Shown here: one piece after another, positions 1-64,000 of the stretch
How positions within the stretch are numbered: the first letter of the stretch is position 1
Layout: every line of letters begins with the position of its first letter
DNA from: Paramacrobiotus metropolitanus
Taxonomy: Eukaryota > Tardigrada > Eutardigrada > Parachela > Macrobiotidae
Reading direction: 5' to 3'
Assembly: GCF_019649055.1 (NCBI RefSeq)
Contig: NW_026570221.1
Span: forward strand, 3,596,001 to 3,660,000
DNA: 64,000 nucleotides
Notes under the pieces: generated by a model
Told to the model about the DNA's origin: nothing
Seen by the model: the letters and a program-made list of their open reading frames with translations, nothing else
Database searches by the model: none
Program-made: the position numbers and the translations under genes

Positions 1-1779
1 ACGTGGACACCGGGTTCCGCATTGTCGGGTCTCCAGCAGGCCTTGACGCCGAAGATGCTGGAAAAGGCGCTGGACTCGCTGCAGCCCATCACGTACGGGC
101 CGGTACGGCACAATCCAGTTGCCTAAGTTCTCCATAGAGCAGAGCATCGACCTGGAGAGCACGCTGCAGGATCTGGGGATGCGGTCGGCTTTCACAACCA
201 CTGCCGACTTCTCCGGCATAACGTCGGTACCCATCTACATAGACAAGATTAAGCAAAAGGTGTACATTGGTAAGCATGATACCACCAATAAAGTTGGTCA
301 GCCTGTCGCCAGTAATACAACTGGGCAAACTTACAAACACAAAATCGACGCGCGACTTTACGCCGAAAGACATTTCACATAGAGACGGTTGGAGAGCTTG
401 CTTTGAGACATTTCACCTTTGCGACCTTTTCACACAGGACATCTGCTTGCAAACATTTTGTCATGAGACTTTTGTCGCTTTTTAAAATCAATTCGCGAGT
501 AAATTAATTCGACGCACTTTTCTCTTTTCACAGGTTTTTTTAATTTTCCAGGATTTTCCTTGTTTTTTCTTAGGTTGTCTTTAAGATTCTTAGCTCGTGT
601 AAGGTTTTCTTGCCTTTCTCACATTCTTAAGTTTTCTTAGGTTATTTTTTGGTGTTCATTTAAATTTGTAGTTTTTGTTGACTATTATTCTTTGAAGACA
701 AAATTAATCGTTGTAACAGCTAACAAGTAATATCGAATAGCGTATGAAAAATTCCTGGGATTTTCTGCTACGATGAATCGTACCGCTGCAAGTTCATTCT
801 TGCACGTGAATGCACCCTAGGACACAAATTCAGCACTAAAACTTTAGATCGATGTTTACAAGATACAGTGAAACTCTAACATACACCCTTATATGACATT
901 CACCCCATGATTATGTGCATGCGGCTAAGAAGCGGACTGTCCGGTAGTGTTGACTGTAACATCGGGGCAGTTCTCTGTGCAACGTTCACCACTGTAACGT
1001 ACATCTATCTTGGGAGTATTAACATTAAAACAGTGAATTTAACCTGGAGATGGCAGCGGCTACACCCCTCTGTGGCGTTCAGAAAGTCAGGAACGGAGGT
1101 TGTACGTAGTAGAGAAGCTTCATTTTATATCCATTAGGCATCAGGCGTTGATGTACCCGCGGTCTTCCGAGTGCCGCTGTGCAGAACGTAAGATTGGCGA
1201 AAGTATGACAGCCGGCATACCAATGGATCAGTTTCACCTTTAGGCTTTACATCACCCCACGTTTTGCGTACTTCGCCCATCACGTGCAGTGATGTAATGA
1301 CAACAGCTTGCATGTACATTTGAACAAAGGCTCGAACGGGCCATGTATTCCTGTGTTTGTCTCAGAACCAACTTCAACCGTCTCCCAAGCAGCTACTTGA
1401 CGTGCAGACTGACGATATTAAGGCTGACTTTAAGCCTACAAGAATACAGAGTAGATGTTGCACAATATACCGCTTCACTTATCGCCGTTATCGGCGTCTC
1501 GTTTTGTTTTTGTCATCATAAATGGTTCGTCCTTCGATTCATTATCTGGCACGCCCAAACACTTTCACTATCACAGATGTTTATTATGTTTATTTAGATG
1601 TCAACGAGAGAGGAACGGTCGCATCCGCAGCAACCGCGGAAAGATTTGTACTCTGTCGCGCGCCACGCGAGACCAGAGTCGAATTTGCCGCCGACCGACC
1701 CTTTATTTTCCTGCTGCGGCACGAGAGAACTGGCAACATCTTGTTTATCGGACACGTTGTTGATCCATCGGCGAAATGA
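1..1779 (+). CDS. Serpin (serine protease inhibitor), 3' part, with a one-base frame break
   Basis: The last two visible exons of a serpin that starts left of the window. Exon 1-269 encodes the region before the reactive loop (LPKF, ADFSGI). Its donor GTAAGC follows a phase-1 base at 269. Exon 1598-1779 restores the codon (VYI then DVNERG). It gives the hinge ERGTVASAATA, the serpin signature around FAADRPFIF and the C-terminus VVDPSAK. The small, alanine-rich hinge is typical of inhibitory serpins. Aligning TRVEF with antithrombin NRVTF puts Arg at P1 (LCR/APRE), which suggests a trypsin-like target; counting from the hinge gives Cys one residue earlier. Near 106-110 the frame shifts by one base: the upstream frame ends at TAA 124-126 and LPKF is read in another frame. 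That is either a disabling mutation or an assembly error. Family assignment is firm; functionality is uncertain. Confidence 0.85.
290..660. repeat. Degenerate GACATTTCG-type array plus TTCTTAGGTTT core (MULE-related piece)
   Basis: Lies in the serpin intron. From about 290 to 485 there are imperfect repeats about 15-20 bp apart, each containing a form of GACATTTCG or GACTTTTGTCG. From about 510 to 660 the sequence is T-rich with repeated CTTAGGTTTTCTT. The same two modules occur at 35395-36065, and the first module forms the ends of the element at 27447-29063. Only one orientation of the array is visible, so this looks like a truncated copy. The rest of the intron (660-1597) shows nothing else recognisable. 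Confidence 0.6.
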
Positions 1780-3501
1780 AGAAAATTTTACAGCTTGCAA
1801 TATGTTAACGATATTGCCGCAGTTTAAATTAGCTTAAATCACTTTAGGACGGGTAGTTTTTATGTTCCCTTAGTATTACAAACGTTACCTGTTCAGGTGA
1901 CCTTTTCAGTAATATTAATTTTGATGCTATGGGGCGCAGTAATTTCGTACACTTTTGTAAAATCCCGCGTAGATCACACTGCCTCGTTTCCTCGTTTGCA
2001 GTACAGTGTAAACTGTGGCTGCAGTTCACAAGTACTGTTCCCCATCACACGATCCTTCATATTATTGCCTGAATACATGTACGTGTTCTTCGAAGTATGG
2101 ATATTCCTACTTTAGCACTGGATGATACCTCGTATTACCTACAGTAGTGCAGTTATAGCACCAAACGCCTGTAGTACGAGTTAATGCACGCGTACTTTTT
2201 TTTTCACGCATGCTCGAACATTGTTTCCGTTGTTTAGTCTTAGTCAAATAAGTTGTCACAACTTATGCGCATGAACGCCGTTTGGGACGTCACGAGCAAA
2301 ATAAAATTCCGAAATGTTTACCACTTGCCAAACGCGTAACGGCAAATGTCAGTGGCAATTTTTACCCCAGAACGAAGGTTTCGTCATTTTCTTTAAATTT
2401 TAATGTTAATTTAAAAATTTGAAATATACATACATGACGCGATCGTGCTGTGCTGTTGTTATACCTCAACAATCGAATCATTAAAAAAAGTAGAAATACC
2501 TAAAACAATAAATAACAAAAAAGATAAAGAAAGAAAAAAAAATAAAAACGAATAACAAGAAAAATTCCAGAATTATAAGAATAAATTTTTTTTTAATACA
2601 AGTAATTATATTAATTATTTTTTTTTCTTTGTAAAATAAATAAAAGTTTTACTTTTAGTTTTATTTTCCAATAAAACTAAGTTTATTAGGAGAGGTTTTT
2701 TTATTCATAAGCATCTCTGAATATTTTTTTTAGTTTCCGGTTTTAATACAGAGTACAGTATGGAGGTCTTAAGTTTGCTTTAATTTTTTAACAATTTTTT
2801 CTCTTCATATTGCTGGTGCCTCTTCTATTTTGGCATTTGTCACGGTTCACACAATCTGCATCGCTGGATACTGGGAACTAGTCGAGAGAATAATTGCTAC
2901 ACCTTCTCCTATTTCACGTTCCAGCAACACGACATGCCACAAAGTGGTGTTCCGTTAGGCAACGCGGGACGAAAAAATTTCTATCTACGGTGGCATTGGT
3001 GGGTAGAACCGTAGAACTGTAGAAGTTATCAACTGGCCGTTTCACCGACACTGCCATGGTACGTGGAGGCGGTTGTTCAGATTAGTTCGTGGAAGATATG
3101 CCTTAATTGTCTTCGGGAGATTTTTTATGACTCAGTAACTTACGGCATCGTTGCAATATGGAAACATCTGATTGTGAGAGACTACAGTGTGGCTGTTTTT
3201 ATCCTGGTAAATCTGCTGTACTGCATCCTTTCTGCGTAGTACTTTGTCTACGCGCGAGAGCTCGTGCCCGTAATAAAAATTGTAGAGAATCAGCTACAGA
3301 ATCAGCTACGCGCGATAGGTTTGTTGTTTTTTAACACTGATCGTCGGCAGTAACGAACCACAATCTGACATAAATGCAGCAGCAATACGGATAACAATTC
3401 TAAAATCTCAGTATGAGGTCAAAGAACGCGAAACGTGAATTCTTTGAAAGATGATTACCGTCTTACTACGGGCATTCTGTTCCTGAGCTTTTGTGGGTTG
3501 T
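1780..3501. other. Intergenic, AT-rich, no gene seen
   Basis: Sequence downstream of the first serpin. A possible polyadenylation hexamer AATAAA lies near 2299, about 520 bp past the serpin stop. The stretch 2390-2720 is strongly A/T-rich with poly-A and poly-T runs. No open frame resembles a known protein. Confidence 0.6.
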
Positions 3502-3756
3502 TTAAGGAAAATGGCCCGGTACAAATCATCCAAAATGGCATACATAACTCTATTTAAACTTTTTGCCTATTTTAGCAAGCCATATCTCGGCAACCGGATG
3601 TTGCGTGCGGAAACGGTTCTCAGAACAATGTATACAAATCATTTAGCTTTAGAATGACATAAAATATTACGAAAAAAAGATTCGGAGTGCGCGAAAGCGA
3701 AAAATTTAGTGTATGTATCCCATTTCTGACACCAAGTACCGGGCCATTTCCCTTAA
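3502..3756. mobile_element. Foldback element with TTAA ends (short copy)
   Basis: Begins TTAAGGAAAATGGCCCGG and ends GGGCCATTTCCCTTAA. The inner sequence (GGCAACCGGATGTTGCG, TATACAAATCATTTAGC, GATTCGGAGTGCGCGAAAGC) recurs in the copies near 48.0, 52.8, 55.3, 58.1 and 62.1 kb. This copy keeps both ends and mainly one arm, so much of the palindrome has been lost. It encodes no protein. TTAA at both ends may be a piggyBac-type target duplication or part of the terminal repeat; the class is an inference. Confidence 0.75.
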
Positions 3757-6205
3757 TGCTGTAAAGCAGTAGTACCACCGCACTTTAAATACGTTCTGCA
3801 AGATACAGAGCCGGAAGTTCTGTAACATTTTGTTACCACCCCCTTACCGCTGATTGGACGCCTGAGTTAAAGTGTTCTGCATCTAAAAGGAACTCTCCTG
3901 GCTCCGTTATGATACAGAACTCGCATTTTTTACCACAAGTCAAAATAATAATTTGTTGTAAAGTTGCGAAGTTTTGATTTTCTAACTGTACGTTGAAACT
4001 TGAGTTTTGAGTTTACTTCTGAGTATACCATAGAGTTTTGAATTGATCTGCATACTCTACTTGAAAAGATAAGAATTTTTCGTGATTGAAAGAACCGGCG
4101 CGCGATATTAATTTTTAGTGTTGAAACCTGGAGCAAAATACATTTCCCACGATTTTTATTAACGGCATTACTAGCATTAGTCACCATGATTTCATTTTTT
4201 TTGGATGCGTCATACTTCTTAGTACCTTAAATCACGTACACTGGCGTGATTCAAATATTACATAACGCGATTTTTCTAGATTTTCGACCATCCCCACCCC
4301 TTGTAACGCCGCATAACAAAATTTTCAACCCCCCAGCTGCATACGTAACAAAGAGTCCGACCAACCCCTATAAAAATGTAATTAAAATACGAGTATATTA
4401 ATTTTTTTAGCTTTTTATGGGGTGTCGGCCCGCACGTAACAAAAATTTTTGGACCCCCTACCCCATGTAACAATGAGTAACAATTTTGTTACACCACCCC
4501 CCACCCATAGCCGTTACGTAATACTCGAGCGCTGCCCACCAGCAAATAATTAAAATGTTGTGCTAACTTAAATGGTTGGATAACCTCTTGTACAAAGGAC
4601 ATTCCAAAAGTTTCTTTCCCTGTTTTGCCTGCGTGCCATTTCAAGTGCAATATGCAAACGATATATTTTTTATTACGTAGCATGTTCTCTGAGTTATCGA
4701 AGAAACAAAACTTTTAACTGTCGATGAAGAACTGCGCAGGTGAAAAAATTCTGGCAGCCTAACCACTGTCCTTCCAAAAATTCAGCGGTAATGTGATTCT
4801 TTAGTTATATCGACAACAGCCGGTAAACATAACAACATGCCTGCGCTGATTTACACTAATAAAAATGATCGAATTTAAACATTAAAAAAGCATCCAAAAC
4901 GTTATAGCCACTCGTCGCCTTCGGACGTGCAGGCAGTGTACCAAAAACAGCTGCAGCATTTCCACGGATTACAGCTAAACTGAATCGTTGTCTTAAAAAG
5001 GCGGTAGATCGAGGTGAAGGCTCACTATGTCCTTGTTATTATCATGATCATGAATCGTTTCCAAACTCTCACAAATTAAAATAATAAATTTGTTTTTACA
5101 CACATCCGTTTTTTTTTTGGTTTTCCGCTTTCCTGCTATTCCGAACTTCCAATTCTTTTCCACAATAAAGACTGTATCCTTGACCCACCCCAGCACATAC
5201 TGGCGATGATTTAATTTATCGCTAGTCTATTTGCAACAAATTGTTTTCCGGATTTTTTATTGTTTTTGCCGTTTGAAAACTGGCAAGATTCGTGTTTTGA
5301 CAACTGGTCACTAACACTTCCGATTTTCTTCTAAAAGCAGAAAGGGCCGAATCTTTTCGATCTTGATTTACACTGCAAGAGGGAAGACTTCTGAACAGAA
5401 AAACGTTTTGAGCTTCTTGAAGTTCGAACGGGGAGAACGTCAAAAATGTTACAATGTTGCGAGAAACCCAGAAAATAGGCTGTCAGACACCGCTGAAAGT
5501 CTTTTTGGCGAATTTTGCCCATCCTCTTTGAACAGGGCCTAGTTTAAATTTTTTAATAATTAGTTAGTAAGTGGCATTGGTAAAAAGATGGGTAGGGCTA
5601 ACTGAGTTTGTGGGGGAAGATAAAAAATAGGGAAAGAAGCTTTTTGAATCGCCTTTGTATGTACTTTTTTGTTATTTTGCTGTGGTAATAATTAAATTCC
5701 AGCGTGGATCTGGGACATTGCATAATAATTTTGACATAAATTATCAGCGTTCATTAATATCCGAATTAAGAAAAAAAACAGCGGTCAAAACTTCTGAAAT
5801 GTTCCTCATATTGCGCTGTTTTTGATGCTACAAGGAAACCATTCGTGAAGGGGTGACACTTATTGCAACAGATATTTATTAGAAATTTTACTTTCGCTCG
5901 TAGCATTAAAAACAGCGAAAGTAAAAAGTGTAAACTTTGTTAATTTCGTAACTTAACAAATTAACAAAGTAAATTAACAAAGTACAAAATTCGTAAATTA
6001 ACAAAGTTAACAATTTTTACTTTCGTAACTGCTACAGCGCCTCTTAGTCCGCCTGACTGCAGCTTGTGTTCAGCAGCCGACGAAATCGCATAACTTAATC
6101 GAATTTCGGCACTCTCTGTCAACCTATTAACAAGGAAGCGAAGTAATAATGGTTTCCCGGTAAAACTTCTACTTGCGGCAGTATCGTGATCGTTACCACT
6201 ACCAA
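3757..6205. other. Intergenic, no gene seen; short repeat tract near 5870-6030
   Basis: No coding region is recognised. Short open frames here are unlike any family. Near 5890-6025 there is a cluster of short direct and inverted copies of TTACTTTCG, CGAAAGTAAA and AATTAACAAAGT. The stretch 4276-4525 is a separate repeat. Confidence 0.5.
4276..4525. repeat. Degenerate CCCC/GTAACAAAATTTT repeat
   Basis: Four or five imperfect units, each containing a C-rich run followed by a form of GTAACAAAATTTT (for example near 4295-4325, 4340-4375, 4425-4455 and 4465-4495). The unit length varies around 60 bp. Open frames crossing it simply follow the repeat and are not taken as genes. I do not recognise the family. 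Confidence 0.55.
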
Positions 6206-7740
6206 TACCAGTACCATGACATGGTACCACAACCAGTACCACTACCAGTAACAGAACCATTCTCGCTACCACTATACAGTAACAGTTATGGGAGAGTTTA
6301 ACCCGTTTAGGGTAACTAAGACATAGTTTCCCTGTACCGACCGTAATAGTCGAAACACAAGAAGTCGTTGCGCCCTCAAGAGACACCAATGGAACCAATG
6401 GAACCAATGGAACTCTATTGGAACCCGTTGGAACTGTTGGAACTACTATCTGTACATGTCTTATTGCGCCCTTGTGTGGTACCAATGGAACCAATGGAAC
6501 TCTATTGGAACCCGTTGTAACTGTTGGAACTACTATCTGTACATGTCTTATTGCGCCCTTGTGTGGTACCAATGGAACCAATGGAACTCTATTGGAACCC
6601 GTTGGAACTGTTGGAACTACTATCTGTACATGTCGTAGTGCGCCCTTGTGTGGTACCAATGGAACCAATGGAACTCTATTGGAACTCTATTGGAACCCCT
6701 TGGAACTGTTGGAACTACTATCTGTACATGTCTTATTGCGCCCTTGTGTGGTACCAATGGAACCTATGGAACTCTACTGGAACCCGTTGGAACTGTTGGA
6801 ACTGCTATCTGTACATGTCTTATTGCGCCCTTGTGTGGTACCAATGGAACCTATGGAACCCTACTGGAACCCGTTGGAACTGTTCAAACTACTACCTGTA
6901 CATGTCTTAGTGCGCCCTTGTGTGGTACCAATGAAACCTATGGAACTCTACTGGAACCCGTTGGAACTGTTGGAACTGCTATCTGTACATGTCTTATTGC
7001 GCCCTTGTGTGGTACCAATGGAACCTATGGAACTCTACTGGAACCCGTTGGAACTGTTCAAACTACTACCTGTACATGTCTTATTGCGCCCTTGTGTGGT
7101 ACCAATGGAACCTATGGAACTCTACTGGAACCCTCTGGAGCCATTGGAACATCGTCTCGTCGTCGTCATCGTCTGTACACCGTCTCATTGCGATGTTACA
7201 GATATGTGATACCAATGGAACCTATGGAACTCCTATGGAACTGTTGGCACTGCTGTAAATTGTCTCATTGCGCCTTTATCTGATTCCAGTGGAACTTATG
7301 GAACTCCAATGGAACTCGCTGGAACCGAAGGAAACATTGTTAATACGTTCCAATGGGTTCCAATAGAGTTCCATGGATTCCATGCATCACGTAAAGGGCG
7401 CAATGAGAAATGTACAGTCGTTCCGACAGTTCCAGTGGGTTCCAACAGAGTTCCATACGTTCCATTGGTATCATGAGGGGACGTAACATTAACTTCTGTT
7501 GCGGTTTCATCGGATACTAGCGTAGATATTTAGTCGGATTGGATGGAACTGGTGGAACTTATGGAACCAGTGGAACGTATGGAACCGATGTAGATTGTGG
7601 AACCAGTGGAACTTGTGGAACCATTGGAACTCTAGAGGAACCGCCTTCTTACCCTAAACGGGTTAATCTATGCCATAACATGCTACCACTACCAGTACCC
7701 CTACCAGTTCCAGTAACAATAAGTAGCACTACAAATACCC
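6206..7740. repeat. Compound minisatellite (87-bp unit) bracketed by inverted ends
   Basis: From about 6385 to 7130 there are eight near-identical units of 87 bp, built from sub-repeats of the type TGGAACCAATGGAACTC plus a spacer TTATTGCGCCCTTGTGTGG. The spacer recurs at about 6461, 6548, 6635, 6733, 6820, 6907, 6994 and 7081, so the spacing is 87 bp except for one 98-bp unit with an extra 11-bp sub-repeat. Reverse-complement units follow at 7345-7460 and direct ones again at 7540-7640. Inverted copies of TAACCCGTTTAGGGTAA lie at about 6299-6316 and 7650-7668, and CCAGTACC-rich stretches lie outside them. Because 87 is divisible by three, all three plus frames stay open over hundreds of bases; I do not read them as proteins. 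Confidence 0.85.
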
Positions 7741-8860
7741 AGTTAGTGCTTCGGGTGTAGGGTTGTTTCTGGTTTTTTTTTATTGTAAGGAGCAGCAGGA
7801 TTCTATCAACCGTATTTTGTCAGTACACAGAATAACGGAAACTCCGCACGAATACCTAATTCACATGAAATCCACCTGTTGGGATGTTGAAAGAGGATTT
7901 CTGACCAGCGCTTTAAAAGCTAATCTGTTTTAATCTTGTTTCTGCAAGGGCGATGTGCTAGCTACAATATAACGTTAAAGTGGCATTTTTTATTTCAACC
8001 TGTCACGCAGCGAAAATTTTTAACAAAAACTACTCATAAAATCAAATAAAGATTCGGCAATTCTCGAAGAAGTCACGAAGTGCGTACGCTGCATAACTCG
8101 CCCAGCGCAGGCAGCATGTCCACAACCGCTTTACTTTAAAAACAGGAGGTATTCCTGTAAACAAAACAGTTGAAAATACCTAAAACATCCATACGTGAAA
8201 GAAATGGCACGAGATAATGAGTTTTGAAACCTGGGACACGAAAAATTTCCACACGATTTTAATTGTCAAATAAATAAAATAAGCGCAGCTTAATTTTTTC
8301 AAAAATGTTTTCTTGGATTTGGAAGCTAACAAAATTCTCTATCGAACGAGTCTAAATACTTAACGGTGCGGCAGACGGCCCGCGAGAAACAAACCAAAAC
8401 GGCAGACCGACATTTTGTTCGGCCACCTGGTAGTTTTACTGTTGTTGATCTGAATTCTGACGAAGATTTCTTGAAAATGCATCTTAATTTTGCTTATCGA
8501 TCTAGCAAAAGATTGCTCAGGTTAATTTGTTTCGTTAATTTTGGCCGTATTTTAAAATAGTTCATTTTGCTCTTGAATTTTGTTTTGATAACCTGTAAGT
8601 ACAGAGTAGTTGTCACGCCACAGCGGCATGGATGTTTTCTACGTAGTTCATGTGTGTATTGTACTGTACTTGTGTACGCTAGTTTAAAGTGCATGCTGAG
8701 CGGCATGCTGTGTCATGCGCGTTCGCTGTACTTAGCCCAATATCTGATGGGCGCGTTAATGTTCCCACAGATCCAGTGGATGATAACTAGCGTAAAAATA
8801 GTGTCTTTCAAACATTTACTTACAGTAAATACCAGTAATAGTAAATATGTAGTATAAAGT
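7741..8860. other. Intergenic, no gene seen
   Basis: Mixed, mostly AT-rich sequence. Open frames are 60-100 codons at most, and none shows a recognisable domain. Confidence 0.5.
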
Positions 8861-8867
8861 ATGTATG

Positions 8868-8907
<40 letters not shown>
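8861..8907. repeat. (TA)n microsatellite
   Basis: About 45 bases of nearly pure alternating TA, directly next to the 3' end of the LINE fragment that follows. A second TA-rich tract (9725-9800) borders the other end of that fragment. Confidence 0.95.
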
Positions 8908-8908
<1 letters not shown>

Positions 8909-9724
8909 ACTTCAACTTTTTATTGGTCAAATCAAAATCGCAATGCATAAGCAAGAAAAGGAACACATTAGACTATAACAGAAAAATTTCGTTTAGTTTA
9001 TCTAGCCCTTCCATCGTGCCCAGCACTGAAGCCGCATTTCCCCGCTGAATTTCGATGGACAAACGCTGTCGCAGAAATTCGTGCGAGCGTGCTTCCCCGG
9101 TGTGCTGCTGCAGTCTTTTTCCCAGCTCTTTGATGATGGCGATCGCCGAAGGTCCCCACGGGCCTAGTGTTTCGAAAGCGATCGGGACGAATAGGTAGCG
9201 GCCGGTCAGATACAAATATAGCCCTGCTTTCTTTCCTTCTGCCTGGGCAGCGGCCGCTCCCGCTGTGGTGGAAGTGGCTTTAAGATGCGATAGCGCAACC
9301 GTGTCTACACATGTCACGTCCCATGCAAGACACAATCCGCGCTTCCAGGCGAATGTCGTGCAGCCATCCGGGCGGCGTTCGTTTGTGTGAGATGTGCCGC
9401 GCGGCTCTAGTTTTGCAGGCACACCAGCGGATACAAAGGCCCTACAAATGATGCTGTTTAACCCGCCGTGGCGCGGATGCCGTCCGGCGGAGAAAACACA
9501 CGATAACCCGTGGTGCCCGTAACCACCAACGGGTTTGTGGCATTTGACGCAGTCGTGCGGTTCACAGATCGTGGCGCCGAGTCGGAGGCCGATGCTGATC
9601 TTCAGTTCGTCGTCCCCCAGTAGATTGCCGATGTGAGCGGACGGCAAGGCGTTCAACCAAATTCCGGCTTCTGGTCTAGACTGGGCAAGCAGGCGCGCAG
9701 TGTTGATTTCGTCTCCTTGAAATA
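8908..9724 (-). mobile_element. R2-like LINE, 5'-truncated copy: zinc knuckle and restriction-like endonuclease region
   Basis: A minus-strand frame (8973-9770; the last part is microsatellite) encodes the C-terminal third of a LINE protein. In order: a thumb-side segment (AGIWLNALPS, ISIGLRLGA), a CCHC-type knuckle (CVKC followed by GHHGLSC), then RPDG and WDVTCVDT. The last two have the PD...D spacing of the endonuclease of R2-type elements. The end is FETLGPWG, FLRQRLSIEIQRGNAAS and a stop at 8973. The frame is intact over this length but lacks the reverse transcriptase. It matches the longer element at 24.4-27.2 kb. TA repeats border both ends. Confidence 0.85.
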
Positions 9725-9800
9725 CCTTATATATATATATATTAACGTATATATGTATATATATGTACATATGTAATATGTATATATATATAAAGTATAT
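9725..9800. repeat. TA/TG-rich microsatellite
   Basis: Alternating TATATA, TATATGTATATA and TACATATG tract bordering the truncated 5' end of the LINE fragment. Together with 8861-8907 it suggests the LINE copy sits inside a former TA repeat. Confidence 0.9.
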
Positions 9801-10739
9801 ATGTAGTGACAGTAAATACTAGACCTTGCTTAGTAAGTAGGCTGCTTCTGTGCTTTACTGATTAAGTAAAAACTTAGTAAGCCACAAAACAGAAAAATAG
9901 TAAGTGAAAGTAAAAGTAGCCGCATCGTGAAAAGTAAATAGTAAGTAAAGTAAGAAGTGCAGATTGGAAAAAGGAAATTATTAATTAAAGAATTTACTAT
10001 TAGCCGCAACAAAATATAACGCGGCTGGCAGTACCAACACTCGGCTACGATCTTTCACTCAAAGTAAATAACTTTGCACAAACAAAATGGTTTTGACGAA
10101 ATAAATTCTCTATGCAGACTATAATTGAAGAATAAAATCTTTCGTGTACAGTAAAAACGGTATTAGAAGTACTGAATTTTGTATTTACCGGTTTGCGAAA
10201 CAAAAATTGCGTTTTAAAGAATATGTTGCGTACTGCGTTTTAAAGAATATGTTTTTCATGTTTAACACACGAATAGTCTTTTACTGTCACAAAGTAATTG
10301 TAAAAATTTTCACAATTTTCGACAACTTTAAAGTTGTCGAAATCTGCCATTGAATTCCTGAGTTGTTTCTTGGATTATTGTATCCTCGAATGAACTTGTT
10401 CACTGAAATGACAACAAAAATGTACTGCGTAGTCTGTAACCGAAAATAAGTATCCAAATAATTCCCATAATGTTTTTTTAACTTTTCAAATAATTTCCAC
10501 AAATAATTTTCATTTTCCCGAACCATGTTGAAATTGGTTTACAAAGCAATTTTGGGATATGATTTGCGTTGTGAAAGGTTGTGAACGGAGTGGTAGACCT
10601 AAAACCATAAGCGGCTAAAATTGTAACCAGCTCACTTGTTACGAGTACTTTGTAACTGATCCAGTAGATAAGGCAGCACCAATGTTAGGGCCAGTTCCTC
10701 GGCTGGGCCATTTTCCGTTCTGCGGACTGGTAATGCGTA
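9801..10739. other. Intergenic, no gene seen
   Basis: AT-rich. No conserved reading frame is recognised. A GC-richer stretch at 10680-10740 directly precedes the decayed Ig copy and may be its upstream part, but I could not align it. Confidence 0.45.
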
Positions 10740-11165
10740 ACAGTTGTTTATGTCTTATGGAACACACACACACTCTCAAGTTCCATATGCGAAGACCGCC
10801 AGGAATGTATCATGTGTTCACTGGGGCAATACTATCTATCAACAAACGCTACCGAGCCGGCAGACGCCCAAGCAGTGTGTGGTCAATGACGAGTGGGGGC
10901 CGGCAGACCGGGTTGCCTGGGAGGACCGAACGCAATCCAACATCCTCATTATTGTCATATTAAACGTGACTATACGAACCGGCGGCCCACTTCAATGCGT
11001 TATCGAGTCCCACATGGCACCTCCTCGCATCCTGCAGCAGTTCCTGCTGTTGCCGTTAGTCACGACGTTTTCGCGCGGCCATATGATCGCTACGTGACCG
11101 CGACCGCGGTCACAAAGCGATCTTATGGCCGCGCGAAAACTTCGCGTGATGCAGCGTTCAACTAA
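10740..11165 (+). pseudogene. Decayed Ig-domain gene copy
   Basis: The plus-strand translation matches the first Ig domain of the 14.1 and 36.2 kb genes: RNVSCVHWGN for RHVSWVHQNW, NVTIRTGGPLQCVIE for NVTMRSGGLLQCVID, and ILQQFLLLPLVT for ILQRFLILPLIT. After LPLVT the homology (VFARPYDRYVTAT, compared with VFAAVDKTYVTAM) continues in another frame, so there is a frameshift. It then ends inside a hairpin at 11068-11139. No first exon with a signal peptide was found. I infer a dead, partial copy of the family. Confidence 0.65.
11068..11139. repeat. 24-bp inverted repeat hairpin (quasi-palindrome)
   Basis: Arm 11068-11091 (starts TTTTCGCGCGGCCATATG) matches the reverse complement of 11116-11139 at 23 of 24 positions. 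The spacer itself contains an inner inverted pair, TGACCGCG with CGCGGTCA. The left arm is part of the Ig-like reading frame and the right arm is its inverted copy. Confidence 0.9.
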
Positions 11166-11214
11166 CCGGCACCTAGCCACTCTCTTTCCCTCTCTCTGGC
11201 TCATTAATCATCCA

Positions 11215-11425
11215 TATAGCCTGGCTACGCACGGCCCGTGGGGAAAGTCATCTATCAGCGTAGTAAAAGAAATTGGCAAGCGTCTTAACAGAAAATACGG
11301 GCGAACCTCGTTCTCATGAGTTTTTTTCGTCAACGCTGGTCTTTGGAGATCCAACGGGGCAACGCCGCTTCCGTACTCGGAACCATGGAAGGGATAGCAG
11401 CGTCAAGCGAATTCTTTTTGTTGTG
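11215..11425 (+). mobile_element. R2-like LINE, C-terminal fragment
   Basis: The plus-strand translation gives HGPWGKSSISVVKEIGKRL, then in shifted frames TGEPRSHEF and the tail homologous to SIEIQRGNAASVLGTMEG. This is the last ~70 residues of the LINE protein seen at 9.0 kb. It has frameshifts and lies directly after the decayed Ig copy. Confidence 0.75.
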
Positions 11426-11569
11426 ATAAGGACTGTTTTGGATTTGTATCCACACTGGTGAAACAAACTCACCACTGAATTTACGAATGCTCCCTTGGAT
11501 AGCTTTGCCGCTGTCTTTCTCGTAATAACTAATCTTATACATATTAGCAAGCGAGAAACGATGCCGGCT

Positions 11570-11635
11570 TGCCGCGAATTCCAACATGCTGGTCAGTTAG
11601 TGGGACTGCTGATCAGCATGTTGGAAATCGCGGCA
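11570..11635. repeat. 22-bp inverted repeat hairpin
   Basis: Arm 11570-11591 (TGCCGCGAATTCCAACATGC...) and arm 11614-11635 are reverse complements with one mismatch, separated by 22 bases. Confidence 0.9.
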
Positions 11636-11639
11636 GGAT

Positions 11640-12990
11640 GTCTGCCCAGCCGAAGGTCAATGCCAGACAGCGGTAAGTCACTGTGCGTAAAGAAAATTTA
11701 AGAATAATAATATTATTTGCGGTGACTTTTGTCAGAGTAATGAAGAGTTTGCAGTTCCCTGCCTTTACTGGCATGGGCGACCCCAATTTATTTTATCACA
11801 GTAACCACCGTCGCTTCTCGGTAGCTTTTATTAAAAGCCCAACGGACGGCTGGACAGATGGACATTACCGAATGCAGTAGAAATTAATTTCGTACGAAAA
11901 AATTAAATTAATTTACCAAGAAATTAATTTATTTCTGGAATTAATTAATTTATTAGTGTAGTAGTTTTTTTCCAGTTTTCTACTTTAGCTACCGGAATTA
12001 CGTTCACAATTCGTGCATGCTCTTCAATTATTTAGTCGCTCCTTGAATTAGTTTCATTGTAGTTCACCAGCCAGTATTCAAATGAATTTTCAGTTTTTCC
12101 ATGATGCATTTCCAATTTAAATTTAATTAAAACTAAATTCCATAATATCTTACAAATTTCCAAAAATTACTACCACATCGAGCCAGAATTTTGCAGTTAT
12201 TTTCCAACGCAAAAAAATGTAGCGACGATTCTGTGGATTAAATTGTTGGAGATTTCCCCCTCACAATCGAGAAAAGTAACTGTTCGCCAGGTTCGGCGGT
12301 AGAGCCGAGTTTATCCGGGAAAATACGGCCTCCCGGTAAATCAAACCGGAGTGGTAGGGGGCGCAGGGAAATGATCATCGGCGCCGGTTATTTCGGAGGT
12401 ATCTGCAACGTCGCCGTACCGCGGCAATGACCCGCAGCAGACGCTACGCGACACCCCGTTTTTCTACAATTCTTTTCCTTTCTGTATTGGTCACCGTTGT
12501 TTTTTCTGTTTTTCTTGATCAGTGTCACGCCCACTCAGTACAGATACAGTATAGCGTTAAGCGTGTTGGTGACAGAATTAATTTCCGGTAATATCAGAGT
12601 GACCGAAGTCACTGAACATAGTCGTCAGAGTACCGGCACAGACTGTACAGCATAGAACATAAATAACTGGCCAAAAGCAAGAAGACTGGACACATCGTAA
12701 TTAATTGTGCACCGGCACAGCTAACTGAACAGCTGAACCGAGCCGGGAAATTTGGCGCCCAAAATTGTGCCGGCAACGATTTCTTATCACATGTATACCA
12801 GTACATCGTGATGGTTATTCCCGGCTATGTCTTATAGTTAGTCAGCCAATGCAGCCATTCCGAGTAACTGTTGCCACTTGCCGGCACACGCGTGCAGCTA
12901 AATACTGCAATAAGCGACTACAAATATAACTAGCTCACTTGTTAGCTGTTATTTATAGTGGAGGGCGTGTTACCGGACATGATGCACTGT
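11640..12990. other. Intergenic, no gene seen
   Basis: The stretch 11880-12180 is rich in AATTAATT-type words. A short GC-richer island at about 12290-12460 has one open plus frame of roughly 55 codons without recognisable similarity. No gene is called. Confidence 0.45.
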
Positions 12991-13060
12991 CGTCAGACGG
13001 ACGTGGTAAATTTCCTTCAGCCTTTCAAGGCTGAAGGACTTTGACCACGCCCGCCTGACG
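12991..13060. repeat. Nested inverted repeat (cruciform-type hairpin)
   Basis: The inner stem is 11 perfect base pairs with a 2-base loop: CCTTCAGCCTT at 13014-13024 and AAGGCTGAAGG at 13027-13037. An outer stem pairs CGTCAGACGGACGTGGT (12991-13007) with 13044-13060, with two mismatches. The two stems are separated by 6-base internal loops. Confidence 0.9.
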
Positions 13061-13129
13061 CGGGACGTGTCGGCCTGCGCGCAGTGTCCCAACCCCGCTT
13101 AAGCGCCGATGCCGTATTCCGGTGCTGTA

Positions 13130-13860
13130 TGCACCAGGGATAACCACTCCCAACAGCGTTCACGCCATGCACCAAAGTCGACTGGTGTGCCGGTCCAACC
13201 AGCCTGTTATGACGCGCCTGATCCCGCGGGACACAACTAGGACCGGCGATCTCTACGTACCAAATACGGATCAGATTTCATCCCGCTGACAATACACCAC
13301 GTCACGCCGCGCTCGACCGGTCTCGTCGAGTGCGTCACGGTCCCGTTGCACCCGGACCCGGCCGCCAACCTCACCGACGACCCCAACGAACCCAGACAGT
13401 GCTACCTCCTGCAGCCGCTGATCACCAGCGCCAGCGAGGTCTTCGCCGACGAACTACCCACACACTTGACCACCACCGAGGGCTGTTCCCTAGTGCCCTG
13501 TCCTGCAGCATTCGGCGGCCGATTCCCGACCACGCACTGGTCTATGTGGTCATAAACGTGGTACCACTGTACGTCTATGACAACATGGACCGGTACTTGC
13601 TGTGGGGCCACAAGGACCGCATCGTGACAGGGCGCACGGAGGCCAACGAGACTTCCATGGCCACCGCACATGGAAGTTCCGTTGGCCTCCATGCGCTGGC
13701 CATTGCGGGAGACGGAGCTTGTGTTTTTGCCCAAGGATTAATCAGAGCATTGCTGCCATTTCGTGTGGATTGGGATACAGTGCCTGTGATGTGCAGGTCG
13801 GCTTACCCTAGCTGGTTTTCCTTATTGCCGATTAACGGTATGTACAAATTTATTTTGATC
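13130..13860 (+). pseudogene. Ig-domain gene copy with frameshifts
   Basis: Homologous to both Ig domains of the 14.1 and 36.2 kb genes but split between frames. In order: IPRDTTRTGDLYVPNTDQISS (domain 1); after a one-base shift LTIHHVTPRSTGLVECVTVP, ending near LQPLITSASEVFADELPTHLTTTEG; after a second shift YVVINVVPLYVYDNMDRYLLWGHKDRI (domain 2, WGHKDRI for WVHNGRI). A hairpin at 13638-13690 lies in the last part, after which homology fades. At least two frame breaks make a functional product unlikely, unless they are sequencing errors. It runs tail-to-tail with the intact minus-strand Ig gene. Confidence 0.7.
13638..13690. repeat. 22-bp inverted repeat hairpin in Ig coding sequence
   Basis: Arm 13638-13659 (GGAGGCCAACGAGACTTCCA...) and arm 13669-13690 are reverse complements at 20 of 22 positions, with a 9-base loop. 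It sits in the Ig-homologous frame, so the second arm has replaced or displaced coding sequence. Confidence 0.9.
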
Positions 13861-14103
13861 ATACTTTCGGTGAACTGTCCACGATATTGTACTGTCTCAA
13901 CATGACATTAAAGGCTGAATATATATGCAGGAGCGCCCTTTATCGTTTTCGTAATGGCTGAAAGAAAGTATGAGTACCATAAGTGAGCAAGAAAGGTCAG
14001 TCCCGCCAGCAAAGTGCACTGCGAGTTATTTATTATCGGTTGCATTTATACAACTTTTCGTTCAACATGGACATTGCGTCGATCCCATACTGGGTCCATG
14101 CCG

Positions 14104-17100
14104 CTACTCGCCAGACTGCGTGCTGTTCTTGGGAAGAACCAACATCGTAATATTCTGCACGATCCATTCATGCAGTGCGTAGTGCGGTCGGAACCAGCAC
14201 TGGAAGTCCCCGGCATCGGCCAGCGTGACGGCCCGAAAAAGGACGCGCGCATGGGCCAGCCGTCCGGGGCTGTTGGAGGGATCTGGGTAGAGGTAGGGTT
14301 CGACGTCCCGCGGTCCTTCCCCGGCTAACGGCGGACATCCGTACGGCTCCTCCCGGGGACCATCGATGATGCGGCCATTGTGCACCCAAATGAAGTGGCT
14401 GCGCAGATTCCCGTAGATGTGTTCTGGAAGGGGCAGGTAGACGCTGCACTGCAGCGTCACTTCCTCGCCCTCCATGGCGGTCACGTACGTCTTGTCGACC
14501 GCGGCGAAGACCTCGCTGCGGCGCGTGACCAGCGGCAGCAGCAGGAAGCGCGCAAGGTACTCGCGGTGGGGCTTGCGGGTGGATTGCGAGTACTGCGGGA
14601 TGACGCAGTCCACGGAGCCGCCGGAGCGCATGGTGACGTCGCGGACGACGAGGATGAGGGTGCGGTTGACCCCGCTGAAGCTGTAGGTCTGTCCCGTGGT
14701 GTCCTCCTCGGGAAGCGCTCGCGGCCATCCTCCTCGGAAGACGGACCAGTTGTCGTGCAGCCAGGACACATCGCGCCAGTCAACGCCCACGGGGACGTGG
14801 CAGTGGAACACGGCGTCCTCGCCCAACCGCGGTCGGGACACCACGCTGCCCTCCAAGAATCGGCTGGGCGCCAGCTGTGCCAGCACCACGCGGTCGTCGT
14901 CTCGGGGCTGCAGCAGGGCCTCCGCCAGCATCTCGCTAACTAAAAATATGAGTCAGTTGTCAATTTGTTCCTTGTTCTGTTCACTTCATTCGGAACACGT
15001 TCCTGTTTACTTTCATTCAAGAAAGTTATAAAACAAATGTCTTCCAAATGTTCGACTTTCAAATGTCCGATTTTTTCCTCGAACCCATTCGGAACACGTT
15101 CCTATATGAAATCGGCATGCACAAGACCTTCTGCGCATCTGCTGTGGCTATTTCTCCGCCCGCGAACACTGGCACACAGTGACACCTGCTGGATGGTGCT
15201 TTTAAAAGCCACGAGTTTTTCAAAATTTCCAAACAAATTGGACCGTTTCTCAAATTAATTTTAAAATTATGAATTGCCAAAACCGTGAAATCCAACGGTT
15301 ATGAAATAAAAAATTATATTTTTTTTATTTTTAATAAAATAATTTTGAATGGATGAATCGATTAAATTCCATGCCGTCTGTTGAAAATCTGGAAGCTATG
15401 AATACATAATATCGTATGTCACCCTCTTATTATAAGTTTACAACAAAAAATTTGGACAAATAAATTTTTGAACGTTTTTTCATTTGTTTTAATTTTTTTC
15501 AATTTTTAAATTCATTTCAAAACAATCTCACCCTAAATTAATTCAAAAATGCGTCAAAATCAATTGAAAATCAGGCTGGAGGTCGTCACGGCGAATGTAA
15601 TTCCCAAGACTATGATGCCGTGGAAAACGGGAAACCCAGCACCAGCGTAAACGTTTGTTCTGCAAGTAGCCGCCAGCCAGAGGGGCTGCTGTTTGCCAAC
15701 AAGTTGGAATAGCCGAAAGCCGGAAATCTACTATAGCGATCACTACGAGTAGAAGACTCGTATATATTTAATATTGCTAACACTCCTGCGTAACGGCACG
15801 TTCGATTTACCTGACTGCAGTAGCGTAGTTATTTTTCAGCGCACGTTGGAGGCAAGTTTATTTCGCATTAGTGTGCTTCCAAACAACGCACTTAAAGCAT
15901 AATATAAATCGTTTCTTATAATTTTTCTCTTCGTTTGTCGTCCAAAGAAGAACCGCAAGTAAAACCGCATCACGTAAATTGCCACAACGGACGGCTCCCT
16001 GTTGATGCGCGTGCGAGCATAAAAGTAGTGCAAAAGCGCCTAAAATGCAGATATTTTAATTACCGAAAAATTACACTTTCCTGCAGATTCTCCATTATGT
16101 TTTTTACACCGGTGCATCGCCAATTTCACCCACTTCGTCGCGTGTATTTCTTGTCTTACAACGCTGGAAAACGGCGCGAATTCTGAAAATTGCACCACAG
16201 TGAATATTTTCAGAAACTTTCAACAGGGACTTCTCCGAATTTCCCCGGTGAACCGCTAAGAAATTTCGCGGTTAACAACCTCGTCCCCGGGGCACCAGAA
16301 GGCGCGCCCCGGGGAGTCGGCAACAGGTTGGTAGTGCTTGGTACTTGGTACACGAGAAAATTACAGAAATACAGCGGAAATTCGCTATTATCCATGCACA
16401 ACATTAGCCAACTCCTTTTATGGAGATACATTACCACGCCATTGCGAAATGTTTTAGGTTTCTAGAAAATTTTATATTTTTTAAATTTTTTTATGGAGAA
16501 AAAAACTACCCAACCAAGAAATAAAAAAAAAACGTTCTTTAATTCATAAGAACCTGCCCGGTTGCAAGCACGTACTGAACGAGTTCATCTTATAATTCGC
16601 TGCAATTTTCTCGCGAGACGCAAAGTCCAGAATCTCAAGAAATTTTAGTCTTTTCTCCCAGTTAGAATTCTCAGCGCACAACGACCGGTTCGGTTGTGAA
16701 ACAACCTCCAAATTCTTGGAAAAGCAACGAGACTCCAAATTGATTTTTATTTCGACACACCGCCGCTGTAATAATCTTAAAAACTTAAAAACTTCTCTTA
16801 TCTAGCATATTTGACACTTGCAGGGAAAAATACAAATAAAGTAAAACCTGCGCACAAGAGCATTGATAACTGCATAAATGAATAAAGCTGCATTTTTAGC
16901 CAGACTGTCGACGCAGTTGCCAGGCTGCATGTCTGATCAGGGAACGAGCTCCGCACAGGACAAATAGTCAGCTAGTCGTAGAAGTGAAGGAGAAAAACTA
17001 TGCTCTTGTTGATAAACGGTACTCACGGTTGACGGGTGGCGACTGCGGAGATGAGGGAGCGGAGGCGGTCGCGAAGTGCCGCAGCAGCATGAAACACCAC

Positions 17101-17156
17101 CAGATCAAGCTGGGTGACAGGCAGACGCACAGTTCTATCCCTCCGCGCGCATACAT
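14104..17156 (-). CDS. Secreted two-Ig-domain protein (copy A), two exons
   Basis: Exon 1 is 17156-17027 (ATG at 17156, donor GTGAGT) and exon 2 is 14939-14104 (acceptor TTTTTAG). The intron is phase 1 and the total is 966 bp, about 321 residues. Residues ~1-33 form a signal-peptide-like segment (SLIWWCFMLL). Ig domain 1 runs from about RPRLGEDAVFHC through DVSWLHDNW to GGSVDC. Domain 2 runs from EGEEVTLQC through FIWVHNGRI to DAGDFQCWF. No transmembrane segment follows, so secretion is likely. An in-frame ATG at 17216 would add 20 residues. Gene B (36.2 kb) has the same exon structure, phase and intron homology. Compared with B, the last residues here differ because an indel shifts the frame just before the stop (TQSGE). 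Ligand and function are unknown. Confidence 0.8.
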
Positions 17157-17699
17157 TGCACTGATTGCAGCGGCTGCCAGCAAAATAACGACAACGTCAC
17201 AACGTGATAAGAACAATAATTATAATTCAACAATACACAGAGAAAATAAATACGCGGGCTTAATTCGACAGCTCACGTTTGTTCTAAAACGTTTGTTCTA
17301 AATTTTTAATAACCACACAGCCCAACCGGCCCAAACCTAAACAAGCGCACGCGCAGCTTTTGCTGGCAGATGCAGATCATGCAGTACGTATATTCGATAT
17401 TCGACACAAGGAAACCAGGACCAGCTTACCATTTGGGCGTCCAGTGGCCACCTCCACGGGGAGGTTGTGACAGAGAGAGTAAACGCTGATGGAGTGATGG
17501 CTCAGCACAGCTACTTACGCTCGTTACGCCGCTGCATAAAGACCAAATTGAATATAGTACGAGTACTTACTTGAGTACTCTTACTTAATTCTTGCAGTAA
17601 GCTGTCAGTGAGTGTCAGTTGTCAAATACAGCTTTTATTAAATTTTATTAACCTTGAGTATGGTGGACAGCGTCACAAAAACAATATTCACTAATCAAA
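17157..17699. other. Region upstream of Ig gene A, no gene seen
   Basis: Expected to hold the promoter of the minus-strand Ig gene, but no convincing TATA/initiator pair was recognised. No open frame of note. Confidence 0.4.
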
Positions 17700-18890
17700 T
17701 AAAAAAATGATCCCAGTTGGAGCGTGAGCAAACGGTCGCCAAAACCTGTTTCATCGACATTCTTACCGCAATTGTTACATCGGTGCTGCTCGACTACTTT
17801 GGCACCCAGCCATAAGCCGATGCTTATGCGGAATGGTTGATCATCCAGCCAATTTCCAAAGACATTTGAAGGCAGAGCATTTAGCCACGCGCCGGCATAT
17901 TTGCTGCTAATGGCGTTTAGCCGCGCTTTATTTCGGTCATCCGTACCTGTCGCTGCCCACATCTTCTTCGTGTCGTTTTCCAAAACTGCGTGGTCCCAAA
18001 CGCAGTGGTGCACACGAGCGGGTTCTGGTGGTGTATCGGTACAGTCAGCCTGACGCTTCCACAAATCGACCGCCGCCTCAATGGCCTCATCACTGCAGCT
18101 TTCAAAAATCCCAGCCGTCAGCGTACGGGTGGAAAACACGTAGGCCAAAAAGGCCGAAGTAGCCAGCGCTTTCGTCCGACGGACACCGAAACCGAGACCT
18201 CCTCTTGCCACATGGAAAGACGCTTGCAGGAGTACGGGTCCATGCAAACGAGTGTTTGTGATCGTCTCCAAGGCGACCCGTACCAAGTCGTCAAACTCAT
18301 CCAGGCAGGCAGGCGCTTTTCAACACGGACTGTATCGCAATGTGTAGAGCAGTTTCGGTATGACAAGGCAGTTCCGCAGGATGTTGAAAGCATGGTGGGC
18401 GCTTATTAACATTAGGCGACCTAGAAGCAACTTCAGGGCAGCAATTGTTTTTGTAAGCAGACAATTAGAGCTTCCGAAGTAAGTGGTGCACCAAATAAAT
18501 TTACCATTTCAGGCTTCAGTACAACTGCCCCGGGGGCGATTGCATGAAGCCTGTTCACAATGTTTTTGCGTTCAATGTCGGAACCTCCCAGTACGAATAA
18601 CTCGCACTTTCCAGGGTTTAACTCCAGTCCAGCGTGTTGACCCTCCGCAATGATTTTGAGCAAATCATTTTCCACGTGCTCCACCTTTCCTCCCAGAGCC
18701 CTATCATCGAGGAAGAAACACACCGAGCTCCGACGTTAAATTGGTGGATATGGGTTGAGCAGCAAGGCAATATAACAGGGCTCCACCAGGATCACCCTGT
18801 TGTATGCCGGTGGCGGAGGAAATCGTGAGGCCATTGTCAAATACTGTACTTCTTGCTCTGCCTAACAAAACCTATCGCAAGTGATATACC
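17700..18890 (-). mobile_element. R2-like LINE, internal fragment (reverse transcriptase palm and thumb)
   Basis: Minus-strand pieces in shifted frames. First, TGIQQGDPGGALLY (RT motif B) and VFFLDDRALGG (catalytic FLDD in place of YADD) at about 18890-18690. Next, LNPGKCELFVLGGSD and the thumb segment with LSTSCGTALSYRNC. Finally VARGGLGFGVRR, ALATSAFLAY, AGAWLNALPSN and the first half of the knuckle, CNNCGKNVDETGF, at 17720. There are at least two frameshifts and both ends are missing. Same family as 24.4-27.2 kb, but clearly diverged. Confidence 0.8.
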
Positions 18891-18949
18891 CGTGGCCATG
18901 ATGGCTGTAATGGTCGAATATCGCGGCGACTGGCACGCGGACCTGTCGG

Positions 18950-19440
18950 AGCAGCAGCAGCGCTAGCCGAGCGGAGAGTGACCGGAGAAATATCGCAGCA
19001 TCACGTCCAAGATGGCTGGTTGTCGCCGCTAGGGTTTAGGAGGAATAAGCAGGGCGCAAGTCGAAGGAAACCGAGAAAGGGCCGAAAAATGCACCGATGG
19101 GGGAATCGAACCCCGGCTGCGTCGTTAGATCCGCGTATGCAGTACCATTGCACCACGGCGCAATACGTTGAAATCCTTTGAAAGACTTTATCGCTGTCTG
19201 TGAGCCGCTTCTTTCCTCGCAGGAGGCAACTGGCAAGGTCTTATGCGGCAAGCACCATTCGGACCATATGCCTCGATTTCGGCTGGTAGGTGTCCGCGGG
19301 AAGATGATCCAGCAGGACGGCAACAAACAGGCGAAATACGAGCAACAGAGGATTTGCATCAACGGATCAGCATAGAAATCCAGCGAGGACGCGCTGCATC
19401 TACAGAAGCTCGTTCCGCCAAGATACGCAGCTTTCCCCAG
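18950..19440 (+). mobile_element. LINE-tail element with an embedded tRNA-like segment
   Basis: Begins near GAGCAGCAGCAGCGCTAG, contains the tRNA-like block at 19090-19161, then TGGTAGGTGTCCGCG, and ends with a frame reading RISIEIQRGRAAS, the C-terminal signature of the LINE proteins here. The same head (GAGCAGCAGCAGCGCTAGA), the GGTAGGTGTCCGCG word and the RISVQIQRGSAS tail recur at 39970-40230 without the tRNA-like block. I infer a non-autonomous or rearranged LINE derivative. Confidence 0.6.
19090..19161 (-). tRNA. tRNA-like sequence (pseudo-tRNA or SINE head), anticodon unassigned
   Basis: Read on the minus strand it has a box A word TGGTGCAATGGT and a perfect box B GGTTCGATTCC. The acceptor stem pairs GCGCCGT with TCGGTGC (6 of 7, one G-T pair), and the D arm is TGCA/TGCA. 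The anticodon arm does not fold into a 5-bp stem with a 7-base loop; only GCG/CGC pairs, around a 10-base loop. A working tRNA is therefore doubtful. A val-AAC-like loop (CTAAC) is visible, but I do not assign it. Confidence 0.5.
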
Positions 19441-20870
19441 TGAATAATTTCAACGTGATAAATGTTCTGCTTCGGTTACTACGAGCACGGTACCTGTTTA
19501 CATTTTTATAATTTGTTATAGCTTTATTGGGAATTTTACTGAATGTCACTCTATTCTGTTGGTTTAATTTTGTACAATTTAATTTCGACTAGGCCGCCGC
19601 TTGAAGGGACATTGTCCCGACTACCGCCGGCTCTGCTGTCACAACCGAGTTAACCCGATTTCGGACCGTAATCGAAGATCTTCTCGAATGCCTTAGCAAG
19701 TCGGCAGATGAAAAACGCGCCTTTAAGCGCCGATGTAGACGTTTCAGACGATCACCTTGATTGAGTTGATTCAGATGTATGCAACACTTCAGCTCGAAAC
19801 GATCCAGCGCAGAAGAGAGCGCCAAAATCAGAAGGATAAAGGCACAAAAAAAAAACCGTTTGACCTACGCGCGGAGTACACCGACGTGTATGACCGGAGT
19901 CAAATGACTTCCTGTGGTGTCCGTAGCCAAATGTAATAAAAATCGAACAAAAGGTCCGTTGACTCACATGTGGCGCCATTAGCCCAAACCATTAATTAAT
20001 GGTTGGATAACTTAATTTCATCAAATCAAACCAAAGAAAGTACAAAATTTTTTTAAATTAACCAAAAAAATTTTCCAGTAGCTTGGTATGATATAAATGA
20101 GCACTCTGCAGTTTTAACTTCTACCGTACCGGGCGTACTCTATGGAATCAGCATTAATGTTTACCAGCGTTCTGGTCGAAATATTCATAGCCATGGAGCA
20201 TACGAGTAAGCATCTGGCATACTCGTATCCATCGTTCATTCTTGCATACAAGCTCTGTACCGAACGATGTCATGCGTTCTGTGCTAAAAGCCTAAAACAG
20301 AGCGGCACCAATATCTGTACAACACGCCGCCAATAGTGCACTTGACGCCTGTAAAGAATACATACGAGATTCTGATCCTTCGTTGCGGGACAACTTTACG
20401 TTAGGCTGTATGAATCAGGATACATACAGCTGATAAACCAGAAACCGCGCTCTAGTGAGTAGTATTAAAGGACGGTTCACTCATGCGACGTAAATGCAAG
20501 GTTTTCTGCTAACGGATGGATATTGATCGTCCCTGCCGGCACGCAGTAATAGCATGCAAAGTATCTGCGAGCCAGGCCTGACAGGAAACGCAAACACAGC
20601 GATGTTGCCTGCCAGTTTGACAGAGACATGCAATACGATGAACTATGAGCAACGTACAACACAAATCCCGGAAAACCTTCTTTTTACGCATTACTTGCGG
20701 TTAACTTTCTGCTGCTGTTTATTGGTGAACCCAAGTTATCATCCGACGTCAAAATTAATTGACATGGATATTATTGAAAAAGATTTGCAAAATCTTCAAT
20801 TGTACATGCGGTAGAAGTTTAGCTGATCGCTAAACTGATTAGTTTGAATCAAACTCGCTTGTGCATTATC
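19441..20870. other. Intergenic, upstream of serpin 2; no gene seen
   Basis: A minus-strand open frame at 19589-19825 (about 78 codons, basic, ending SLQAAA) lacks an ATG and has no recognisable domain, so it is not called. The promoter of the serpin at 20871 should lie here, but no clear TATA box was found. Confidence 0.4.
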
Positions 20871-23800
20871 ATGGCAACTTCATCACATCCATCCAGTGCC
20901 CATCTCAAAATGTGCATCAACCTGTACAAAAACTGTGCTAAGCAGACAACTTCGTCCCGGAATTTAGTTTTTTCTCCATTTTCTGCCGAAATGGCTTTGA
21001 TAATGCTGCATGCCGGTGCAGTTGGGAAGGCACAACAGGAAATATCCGATTTATTGGATACGGATGTGCGTTTCATGGCGGGAAAGATGGCCAAGGATTT
21101 GCATCAGATGATGGAGGAAGAAGATGATAACTGCGATCCCAGCAATCCTCGCAGTAATCACAATTATTAATCACCTAACTTTGTAGCAGTAGTGTCTGGT
21201 TAATACTGTGATAATTATGAATCGAAATTATTTCCAGATAGATTATTACTAGATAAATTAATAAGCAGGCTCTTAGTGAGCTTAACTGGCAGCATCCGGG
21301 AATAATCCCAGTAAATTTATGTAAAAGTGGCTTTCTCCAAAAATGAAGGGGGAGTGCAGCATAGGCGCGCCAGTCGGTACAGACTACTTAGCTTGCCTAA
21401 GAGATATTACAAGTACGAAACATTTCCCGATCCGGTAACCTCAAGTAAAGGAAAAACGAGACCCAATTTTACTCGTACTCTAGAATTTTCTTATTATAAT
21501 GCCGATTAATGCGGTTTTTCATGTGGGTCTAGACCCAGTTGTATGAATGCAAGTTATGCAACCAAAAGAAGGCAGCTGTAGCAAAAGTTCTGAAAACTGT
21601 TCCAAATTTTATTTATTTTGTTCTCTTGTTTTCAGGTCGAAAATGTCTGCACTCTGCAGCCTGCCAAATATATGCATGTTCATTAGTTCATATTCCGAAT
21701 ATGAACTAATGAACATGCATATATTTGGCAGGCTCACGAATAATATACGAGTAATATACAAGTAATATACGAATAATTCGTATGACACGGTCACACGAAC
21801 GAAATTTATTTTTCATATCCCCAACAGCGTTTAATAAGTATCGCATGTAAGTACAAACTGAGTACTAAAAAAGACGAGAATTCATAACAAAAGCACTTCT
21901 TCAACGCTGTCCTGATCGGGGAGAGGACCCATAACACATATCGCGATTCCCCGTTGCATTTGGATAGATTTCGTTATGCAAATAACGAAATAATTTGTAT
22001 AACGTGGAGAACTTTGTACAAACGGTGAAAAATAGAAGCAAACTAGTGTTGCACTTTTAATTTCGGCTTTTAAATTCTGCGCTTTTAAAACAATTTTCAG
22101 AGCCACGTACGAGAAATTATTTGCTGTTCCGTCACAAGATTTTCCAACTTTATGAGCCATGCACACTGTGTTTTGTCTTTCTAAGTGTAAGCTTATAAAG
22201 AAATGCGTCTTACAAATCTTGCGACGACACGAACAAATAATTTTTAGAGATACAAGCCCATCCAACAATTCTTTGACCGCTGTAAGCGGGAATTTAAAGA
22301 AACGTGGGCTTGAGCCATTTAATGTGCTTCGACACGTCACGCCACATGGGTCTGCGTATTCAGCGTGAATAAGCAACAAATCTGCATGCAGTTACTGTAT
22401 CTGAGATATACAATGTAATATGTTTAGCATTATTTATTGCCATCATAATTTATATTAATTTTATGCTTTTGTAACAGTATTATCTTTGCTTTGCAATACA
22501 ATATCGCGGTGGTACTTAATATCCATATTACTTTCAAATTACTGCACCGTGCTGCAAAAAGCTGTAATTTCGTGGGATTGCAACATGCCCGGGCTAAAGA
22601 TGATTGATTCCACGTTGGTCTAATAACGGTCTATTAATTGTGATCTAATAGATTATTATTGGTTGAATATTTATAAATATATCTGCCACTACACTATGAT
22701 GCGTATTTGCATTACTGTGCGCGATTTATATGCGCTGCGCTTACAGCGGTCAAAGAATTGTTGGATGGGCTTGTAGCTGCGCACACCATGTTTTGCCAAC
22801 AAAGTCTCCACACACCACCTTTCACCACCACCAGGCTCCGCATACCACAATTCGCACCACGTTTTGTCTCCGGCCACCATTTTTACGCCAGCAATAAGTA
22901 TAATTGCAAACGTCGGTAGTCTCGAGACACCACATTTTACTCGTAGGCCTTGTCCCGAATTCAAAGCGAATCTCGCTATGGTACAGTTGCTCAACCGCAC
23001 GAGGTGGCTGTATGCAGTGGCCACGCCTACCGATACGGTACGCGAAGCCACCTCGCGAGGTGCAGTTGCTGTATCGCAACGAGATTCGCTTTGAATTCGG
23101 GACGAGGCCGTAGTTACGAAGATATGCAGTGGTCGGTCGTATATACGACTAATATGGGCTATGTATTGTAATTTCTGTGTTCGTACAGGGAGCAGTACTT
23201 TACTAAGCATACTTGGGTGTATCTAAGTTACAATGTTTTGGATTTTTAATAATTATAGCGAAGGGCAAGCGTTGACTAAACAGCAAGCATAATTTGCAAG
23301 TGAGCACAGAAAGTTCTTTGCAGCTACAATTAACCATAAACTATTTGTGATACTTTTAATCAAAAAGTCGTTCTTGGTCGATCGCCATACTAAAAAATGT
23401 CGCGTACTTCTTACTCTGATGATCGCGACGAAAATGGCCACGAGAGCGAACACCTGCGTTTCGGAATGAGTTTCGCCTCTTAGGCAGCCTAGGAGGCTGC
23501 TACTGCCAGATGCGAAAAAGAGACTTTTACGGTCTTCCAAACTCGTCGCTCCGAAAGGTTACCAGCAGCCGACGATTGTGCGAAAGATTTACAATACAAA
23601 TACATCAGATCAAACGGTAATGCGCACACAACACCCGTTATATCCCAAGAGGAATAGGGTCACGACCAGTCACCCACCGCGAGACGAAAGAGCTGTCTTT
23701 TTTCGCCCGTAATAACAATTACTAAATTTTCTTTCAAAATAGTGGTGTGCACGTGCAGAGACTCTGGTGGTGTGCAGGATGTTTATGGTGGTGTTAGGAG

Positions 23801-26800
23801 ATCTAGGTGGCTTTTTTAAAAAAATTAAAAACTAATAAAAAGTGGTGTGCGGAGCCTGGCGGTGGTGTTTCGTGGTGTGGGGAGACTTTGGTGGTGAAAC
23901 ATGGTGTGCGGAGTCTTCCCCATAATTTTTCTAATCTCAGATTCGGAATGAGGGAGAATGAATTACCAAGAATACATCGTTTGAAAGCAAAAGACCGTTT
24001 CCCCCTTGCTTTGAACCGCGACCGCACGAGTATTCGAAAAACGGGCCCTGGGCCCCAAAGTCCACCGTGATACTTGTTTTGAAAATTCTTGTAAGATTTC
24101 GAAAATTTTTTTTCAATCTGGCAACGCTAATAAGTTCATTAAGCCACAAAGAACCGATAAAGAAAAACAACATCAAGAAAAAAATCGACTTAGAAAACTG
24201 GATGGCTCACTACTCGGGATGCAGTCAGTATCTTTTAACACAGTGGCTCACTACTTGGTCTATACAAGGATACCTAACTATATATGAAACATGCGGGTCG
24301 GCCAAGTTTACCTTCGCCGCTCCTTTACCTTCTCAATTATTGAGAGATGACTTTATTTCCATAACGCGATAACAATATCAAGGTTCAGTTTCAATTAAAC
24401 ATAGCAGCATTTTCTACAGTACCAATAACAAAAGCGGCATTACCTCTTTGAATAGCTAAAGAAATGTTCTGCCTTAAAAACTCATGGCTGCGCGTCTCGC
24501 CTGTTTGTTGCTCATTTCTCTTTCCGACCTCTTTAAACAGTTTCTTAGCTGATGTACCAAAACTACCAAAAGTTTCCAAACCAACAGCGGCAAACCATAT
24601 CGCCCGGACAGAAAGCTGTATTTTCTCACTTTTTCGGCTTCAGCTTGGTCGGCTGCCGATCCGGACTTTACGCTGGTGTGATCCAAGTAAGAGCGGGCAA
24701 CGGTATCGACAACGGTTACATCCCACGCTAAACATAGCCCTCTGGTCCAGGGGAAAGTAGTGATTCCGTCTGGGCGTGTTTCGTTTTCGTGATGCATGCC
24801 TCGGGGTTCCGTTCGCGCGGGGTGCCTGCCGAAATCAAAGCCCGTCGCCAGATATCGTTAATGCAGTCGTGTCTTGCCCGTCTTCCAGCAGAAAATTCGC
24901 AACTTAAACCATGATGGCCATCGGCGGCGACTACGGCACCGCACCTGCACTGATGTTCGGAGGAAGCAGGTGCGCCAAGTCGAATGGCAACGGCGATGCG
25001 AAAGGCTCCGTCACCTAACAGGTTTCCGATTGGCGAAGAGGGAAGAGCGTGTGTCCAGACACCTGACTCAGGTGTTGAGACTGCCAACAGCCGTGCCTTG
25101 TTGGCTGCATCTGGAGTCTCGTACAACAAGATTGCTTGCTCAGCTAAACAGTACGGCGTATCCCATGCACGTTGCAAATGTCTGCTTTCGGGAAGAGGCG
25201 GTGAAGCGTCGTCAGAGAGATAGCTCCAAAGCGTGGTATGGTTGTTCGCGTCAACACCCGCTGAGTACGGCAGCAGCTGGGAAACCAGACTCTGGGTAGC
25301 GGGAATCGAGGCCAAATATGCCGGCAGTGATAATTCTTCTACCCGTCGGATTCCAAGTCATTCACAGCGAACTGGCAAGGAAGCCTGACGCCACGCGGAT
25401 GAGTTCATGCGGACATTGCAAATGGACTGTAACGACTCCCAAAGGACTTCATCAAACTCAGTAAGGCTGTCACGTACTTCAAAGGTTGGACAACACCGCA
25501 GTAGGTGAAGAACCTTCGGTGCACTGAGGCTGCATTTCAGCAGAAAGTACGCTTGGTGCTTGGGTAAAAGGTCGAGGCGGCTGGTTATAAGGCGCAACAC
25601 TTCCGTCTTTTGTTGCATCGCAGTCTTGATTCCGTCCTTCAAAAGTGGGGCACCAAGTAAACACAGGTTCTCTAGTGCAGCGACTGTAACTCCCGGGAAC
25701 CGGGTTAGAAATGCACTGGCAGCGGTCTTATGATCTTCAGTGCTTCCTCCGCTAACAAAAATTTCGCACTTTGACATGTTGACACTTAGACCGATTGACC
25801 GTGCGGCATCGATGATCGTCTGAAAATCTTCGGCAACTGTCTCGATCTGCCCACCCATAGTTCCGTCGTCGAGGAACCATGCATTGAATGGAGACTTAAG
25901 GGAGTATGTTATTGGAAGTATCCCTAGTGAGAACAAAAGTGGGCCCAGTGGATCACCTTGGTGGACACTGCTTTGAGAAGACAAAATCTCGTCATCGATA
26001 TAAAGATCAGTATAATGGCCGTAACAGGCGTGCAGGTAACTAGCATACTCCGGAAGGTGAGTGCTGGCAACTTCGATGATGGTAGCGCGAGAGATGCAGT
26101 TAAAAGCATTTTTAAGGTCTATCTTTAGAAGAACCCGCACATTGTCCGATTTATTTGTTAAAAATTCCCGTGCTGAATGGACAATGGCTTCCGATCCCCC
26201 TTTAGTACCGAAACCCATTTGACTTGGCTGTAGTGTTGTTATAGTGCGCTCTTTCACACGACTGCAGGTTACTTTTGCTACCAACCGCCTCAGGGTGTTC
26301 CCAATAGCGATAGGACGCAGGCCGCCATCTTTTTTCTGCAGAACGATAAGCTTGGCACCGCAGAATATGGACGGATACAGTCAGGAACTTTACCCTGGAT
26401 GACGATATCCAATAACTGGGCCAGGTTGTTACCGAAACTCACTGAGACATCGTCTTTCGTCTTTCCGATCATGTCAAGGAGATGCTGTGGTAGGAGTCCG
26501 TCTGGTCCTGCAGCCGACCTGCGTCGAAAACTCATGATGGCTTGGCACACTTCGTCAGAAGTAACTGGAGGTGCTGATGCAGTGGTTGCGGGACTGTTAG
26601 GTAGAGGAGATTCAGGATGCTTCTTTGACATGACTTCCAAGACCTCACGCGACGTTTCGGCTATAGAGTCAGTGGACATGAGAATGCGCACGGCTCCCGA
26701 ACAATCGTCAATCCTTGTTCCTCCACGTCTCACTAGATCACTGTTGGGGTCCTTAGGTTTCTTTGGTTTCTTTCGTTTTCGCGCTGACGGAGGACGTTTC

Positions 26801-29800
26801 TTACCACTTTCGTAATCCGCTACCGCTTGCTTGATAGTTGTGGCAAGTGAGGCTTTGCGAGCGCAGTTGGGATTTTCTGGTACAGATACAACCTGCGTCG
26901 GAAAAAATAGCACCTTTTGCCACTGGGGCTCATCATTGTTCTGCACGGTATTTTTGACGGCTTTCTCAAACGACGCAGCTACAGCCCCACGAGCACCGTG
27001 TTGAACCCTGCGGGTGATTCGCTCATTCGTCGGCGCTAGTCCGGATGCAGAATGATGGGCGGACTGGTTGGATGTAACAGGCGCAGAAGAGGTTTGAGTA
27101 GGAGACTGTTGGGTCGCTACTGGAATCAGTTCGGGGTCTTGCGACAAAGTTTTGGGACACGAACGTCTGTGTGTTCCCCAACCCTGTAATAATTTACCGC
27201 ATCCAGAACAAGTAAACTGAGGCATGACATCAAATTTCCACGACAGACACGCGTGGTAAGGAGAATTGAGCTGGAGACTTACGGGTACTCCACTGGCGTG
27301 TCGCTGGATGTCAACGGGACAGCTGCCACCACACAGCCTCTGGAGAACAACAATCTACCAGACTAAGGTCCCGTAGCCGCCCTCCATACTGAATGACGGG
27401 AAATTTGTCATCCAGGGGCGATAATGATAAGCCCAATCGTTAGTTGCGTGACCGACCAAGTTGTCGCATAAAATCTCGTCGCGGGACACTTCGTCGGCCA
27501 CATTTGGTCCCGAAGACATTTAGTTTCTGGACAAGTCGTTGCTAGTCATTTTGGTCGGGAGACATTTGGTTGCGAGACATCCGGTAACACGGACACATCG
27601 GGGCCAGACATTTCGTCGGCGGGACAATTAGATAGCCAATTATTTTAAAAGAAAAACTTTATTTTCAGTTTAAAAACGCCGTCGTTTGGCTTTGAATAAA
27701 TTTTATTGAGACCGGCATGTAAGATTACACATTTCTGTATATTTTTAAATTTTTGAAACCGTAGTCTTACATTTTAAATAGATGATACACAAATTTAAGT
27801 TGCTGATTTCAGTGATTTGTACATAGTGCCTTTCTTAAAACACTTACGACGTAATAATTGTGATATACTATAGTGACTATACTAATCCATCTGCTACTCA
27901 TTACGTCACTACGTGGTATTAAATAACAAATATACACTAATAAATCAACCTAGTTTTTGCACTTTCACTGGCAAAAATAAAGCAGAGATAACAACCAAGC
28001 GACAACCATTTTGGTTATTTATCCCGGTTGTCTATCTCCGGCTTCTAACAGACTCTCTATCTGGAGCTCATTCACAGAGAAATCACAGCACGGACAGTCA
28101 CCCTCACTTTCCTTTACCCGAACAATGATGTAGTTCCAGTTCCCATCACTCACTTTGATTATGTGATAGAGGGGCTGGACCGAACGAGTCTCCGTTTCCA
28201 CACATTGAGACCTATAAGATACAAAAAGAATTAGGATCAAGTCGTTTACTGCTGAACAGCAATAAAATTTAACAATGACTTTCTCTTTCTGACTTGCAGT
28301 TGCTCTTTCACTCTTACGATTGTAAAAGACGGGCAACTCTGGTTTAATGTTTTCAAAAGTCGACGCGGAATCGCGCCAAGATCACACTTCAAAAAACTTA
28401 CGACAACGGTGCTTCCAAGATAATTACACTATTTTGCTAGTTTTTTTAACTAAAGCGCGAACTTCAACACATTTGACCTTTTGATTCATTTCGTTCAGTT
28501 TTTAAATATCATGGCTGAATACAGTTTTTCTTCGACCATTCGTGGTGGGAAGCTATTAATACATGATTATTTTATGTATACGCTGGAACGAAAGGTCAAT
28601 ACTGCCCAGTTTTGGCGATGTAAAGACCGTTCGTGCAATGGTCGCGTGCGCCTGCTTGACAACGCACTCACTGTTACCAAAGTTCACAGCCATACAGGTG
28701 ACCGTGCTGCCATAATTGCACACACTTCACACATGGATTTGCGTCAGAAAGCGGCAGGTGACCTTGGACAAACACGCCAAATTGCGCAAGCAATCAACAG
28801 TTCCGTGCCAATCCAAAACCCAAAAAAATGCGGCGCAACGAAAAGTCCATGCGGCGATTTATCCATGCGACGAAATGTACCAGTTAAGTAAGCAACGAGT
28901 ACATTTGCTACAAACTGTCACGACAACGAAGTGTCCCAAAACGAGTTGTCCTTGTAACGAAACATCCTAACACCAGTTGTCCCTCGACCAAAAGTCCTTT
29001 AGACGAAGTGTCCTTGACGAAATGTCCCGCGACGAAATGTCCCGCGACGACTTGTCACGTAGCCGTTAGTTGTTTGAAGGTCATTATATTATTAAAGTAA
29101 GCCTTTTTTGATCTGCAATCCTTTCGTAAATCTTCATTGCAGAAATTCTCAGACTCAAATATTTACTTATTTCTCAGACTCAAATATTTACTCAATTATT
29201 TACTTTTCTCTTGGCCGTTGTGAAAGCCTATGCGTTCACCGTTTCAATTTACCGTTCGAAACTGCAGAGTTATTGAGGTTGCTTTTAATTTGACGATTCA
29301 GAGGTACCGTATGTGTTTACTTAATAAAATATAGATAATCTATTCGCTTGAAACGTCTATGCCATAAGGTATATCTTAAAGCAGATTCACTTCTAGGTAG
29401 GGACGAAAATTTTCGCTTGTACCTGGCCAACGTTCTGCTTACCGCACAAAGCGACATTATAAAACCGTTTTACATGGAAGAAATCAACAAGATATTTAAA
29501 GTGGTTAACTTGGAAACCTCCGGTACCAGGCGCAATGAAATATTCAACCGTTATTTACAAGAACAAACCAAGGGCAAAATGAGCGAGACGGATTTATTTT
29601 CCAGTCTGTCAGAAATTTCCACCTGCAGAATCTTCAATGCACTCCATTTCCAGTCAAGTTGGCGGCGGCCCTTTAGCACGGCAAAAACCCTAAAGAAAAC
29701 TTTCACAACGGCGGACGGAGGCCGTGTTTCCGTGGACACGATGCATATTATTCTGAAATGCCCCTGCTGGACACCGGAGGACATGGGCGGGGCCAAATTT

Positions 29801-30526
29801 CTTGAAGTGCCCTTTGCAGAAGGTTTTTGGAAAGCGATTTTTATACTGCCCGGTCTTACAAGACGGTTTCCTTGGATGCAGAAGCGCCAGCACAGCTTGG
29901 AGGAGCTCACTAGTTTGCTGACGGATGTTAAGTTAGCAGAAATTTTGAAAAACATGCGTAATAAAGTGGTGCAGGAGGTGGAGATTCAAATGCCGAAATT
30001 TCGAATGGAACGCAATATAGAGCTGTGTCCAATACTGCGAGAACTGGGCCTTGTGACGGCACTGGATGACTCGGCGGATTTTTCTGAAATGGCGGAAACA
30101 TCACCGTTTTGTATTAACAGTGTCCTTCAAAAAGTCAGAATAGGTATGGCAACTTTTCCACTAAGCACCGTTTGCAACCGATTTTTCGCTTGAAATTCGT
30201 GTAGCTTCGTTGTCACTGCTGACGAAAATTTCTGACAAATAAAAAAATGTGTTATGAAGACAACAGATTTTGGGAAATCTAATAAAACTTTTGGTATCGG
30301 AGGAAACACTAACTGGATTCCAGGATTGCATTTTCTAGATGTTGACGAATACGGTACGGAAACACCACCCATCAATAAGCAGTTAACCATAATGGACCAA
30401 ATGGACAACTTTATGCCGTATAACGGCGAGTTTATCGCCGACCGACCGTTCATTTTCCTAATACGTCACCGGGATCTTGATTACATTGTGTACATGGGAC
30501 ACGTCGCGGATCCTTCAGCTTCATAG
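20871..30526 (+). CDS. Serpin, three exons with an 8.2-kb first intron; probably non-inhibitory
   Basis: Exon 1 is 20871-21153, exon 2 is 29385-30143 and exon 3 is 30339-30526. Both introns are phase 1, and the total is 1230 bp, 409 residues, which is normal serpin length. The first ATG in frame is at 20871; the upstream TTG at 20844 is not needed. Exon 1 gives helix A/B (LVFSPFSAEMALIMLHAGAV). Exon 2 covers the body (LANVLLTAQSDIIKPF, FNALHFQSSW, MPKFRMERNIEL). Exon 3 gives the reactive loop and the end (FIADRPFIFLIRH, YMGHVADPSAS). The second intron is at exactly the same place as in the serpin at 1-1779 (KVRI/DVDEYG). The hinge reads EYGTETPPINKQ: prolines and bulky residues replace the Ala-rich stretch needed for loop insertion, so I infer a non-inhibitory serpin. 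The exon 2 acceptor (AAAGCAG) is weak and is the least certain boundary. Confidence 0.85.
21658..21734. repeat. Perfect 38-bp palindrome with 1-base spacer
   Basis: Arm 21658-21695 (AGCCTGCCAAATATATGCAT...) is the exact reverse complement of 21697-21734, with a single C between them. Located in the first intron of serpin 2. Confidence 0.98.
21882..22000 (-). mobile_element. R2-like LINE, C-terminal scrap
   Basis: The minus-strand frame ends ITKSIQMQRGIAICVMGP... and VEEVLLL before the stop. This matches LRQRLSIEIQRGNAASVLGTM...NEIFLL of the LINE copies. Only about 35 residues can be aligned. Confidence 0.55.
22240..23930. repeat. Dispersed short repeats: TACAAGCCC block and GGTGGTG-rich block
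   Basis: A ~40-bp block (TACAAGCCCATCCAACAATT...) occurs at about 22251-22290 and inverted at about 22740-22780. Directly beside the inverted copy, 22781-22860 holds a CACCA-rich segment. Its reverse complement (TGGTGTGCGGAGCCTGG, GGAGACTTTG, AAACATGGTGTGCG) recurs at 23841-23915, within a GGTGGTG-rich stretch starting near 23740. All lie in the serpin 2 intron. I recognise no coding content. Confidence 0.6.
22946..23109. repeat. 164-bp imperfect palindrome
   Basis: The outer 30 bases (22946-22975, GGCCTTGTCCCGAATTCAAA...) pair with 23080-23109 with one mismatch. Further inward AGTTGC and GGTGGCT/AGCCACC pair again with interruptions. It resembles a MITE or foldback element, but no target duplication was identified. 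Confidence 0.8.
24391..27225 (-). mobile_element. R2-like LINE, near full-length ORF with disabling lesions
   Basis: The ORF runs from ATG 27225 to a stop at 24391. In order: an N-terminal CCHC zinc finger (CSGCGKLLQGWGTHRRSC), a basic KKRPPSARKRKKPKKPK segment, SAAGPDGLLPQHLL, then the reverse transcriptase. The RT contains KKDGGLRPIAIGNTLRRL, LLKIDLKNAFN (motif A Asp), SVHQGDPLGPLLF (motif B) and NAWFLDDGTMGG (catalytic FLDD). The thumb (LGIRRVEELSLPAYLAS), the knuckle (GHHGLSC) and the endonuclease (RPDG...WDVTVVDT) follow. Lesions: one missing base near 26360, an in-frame TGA at about 25355, and frameshifts near 24790 and 24575. Family knowledge: PD...D endonuclease with CCHC is typical of R2-clade LINEs. 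It lies antisense in the serpin 2 intron. Confidence 0.88.
27438..27446. repeat. 9-bp target site duplication, left
   Basis: CGTTAGTTG, identical to 29064-29072, directly outside the MULE ends. Confidence 0.85.
28019..28211 (-). CDS. Exon-like frame inside the MULE, possible captured host sequence
   Basis: On the minus strand a strong acceptor (TTTTTGTATCTTATAG) precedes a frame of about 63 codons ending in a stop at 28019. It contains PLYHIIKVSDGNWNYIIVRV, then CPCCDFSVNELQIESLLEAG. I do not recognise the protein. Its position inside the transposon and opposite to the FLYWCH frame suggests a captured gene fragment, but it could be chance. Confidence 0.35.
28511..28891 (+). CDS. FLYWCH-type zinc finger protein of the MULE (truncated)
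   Basis: ATG at 28511 (MAEYSFSSTIRGGKLLIHDY...). Residues ~5-62 fit the FLYWCH pattern: F, then RGGKLLIHDYFMY, QFWRCKDRSC (W-x-C-x4-C) and VHSHT (H-x-H). FLYWCH fingers are DNA-binding modules at the N-terminus of one animal MULE transposase group, and some host proteins derive from them. Here the frame runs into the right terminal array and stops after ~126 residues, without a transposase domain. An in-frame ATG at 28481 would add ten residues. Confidence 0.75.
   Translation: MAEYSFSSTIRGGKLLIHDYFMYTLERKVNTAQFWRCKDRSCNGRVRLLDNALTVTKVHSHTGDRAAIIAHTSHMDLRQKAAGDLGQTRQIAQAINSSVPIQNPKKCGATKSPCGDLSMRRNVPVK
29064..29072. repeat. 9-bp target site duplication, right
   Basis: CGTTAGTTG, the partner of 27438-27446. 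Confidence 0.85.
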
Positions 30527-30814
30527 CCGCCCAACACCATACAACTGATAAATCTATGGCTATTTATTTCAACACAAAATGCCGACTGATCGATGCGGCT
30601 TCGTCCATGGGACACGGACGGAGCGCAGGAGTGCAAAACGTTCTTCTAATTGTTGCACAGAAATTTAACCAAAAAAAAATGGAAGAGCGGAGTTGCTATA
30701 CCGGATTTTATTCTGTAAATAACATGCATCAAAATACCAGCACAGAACTTTGTATGACCAATCACGACAAAATCAAGCACTTTTGCTTCAGAGAAAGTGA
30801 TTACTCCAGTAAAA

Positions 30815-31010
30815 TGCAGGTTCATGACGATGTGCTGACCGTACATGCAGATCTGCCGTGAAGCAGACACCACATTGAAGATGCAGCGGTCCAGGCCCAG
30901 CGCCTGCCGGACCCTCTTGAAAGACCATCGCGTTGGCCAGTGTCCAGCCCGGCGGATTGCCGTTCCCGTTGCGATTACTGCGCCTGGGCATATAGAAATA
31001 TACATGTGAT
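30815..31010 (-). pseudogene. Acyl-CoA synthetase (ACSBG) gene fragment, internally deleted
   Basis: The minus strand encodes NGNGNPPGWTLANAMVF, then (frameshifted) RVRQALGLDRCIF, then directly RQICMYGQHI. In the gene at 43.4-47.8 kb these two blocks come from different exons about 90 codons apart. The fragment also keeps intron-side bases at the acceptor (CCCAG/GCGCAG). It lies just past the serpin 2 stop, with no promoter and no further exons. Confidence 0.8.
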
Positions 31011-31069
31011 AAAACGAATATATAAATACACATGTATATAAGTAATTCCAGCTGAGATGCTTTAAGAGA

Positions 31070-31640
31070 ATCGTTTTAGTATGCTAGAAATTCGTCTAGC
31101 TGTCAGGGTGTTGTACGAAGTGACGAACTTACCCTACTAAAGATGCTGTATCACGGCGCTGGCTGATTTTGGGCTGTACGCAACTGCTCGGCCCGAATAA
31201 CGCTGTAGTACGTGTATATAGTCATCTTCTGCAGAAATTATTATCATTCAAAGTTTTGTCTGGAAAGTGCTTTCGGCTTCTGAATTGGAATACAAGCAAA
31301 TAATACTGCCTATCTGTAATTGGCTAAAGGTTTTGAATACGATAAAATGCTGCGTGTTGTGTGCTTCAGTGCTGCAGGGTACAGCATCCAGAGTACAGGG
31401 TACACAGATGGCTTCGGCGTCGTGATTTCTGTTGCAGTACGGAGCATACACTCTATTTATCTCGAAGGCTCGAACATGGATAAATCTGCATGCCGCCTCT
31501 AATTAATTCAGTTATAAGTCCATTCTGTCGCAAGACTTTTGTACATGTACAACGTGCGACAGGACCTCACGGTAAAATTAACAACATGACATTGTAGAAA
31601 GATTATGAGATAACGAAGAATAATTCGAGTCTACCTAGAA
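31070..31640. repeat. Dispersed repeat family (copies also near 34600-34860 and 63510-63960)
   Basis: The block AGAAATTCGTCTAGCTGTC and a later block with ACAACGTGCGACAGGACCTC correspond to 63525-63700 in the same order. The 34600-34860 segment matches the reverse complement of 63660-63900 (TTAAAAATCGC, GGCGCATCGAAC, GATGCATTC). No coding content. Class unknown. Confidence 0.5.
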
Positions 31641-31884
31641 AACCGTTCGCTGTCAATGTCGTTACATTGCCACCTGCCAGTTAGCAGAATGCAACGGATG
31701 TTGTACGACAGTTAATACGGTAGTGACGCTTCAACTCGCATCGTGTGCTCTGGAACCCGTATGACGCATACTGTACAAAATGTCATGTACTCGTCGTCTC
31801 GTACAGTGATCATTCAATTACCGTACATTCCTGATTGTCCTGAAAAATGACTGACTACGGCATAAAAGATTGGCGGCATGAGGG

Positions 31885-32175
31885 TGTGAGGAGGAGTGGC
31901 CTCTCCGTTCACCCGCGCACAGGCGGCTGCTAGGTTGTTTTGCTGTTTTTGCCGTGTTTTTCTCCATCTACCAGATTCTAAATCTGGTAGATTTTTCAGT
32001 TGCTAGATTTCGTCGTCTGAGCTGGATGCTTTTTCCTTTTTGCCCCGCAGCAAGGTGCTGCGGTGGCCTTTGAGATGTTGTATGTGAGAGCGATAAAGTG
32101 TGCAGTGTGTTGGCGTTCAGTTTCCGTTAAACTGTTCGCGCACAGGGGTGAACTAGCCGTTCATCCCCTGTTAGA
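31885..32175 (+). repeat. Left long terminal repeat of the TRIM
   Basis: 291 bp starting TGTGAGG. It contains an internal inverted word CTACCAGATT/AATCTGGTAG (hairpin) that is also present in the right copy. Confidence 0.82.
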
Positions 32176-32187
32176 TGGTAGCAGATC
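32176..32187 (+). promoter_or_regulatory. Putative primer binding site (initiator tRNA-Met type)
   Basis: TGGTAGCAGATC begins exactly at the end of the left terminal repeat. The first 10 bases are complementary to the 3' end of animal initiator tRNA-Met (including CCA). Confidence 0.7.
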
Positions 32188-33115
32188 TCGGAAGAACCAT
32201 GTGCACCCTTTCGAGCCCCAAGTGCGACGTCTGACGCCCCTAGTGAAAGTTCACTTTGCCGAAGCGGCAGCCCCGGATACGACGATGGACGGGAGGAATG
32301 ACCCCCGCCGGAGGCCGGAGGAATACCACATCGCGAAGCGCGGTGATGGAGAGGGTGAAGAAGGACGTGAAGGATGATGTCAGCAGCAGCCAGCGACGAC
32401 AAGGCCAACTCCAGTCCGTAGCAGCTCCAGGACTGCCATTCACCGAAGCCCACGTGAACCCTGCCATCGCAGAAGTACCAGTGAGCTGCCCCACAGGGTC
32501 ACCAGTGTCAGATAGCCCCAAACCTCTGCCCGGCCCGTTTTTCCTGGGATGACGACCTTTCCCGGACGGATGCAGAGGAATTTCCCCACCGAAGAATCGT
32601 ATTTTGGTGTTTGCAGGGTCACCAGCGTTCCAATGCCACAAACCCCTGCCCGATTTTCCTCAGAACGTGACCTTTCCTACTGAAAAAAGAATGGAATTCA
32701 CCCATTTCCTGGTTGGACGCTGGATGTCGTTGCAGCCAGTGCATTGACCCAGACAACGCAAAGCAGGTCAAAGTGGACCGGAATCAAGCCGTACCGAAGC
32801 GAACCGTGAGCCGAGCCGATGTGAAGCCAGCCGTATGTGACGTCTATCCAGTACCGCAGGCACCGGTGACGTCAGCGGATGCAGTTTTTACGCGAAGGTG
32901 CGTTTTAAGCAAGGTGCTTACACTGTGTGTCCGCTTTTCCAGAACCGCAGGCACGGCCCGTGCCTGCAGTGTGAAGGATGCGCATCGGCTGTGTGGACGG
33001 ACGAGCTGAGGCTTAAAGCCCCAATGGGCAGCAAGGACGCCCGGGAAGACATGGAGGGGAGTTCGCGACGCCGCGCGATGCATTCGGAGGACCTCATGGG
33101 ATCCACCCGCAGGCA

Positions 33116-33386
33116 TGTGAGGAGGAGTGGCCTCTCCGTTCACCCGCGCACAGGCGGCTGCTAGGTTGTTTTGCTGTTTTTGCCGTGTTTTTCTCCATCT
33201 ACCAGATTCTAAATCTGGTAGATTTTTCAGTGCTAGATTTCGTCGTCTGAGCTGGATGCTTTTCCTTTTGCAGCTCCTGGTTGAGATGTTGTATGTGAGA
33301 GCGATAAAGTGTGCAGTGTGTTGGCGTTCAGTTTCCGTTAAACTGTTCGCGCACAGGGGTGAACTAGCCGTTCATCCCCTGTTAGA
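33116..33386 (+). repeat. Right long terminal repeat of the TRIM
   Basis: 271 bp, nearly identical to 31885-32175 except for a short deletion where the left copy has a GC-rich CAGCAAGGTGCTG segment. Confidence 0.82.
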
Positions 33387-33390
33387 AGGG

Positions 33391-34019
33391 GCAAATCTGT
33401 TATCCGCACTGTTTTTTGTTATATATACATTGTACTGGTTTTCTTATGCAGGGAAAAATGGATTAAATATTATTATTATTGATCCACTCTCGCTGCCTCC
33501 ATCCAAAGAACCGAGCAAGAAGGCTAGCAGAAGAACAACAATCATGCGACATACAGAATCCATAGTAATAAAACATAAGTAGCTGATACACACCTCAATT
33601 CCCCACTCGTTCTGCCACTTGGTCATTCATTCTGTTGAGGTACATTTGCTAACGTTTCGTAACCATGAAAACACCATGTACCGACCAAATCGCATAAGTT
33701 CCAACACTGTTACAACCTTACAAGTAAGTAATATAAACAACACTGTATTGCACTTTCACTTAAATTCAAAAGGTCAGCTAGATAGAACAAATAGAATCAC
33801 TCTTCCAGCTCGTCTTACAGTATATTGCACTGTTTATTATTATGTTGCAGGACGCGTATGCAATGTACAGGCTTGTCCCATAATGTCTATTGCATCAACA
33901 CAGCAATAGTGAAAAATTCCCGGTTCCGCCGATCTCCACGTTACGGCGTACAATGCCACACTATTTTTTTGCTACAAGCATTTGCCGTGGCTAACATGCC
34001 AAATATTCATATCTAAATT
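33391..34019. other. Intergenic, no gene seen
   Basis: Short ATT microsatellite near 33463-33480. No recognisable coding frame. Confidence 0.4.
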
Positions 34020-34350
34020 ATACCAGAAAACTATCGATGTAAATTAAGAAACGTTAACTTTCCCCCTTTATAATTATTTGAGGTCTTGAGAAGAGCAAAT
34101 TTGCAGTTGTGGTAGACCAAGCGTTTTTGCACGTTTTCAAGGAAGTGTTAATAAACCTTGAGCTGATTAGAAGCAGCGATAAATACACATGCGCTGTCGT
34201 GTTGCAGCTAGCTGTTATGGGTGGTACGGGTGACCTTTAAGCCGGCGCGCTGTGGCCCTTGGTCACTAGCGGCGATAGACAGGTATACTGCTTGTCCCGC
34301 AGCAGTCGTCCCACAATAATATAGTAAAATGGCCAATGTCAAAACGCCGG
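34020..34350. repeat. Diverged copy of the 51.3-52.5 kb inverted-repeat element
   Basis: The stretch ACCAGAAAACTATCGATGTA... to GGTAGACCAAGCG matches 51670-51775. After a deletion, GAGCTGATTAGAAGCAGCGA... through GCAGTCGTCCCACAAT matches the right arm at 52270-52430. One arm only; no open frame of interest. Confidence 0.6.
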
Positions 34351-34860
34351 TACAACAAGGAAAAATAATTCTCTAGCCGCAACAGCCATTTTACTAAGAC
34401 CATCTGTGCAAACTAACAGACACCATGCTTTTTGCACGCTCAAAGGTAACCACGATGTGAATGCTTGTGTTATCTTCCTAATGGCCGGTTTTTCGATGGT
34501 TTCACCGCAAATGAATCATGCAAATCTGCCAGGGATAGTGCTGCTACAACCAGTCGCGTTAATTCTGTAAGGACATAATGACTGTTGCATTCAGTAATTA
34601 TTGATCAGCATTTATAAAACGCATTTTGATTTGTACAAATTAAATCAACACATGTGCGTCAACACAGCGACAGATACAAATGCGCAGCTTACGCCAAACT
34701 CCTCGAATTGGTTAGCCCTTGCGCAAAATACTGTACGTAATGTACTTGTGGTCTCCTTCCGATGCATTCTTTTAACTAGGTACTGGAGCGATTTTTAAAA
34801 GTAATCAATGTTTTAGGCGCATCGAACTGCTTCTGTTCATGTGATCGTTCTACACTGTCA

Positions 34861-35394
34861 CCGGTTCAGTGTTAACGTCACGTCCTGTCGCACGCTGTAC
34901 TCGTACTCAAAATCCCACAGCTGGTGTAGTTGTACAGCTGGACACAATCTCCCCATAGCACTAGATATAACCGTCCGCAGCACGACCGGGAAAATATATC
35001 GCTTCAACCAAAAAGTCACGAGCAAAGGGGAAATTTTGGGCAATCTACAGTAAAATCCCTCTACTACATACACCCTCCGTTCCCAGCTCTCTGAATGTTG
35101 TAAAGAGGTGTATGTTACACAGGGGCACTGCCCCTGGGGGTGGTCAATGACTCACCCCCAGGGGGCTGGCCATATATTGGTCAATAGCAACTAAACACGG
35201 TGCCGCTAATGTTTTGCTTACAAATTTATGTTAATCCTCCAAAAAATGGCTCTGCAGCGCTTTTGTTGAGCATGCCTTTTCGAAAAGCTGCTGTGTTACT
35301 GGCAGTTTATTCTACAGAATAAACCGGTAACCATTAATTTTCAACGCCTTTTTGCTGCTTTTACTGTCAGATCTGGTATTTTACTTTACCATTT
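34861..35394. other. Intergenic, with one small hairpin
   Basis: No gene seen. Contains a GC-rich hairpin at 35125-35165: CCCCTGGGGGTG and CACCCCCAGGGG, 12 bp perfect, 10-base loop. Confidence 0.6.
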
Positions 35395-36065
35395 TTCGAC
35401 GCAAGACGTATGGTCGCGGAAAATTCGTCGTTGGACTTTTCGAAGGATCTGACAAGTCACCGAAAAATAATTTACCGCGCTTAATTCTCACTAGTTTATC
35501 AGTTTTTTAGACGTGTTCTTATTTTTTCTTAGGTTTTATTCTTAGGTTTCTTAGGTTTTCTTAGTCTTTCTTAGACTTTCTTGGGTTTCTTAGGTTTCTT
35601 GGGTTTTATTAGTTTTTCTTAAAATTTTTTAGGGTTCTTATGTATTCTTTGGTTTGCTTATTTAAATTCTTAGGTTTATTAGTTTTCCTTTGAGTTGTTT
35701 AGGTTCTTTCTTTGGTCTTCGAGGTTTTTCTTAGGTTTTTAGGTTCTCAGGTTTTTTAGGTTGTTTGTTTGGTTTTGTTCTTTTCTAGATTTCCTTTTTT
35801 TAACTCTTAGTTATATTAGCAAATCGTTTATCTGATAGGCGAAATGTCGCTTCGTGGAGATGTCCTTGCGGCAAAATATCCTTGCGTCGAAACGGTCATA
35901 GGACGGAAATTCTCGCGGCGTAAAGTCCCGCTGATGAAATGTTCTGCGACGAAACGTCGCGCGGCGAGATGGCAGCTTGCGGTGAAATGTCTGCGACCAA
36001 AAGTCCGGCGACTAGTTGTCCGCGGAGAAATGTCGCGGTGCCAAAGATAGCACGACAAATGGTTA
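35395..36065. mobile_element. Second array-ended foldback element with TTCTTAGG core
   Basis: The left end (35395-35465) carries GACGTATGGTCGCGG, TTCGTCGTTGGACTTTTCG. The core (35510-35815) is T-rich with many CTTAGGTTT(C/T) units. The right end (35838-36055) is an array of GCGACGAAA/GGCGAAATGTC units in inverted orientation. The arrays are of the same kind as in the MULE at 27.4-29.1 kb, and core plus left array match 290-660. No ORF belongs to it. The outermost bases (TTACCATTTTTCG and, reversed, TAACCATTTGTCG) look like terminal repeats; no target duplication was resolved. Confidence 0.7.
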
Positions 36066-36203
36066 ACTGGATATTATTATTATGACGTATGCAGTTTCTC
36101 AAATAAGCGATCGCAATTCTCGATCACTTCCCGCCATTACAAAAACTTCAAATCCAATCAATAATCATATAGAAAAGTTCAGCTCCGTCAGCAGCGCGGG
36201 TTA

Positions 36204-39200
36204 TTATCGGCTCAGCACCGCCATATCGAACCCATCCAATACCGGATCAATGCCGCTTTTCTGTGTGCCGTTCCTGGGTAAAACCAGCAGCGTCTTCGTC
36301 TGCACAATCCACTCATGCACGCCCAGGTGGGGCCGGAACCAGCACTGGACCGATCCTCCATCCGCCAGCGTGACGGCTCGAAAGTGAAATTCCACCTGCA
36401 AAAGCTGGCCAGGGCTGTTGACGGCCAATTGGTAGTCAGCTTCCACATCCCGGGGTCCTTCCCCGGCGGGCATCGGGAGCCCGTACGGCGCCTCCCAGGG
36501 ACCTTGGACGATGCGGCCCTGATGCACCCACATCAACTGGCTGGGCAGGTTCAGGAGAAGGCCTTCGGGAACCGGCAGCCGGATGTGCCACTGCACCGTG
36601 ACTTCCTCGCCCTCGATGGCCGTCACGTTACTCTCGTCGGCCGCGGCGAAGACGTCGCGGCGCTGCGTGATCAGCGGGAGAATGAGGAAGCGCTGCAGGA
36701 TGCGGCGCTCCCGGGTGTAGGGAGGGTCGATGACGCACTGCAGGAGGCCGCCGGAGCGCATGGTGACGTTGCGGACGACGACGGTCAATGTATCGTTAAC
36801 GTGGGTGAAGTTGTAGGTCTGCCCCGTGATGTCCTGCGCCGGCAGCGGCTGCGGCCGTCCATCTTCGAAGACGACCCAGTTCTGGTGCACCCAGGACACA
36901 TGACGCCAGTCCACATCGGCCGGAACGCGGCAGTGGAACGTCGTGTTCTCGCCCAAACGCGGCCGGTCCATCACGCATTCCGTCAGGAATTTGTTCACCG
37001 CCAACCCCGGGAATACGACGCGGTCGTCCTGTCGGTGCGGCATGGCTTCCGTCAGCATGTCCTTCACTAACGTGCAAATCAGTTGTAAAAGCTTGTCGAC
37101 AAGCTGAGCATTCGTAAATACAGCGAACATTAGGAATTTACGGGTAGCTTGTAAATCCGTACTACGGCGCGCCACGGCATACTGTCTAAACACGTAACAT
37201 GCATTTGGCTGGCTGGTGGCTTGGTGCACACCGGATATTTTAACGAGAACAATTATAACTACCTGGCGTAAGGTGGCTACAAAGCGGTCGATGCAGTACA
37301 GGACAATCCAACTGCGAAGCGCAGTTTTGCATTGCGATGAACGTAGTGCAGTGGCCATCATACAAGCGCCAACTTCGCACTAGTATCGCTCTACCCGTAT
37401 CTTTACATGCTAAATTGATGGCAGGGTTGTAATTGCATCGTGTCTTCTTATTCCGTTAAGAACACGTTCCTCTATAAATTCGGCAGTCGCCAAGCTACTG
37501 TGGCTGTCCGTCAGCGCGCGCCCACTGCCACAAGGGGACAGTACACAATATTTCAATCTATGTTGACACTTTACAACAGAAAATATTGGAAAAATAATTT
37601 TTTTTATTCATTTGTTTCCCCTTATCGTTATTTCTGATTGTAAAGTTTCAATTCATTTCAAAACTGCCTCAAAACAAAACTGACTGAATTCCAACAGAGG
37701 TCCTCACGGCGAATGTACTTCCCAAGAATACGAAGCTATGGATAAGGAGAAACCAAACGGCTGCGTTTGTTGTGCACGAAGCCACACTTCAGAGGGGCCG
37801 CTATTGGCTAAAAAGCTAGAACGGTGCTAGCTGCGGTGCGGCGGTGCTAGCTGCAGTTTCCGGATACAAATCGATCGTGTTTTTATCTATTATCATTTTA
37901 TATAGAATTATTATATTTCTAGAGGAAGCTTTTGAAATTTTGCTGAAATATTGTTATATGCATCGTTACCCAGCGACTTTCCGATTATAGTTATATAATC
38001 TTAAATTACCGGAAACCAGGATTAGAATAAAATTCAAGATTTCTGGTATTTTATAGCGGCTTGGCTGGGGGTACGTATTTATATCAGCATTTTCCATCGT
38101 CCAGGAGCTGGGCACGCCGGCGCACGGGCCCGAGGAGGGCGTGTACAGCTGGGCGGAGCTGCTGGACCTGGCCAAGTACGTGCCGGACGTGGCCATCCTG
38201 GAGCGGCACGCCGCCATCGCGCCCAACAAGTGCTGCACGGTCATCTACACCTCCGGCATTTTTTCTTTTCTTTATTGGTGTTATTATCTAACTACAGTAG
38301 CCATCTTCTTTTAATGGAGATATGTTAACAGCTTACAGGAAAGCTGTTTTAGGATTAGTAGAAAATTTCTTGCATTTTTAGTTGAATTTTTTGAGATAGA
38401 AAGTTACGCAGATACACCCGCGGAACCCGGCGCGATTCGTTCCCGAAAATTCTACAGACGTCATTAGCATTTTCCAAAAATTTCAAGGTGATTTTTCCGA
38501 GTTTAATTATTGATTAATTTATTTATTTCCGAATTTAATTTATATCGAAACAATTTAACAATTACTCTAAGTCAAGTATTCAGCCCTATCGGTCTCCGAC
38601 AAACTGGTACAGCAGATTCAAGGAGAAAAACAAGCAGGTACAGCAAAATAACACAGAAACTCTGGCTGAGACAATTTCCGGACACAATCGTACTTATTGT
38701 ATTTTACTGAATTAATAATTAACATTATTATTATCAATTGTTATTATTATTATTGTTGAACTCAGTAGACAGCTCCTTTACTAATGCAGATATATTATTA
38801 TCACGCATTCAGGATACTGGAAATTAATGCTGGGTTTTTTTGAAAATTTTGGTGTCTTTTTTTTAGCCTGATTTTATGAGATGGAAGTTACTCAACCGAA
38901 AAAATATTGAAAAAAATTATCTATCAAGGCAAATCGTCCAGCGGCCCGCATGTACAGAACATCTAAAATTCCAAGAAAATTTCCCTTTTTTTCCGAGCTC
39001 GGAATTCAGAGAAAAAGCTCCATTTCGCTCGCCACGCCCAGCGACGCACGTTATCCTGCGAAATACACCAGAAAATCCATGAAAAAATATTAAACAAATT
39101 TTCGAATATTATTATTTTCGCCACACCGGCCTCGTAATAATTGTAAAAATTAGACGTTTTTCGAATCTAGCGCACCGGAACTGGACAACTAAATTAACTC

Positions 39201-39482
39201 GACGACAAATGCGTACAGCTGCATTTTAGCCAGAAATCCGGCGCAGTTGCGCAATCGGAGAGCCTGTTTTCAGGGAGCGTGTTCCGAGCACAGTAACCAG
39301 CCCACCACTCGCCGCAATCCAGGGGGAAAGCTATTTTCCCTGTGGATAATTACGCAGTACTCACGGTTGGCGGCCGTCGGCTGCTGAAGGGAACATCCGT
39401 CGGAGCAGTGAAGCTGCAGCAGAATAAGAAGCGTCAACCATGTCGGTGACAGGCAAGTGCCTCTTTTCCAGCACGGAGACAT
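36204..39482 (-). CDS. Secreted two-Ig-domain protein (copy B), two exons
   Basis: Exon 1 is 39482-39365 (ATG at 39482, donor GTGAGT). Exon 2 is 37066-36204 (acceptor TTGCACGTTAG). The intron is phase 1 and the total is 981 bp, 326 residues. The signal peptide is MSPCWKRGTCLSPTWLTLLI... with cleavage near DGCS. Ig domain 1 runs from RPRLGENTTFHC through HVSWVHQNW to GGLLQC, with N-glycosylation sequons (NFT, NDT, NVT). Domain 2 is EGEEVTVQW, LMWVHQGRI, GGSVQCWF. The first domain-2 cysteine is replaced by Trp, so the canonical disulfide cannot form. The C-terminus is GIDPVLDGFDMAVLSR. The 2.3-kb intron is homologous to that of copy A, but additionally contains an acyl-CoA-synthetase fragment. 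Function unknown. Confidence 0.85.
38095..38259 (+). pseudogene. Acyl-CoA synthetase (ACSBG) exon fragment in the Ig gene B intron
   Basis: About 160 bp encode, without any break, LGTPAHGPEEGVYSWAELLD... through APNKCCTVIYTSG, the AMP-binding region of the gene at 43.4-47.8 kb (there at about 46545-46705, minus). Nucleotide identity is roughly 93% by eye. Most differences are synonymous (GAA/GAG, CTC/CTG, AAA/AAG), with Met to Leu and two changes at the left end. It stops in mid-motif, just before GTTGNPKG. Confidence 0.9.
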
Positions 39483-39609
39483 TGCAGCGGCGGCCAGCAG
39501 AACAACGATAACCTGGCAATGATGATTATACTTTAATCATACAGCAGAGACACCAACAACAGTAGAAAACGGCTTAGCTAATTGATTTGGAAATTCAGAT
39601 AATTTTTGG

Positions 39610-39672
39610 GTAATTAATCAGCCCATAACAGGCATATGCCTGTTATCAGTGTTATGGGCTGTAATTTAGGCT
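39610..39672. repeat. Small palindrome ATAACAGGCATATGCCTGTTAT
   Basis: A perfect 22-base palindrome (center near 39641) nested in a larger inverted pair, CAGCCCATAACA and TGTTATGGGCTG. Confidence 0.85.
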
Positions 39673-39969
39673 GACTATCAAGTGTAAAATTGTAAATTAG
39701 AACTAACGCACGGGTAGCTTGCAAACTGCAGCTGCAACGAACTGAACGAAGGAAGGACCAGAGGCGCCGTGAACCGACCACCCGGGCGGCCGTCCCATCC
39801 GCAAAGGCTGCAGACGGCCCACCACACCGGTCAGCGCGCTGCGCCGCTGCACGATGATCAAGCAGTAATTCTGACACTCACTAGAAAAAATACAAATACA
39901 ATTCTTTCTTTAACCAACCATGCCGTAACACCTTATGGCCTTGCCGTTTATCGCCGCGCCTTCCACTCG

Positions 39970-40230
39970 TGCCGAAGTGAGCAGCAGCAGCGCTAGATGA
40001 GCGGAGCAAGACCGAGGAAAATCGCGGCATGCAGCGCGTTGAGGATGATCGACGGGTCGTCCCCGGAGGCTGGGAGAGCTGGGGATCATGCGGACCCGAT
40101 GGACCGAGCTGGTAGGTGTCCGCGCCCAGATGATCCTGCAGAAACAGGCACAACGCCAGCAGCAGAGTTTGCGCAGCACCGGATCAGCGTGCAAATCCAA
40201 CGAGGCAGCGCATCGATCGTCTTCAGATGA
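39970..40230 (+). mobile_element. LINE-tail element (second copy)
   Basis: Shares the head GAGCAGCAGCAGCGCTAGA, the word GGTAGGTGTCCGCG and the tail RISVQIQRGSAS with 18950-19440. Both copies lie upstream of one of the paralogous Ig genes. No intact LINE frame remains. Confidence 0.6.
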
Positions 40231-40602
40231 TCCTGTCCTTTTCGTCCTGTTGACCCAGTATGTAGTCGTACTGAAAATGAGTTTCCACTTTCCTCTAATT
40301 AAATAAAATTAATTTAATTTATTTTACAGAGTTCCCGGTTAATTTCTTCTTATAATAATTGCTGTGCGTCGGCCAATGTGACTGTGATACCTGTGTAAAT
40401 TAAACTTTAATTAAGTCAAGCTAAATTAAATTAAATTTTAATTAATTAGATTTGTTCAAATTAATTTTTATTAAATTTGAATTAAATCAGTTAATTTAGC
40501 GTAACTTTTAATTTATTATAGCTTTAATTGCAGTTTAAAGGATGCGTTCATCTACGATATTGATTTAGCTGTGTACAATTGCATTCTCACTGAAATTCCA
40601 GG
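40231..40602. other. AT-rich intergenic, no gene seen
   Basis: Dominated by TTAAATTAAATT-type words. No coding content. Confidence 0.5.
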
Positions 40603-40830
40603 TTCCCGCTCCTCCCGGCGATCCTGCGGGATGTAGCCGGTTGCTTGTCGGACTGGGTCGGCCAGCGTTGCACGAAGCCCGGTAACAGGCAGAACTTCAG
40701 GGCGACCGGGCCGTCATCCCGAGTCCGCTCTTCCGCTAGAGTATAGTTAGCGGAGTGCCGGCACGAGCTGCTTCCGGCGTTCTGCCAGTTCCTCAACGCG
40801 CTGCTGGTCCGCGGGGACAACCGGTCAGTT
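40603..40830 (+). pseudogene. Orphan exon with an in-frame stop, unidentified
   Basis: Bordered by a good acceptor (CTGAAATTCCAG) and a donor-like GTCAGT near 40829. One frame reads FPLLPAILRDVAGCLSDWVG..., meets a TAG near 40740, and continues in the same frame as ECRHELLPAFCQFLNALLVR. GC-rich against AT-rich flanks. The helical, leucine-rich look recalls HEAT-type repeats, but I cannot name a family. Most simply a nonsense-mutated exon of a duplicated gene. Confidence 0.4.
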
Positions 40831-41760
40831 TCTCCTTCTTCTAGATTTTTTTCAGTTTTATTCTTTCATTTTATTTTTCGATTCTAACTTCCCGTTCCTT
40901 CCGCTGCTTTTATATTTTAGGCTTTCGAATTTTAATTGCATTTGGTTAATTACATAAATAACACTCGAGCTTGAAGAATAAATTTCACGTTTACTCTGTA
41001 CATCAACGAATTCACATTTTTGAAATATAACCAAAATAAATATGAATTAAAAACAATGCTAGCATTGCTAACAAAATTAAGCTTTTCTTAAAAATTAATA
41101 AAAAAAAAATGGTTATTAGTTTTAGAAACGGACAAAAATTGTGTTAACGAAATATAATTATTAAAAATTAAAAGTTTCAAAAATTAATAAATCCAGCAAC
41201 TAGAGAAAAGGCAAGAATTATATTAACAAGAATAAATGAAATTGTTCTGCAAATAAAGAAAACAACTGATCTATTTTTCCGAATTATTTAAGCTCAAGTT
41301 TTTCCTCAACCTAAAGGATTTTTGCATTTCCTTAATTTCCGTAAATATTTTAAGAATAATTTGGATTTTGCTGGCGAATCTAACAACCTGTAAATAAATA
41401 TTCATTATGTTAACTTAGTTAATTAAATATCACTGTAGCCTGTAGCGTTGATTTTGCAATTTTATTAGTGAAAATCGGTTGTTCAAATAAAATCAAAACA
41501 GACAAAAATTAGAAAAAGAAGCTACGAATGTTACCGAATTAAAAATTTTCCTAAAATCAATAATCAACTTAATTTTTAAAAAGACTACATCGGCGTTAAT
41601 GAAAATAACTGTTTTTAAGAATCAATAAAATAAGCTCAAATCAGAAAAAAAACTTGGAGTTACGTTAAACAACACCAAAAATGTTTCAAAAATAAATCAG
41701 GAAAAAAAGTAACATCTGACATTTTTTTGGGTATTTCGTCGCAATTTTCGGGGATCCCAT
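40831..41760. other. AT-rich intergenic, no gene seen
   Basis: Long A-rich/T-rich stretch without recognisable reading frames or repeats. Confidence 0.55.
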
Positions 41761-41769
41761 AACGGATAT

Positions 41770-42020
41770 TTTCGTCTTGGATGCCCGACGCCGACTAAAA
41801 CCAGTACTTATGCGCTGCCATTAACACGCTGGCAGCCGCCCCGGGCCGCGGCAGCCCCGGCACCCGTCTCCATTGAAAACACTGGATGGCATAATCGTCC
41901 ATCCCGTTCTGCTCGCTCCCGTTCTCCCAGGGAAGAGTTAGACCGAATATCCGGACGATTTTGGGAATTAGTCATCCAGGAGAGGCTGCGGCGCATGCTG
42001 CGGGGGCAGGCCATTACGTA
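41770..42020 (+). CDS. Possible terminal exon of an unidentified protein
   Basis: An open plus frame of about 80 codons ending with TAG at about 42018. It contains YALPLTRWQPPR, then RPSRSARSRSPREELDRISG and RFWELVIQERLRRMLRGQ. The composition (RS-rich, then an amphipathic basic helix) looks protein-like, and the region is GC-rich. There is no clear acceptor upstream, no ATG and no recognised homolog, so it may be chance. Confidence 0.25.
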
Positions 42021-43352
42021 GATTCGCTGTAGCGTAATTTCTTCGAATTTCGAATTCGTCCCTTTCGAGTGATGGCTGTCCCCACTCCGCAGCGTGTAAT
42101 GCGCTACAGAGTCAAAACAGTTGGCTGAAACGTTCCAGGAAGATTCATTTCCGAAGTTAATTCGGAACCAGATGCTTCCCAGTAATAACTGCTTCCTGGG
42201 CGCCAATGCGAAAGACTCGTTCTTCGGGGAAAACACTACTGAAAAGCCAAGTACAGACGCGCAGCCATGGTTCGATTTTCAGAAATAATGCGAAGGCGAC
42301 GGCATGCCCGTGGCGTAATGGTGCGAAGGTAACTGCAGGGTTCTGTGGCCGCTCGATGACAGGTGCGGCTGACTGCCACACGCCAGGATGGACTTTGAAC
42401 TGCCAGTCCGAACGTTGCGTGCTGTCGCCCAGTGTATGCGAGAGTTGCCCATAATTTTGTCGGTTTGATCGACGGTTTACTAGCGCACAGAATGCAGATG
42501 AGCTGACTGCTATAACTGAGAAGTACGCGTACAGAGTTGCATGTTTGGCTCCACCGGTCACTAACACCACCGCCCATGTGGTGCGCTACAGGAGCAGCTG
42601 CTGATCGCACCACGTGCGGTTTCATTTCTTCGTCAATGGTCGGTAGTCATTAGAACAAAAAACAAAAATAAAAATGTTGGAATTAAAAATTTCTAAAATG
42701 TCTAAACGTGGAAGAGCGGTTGCTTCACAGTGCACCTGGTCCTGTCCCTGTTCGACTTTGGTTTTTTATGGAAATTTCGTTTACTTCCTGCTTCGAAATT
42801 ACTGAGCGAAGTTTTTACTATGAAAGCTATTCGTTTCTGGTATTTTTGCAATTGTCCGGAAATTTTAACAACAGGTGACCAAAATATAAGAACGTTTACA
42901 TAGGAAAGAATATTCACAGTGACCGAAATATGAGAAAAACCGAAGTAGGGCTACAAGGGCATACTGCATTGCGGACATATAGGCAGCCGACGCATGTTGT
43001 TCTATGATTTCTATCGTATATTACTGTACTGTCTTTTAAGCATCCATAATCAACGTTGACAGACAATTGTGATAATTGTTATGTCTATACGTTCATCGAA
43101 TACTGATTACTGATGCACGGATTATTATGAGCGAATCTCGGTAAGAGATGCTTAATATCATGTAAATAACATTATACCACGGTGCACATGACAGAAAAAT
43201 GAGAATCTTAAAAATGGCGCAAGATTATACTACAGTGAGCAAAAACGCTTTCTGAAAGGTCATGCCTTCTCTCAGCACACATGAATAACAGAGAGAAAAA
43301 GACAGCACCGTGCGACGACAACGATGCATGGCAGAGATGGGCGTGGTTTCGC
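42021..43352. other. Intergenic, downstream of the ACSBG gene; no gene seen
   Basis: Several open frames of 70-140 codons cross 42157-42625 on the minus strand, but they overlap each other and show no domain. No polyadenylation hexamer for the minus-strand gene was recognised. Confidence 0.4.
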
Positions 43353-46300
43353 TCAGGAATCGGTGTCGTCGTAGAACTGCTCGATGAGGTCGCTGTACTT
43401 GGCGGCGACGACGTTGCGCTTCAGCTTCAGCGTGGGACCCAGCTCGCCGCCGGGGATGCTGAAGTCCTCGGGGAGGAGCTTGAATTTCTGCACGCACTGG
43501 GCGCGACTGGTGGCGCGTTTGTTGACCAGCGCCATGCGCTTCTCAATGATCTTCTGCAGACTGGTCAGTCCGACGGCCTCCGTCACCGTACTGACATCTT
43601 GGCCGACGTTTTCCTTAATCCTGTACAAACACATAATTAAATTATTATTATTATTATTATTATTACATTTACGGCACAAAAGCAGACAACCAAGGAAATT
43701 CAAGTGGGGTCCAACAAAACAAGTAAATTCGAATGTGAACATGTAAGAGAGATCAACAGATTTGAGTGAGAATTTCAAGGCAGGTGCAGAACTGGTATCG
43801 AGAATTTCAGGGTTAACAGCAAGAAATTGTAATTTCTAATGAAGAATACTTCCAAATATTACAAAATATATAATAATAATGAAAAGGAAAGAAATTTGAA
43901 TAAATGGATAAGATTAAGTGACTAATACGAAAACTGCTGTTCAATAAAACTATTATTACCATTCTTGTGCGGGCTTAGTTAGTCTGTCCAGTGGAGCGCC
44001 GGTCGTCAGGTCAATCTCCGATTTCAACGTTAATAAAACGGCGAGGAATTTCCGTTTATCGCCAATGACCATAGCGTTACTGACAATCGGCAGTTCTTCC
44101 TTGATCGCGTCCTGTTATAAATCACCGATAATAAACATCTTTACTATATTAGACATTTACTAAACATTTCATTTAATTTTAATATACATAGTAATTATTG
44201 TAGTACGATACTATATAATTAGCTGTACATGTATACATTAAAATTGTAATTATATTTATATGGCAAACAATTTTTACATTTATTTTTTAACATGCATTTA
44301 CGTAATAAATATTGCTATAATAATTTATTTATACTATGATGTCGGCTATCAAGTGCGCACATACTTCTATGGGAATGGGCGGGACATTTTCGCCGCCGGC
44401 AGTAATGAGCAGCTCCTTGAGGCGGCCGGTAATGAAGAGGAAGCCTTCGCTATCCTTCCGCCCGATATCGCCGGTGTGGAGGTAGCCCTGGGCGTCCAGC
44501 ACTTCCCGGGTCTTCTCCTCGTTGCCCAGGTAGCCCATGAAGATGTGCCGGCCGTACATGCAGATCTGCCGCGCAAAAGATGCCACATTTATTTCTTCGA
44601 CCTTTATGTGCAGCACGAATGGTAACTGACCTCGCCATTGCCGCCAGCATCCGGCTTGTCGATCTTCGTCACCACGCCGATCAGTTCCCGACCGGCCGAA
44701 CCGATTTTGAAAGCGCCGGGCAGGTTTAGCGTGTGGGGAGCTAAAAAAGAGAGCATTTTAATAACTGCTATCGCAGTATATTGCAGCAGATTAAGCGTGA
44801 TGTACCGGAGCTCTCGCTCATGCCGTAAATGTCGTAGATGGGGATGTTGAAGGAGAGGAAGTACTCCAGCGTCTCCTTCATCATGGGCGCGGCGCCCGAG
44901 CAGGTGAAGATGCAACGATCTAGACCGAGTGCCTGGCGAACCTTCTTGAAGACCATCGCGTTGGCCAGTGTCCAGCCCAGCGGATTGCCGTTGCCGTTGC
45001 CATTACTGCGCCTATTTAAGCCCACATGTACATAACGCAAACTTGTCGAGAAAATTTTGTTGGACATTGCACGTATATACTAAAATATATAAATTTTGGT
45101 GACGGTGCGGATGCGGCACGTATATACTCTAATACACCCAAGCTATTGGTTTTATCATATGTACCATGTAATACCCATATCTATATATAAATCTTGATGT
45201 ACATAATATGCATATGTATACATCTACCTATCATGCATATCGATACTGGTACAGTTGTAGTAGTACAACAGCAATGATTACACACTACGGTTACAAGTTG
45301 TAGTAGTGCGTTATCGTTTTATATTATTATTCAAAGGTCACCATCAGGATTTATATATGGGTATCACATTGCACATATGAGATAACCCACATCTTTTGTG
45401 TATAAACATCCGCAAACGTCACCATAACTCATTATTTTATGAACATCTTATGTCTTACATTAATATTTACATATGAACGCATATAGGGGGAAAAATGTGT
45501 ATAGCCGAACCAATCCCTTGTACTTCTGATGTAAGCCAGCTGGTGGTTTACGTTAACGTTGTGGATGCATAGCGTTTTATGTAAAGCGCTGCTATTAAGG
45601 CTGTGCGGCATTGACGGTACATGTGGTATTAGCTGCACCAGGCAGGTGCGGGCTATAATACAGTTTAAGCCTGTTTACCTGCAGTTGTACGAGTGCTGCT
45701 TACCTGTTATCAGTACCTGCAATCTTAATAGCAGCGCTTTACAGAAAACACTGTCAAGCCGCAACGTTAACCACGAGCTGGCTTACATCAGAAGTACAAG
45801 GGATTGGTTCGGCTAGACACATTTTTCCCCCTATATATACGGTGTGCATAACATGCATATCTATATTCGTAAAATAATATCCCAGAACTTTATGTATGAG
45901 AACATATTTCGAATATACGGATATACATACGGCGTGCATATATATGCGCAAAGGTCATCAAGACCGTTACACATAGGTAGTTTGATATAAAATGTTTTGC
46001 TAGTTTTATCTACGTATAAGCTTAATTATTTAACGTATTTTTTGGAAACGTACATGTAAGTGCTTTTAATAAGTCTTATATGTTAACGAATATGCCGTTA
46101 TAATATAATTATGTTGCCAAAGGTCATTAAGATTTACCCATTGAATCGCTTGAGATTGCCGCGCAGCCCGACATCCTGCGCCACGGAGCCGATCCAGGTC
46201 TTGACGGCGCCGTTCTTCTTGCTGACCGCCTGCATCTTCTCGGCCATCTTCTCGAAGACCCGCGGCACGCCCACCAACGCCGTGGGCCGCGCCTCCCGCA

Positions 46301-47838
46301 GCGTATCCACCAGGGTGCCCTTCAGCGCGTCCGGCTGGGCGAACCACACCACGCCGGCGGTGTTGATGGACAGGTAGAGGTCGGTCATCTGCGCCGCCAC
46401 GTGGCTGAGCGGCAGGTAGCTGACGAAGGTCTCCTGGATGTCGCGCCGGCTCTTCAGCGTGGTGAAGGCCTCCGTCATGGCCATGCGCGAGGTCCACAGC
46501 AGGTTGTCGTGGCTGAGCATGGCGCCCTTGGGGTTGCCGGTGGTGCCGGAGGTGTAGATGACTGTGCAGCATTTGTTGGGCGCGATGGCGGCGTGCCGCT
46601 CCATGATGGCCACGTCCGGCACGTACTTGGCCAGGTCGAGGAGTTCCGCCCAGCTGTAGACGCCCTCTTCGGGCCCGTGCGCCGGCGTGCCCAGGTACTG
46701 GATGATGGCTTTGAGGTGCGGCAGTTCGTGGCGGATCTTCATGATCTTCTGCACCTGCTTGTCGTCGTCGCACACGATGATGTTGGCGCGCGAGTCGGAG
46801 GCGTTCCATAAACAGGCTTCCGCGGAGTTGGTCGTATAAATTCCCACAGCCAAGCCGCTACAAAACACCATGAATTCTAACATAATCGATCCGATTTTCC
46901 ATAAATTCCTGTAACTCATCGAGAAGTGACCGCAGACCGAGTAACCATGCATAATAACTTCTTTTTGGCAAAATTTTAAAAGCTTGTTCTAAAAAATAAT
47001 AATTTCTTAAAAAATATTTGTTCGTTTCTTAATAAATATTTGTTACATAAAATAACAAAAAGTTTGTTTGAATTAATTTCATAAATATTAAATAAACAAG
47101 AATTACTAGTACATAATAAAATAGTTTCTACGATTTTTTTTATTTGTTGAAAATCGGTATTAAAATTATTCATAAATAATTTTAAAGTTAAAATAAAATG
47201 TTTATTTCGTTGTATTTACCCGGCATAAATGGCGGCCATATCGGAAATGAACCACTCGGGCGCGTTAAACCCGATTATCCCGACAGCGTGGAACGGTTCC
47301 AAGCCGAGATGGATGAAGGCTTTGGCGGCGGCCACAACATCGTTATGATACTGCTGGTATGTCCAGGTTTTCCAGGCTCCATCACGCTTGACCTTTAGTG
47401 CCTATAAGCATCCCAATACTGTAATTTGTTCGAGCAGTCTTGAAGTCATTTCGGGGTTGTCTGCTCTTGTGCCGTAATATTAATAACAATAATAATATTA
47501 ATAACGCGCAATTCTCGCCCGTTAAGAGATCGTAAGCGTACCGGTCGCGCGGCGTTGTTGGTGGCGATGCGCGTGAACCAGGTGGGCACGGACTCGGGCT
47601 GGACGCCGTCGGTGTGCGGATGGCTGCCCATGCGGATCTTGACGGGCGTGCCGGGCTGGATGGACCAGATGTTGTCGGCCGGGGCGCACTGGTCCGGACC
47701 GCAGTGGCCGTCGATGGGACTGACGCCGCGTAGACCGTTGGGGGGACTGGTGTACTTGGCGTCGACGCTGTAGTGGAAGCCGTTGCACAGCGGATCGGAC
47801 GGACTGGACGCCAGGCTGCCGTTCCCGTACAGCTCCAT
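43353..47838 (-). CDS. ACSBG: Long-chain acyl-CoA synthetase, bubblegum family, eight exons
   Basis: Activates long- or very-long-chain fatty acids (fatty acid + ATP + CoA to acyl-CoA + AMP + PPi). Exons: 47838-47542, 47401-47220, 46857-46138, 45011-44806, 44740-44631, 44565-44365, 44111-43960, 43620-43353. All phases match and sum to 2136 bp, 711 residues, normal for the family. Signatures: KRDGAWKTWTYQQY, FNAPEWFISDMAAIYAGGLA, the AMP-binding loop YTSGTTGNPKGAMLSHDN (about residues 261-278), YGMSES, then YLHTGDIGRKDSEGFLFITG and KELLITAGGENVPPIPIE. Start: ATG 47838 (MELYGNGSLASS) opens the frame; an acceptor-like AATGCAG near 47868 leaves room for an upstream exon. The exon at 45011 has a tandem acceptor (TAG/GCGCAG). 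Copied fragments lie at 30.8 and 38.1 kb. Confidence 0.93.
43634..43664. repeat. (ATT)n microsatellite in ACSBG intron
   Basis: About nine ATT units just upstream of the last-exon acceptor. Similar short ATT/AAT tracts lie near 38717-38760, 47480-47500 and 60165-60200. Confidence 0.9.
45486..45831. mobile_element. MITE with ~110-bp inverted ends and TATA duplication
   Basis: 346 bp starting GGGGGAAAAATGTGTATAGC and ending with its inverse (...ACACATTTTTCCCCC). The inverted arms of roughly 110 bp continue through CCGAACCAATCCCTTG, TGATGTAAGCCAGCT and AGCGCTGCTATTAAG with few differences. TATA flanks both sides (45482-45485 and 45832-45835). No ORF. Sits in an ACSBG intron. Confidence 0.88.
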
Positions 47839-47904
47839 CTTCGGCGAGGCGTTGCCGGGGATGCTGCATTACACAATACAAGCTGTATATTTTTTTCAGT
47901 CAGG

Positions 47905-48235
47905 GTAATATGGTACCAAATTCGTGTACATATACGAAAACTTTAGCGCACTCGTAAAGACTTTCTTGCATTGCTTTATGGCATTCTATAGCCCGATGAT
48001 TGGTACTTCAACGAGCAATATCCCGTTGAAGATTTATACAGTGGCAAAAAAAATTCCAAAAAGTCTAAATGCATTCAGATGTACCAAAAGCCTCATTTCG
48101 AACCGATCCCCTTCAGATTTTGCTCACAATCGCACATAATACTATGAAAACCTTTCCTGCATCGAACCAGAGTTCGAAAGTTTTTTTTCAGTTTTTCAAA
48201 ATAATTTTAAAAATTAAAACAATTTTGTGTATACA
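47905..48235. mobile_element. Foldback element, left-arm fragment
   Basis: Matches the left half of the 52.8 kb copy: GGTACCAAATTCGTGTACAT, TTTAGCGCACTCG, AAATGCATTCAGATGTACCA, CGAACCGATCCCCTTC, and the A/T-rich center TTTTCAAAATAATTTTAAAA. The right half is missing. Confidence 0.65.
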
Positions 48236-48600
48236 TTACGTACATACTCGTACAAGAAGTTGGTGCAACTTTCCTTAAAAATAGAACTACTTTCCTTAAA
48301 TTATGCCCAGGCCTTTACCCATTTAATGACTTTACCCATTTAATTCAACTTATCCATGCTAATGAAATGTAAGTTTGTTATTATTTTAGAAGCCGTATTT
48401 TTATAAAAATCTTTATAATAATTTTCACGTAAAGTGCTAGAAACGCTACTAGCAAAAAACTTGGTAATAATTAATTCGATTTTATTATACCAAAAAACTA
48501 TGTACGAGTATCAAATAACACGATAAAACTTAAATCCAAATGTTGAATTAGGTATATTATCCAGAAATTGCGTATTGTCTGATTAACGAGTTCTGCCGGA
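48236..48600. other. Intergenic, AT-rich, no gene seen
   Basis: Nothing recognisable. Confidence 0.5.
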
Positions 48601-48632
48601 TATATAAGCTCCTGATGGTTAATTTGTCAGTT
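48601..48632 (+). promoter_or_regulatory. Possible core promoter: TATA box plus arthropod-type initiator
   Basis: TATATAAG at 48601-48608 and TCAGTT at 48627-48632. The initiator A (48629) is 28 bases from the TATA start, close to the spacing known for arthropod TATA/Inr promoters. No recognised gene follows within several kilobases, so it may be chance. Confidence 0.35.
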
Positions 48633-48764
48633 TGTTTGACCTTTGCCATTGCTGCTTACAGCGGAAATAGCACTGCTGGGCAGCAAGTTATTCCGGGCGA
48701 GGAAAACAGCCGAAATCAACGGCACCTTGCCAGAAATAACACGCTTGTACTGCGCACTAACTAG
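48615..48764 (+). CDS. Possible short secreted peptide ORF
   Basis: ATG at 48615, about 49 codons: MVNLSVCLTFAIAAYS (signal-peptide-like) then GNSTAGQQVIPGEENSRNQR and a TAG. No family recognised. If the TATA/initiator pair at 48601-48632 is real, this ATG lies upstream of the start site and would not be translated from it. Confidence 0.2.
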   Translation: MVNLSVCLTFAIAAYSGNSTAGQQVIPGEENSRNQRHLARNNTLVLRTN

Positions 48765-51268
48765 CCCATATCGGGCATCAGCTACCCAACGAATCTGACG
48801 CCGGGGTTAGTCTTTGTCTGATGGTAGGAAAGAATTGTATCAGGGAATCAGTTCTCAGCAAGACAACCCTGTACTGTACAAAAGTACAGTAAAATCTGAT
48901 CGGCTCCGCGTACAAGCGGTACGGATGTAATAACTGTTGTATTACGCGTTGTGCGTTGGGGTTTTGGCAACAACTACCTAAGGACCTTGGAGCGGGATGT
49001 TTTTGTCACATAACCTTGACAGTGAGCCGCACGCTGATCGCCAGCGGGAAAGCACGGAATTCTGGTGTCCCGCGCGCGCGGCATGCCACCTGATTGGCAT
49101 CGCCGGTCCATCGACCATCGAGCGAAGCATTAGGACGCTTAACGCGATGCAGCCTCAAGGGCATCGCGGCCAACCATCAGTAACTCAATCGTAGCTGCCT
49201 CGTTTGTCAACTACTTCCTCATAATATAAAAATTAAATTTATTTTCTTCAGTAAAGCTGCTTCATATTTAACCAGGTTGTATCTTCCAAATGAAAGAAAA
49301 TTTTCTTATGGGTTCAGTGTAAGGTAAGACGAAACCAGATCCAGATAAAACAAAGTTATAATCGTTTTGTAGCTTGTATAATTATGGTGAATTGCTCAAA
49401 CGTTTTCCGCAACGATATTTTTATTCACGTACTTACAGATCGTTGTAGTATGCAAGATAAAAAAAAAAGCGGTATACGCACGTATTTACAAATATTATGG
49501 TATTTTTCACATCATTTATGTAAATTTTACATCATGCATATTTGCCTGGGTTTCGGAAGAATTAGCCGAATAAAGCAATCGCAAAGTACCGCTGAGTTTT
49601 TAGTTAATATTTTATCTATTATTGCCGATAGGGAAAACGCCATATGAAGCGGTTTGTGAAAACGCCATATGAAGCGGCAATTTTTATTAATTAAAAAGAA
49701 CTATAATCGTTCTGATCGAAGCATTGGAAAAACTACAACTAGACAGTGATTTTTAAGCAGTGCTAACCTTTTCTGATAACTGACCGTCCCGGTCTCCGAA
49801 GGATCAACAATCGTCATGATGAATAGTGTAGGATCAACGTCTCCAACAGAAAACAGAAAATCCGACGCACTCCACGTGACAAACTGTCAAAATCAGCAGA
49901 TAAACAGAACGACTGCTAAATTCCAGCGAGTAGAGAAAGACGTGGTTAAACTCAGCGTGCACTACGCAGCAGCGGTGTTTCGACCAGCAGACGGAGCGGG
50001 ATGATGCTGCGAATTACACGGACGGAAGGATGAAGTAATACGCGCCGCGATAAGATACACCAGGGACGCCGCGGTATCGGTTGCGTGGCGTGGACATATA
50101 AGTCTATATGTTAGCTGCGGAATGCACGTTACGCGTTCGATAACCAGCCGCCAGAAAGAGCGGCGCTGCGCTGGCCACCGCAGCTTTTATACCGCTGCCG
50201 CATGGTAGCACGCAGGACGTGCAGGCGCGGCCAAAGTCCACGCAGCAGGCAAAGGGCATCCGGGCACAATAATGTCAGCACTGCTGTGTACAGGAAGAGA
50301 ACGCAGCGCGCGGGCAGAGTGCACGTTGTAGCCGGAAATGCTGCTGCCTGTCACTGGCTACTCGCGAACATAATTGTGGACCGGCGAACGAATTCCACCT
50401 GGTTACAATATTCAGCGCAAAAACTGACCTTTGACCGTACTTCCACACGGCACTTTCTGGAGAGAATTACCGCACACGATTTCATGTAAAACAGTGGATT
50501 TGAACTTTTCGCAACAACCGATGATTTGCGCTGTATTTGTAAGCAACGGATTGCCCGTGTATTTCAATTTCCTGAACGGACAAAAATTTCGAAAATTTAT
50601 CGTTATACAAGCTTGTCCTATAATTTCTTACGTAAAGGTAATATCTTTATTTAGCTCGCTATGAAAGACAGCCAATACACTACGCCAACCAACGACAAAT
50701 CTACTCTCCGCAATATTTAAAGTACATCTTAATTTCACTGATCAGAAATTACTGCATGCAAACTGACTGTGTTAAAATGTCATATTTTGAAATTTTACAA
50801 ATTTAATAAAAATTGTTTTAGAAACTTGTGTCTTTAGGAAATTCGGTAGCGAAGACAATACTGTATATAGCAAAAGTAATCGATTATTTAGAAAAGTCGA
50901 AAGAGGTTTGTGGCTATAAACGACTCTTGCAAAGTCACTGTGAAAGGATATCATGTCGATGAAATGATAACATAATTCTACAGTATCACTGGAAATTATA
51001 TAAAAGCATTGCGGTGGCGGCATATGCTGGCGGTTATGGTTGTCTCTGTCATTGCGGCGTTATCACCTTCGTTGATGGCGTTTCCTTATCGCCGACGGAG
51101 GTTACACGCTTCCCCCGAATTACCGATCACTGCACAATAATTACTCTAATAATAATGCTGAAGGAGGCAAAGTGGGAAACCGTATTGTCGTTTTCGTTCA
51201 TTTTGTACAGTATGTAGCTGATAAAAATACGATATTCAACCTGTAATCGTCCAACGTAGCGTAATAAT
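48765..51268. other. Intergenic, no gene seen
   Basis: Two GC-richer patches (48990-49195 and 49980-50430) contain short open frames with no recognisable domain. The rest is AT-rich. Confidence 0.45.
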
Positions 51269-52524
51269 TGGACCATGGAGGTTATCGTTGAAAACTAACA
51301 GCGTGTTTGGGATAGTTTTCTGACAGCGTTATCAGACAAATTACGAGTATGTCGGCCATTTTATATTGTGCGGATGACTGCTGCGGGACAAGCAGCCTGT
51401 CGCTGGGTCAGTATAGTGAGTAAGGGCCACAGCGCGCCAGCTCAAAGGTCACCCATAACAGCTAGCTGTAATACGGCAGCGTGCGTGTATTTATCGCGGC
51501 TTTAATCAGCGCAGGCTCTTAATACTTCCACATCTAACACCATCTTGTAACATCATCTTCCATCTTGTAACACGTCGCCTTCAGCTGCAGGTATTACTGC
51601 ATGTGCACACATATCTAGTACATATGTACTAATATATGTACATGTATTAGCGATAAAATTATCCATTATACCAGCAAACTAACGATATAAATTACGAAAC
51701 ATTAACTCTTCCCCTTTATAGTTACGCACTTGAGATCTTGAGAAGAACGACTTTACAACTGTAGTAGACCAAATGTTTTCTCACGTTTTCTCATTTTTTA
51801 CCCCTACAATGGAATTACCAGACCAGCCAGTATATAAGCATGTACTGTACAGTCAAAAGGTTACCAACATTTTACATTGTACGTGCCGTGTGTTAATACA
51901 TGTACGGGTACATACATGTTTTATTACACTTTGATTTACATATGTACAGTTACTTAGTTGTACGACATTTTCAAATCAACATAAATTAATGAAATTATGA
52001 AAACAACTGACAGTTGAGATGAATTTACGACAATTGCAAACCTAACAAACAAAGAGACCGACAAAAAACCACAGAAGCAAGCAGTCAGAATCCACAGGCA
52101 CCACACCAACGAGTTCACTGGTTGAGGGTTAAACGAGAGCGTTGTAAGGGCAAGCCCCCAGATTGCTTCGGGCGTAACACCACCGAAATCCGAAGTAATA
52201 CCTGCAGCTGAAGGCGACGTGTTACAAGATGGAAGATGATGTTACAAGATGGTGTTAGATGTGGAAGTATTAAGAGCCTGAGCTGATTAAAAGCCGCGAT
52301 AAATACACGCACGCTGCCGTATTACAGCTAGCTGTTATGGGTGACCTTTGAGCTGGCGCGCTGTGGCCCTTACTCACTATACTGACCCAGCGACAGGCTG
52401 CTTGTCCCGCAGCAGTCATCCGCACAATATAAAATGGCCGACATACTCGTAATTTGTCTGATAACGCTGTCAGAAAACTATCCCAAACACGCTGTTAGTT
52501 TTCAACGATAACCTCCATGGTCCA
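51269..52524. mobile_element. Inverted-repeat element with ~328-bp near-identical arms
   Basis: The arm 51270-51596 (starts GGACCATGGAGGTTATCG) and the inverted arm 52196-52523 differ by one substitution and one indel near GGCTTTAATCAGC. The pairing extends one further base on each side (T/A). The 600-bp center has GTACAT-rich stretches and no coding frame. A diverged relative is at 34020-34350. No target duplication is evident. Confidence 0.92.
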
Positions 52525-52802
52525 CAAATATCCGTAGATACATGTTATACGTACATGTTATCGTCAGATGGATGTTTGGCATGTATTAGCCATGGCAAAT
52601 GCATGTGGAACTTGTAGAAGTAATTATGGCGTCATAGTAAGGAGATCGCCGTTTATCCCGTGAATGTTTTTATCGTGGTGTTGATGCGATAGAAATGACG
52701 GGACAAGCCTGTGTATGCATACGCTTACTACAGCAAACTAATAAACACTGCAATACAATGTTTATGTACATTACGGCTTGTATGTTGTAACCGTGTTATA
52801 AC
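52525..52802. other. Intergenic, no gene seen
   Basis: Short spacer between the two inverted-repeat elements. Confidence 0.5.
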
Positions 52803-53488
52803 TTAAGGGATTTGGCCCGGTAAATAGTACTAAATTCGTGTACATTGACGGGATTATTCGCTTTCGCGCACTACCAAACACTTTTTTGAATTGCTTTTTG
52901 ACATTATGTAGCCAAATGATTTGTACGTAGAGGCGTGAAATCCGTTTTCGCGCGCAACATCCGGTTCGGGAGTTATGGCTTTTAGAAAATTCTAAAAAGT
53001 TAAAATGCATTCAGGTGTACCAAAAGTCTCATTATGGACCGATCCCTTTCAAATTTTGTAAGTAATTGCACATAATCATGAAGATCGTTCTTACAAGGAT
53101 CCAGACTTCCACGATTTTTTCGAATTTTAAAATGAATTTTAAAATTTTTGAAATTCATTTATTATTTGAAAAACATGCTAGAAAAATGGATCGATGTAAG
53201 AACGATCTTCATGGTTATGTGCATTTACGTACAAAATTTGAAAGGGATCGGTCCATATTGAGACTTTTGGTACACCTGAAGGCATTTAAACTTTTTGGAA
53301 TTTTCTAACAGCCATAACTCCCGAACGCGATGTAGCACGCGAAAACAGACTTCACGCCTCTGTATACAAATCATTTGGCTACAAAAAACCATAAAGCAAT
53401 GCAAAAAAAGTGTTTGGGAATGCGCGACAGCGAAAGTTCCCGTGGACGTACACGAATTTAATGCTATGTACCGCGCCAAATCCCTTAA
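52803..53488. mobile_element. Foldback element with TTAA ends (complete copy)
   Basis: Starts TTAAGGGATTTGGCCCGG and ends CGCGCCAAATCCCTTAA. Almost the whole 686 bp is one imperfect palindrome with a center near 53145 (AATTTTAAAATGAATTTTAA). Left-arm words (AAATGCATTCAGGTGTACCA, GGACCGATCCC, AAGATCGTTCTTAC) reappear inverted on the right. Open frames within are shadows of the palindrome. Confidence 0.88.
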
Positions 53489-53799
53489 GCAGTGTGATCG
53501 ATACATGGTGTTTTCATAGTAATTACAAAACGTTATCAAGCGCACGTCAGCAGAATGCACAACCAAGCGGTAGACCGAGTGGAGAATTCTGCTGTGTATC
53601 CGTTACTTTTGTTTAATAACTCTTTGTATGTTGCAATGAATTGTTCTTCTTGTGTTAGCCTTTTGTAGTATTCTTTGGTTGGCGGGAACGACAGTGGAGC
53701 AATATATTTGAGCACTTTTGCAATACATAAGATAACAAGACGTACAGTGTATAACAAAAAGCAGTGCGCATAACATACATGTATCTGTGCCTGATACTA

Positions 53800-54057
53800 A
53801 TACACTTCAATAGGCAACAGCCAACCCGGGTCCGTACTGTACAATGAATTATATTCAAAAGTGTATTTATTGAAGTAATATCGTTTTAAGGCTGGTTTCA
53901 CTGTATCAGGACGCCATGGCTTTTCATATCTGTCGTTAATAAAAACTGCTTTTAGCAAGGCTCCGGAGTTTTTTAAATCAACCAATGAAACACAAAGGCC
54001 ACCCTTCGCTTCACTCGCACTCGTGGCAATGCCCTTATCCTGCACCATGTTAGCCAC
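53800..54057 (-). CDS. Unidentified short frame
   Basis: The minus-strand frame from ATG 54057 to a stop near 53797 has 86 codons with protein-like composition (GGLCVSLVDLKNSGALLKAV, YEKPWRPDTVKPALKRYYFN). No domain is recognised. It lies head-to-head with the Ig exon at 54126. It could be a single-exon small gene, an exon, or chance. Confidence 0.3.
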
Positions 54058-54125
54058 TCGTAGTGGGGAAAGTTTGAGTGTCTGCCGCGCTGCCGTACTA
54101 CGGATTGGGAGCGTTATGCTTGCAG

Positions 54126-54563
54126 GTAGATCCCTGGGTCGTCGCCAAACCTATTTTCGATATCCACGAGGTGTGCGCGCAGTTAATGCCGGAGGTCACT
54201 GTGTGGTGGTACATTCCGTTCTCGGTGACGTGTCAGCTTGCGGTCCCGATCCAACGCAGCACTTCATCTGGCGCTACCGCGGAATCTCCCTGCCCTGGCC
54301 GCCGGGTCATTATGTGCAGCAGATGACCTGTATCGCTCCCGAGCGGCAGACGCTGATGGTCGACACCACCTACTCCGAGATAACCGGCGCCGACGGTCGC
54401 CAGCACTGCACCTCCACGCTGACGCTGCACGTGCCCTGGCCGAACCACAAAGGTGCTAAACGGGAGTGCTGGGCGCGCTCCGACACCACCCAGCAAGAGT
54501 GGTGCATCCTGGTCACTCCCGTCTGCTTCAACAGGAACCTGCCCTTCCCCCAAATAACTCCTG
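54126..54563 (+). pseudogene. Diverged Ig-domain exon (copy C) with a frame break
   Basis: Exon between a good acceptor (TTATGCTTGCAG) and a donor-like GTAATG after PFPQITP. It reads VDPWVVAKPIFDIHEV, MPEVTVWWYIPFSV, then in the next frame ACGPDPTQHFIWRYRGISL, STLTLHVPWPN, ECWARSDTTQQEWCILVTP. This resembles the second Ig domain of copies A/B (EVTVQW, LMWVHQGRI, VQCWFRPH), with the same Trp in place of the first Cys. The frame shift near 54235 and the lack of further exons before 55 kb suggest decay, but a sequencing error is possible. Confidence 0.5.
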
Positions 54564-55254
54564 GTAATGGTTGTCCGTGAATTGTCGCTACGTTTGCATG
54601 CCGTGCAGTTTGATTTGTGTTTTGCATTGGAAGTGGTGCTGGGCTAACGCTACTACGTGTTGGCCTTCAATCTCTTTCTAGACTTTACGTGCAGCCGCTC
54701 TGTTTGGCCTGACCGCTGCTTTGTTTCTTGACACTACTTGTAAGATACGGCCCTTCCAACCAAAATTCATAATTCTGCAACGCTATTTATAATAAACAGC
54801 GAGCCTATTACATATTTGTGCCATCTTGTATTTTATTACATTCTCTGCAAAATAATTACGCAATCTCCAAATACACGTAGAGTAGCAAACCATTTCTATA
54901 CAAGATAACGGTTCATAAAAAGATATTTTACTTGACAAGTCGATGTATGGTGATCAGCAACATGACGCCAGAGTGCCAGACACACCCCGATGAGTAGCCC
55001 GAGCAATCGTCCAGTCGTTTCCAAACCTGTAAACCAACAAAAGTCACATGAGTAGCGAGTACTTACAACTGTCATTGAATATCAGTATATATATTATTAT
55101 TATATAATATTATGAATTAAGTTAATTTTTGTTACTGCCTGAACGGTTTTGTAAACACTGCATTACAAGATAACTACAGTCTACAGATACCCATAGACCC
55201 ATACTATAGACCCAAAGACCCATACTGTTACCCTAAAATCGCTAAAGTTACAAT
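54564..55254. other. Intergenic, no gene seen
   Basis: Nothing recognisable. Near 55190-55225 there is a short direct repeat, CATAGACCCATACTATAGAC and similar. Confidence 0.45.
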
Positions 55255-55667
55255 AAAGATCCGTTTTACACCGATCCAGACTTCCATGATTTTTTTCAAA
55301 TTTTAAAATGAAATTCAAAAAATTATAAATTTCATCTTAAAATTTGAAAAAAAATCATGAAAGTCCGGATTGGTGTAAAAACGATCTTCATGGCCATGTG
55401 CATTTACGTGCAAAATTTGAAGGAGATCGGTCCATAATGAGACTTCTGGTACACCTGAATGCACTTAAACTTTTCGGAATTTTCTAACAGCCATAACTCG
55501 CGAACCGGATGTTGCGCGCGCAAACGGTTTTCAGGTCAGTGTATACAAATCATTTGGCTACAGAATGTCATAAAACAAGAGAAAAAAGGGTTTTGGGAGT
55601 GCGCGAAAGTGAAAGATTTCGTGCATGTACACGAATTTGGTACCATGTACCGGGCCACTTCCCTTAA
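55255..55667. mobile_element. Foldback element, copy lacking most of the left arm
   Basis: Begins in the center (CCGATCCAGACTTCCATG...) and runs through the whole right arm to CGGGCCACTTCCCTTAA at 55667. Matches 53090-53488. Confidence 0.75.
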
Positions 55668-57711
55668 GCACAACGAAACAAATGGATGTAGTTTATCTTT
55701 TAATATTATCGTCTATGGAACGCCACTGCCAATACACTGGGCGGTTCCATGGTTCCGGTACCCGGATGACGGTGACACAGTCAGTTCCCTGATCTCCGTT
55801 GGCTTTTTCGGCAATCTGCTGACCGACGTATTGCTGACTCACTCAACCTGCCGACCAGTGACTAACAAATTACTGATCAACAAATCGCTTTCCAACAATT
55901 TTGCTTGTCTGACGTTGTACAGAACCGTGAGGCTACCGCGAAACCATATTACCACTATCCGGGCTTAAGAACAACATCACTGTTGCCGTACTTCCCTTAA
56001 GTACGGCTGATAAATGAACGTATCTCCTACGTTATACACAACGGAGAATACTGCTGAATCCCATTAACGATCTTTACTGTACACGCTCATGACAGATACT
56101 GAATCGCTCAAACACAACTTCAGCCGAACGCTAAGAAATCAGCACAGAAAACAGACGTTTTTAGACACGATTAACTACGTGAAGATAGTTCACAACAATT
56201 GCATAAATACTTGTTTACCAGTGAACGCAACTGTATACGTACGTGACTGCACGTCACATAACACGGCTTCACACAATGTTGTCGTTCCGGTGTTTTTGAA
56301 CAGAAAAAAAACTTTTTCTAAAATTACAACAAAATATGTGGATATAAAACGCCGCCGTTTTGGACGCTTCTGTAGAAATATGGCAAGTGAGGTAACTTCT
56401 AAGCCAAATGTTGGTCTTTGTACGTTCTATAGCTATACTGAGAATATTGGATGAATATCGCACGAATATGGGTGGTAAGAAAAAAAAAATTAATTCTGTC
56501 ATTGCGATAATCGTAATGTACCTGCCATCATCTTAGGCGCTGACGGTGCGCTATTTTGCTTCACCTGTCCTTTTTTATGATCTATTTGTAGCCAGGCTTG
56601 TATTCTGGGAAGGAAACAGGAAGCAAGAAAGACAGAAACCGATAATAAAGCCAAGTTGTAGTTACGTGTAATAAAGTACTATGTTCATTTTAACCAGCGC
56701 ACTACGTCCTAATGAATGTAAGTTGTACATTGGTGGCAGTCGGTCTGTTAAATTAGCGGCCAATTAAAGGAGTAAAAAGAATGTCTGTGCGTTGTCATCG
56801 CTTGTATCAGCAGCTTATGGTGGTCATCAGCAGCAGATCAAGAACCGGTATCTGGCCGCCTCAAACTAAGCGTGCACTGGAGACGTGAATTCAAATCGGT
56901 ATATTCCTTGGCGCAGGCAGTTTTCATTGTTTATGATCGAAATCCCGCTAAAACTGCGACCTGCGCTGGCATATGAGTCGTTATTACCGTAATACATGGT
57001 GTATTTTTCACAATAATATTATTATGATTTATGTCCGATATTCAATACGGGGCCGATAAGAGCATTTCGCTGGCGTACGCATAACCCTGCTATTAACCGG
57101 CGGCAACACCAACCGAGGGTTTCATGGTGGAAAATGCGCTTGTTTCCTGCTTTTATCAATAGGAAGCTTCTGTAACTCTGTGAACGATGCAGAAACGGCC
57201 TATCATTTTAACTGTTTCGTAAAATCCTACACGATTTCGCCTATAAAGTACTGTATTAATTTGACAACGTAAGGATTTCTCTGTATGCTAGGCTCTTTTC
57301 TTCTTGTATCCAATTTGTTTTCCAACGCAGAAAGCAAAAACAGAGAAGAAAGCAGCACGATAAACGGTGAACGATAAGCAGTACTGGCAGGAGACACAAG
57401 CCGCAGTTGGGTTAAGTAGTAGCCTAATAAATAATAATATATCAGTAATCAAGCAAGCAATAACCACATTATTTAAAAAAGCCAGCAGTGGTCACATGAC
57501 ATGGTCATGATGGCTGAAAAGCGTCGCACCCGCTGAAGCGATCAGGCCAACCAGGAGCAACCGGGCTGGCGTAGGTTCCTCACGCATAGCCTTCCGTTGT
57601 CTGTAAAGGTCAGGATCATTTCTACAAATACAGCAACAAGGAATTTTAAAAACCCATCATGCGCAGTTGGCGGATTGCTGTCTCTAAAGCTTGGCAAGAG
57701 TAATGGTGTCT
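55668..57711. other. Intergenic, no gene seen
   Basis: Open frames up to ~120 codons (56089-56454) show no domain. A minus-strand frame at 57542-57700, following an acceptor-like TATTTGTAG, reads MILTFTDNGRLCVRN. This resembles a third bulb-lectin repeat, but its frame does not join the exon at 57712-57977. Confidence 0.4.
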
Positions 57712-59276
57712 TTACCTCCGAAAGTGGTTCGTATGCCAATACGGAACGCCTTTTCCTTTGTACGCCACCAAATTGCCATCATGTTGCATATGTAGCACCA
57801 CATCACAAAATCCAACATAGGTGCGCGATTCCCATTTCACTTGGTACGTCGATGTGTCATACAGGATTAAGTTGCCGGTCGGATGGACCAGTAGACAGGT
57901 TTTTCCGTCGCTGGCACACAGTTTATCTTGCGCGTTGAGGCCACCATTATACTGACCTTTAACACCCAACGTGCCGACTACAAAACAGTTAACGAATCAG
58001 CATAACTGCTATTTAAAGCACTCGTTGTATAGATATACTTCTTATGAAACACAAGGCCGATTACAGTGGCCGGTGTAAGCAGTACAAAACCAGCGATTAC
58101 GCTGTACTTTAGGGAAATGGCCGGGTACATGGTGTCAAAAATGAGATATATACACTAAAACTTTCGCTTTCGCTTCCGAATCACTTTTTTGTTATAATTT
58201 ATGTCATTCTAAAGCTGAACGATTTGCATACATTGTCCTGAAAACCGTTTGCGAGTGCAACATCCGGGTGCCGAGACATGGTGTACTAAAATGGGTGAAA
58301 AATTTATATGCATTGTTGTGCAACAAAAGTCTGGTTATTGCCCGCGCTTCTTCAAGCTTTGCTGCAAAGGACACAATGGCCATAAAGTCGCAAGTGAACC
58401 AGTTTCAGGTTCATAGCATTTTCCCATAATTTTAGATTGAGTTTCAAAATTTTTGAAATTCATTTTAAAATGGGAAAAACGCTAAAAATTTCAGATCTAG
58501 GATCTGAAATTTGTTCACTTTCGATTTGTGGCCATGTGTCTTTTGCAGCAAAGTTTCAAGAAGATCCGGTAATGCGACTTTGGGTGCACAACAATGCATT
58601 TAAACTTTTCACCCATTTTAGTACACCATGTCTCGGCACCCGGATGTTGCGCGTGCAAACGGTTTTCGGAAAAATGCATATAAATCTTTTAGCTTTAAAA
58701 TGACATAAAGTACGAGTGTTACAAAAACGTGATTCGGAGTGCGCGAAAGCGAAAGTTTTAGTCTATGTATCCCATTTCTGACGCTATGTACCGGGTCATT
58801 TTTCTTAATTGGCATTATGTAATTACCGCGGACTTGAGGCTTTCCTGATCGCGGACACATTTTCTGCTCCGGGCTGTCTTTTTCTTTAGCCGTCCTTGCC
58901 GCGTCCTGCTGTAGTATGCGCACGCTGTCCGATGCAGCGTTGATTTGTGAGCTGAGACTGTCCAGGCGCTGTAGCCGTTCCTGGTCCGTAGTACGCCAAC
59001 TACGGTGTTCATCTTGGAGGGCCTTCATTTGCATCTTCACCTCGTTCATGTGTTGCGACAGCTCGGTGAATGGCGCATTTAGGGATGGATTGGTGTCGTT
59101 GTTAAGGCTTCCGTCAGGATGTAATGGACTGACAGAGTCATTAAGCTGGTTGTTGCCGGCGTTGACCGGTGTGGTCTCGTTGCTGGCGCTGTACAATGCA
59201 CCAGAACCGCCGTCAAACGACAACACTGTGTCTGCTGGTGCTGATGTGACGTTGACTTGATCTGTAAAGGCACTGA
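57712..59276 (-). CDS. Coiled-coil plus bulb-type (B-type) lectin protein, 5' part missing
   Basis: Two exons: 59276-58827 (acceptor CTGATGTTCCAG, donor GTAATT) and 57977-57712 (acceptor GTTTTGTAG), joined in phase 1 (G + TC gives Val). The first exon encodes an Asn/Ser/Thr-rich segment (NETTPVNAGNNQLNDS) then a coiled coil (LSQHMNEVKMQMKALQDEHR to LSSQINAASDSVRILQQDAA). The second encodes a bulb-lectin domain. MQHDGNLVAY fits the mannose-binding motif QxDxNxVxY, while VHPTGNLILY is a degenerate second site (H and T replace Q and D). The stop TAA is at 57712. The phase-1 entry shows that at least one upstream exon, probably with a signal peptide, exists; I could not find it. The intron contains a foldback element. 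Likely an extracellular carbohydrate-binding protein (inference). Confidence 0.78.
58108..58808. mobile_element. Foldback element in the lectin intron (complete copy)
   Basis: Starts TTTAGGGAAATGGCCGGGTA and ends ACCGGGTCATTTTTCTTAA, about 700 bp, almost fully palindromic (center near 58455). Arms share ATTCGGAGTGCGCGAAAGCG, CTCGGCACCCGGATGTTGCG and AAAATGGGTGAAAA with their inverses. The left TTAA is mutated to TTTA. A long minus ORF crossing it (58618-59226) continues past the real donor at 58827 into this element. Confidence 0.85.
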
Positions 59277-60800
59277 CTGGAACATCAGCATAAACAATTC
59301 ACAATAATTATCATGGTGTACCGTGTTATTCGTATGTACAGGTACAGGATCCTGGTGCAGGTACAGTGCAGGTAAATATTATATTTCTGTTTCAATTACT
59401 GTAATTTCTGCCGGTTCAATACAGCGAAGTACACAAATTTGCGTGTTACGCCAAATGTAGTGTAGTGGCAATCGCTATAGCGCAAACTTCGCGCTAAATA
59501 TGTGCTATCTGTACCTTTACGACAGAAATTACCGGACAAGCTTGTACAGATATTTACTGTTTATTCACTCGAAAATTGTATTTACCAAAACACTGGTAGC
59601 TAAATGGCTAATTTTATTGCGCACGAGCTGTGCATGGCCTTCATTTCCCGGCAGAAGCAAATTACAAAATTTACTGACTATTCAGCAATCGAATTGAATT
59701 TCTGGACCCAGTGATGCAGCTCCAGATGCGCTCTGTTTTGTTTTTATTACAGGCGCTAACGATTTCCACTGTTCTTTAGTTATTGTGGCTGTGATATGTA
59801 CTGAAGGTTTTCTCCCTATCTCGAATTACCTTCGTCGTTTTTGCCACTCCTGTACGAATTTCTACATCGTTCGACAGCAATTTGTCGATGATGACTAAAT
59901 ATGACTTATACAGCGTGCAAGACAAAAATCATCAAAATGAAATTATTTTCTGGTCAGAGTTTACTAAAAAAATCTCAAATCTATTGGCACACCTCGGGAA
60001 AATATGGAATTTTAAGACCAAGCTGGATTTAAACTGGCACGCGTTGACGAGTCCCTATAAACGCGCATAAAAACGTTTTAGTCGGTAAGCTGGTATGAAA
60101 AAATAAATAAATATAAATATAATTAGAAAAGATACGAAAAGTGCTTAAAAAAAGCCCTGGTTTGAAAAATAATAATAATAATTATTTGTTATTATTATGT
60201 GATGAAAAACTTAGTACTGATAAGTGGTAATTAAGTCCCTCTTGAGGAAGAAGCTGGCAGAGTAGCGCGGGTTTTGTCGCATAGCAACCAGCACAGCATC
60301 ATGGGCAGACTAACAGCATGGAGCTTATTTGCGTACCAACCTCGATCATAAACCATAATACTGTACGTAATGATAATATTGTGATGATGTGTGTTTTGTT
60401 TGTATGGATTTGCTCTGCATAACGTTGTAAATGTTTCTGCATCAGATAAATTCTAACTACTTGACAGTAATCATATTCTTTCCATTTGTATGCCGCTGAT
60501 TCCATAAACGTTGCAGGTTGAGCAGTTACTGTAGCAGTGCAGCACTGGCGTTGCCGATTGTTGTATTGTGAATTTATGGATGGATGGTGTTCAGAACAAC
60601 TGATTTGTGTTTGCCGCGCGATGACCATGCTGTGCACCGACAGAATGTACGTAATGTTGGCTGCGGACGGCGTAGCAAGTGTCAAACTGTTCATTGGATC
60701 CGAATGATGGCCAGAACGGTGAAGCCGGATTAAGCATTGCGGTTTATTGGGGTATGGTACATAATTTATATTATGAGGAATGTGCTAAGGCCGGTGTATT
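59277..60800. other. Intergenic or 5' region of the lectin gene; no gene seen
   Basis: Should contain the missing first exon(s) of the minus-strand lectin gene. A minus-strand frame at 60299-60694 has no signal-peptide character and is not assigned. Confidence 0.4.
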
Positions 60801-60809
60801 ACTACCCGT

Positions 60810-61026
60810 ATGCGTAACGTCGATCCCAACCGGAGTACATTGGCCCTGTCGGCCAGTCGGGCCGAGCAATCTCGATTAGTGTATCTGACCGTGTCGGGTT
60901 TGAATGCTGCAACGGCCGGATACTGTACTAAGTGTATTTCCATGGCACACACCAAGTGGAAGGCATGGGGCTCCTGGAGGTCACGACGTCTGGTCAATGG
61001 CCGGCTGTTCGCAGCGCTGGACGGAA
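60810..61026 (+). other. Possible upstream exon with consensus donor
   Basis: A plus frame of about 70 codons (YLTVSGLNAATAGYCTKC, MAHTKWKAWGSWRSRRLVNG) ends exactly at a consensus donor GTAAGT (61027). It could be a 5' exon of the fucosyltransferase transcript or an unrelated exon. No domain is recognised. Confidence 0.25.
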
Positions 61027-61216
61027 GTAAGTGGACCTCCAGATACTAGACATACACACTTTAACGACCACATTTTCGTAGTACGAGTTTTTCGGGAGGT
61101 TGTTTGTACTTCCGTACTTGTTTGTATTTTATGTTTCTAATATTTGTTAGCTGGCCGGGTCATTAGCTTTGCGCACTGGAAACGAAATTAATTTCCTAAT
61201 GAAACTATACAGTTAA

Positions 61217-63477
61217 ATGCATCCGTACAAGTTCGGTTGGCCGAGTGATATCATGCCTGCTTTTCAATCAACAGGATCCCCGGTAACCAAGACGGCGGCG
61301 CGATTCGCCATGCTCCTGTTTATTTTCGCAGCAGTATACACTCTACTAAGTCCGCCCATGTCGGAAATAACTTTCCAGCCGGAAGAAGTTGCTTTCAATG
61401 ATAGCGTCGCGTATCCAGCGAATTCCAGGCATCAGCATGTCATTCTAATGTGGACAAAATTTTATGGAGATGATTTTGTACCGTCTCTGCGACTACACCA
61501 AGAAGCCGAATCCGGGATACGCCAGTGTCCGCACTCCAACTGTCTCCTCTCCAACGATCGTCGCCGGTACCGGGATAGCGCGGCTCTGGTCTTCCACATG
61601 CGGGATTTCTCCTGGGACGATGTCCCATTGCAGCGTCGGCCGGAGCAGTACTACGTCTTCTACAGTTTAGAATCCCCGGTGCACACGTTCGGCAACCTGG
61701 ACCGGCAGCGGGGATTCTTCAACCTGACCTTTACGTATCGGCTGGACTCGGATGTGGTCACGGACTCCTATTTTCAGCACTTTCATCCCAGTCTGATCAA
61801 TGAGCAACAACTGGACGAACTGTTAACCAAGAAGGCCGGTTTCGCCGTGACCTTTGTCTCCAACTGCCACTGGATTCCCAGTCGACGAGATGTGTACGTG
61901 AAGCTGCTGGCCAACTATGTCCATGTGGATATTTACGGGAAATGCGGAAGCAAGCAGTGCAGCACCGATACCCCGGAAATTTGTGATCAGCTCGTGGCGG
62001 ATTACAAGTTCTACCTGGCTTTTGAGAACAGGTAAAGCTATCACAGCAGACTTGCACTAAAAACAATTTTAACAAAAGCAAAAAACTACAGATTGTAACT
62101 GACTGTTTTAGCCCGGTATATAGAGCCAAATTCGTGCTCTTGCTTTGCTTTGTAATATTTTGTAGCCAAAAAATTTGTATACGAGTACAGTTTGAATACA
62201 GGCGTGAAATCCGGTTGCGCTCGCAACATACGCTTGGAAAGTTATGAGTTTCCAGAAAATAAAAAAGTTCAAATGCATTTAGGTGCACCAGAACTGTCAT
62301 CATAAACCGATCTTCAAACTTTGCTCGTAAATGCTCGTATACACGAAGATCGTATTCTTTTACACCGTACCAGGGTTTTACCATTTTTTCCAATTTAAAA
62401 TAATTTTTAAAATTTTTGAAATACATTTTAAAATTTGAAAAGATTGTTGAATTTTGGTCAGGCATAAAAACGATCTTTATACTAATGTTAATTTTTCCTG
62501 CACAATTTAGGGAAGATCGGCTTATAACGAGACTTTTGGTACACCTGAAGCATTTAAACTTTTTGGAATTTTGATTTATCCATAACATTCCAGCCGAATG
62601 TTGCGCGCGCAAACGGATTCACGCCTATGTATACAAATCTTTTGGCTACAAAATATCGTAAAGCAAAGGACAAAAGTCTTTGGTAGTGCGCGACACCGCT
62701 AGTTCCCGTGGATGTACACGAATTTGTGCAATGTACCGGGCCAAAATGACTAAATCCCTTAAGGCGTAAATCCGAAATCTCCGTACAGATTTTCTGTAAC
62801 ATGGTCCAAATACTGGAGACTCTTTCCTTTCCGGTGCAAAATAATTATCAGTTAAAGCGCAGCCACTTAATTCTGTGCTTTTATTAAAACGTTTCTTTTG
62901 GCGTTGAAAAATACTTTAATGGCATACACGAGTTCAGAGTTTTCTTACGTCACTTGTCCTGATGTTTTATTATTTTATTACTAATTTATTTAGTTGTATT
63001 ATTATCGGCAGAACTACGCAGCAATCCGGCATCGATCAATAATACCACTCCCTTTTCAGTGTGTGCAAGGATTACGTGACGGAGAAGATCCACCGCGCGT
63101 TCAATTACGGCGCTGTGCCGGTGGTATACGGTGGCGCCAATTACTCAGCCATCTTTCCCAGCGGCTCCTTCATTAACGTCCTGGATTTCAGCGGTCCAAA
63201 AGCTCTTGCCCAGTACCTGCTCTTCCTGGATAAGAACCCCAGCGAATATCGCCGATATTTCCAGTGGCGAATGCACCCAACTGCATCCCGGCTGGCCGGC
63301 GGTCTGACCGCCGACAACTGGTCCTGGTGCCGAATCTGCCGGATTCTCAACACGCGCTTACCACGGCGGAAGGTCATGGTCGATATGGGGCAGTGGTGGA
63401 GGGACAGGGGCTGGTGTCGCACACCGCAAACCGAGGCTGAGCAGTGGATGAAGAATCCCGAGATTCCTCTCCTGTAG
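61217..63477 (+). CDS. Alpha-1,3-fucosyltransferase (GT10), two exons
   Basis: Transfers fucose from GDP-fucose to N-acetylglucosamine of glycans in the Golgi. Exon 1 is 61217-62031 (donor GTAAAG) and exon 2 is 63060-63477 (acceptor CCCTTTTCAG). The intron is phase 2 and the total is 1233 bp, 410 residues, normal for the family. Type II topology: short cytosolic tail, membrane anchor FAMLLFIFAAVYTLL at about residues 30-44, then stem and catalytic domain. The family signature spans the splice site: FENS/VCKDYVTEKIHRAFNYG, followed by AVPVVYGG. Upstream landmarks are VFYSLESPVHT, FNLTFTYRLDSDV and FVSNCHW. ATG 61217 gives a plausible tail; a second ATG twelve codons later is possible. The acceptor side of the signature is intact, so the gene looks functional. 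The intron carries a foldback element. Confidence 0.93.
62107..62762. mobile_element. Foldback element in the fucosyltransferase intron
   Basis: Starts TTTTAGCCCGGTATA and ends TAAATCCCTTAA. The arms share TACAAATCTTTTGGCTACAA, GGTGTACCA..., CGAAGATCG and the A/T-rich center with other copies. The left end is degraded. Confidence 0.8.
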
Positions 63478-64000
63478 CCCGGCGTATGATCAGAAAGCAT
63501 GGGTGACCCGTTACGCATATTCTAGAAATTCGTCTAACTGTCGGGGCGTTGTACTGAGATGAGTTGAGCTGACGAACCGAGTTGAACTGATTTTAAGTAC
63601 AAACGTACAATGTACGACAGGATGTCACGTTAACATTGAAACGATGACAGAATAGAAAGATCACATGAACAGAAGCTGTTCGATGCGCCTAAAACATTGA
63701 TTAATTTTAAAAATCGCTACAGTACCTAGTTAAAAGAATGCATCGGGAGAAGACTACAAGTACTTTCACTACATACAGTATTTTGCGCACGGGTAACCGA
63801 TTCGAAGAGATTGGCGTAAGGTACAAATTTGTGTCTGTCGCTGACCGCTGTGTTGACGCGTTAGAAATTACGGGACATACTCTGATCATAGTACGCAATG
63901 TGAGTCTAATTTGTATAAATCAAAGTGCGATTTATAAATTAATGGTGAGCAATAATTACTCAATGCAAAGTGACTGTGACTATGCAGAGCAATTATCTAT
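63478..64000. repeat. Dispersed repeat copy downstream of the fucosyltransferase gene
   Basis: 63525-63700 corresponds to 31080-31640 and 63660-63900 to the reverse complement of 34600-34860. No gene is seen to the window end. Confidence 0.5.

Follow-up and report, generated by a model that had tools for sequence, protein, structure and literature searches.

A probable non-autonomous Mutator-like element with inverted terminal arrays and a FLYWCH-only reading frame in Paramacrobiotus metropolitanus

What kind of mobile element encodes a FLYWCH finger between two inverted arrays of short tandem units, with no recognizable transposase beside it? The question is raised by the element at 27438–29072 in the 64 kb stretch of Paramacrobiotus metropolitanus DNA analysed here (the window). 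A first-pass annotation of the same DNA had described it as a Mutator-like element (MULE) and had regarded the combination of array ends and a lone FLYWCH finger as unusual. We show below that the first part of this description is well supported, the element being of a non-autonomous kind, whereas the second has to be revised in the light of elements already in print.

The window encodes serpins, immunoglobulin-like domains and a fucosyltransferase. Two serpin pieces, at 20823–21167 (profile positions 5–75) and 29339–30190 (profile positions 74–316), have profile ranges that join, which points to a single gene with an intron of about 8 kb. The element therefore probably lies inside this intron, with the second exon starting about 0.3 kb beyond it as judged by eye. 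A minus-strand reverse-transcriptase frame (25361–26380; RVT_1, E = 3.7e-19) is also found within the intron; taken with its neighbouring open frames, it represents a minus-strand retroelement at 24477–27354, and the frames at 8976–9818 and 17651–18319 resemble, by eye, the C-terminal frame of this retroelement. Several other repeats were observed in the window. An 87 bp tandem array of TGGAACC-type repeats (6390–7133; 8.4 copies, 92% match) is open in more than one frame. Long self-inverse repeats are located at 52802–53489 (85%), 58115–58801 (78%) and 62143–62668 (68%); they are partly alike, also to 55250–55670, and perhaps represent another foldback-like family. The segments 14082–14943 and 36234–37070 are 71% identical and both immunoglobulin-like, with a Pfam match at the cut-off for the former and below it for the latter. 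No hit was obtained when the window was scanned with Rfam and for tRNAs (ARAGORN with the bacterial code).

The borders of the element are sharply defined. The 9 bp sequence CGTTAGTTG at 27438–27446 is repeated perfectly and in direct orientation at 29064–29072, enclosing 1617 bp (27447–29063) exactly as had been annotated, and each copy lies 6–7 bases beyond the outermost anchored array unit on its side. When pairs of 24 bp stretches were drawn at random from the window (200 000 draws), 0.19% of the pairs had an exact 9-mer in common, a frequency to be read with the fact that the tested place was preselected. An exact 9 bp repeat at the array ends has the size of the target-site duplications typical of MULEs (8–10 bp, mostly 9 bp). 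Inside the duplication, the extreme ends of the element look unlike each other by eye.

Both ends are built from arrays, which we delimited using CGACGAAATGTCC as anchor with up to five mismatches in 13 positions, a lenient limit. The left terminal array (27447–27634, minus strand) contains 11 anchors between 27454 and 27634, with nine of the ten successive spacings at 14–16 bp and the remaining one at 31 bp. The right terminal array (28836–29063, plus strand) contains 14 anchors between 28836 and 29057, and here 11 of 13 spacings are of 14–16 bp, the other two being 28 and 12 bp. The inverted arrangement that had been annotated is thus present in both arms, on opposite strands, with a unit period of 15–16 bp rather than the proposed 15–18 bp. 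The core consensus, derived from ten of the 11 left units and 12 of the 14 right units, is identical in the two arms (CGACGAAATGTCC), although the units are degenerate: the arms (approximately 190–230 bp) align in inverse orientation with about 65% identity over 160 columns. Foldback elements are recognized by inverted repeats that consist of short tandem units and are unequal in unit number at the two ends, as here (14 versus 11 anchors).

The weight of these arrays depends on the control against which they are set. Counting anchors with at most four mismatches on one strand, the densest 250 bp stretches of the window contain 12 (right arm), 12 (a second element, at 35.8 kb) and eight (left arm), compared with a maximum of three in ten first-order Markov simulations of 64 kb. 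A control set of 81 loci (80 viral contigs and one Streptomyces contig) is harsher: 12 loci reach four, the Streptomyces contig (L081) reaches six and one viral contig (L021) reaches eight. The eight anchors of L021 were rejected as a related array, as they belong to a different repeat with four mismatches in each copy, whereas L081 contains a genuine short array of a similar unit. Because these two controls reach eight and six, array density by itself is not diagnostic; the diagnostic feature is instead the inverted pair of arrays together with the duplication.

Between the arrays, an open reading frame of 126 codons runs from an ATG at 28511 to 28891 on the plus strand (the start and the residue numbers were counted by hand; the ORF list begins this frame at an upstream TTG). 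The annotated FLYWCH finger is confirmed at residues 6–61 by Pfam (PF04500, 35.5 bits for a cut-off of 23.6, E = 1.1e-8) and by a match to the FLYWCH1 finger (PDB entry 2rpr, E = 2.7e-6), the sole FLYWCH chain among the three solved structures listed. Its zinc ligands, which we take to follow the motif W-x-C-x4-C and H-x-H, appear by eye to be in place. The model predicted for the FLYWCH piece is too poor for use, with a mean pLDDT of 36.2. An N-terminal FLYWCH finger on the element protein is a feature of the Phantom subclass of MULEs. The right array has its first anchor at 28836, so that the final 18 codons of the ORF consist of array units. Such an overlap is consistent with an internal deletion in which roughly the first 108 codons of a transposase gene were spared and its catalytic part was lost.

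As had been annotated, the element contains no recognizable transposase: a six-frame Pfam scan of 27638–28840, with stops read as X, yielded no transposase or other domain at E values up to 1, the ORF's own frame from the ATG onwards being covered by a separate ORF search. No captured domain was thus recognized in the other frames of the interior. On the minus strand, a 120-codon frame is open at 28022–28381; we considered it as a possible captured host exon, but it gave no Pfam match. The segment 27635–28510, without a recognizable domain in any of the six frames, may correspond to the leader or promoter of the old transposase gene, or to filler.

This layout has close counterparts in two animal groups. 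In Aedes aegypti, 14 Mutator-like families with 8–9 bp duplications have been described, of which 12 have terminal inverted repeats (TIRs) longer than 100 bp; ten of these 12 contain subterminal tandem repeats of 9–15 bp, and 13 of the 14 families encode an N-terminal FLYWCH finger (PMC5225508). Muta1, classed as a type 2 Foldback element, has a TIR of 145 bp with nine copies of a 12 bp unit separated by 3–4 bp spacers, and Muta5 has a TIR of 151 bp with nine copies of a 15 bp unit; they have more than 300 putative derivatives (Muta1, often with truncated arrays) and more than 200 (Muta5), and in yeast the Muta1 transposase mobilized each of the five natural derivatives tried (PMC5225508). In the root-knot nematodes (Meloidogyne), Tm1 is a Mutator/Foldback family with tandem units of 13–15 bp in unequal number at the two ends, asymmetric extreme ends, duplications of 8–10 bp in 45 of 53 complete elements (mostly 9 bp), a FLYWCH+MULE transposase of the Phantom subclass and MITE-like non-autonomous members (PMC3169594). 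Derivatives that keep their ends and vary inside are known in both groups (PMC5225508; PMC3169594). The combination of array TIRs with FLYWCH is therefore not unusual, contrary to the first-pass annotation. A limited literature search returned no description of a FLYWCH-only derivative of such Mutator elements.

The tardigrade element shares with Muta1 and Muta5 the duplication size, the tandem-unit TIRs and the N-terminal FLYWCH finger, and with Muta1 also the 15–16 bp period. It differs from them in its longer arms with 11–14 anchored units, in the modest likeness of these arms and in that no DDE domain was found; the comparison is one of architecture. With Tm1 it shares composite TIRs, an unequal unit number, the 9 bp duplication and differing extreme ends (here by eye), but the arms of Tm1 are on average 93.15% identical, compared with about 65% here. 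We also considered kinship with the Tm1 unit, CGATTCAGTATCCGC, which matches at eight of 15 positions; this score was reached by 8770 of 20 000 shuffles and, not being above shuffled sequence, shows no sequence kinship. Phantom MULEs as a whole have duplications of 8–10 bp where indicated, TIRs of 18–613 bp or none, FLYWCH in some members and, in aphids, a minisatellite after the transposase ORF (PMC6446971). The word Phantom does not occur in the Aedes Mutator text (PMC5225508). Membership of Phantom rests on the transposase, and none was found in the element at 27438–29072.

Taken together, these features make it very probable that the element at 27438–29072 arose by internal deletion from a FLYWCH-type (Phantom-like) Mutator DNA transposon, that it is non-autonomous and that it has the Foldback form. 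If a gene encoding both a FLYWCH finger and a DDE domain were internally deleted, the finger alone could be left. The putative parent would be a full-length relative at another genomic position, with a gene for a transposase that joins a FLYWCH finger at its N terminus to a DDE (MULE) domain. By binding the repeated 15–16 bp units in the two terminal arrays, this enzyme would mobilize the element through a cut-and-paste mechanism and generate the 9 bp duplication. The deletion would have spared the FLYWCH finger and a linker but taken everything between them and the right array, and the roughly 47 residues after the finger would then be a putative part of the transposase rather than of a host FLYWCH gene. 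Lacking the catalytic part, the present copy could move only in trans. We count in favour of this reading the duplication, the inverted arrays, which share one core and are denser than in the Markov simulations, the FLYWCH match, the end of the ORF in the array, the second element at 35.4–36.07 kb and the same anatomy in Muta1/Muta5 and Tm1. Against it we count the low likeness of the arms compared with Tm1, the second element without a clear 9 bp duplication, the similar unit found outside transposons in the Streptomyces contig and the viral contigs, which gave no confirmed protein relative.

The second element (35389–36065) belongs to the same array family, and TTCTTAGGTTT-like repeats make up its interior. 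Its right arm (35837–36035) contains 13 plus-strand units, with one further weak anchor at 36053, and its left arm (35389–35462) contains five minus-strand anchors with two to five mismatches; its core, CGGCGAAATGTCC, is nearly the same as CGACGAAATGTCC. The arms match in inverted orientation (35415–35465 against 35977–36024; 70.6% over 51 bp, E = 7e-4). As seven more minus-strand anchors occur in the interior or right arm at the same lenient limit, the left arm leans mainly on the anchors at 35418 and 35433 and on the 51 bp inverted match. The best candidate duplication is an exact 8 bp repeat, GACGTATG, at 35405 and 36084, of a type expected by chance about once in eight in the searched space (hand estimate). 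The coding content of this element was judged from frames of at least 110 codons. A third segment, at 342–694, combines a decayed left arm (four anchors on the minus strand within the 250 bp that start at 351) with a TTCTTAGG-like interior and resembles the second element, 410–694 being 63% identical to 35378–35651; no right arm was seen for it in the window. It directly follows a serpin piece at about 65–271 (profile positions 247–316). An array unit common to elements with different interiors is as expected of a transposon family.

Beyond the window, relatives of the FLYWCH protein were sought in viral contigs, where four pattern matches yielded none that was confirmed. The array core, searched as a 14-mer, occurs in at least 80 stretches of viral contigs; among the matches listed, 79 have a single match and one (L068) has two, separated by about 7.2 kb. 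Adjacent pairs of consensus units were found in no viral contig and once in prokaryote genomes, in the Streptomyces contig L081. Here six units near GACGAAATGTCC, spaced 13–16 bp apart on one strand, lie at 3780–4120 in GC-rich bacterial sequence, and no second arm was seen within that segment. We infer that this is an unrelated, convergent repeat; it is perhaps an intergenic repeat or an operator array. In the published literature, six papers contain either of two array-unit 11-mers as text, and no match, as listed, looked related.

The Streptomyces array bears on another explanation of the locus, in which the arrays would be an unrelated minisatellite and the 9 bp match a coincidence. Arrays of a similar unit do exist outside transposons, and the duplication of the second element is not clear-cut, its 8 bp match being of a kind that chance would supply about once in eight. 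We nevertheless consider this explanation highly improbable, since the arrays are inverted, the duplication sits right at their ends and a FLYWCH ORF lies in between. Somewhat less remote, although still unlikely, is a Pack-MULE, the array ends having taken up part of a host gene for a FLYWCH transcription factor, from which the ORF would derive. About 20% of Muta1 derivatives contain sequences alignable to host genes (PMC5225508), lineage-specific FLYWCH genes have been reported in animals (PMC10027918) and the best solved-structure match of the ORF is itself a host protein, FLYWCH1. On the other hand, the finger directly follows the ATG, as it does in Muta1 (residues 24–92 of 504; PMC5225508) and Tm1-A (residues 5–66 of 496; PMC3169594), and transposases of array-ended elements usually carry a FLYWCH domain at the N terminus, as in 13 of the 14 Aedes families. 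Capture is thus not needed, and the ORF is explained more simply as a transposase remnant.

The deleted-transposon reading is compatible with a further step, in which the FLYWCH-only protein would occupy the arrays and repress the transposase, and the element would owe its retention to this activity. The P element offers a model, being repressed by its own derivative KP. The ORF is open over 126 codons with its apparent zinc ligands, and the arrays would be candidate binding sites for such a protein. Yet chance alone can keep an ORF of this size open, and DNA binding by the finger is called unclear by the Tm1 authors even for the Tm1-A transposase (PMC3169594). We regard it as unlikely, slightly more so than host capture, that the FLYWCH-only protein is a working repressor acting on the arrays of the whole family, including this copy, the 35.4 kb element and others.

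The locus is thus a further example of the FLYWCH type of Mutator element with array ends, a type whose layout was already known from the mosquito and from root-knot nematodes (PMC5225508; PMC3169594). Its 22 aligned units (ten left and 12 right) provide material for deriving a candidate site of FLYWCH fingers, although Muta1, with a transposase that works in yeast (PMC5225508), is better suited to the question of FLYWCH binding. If a FLYWCH-only repressor did act across the family, unlikely as we judge this to be, the length of the arrays of each copy would set the strength of its regulation.
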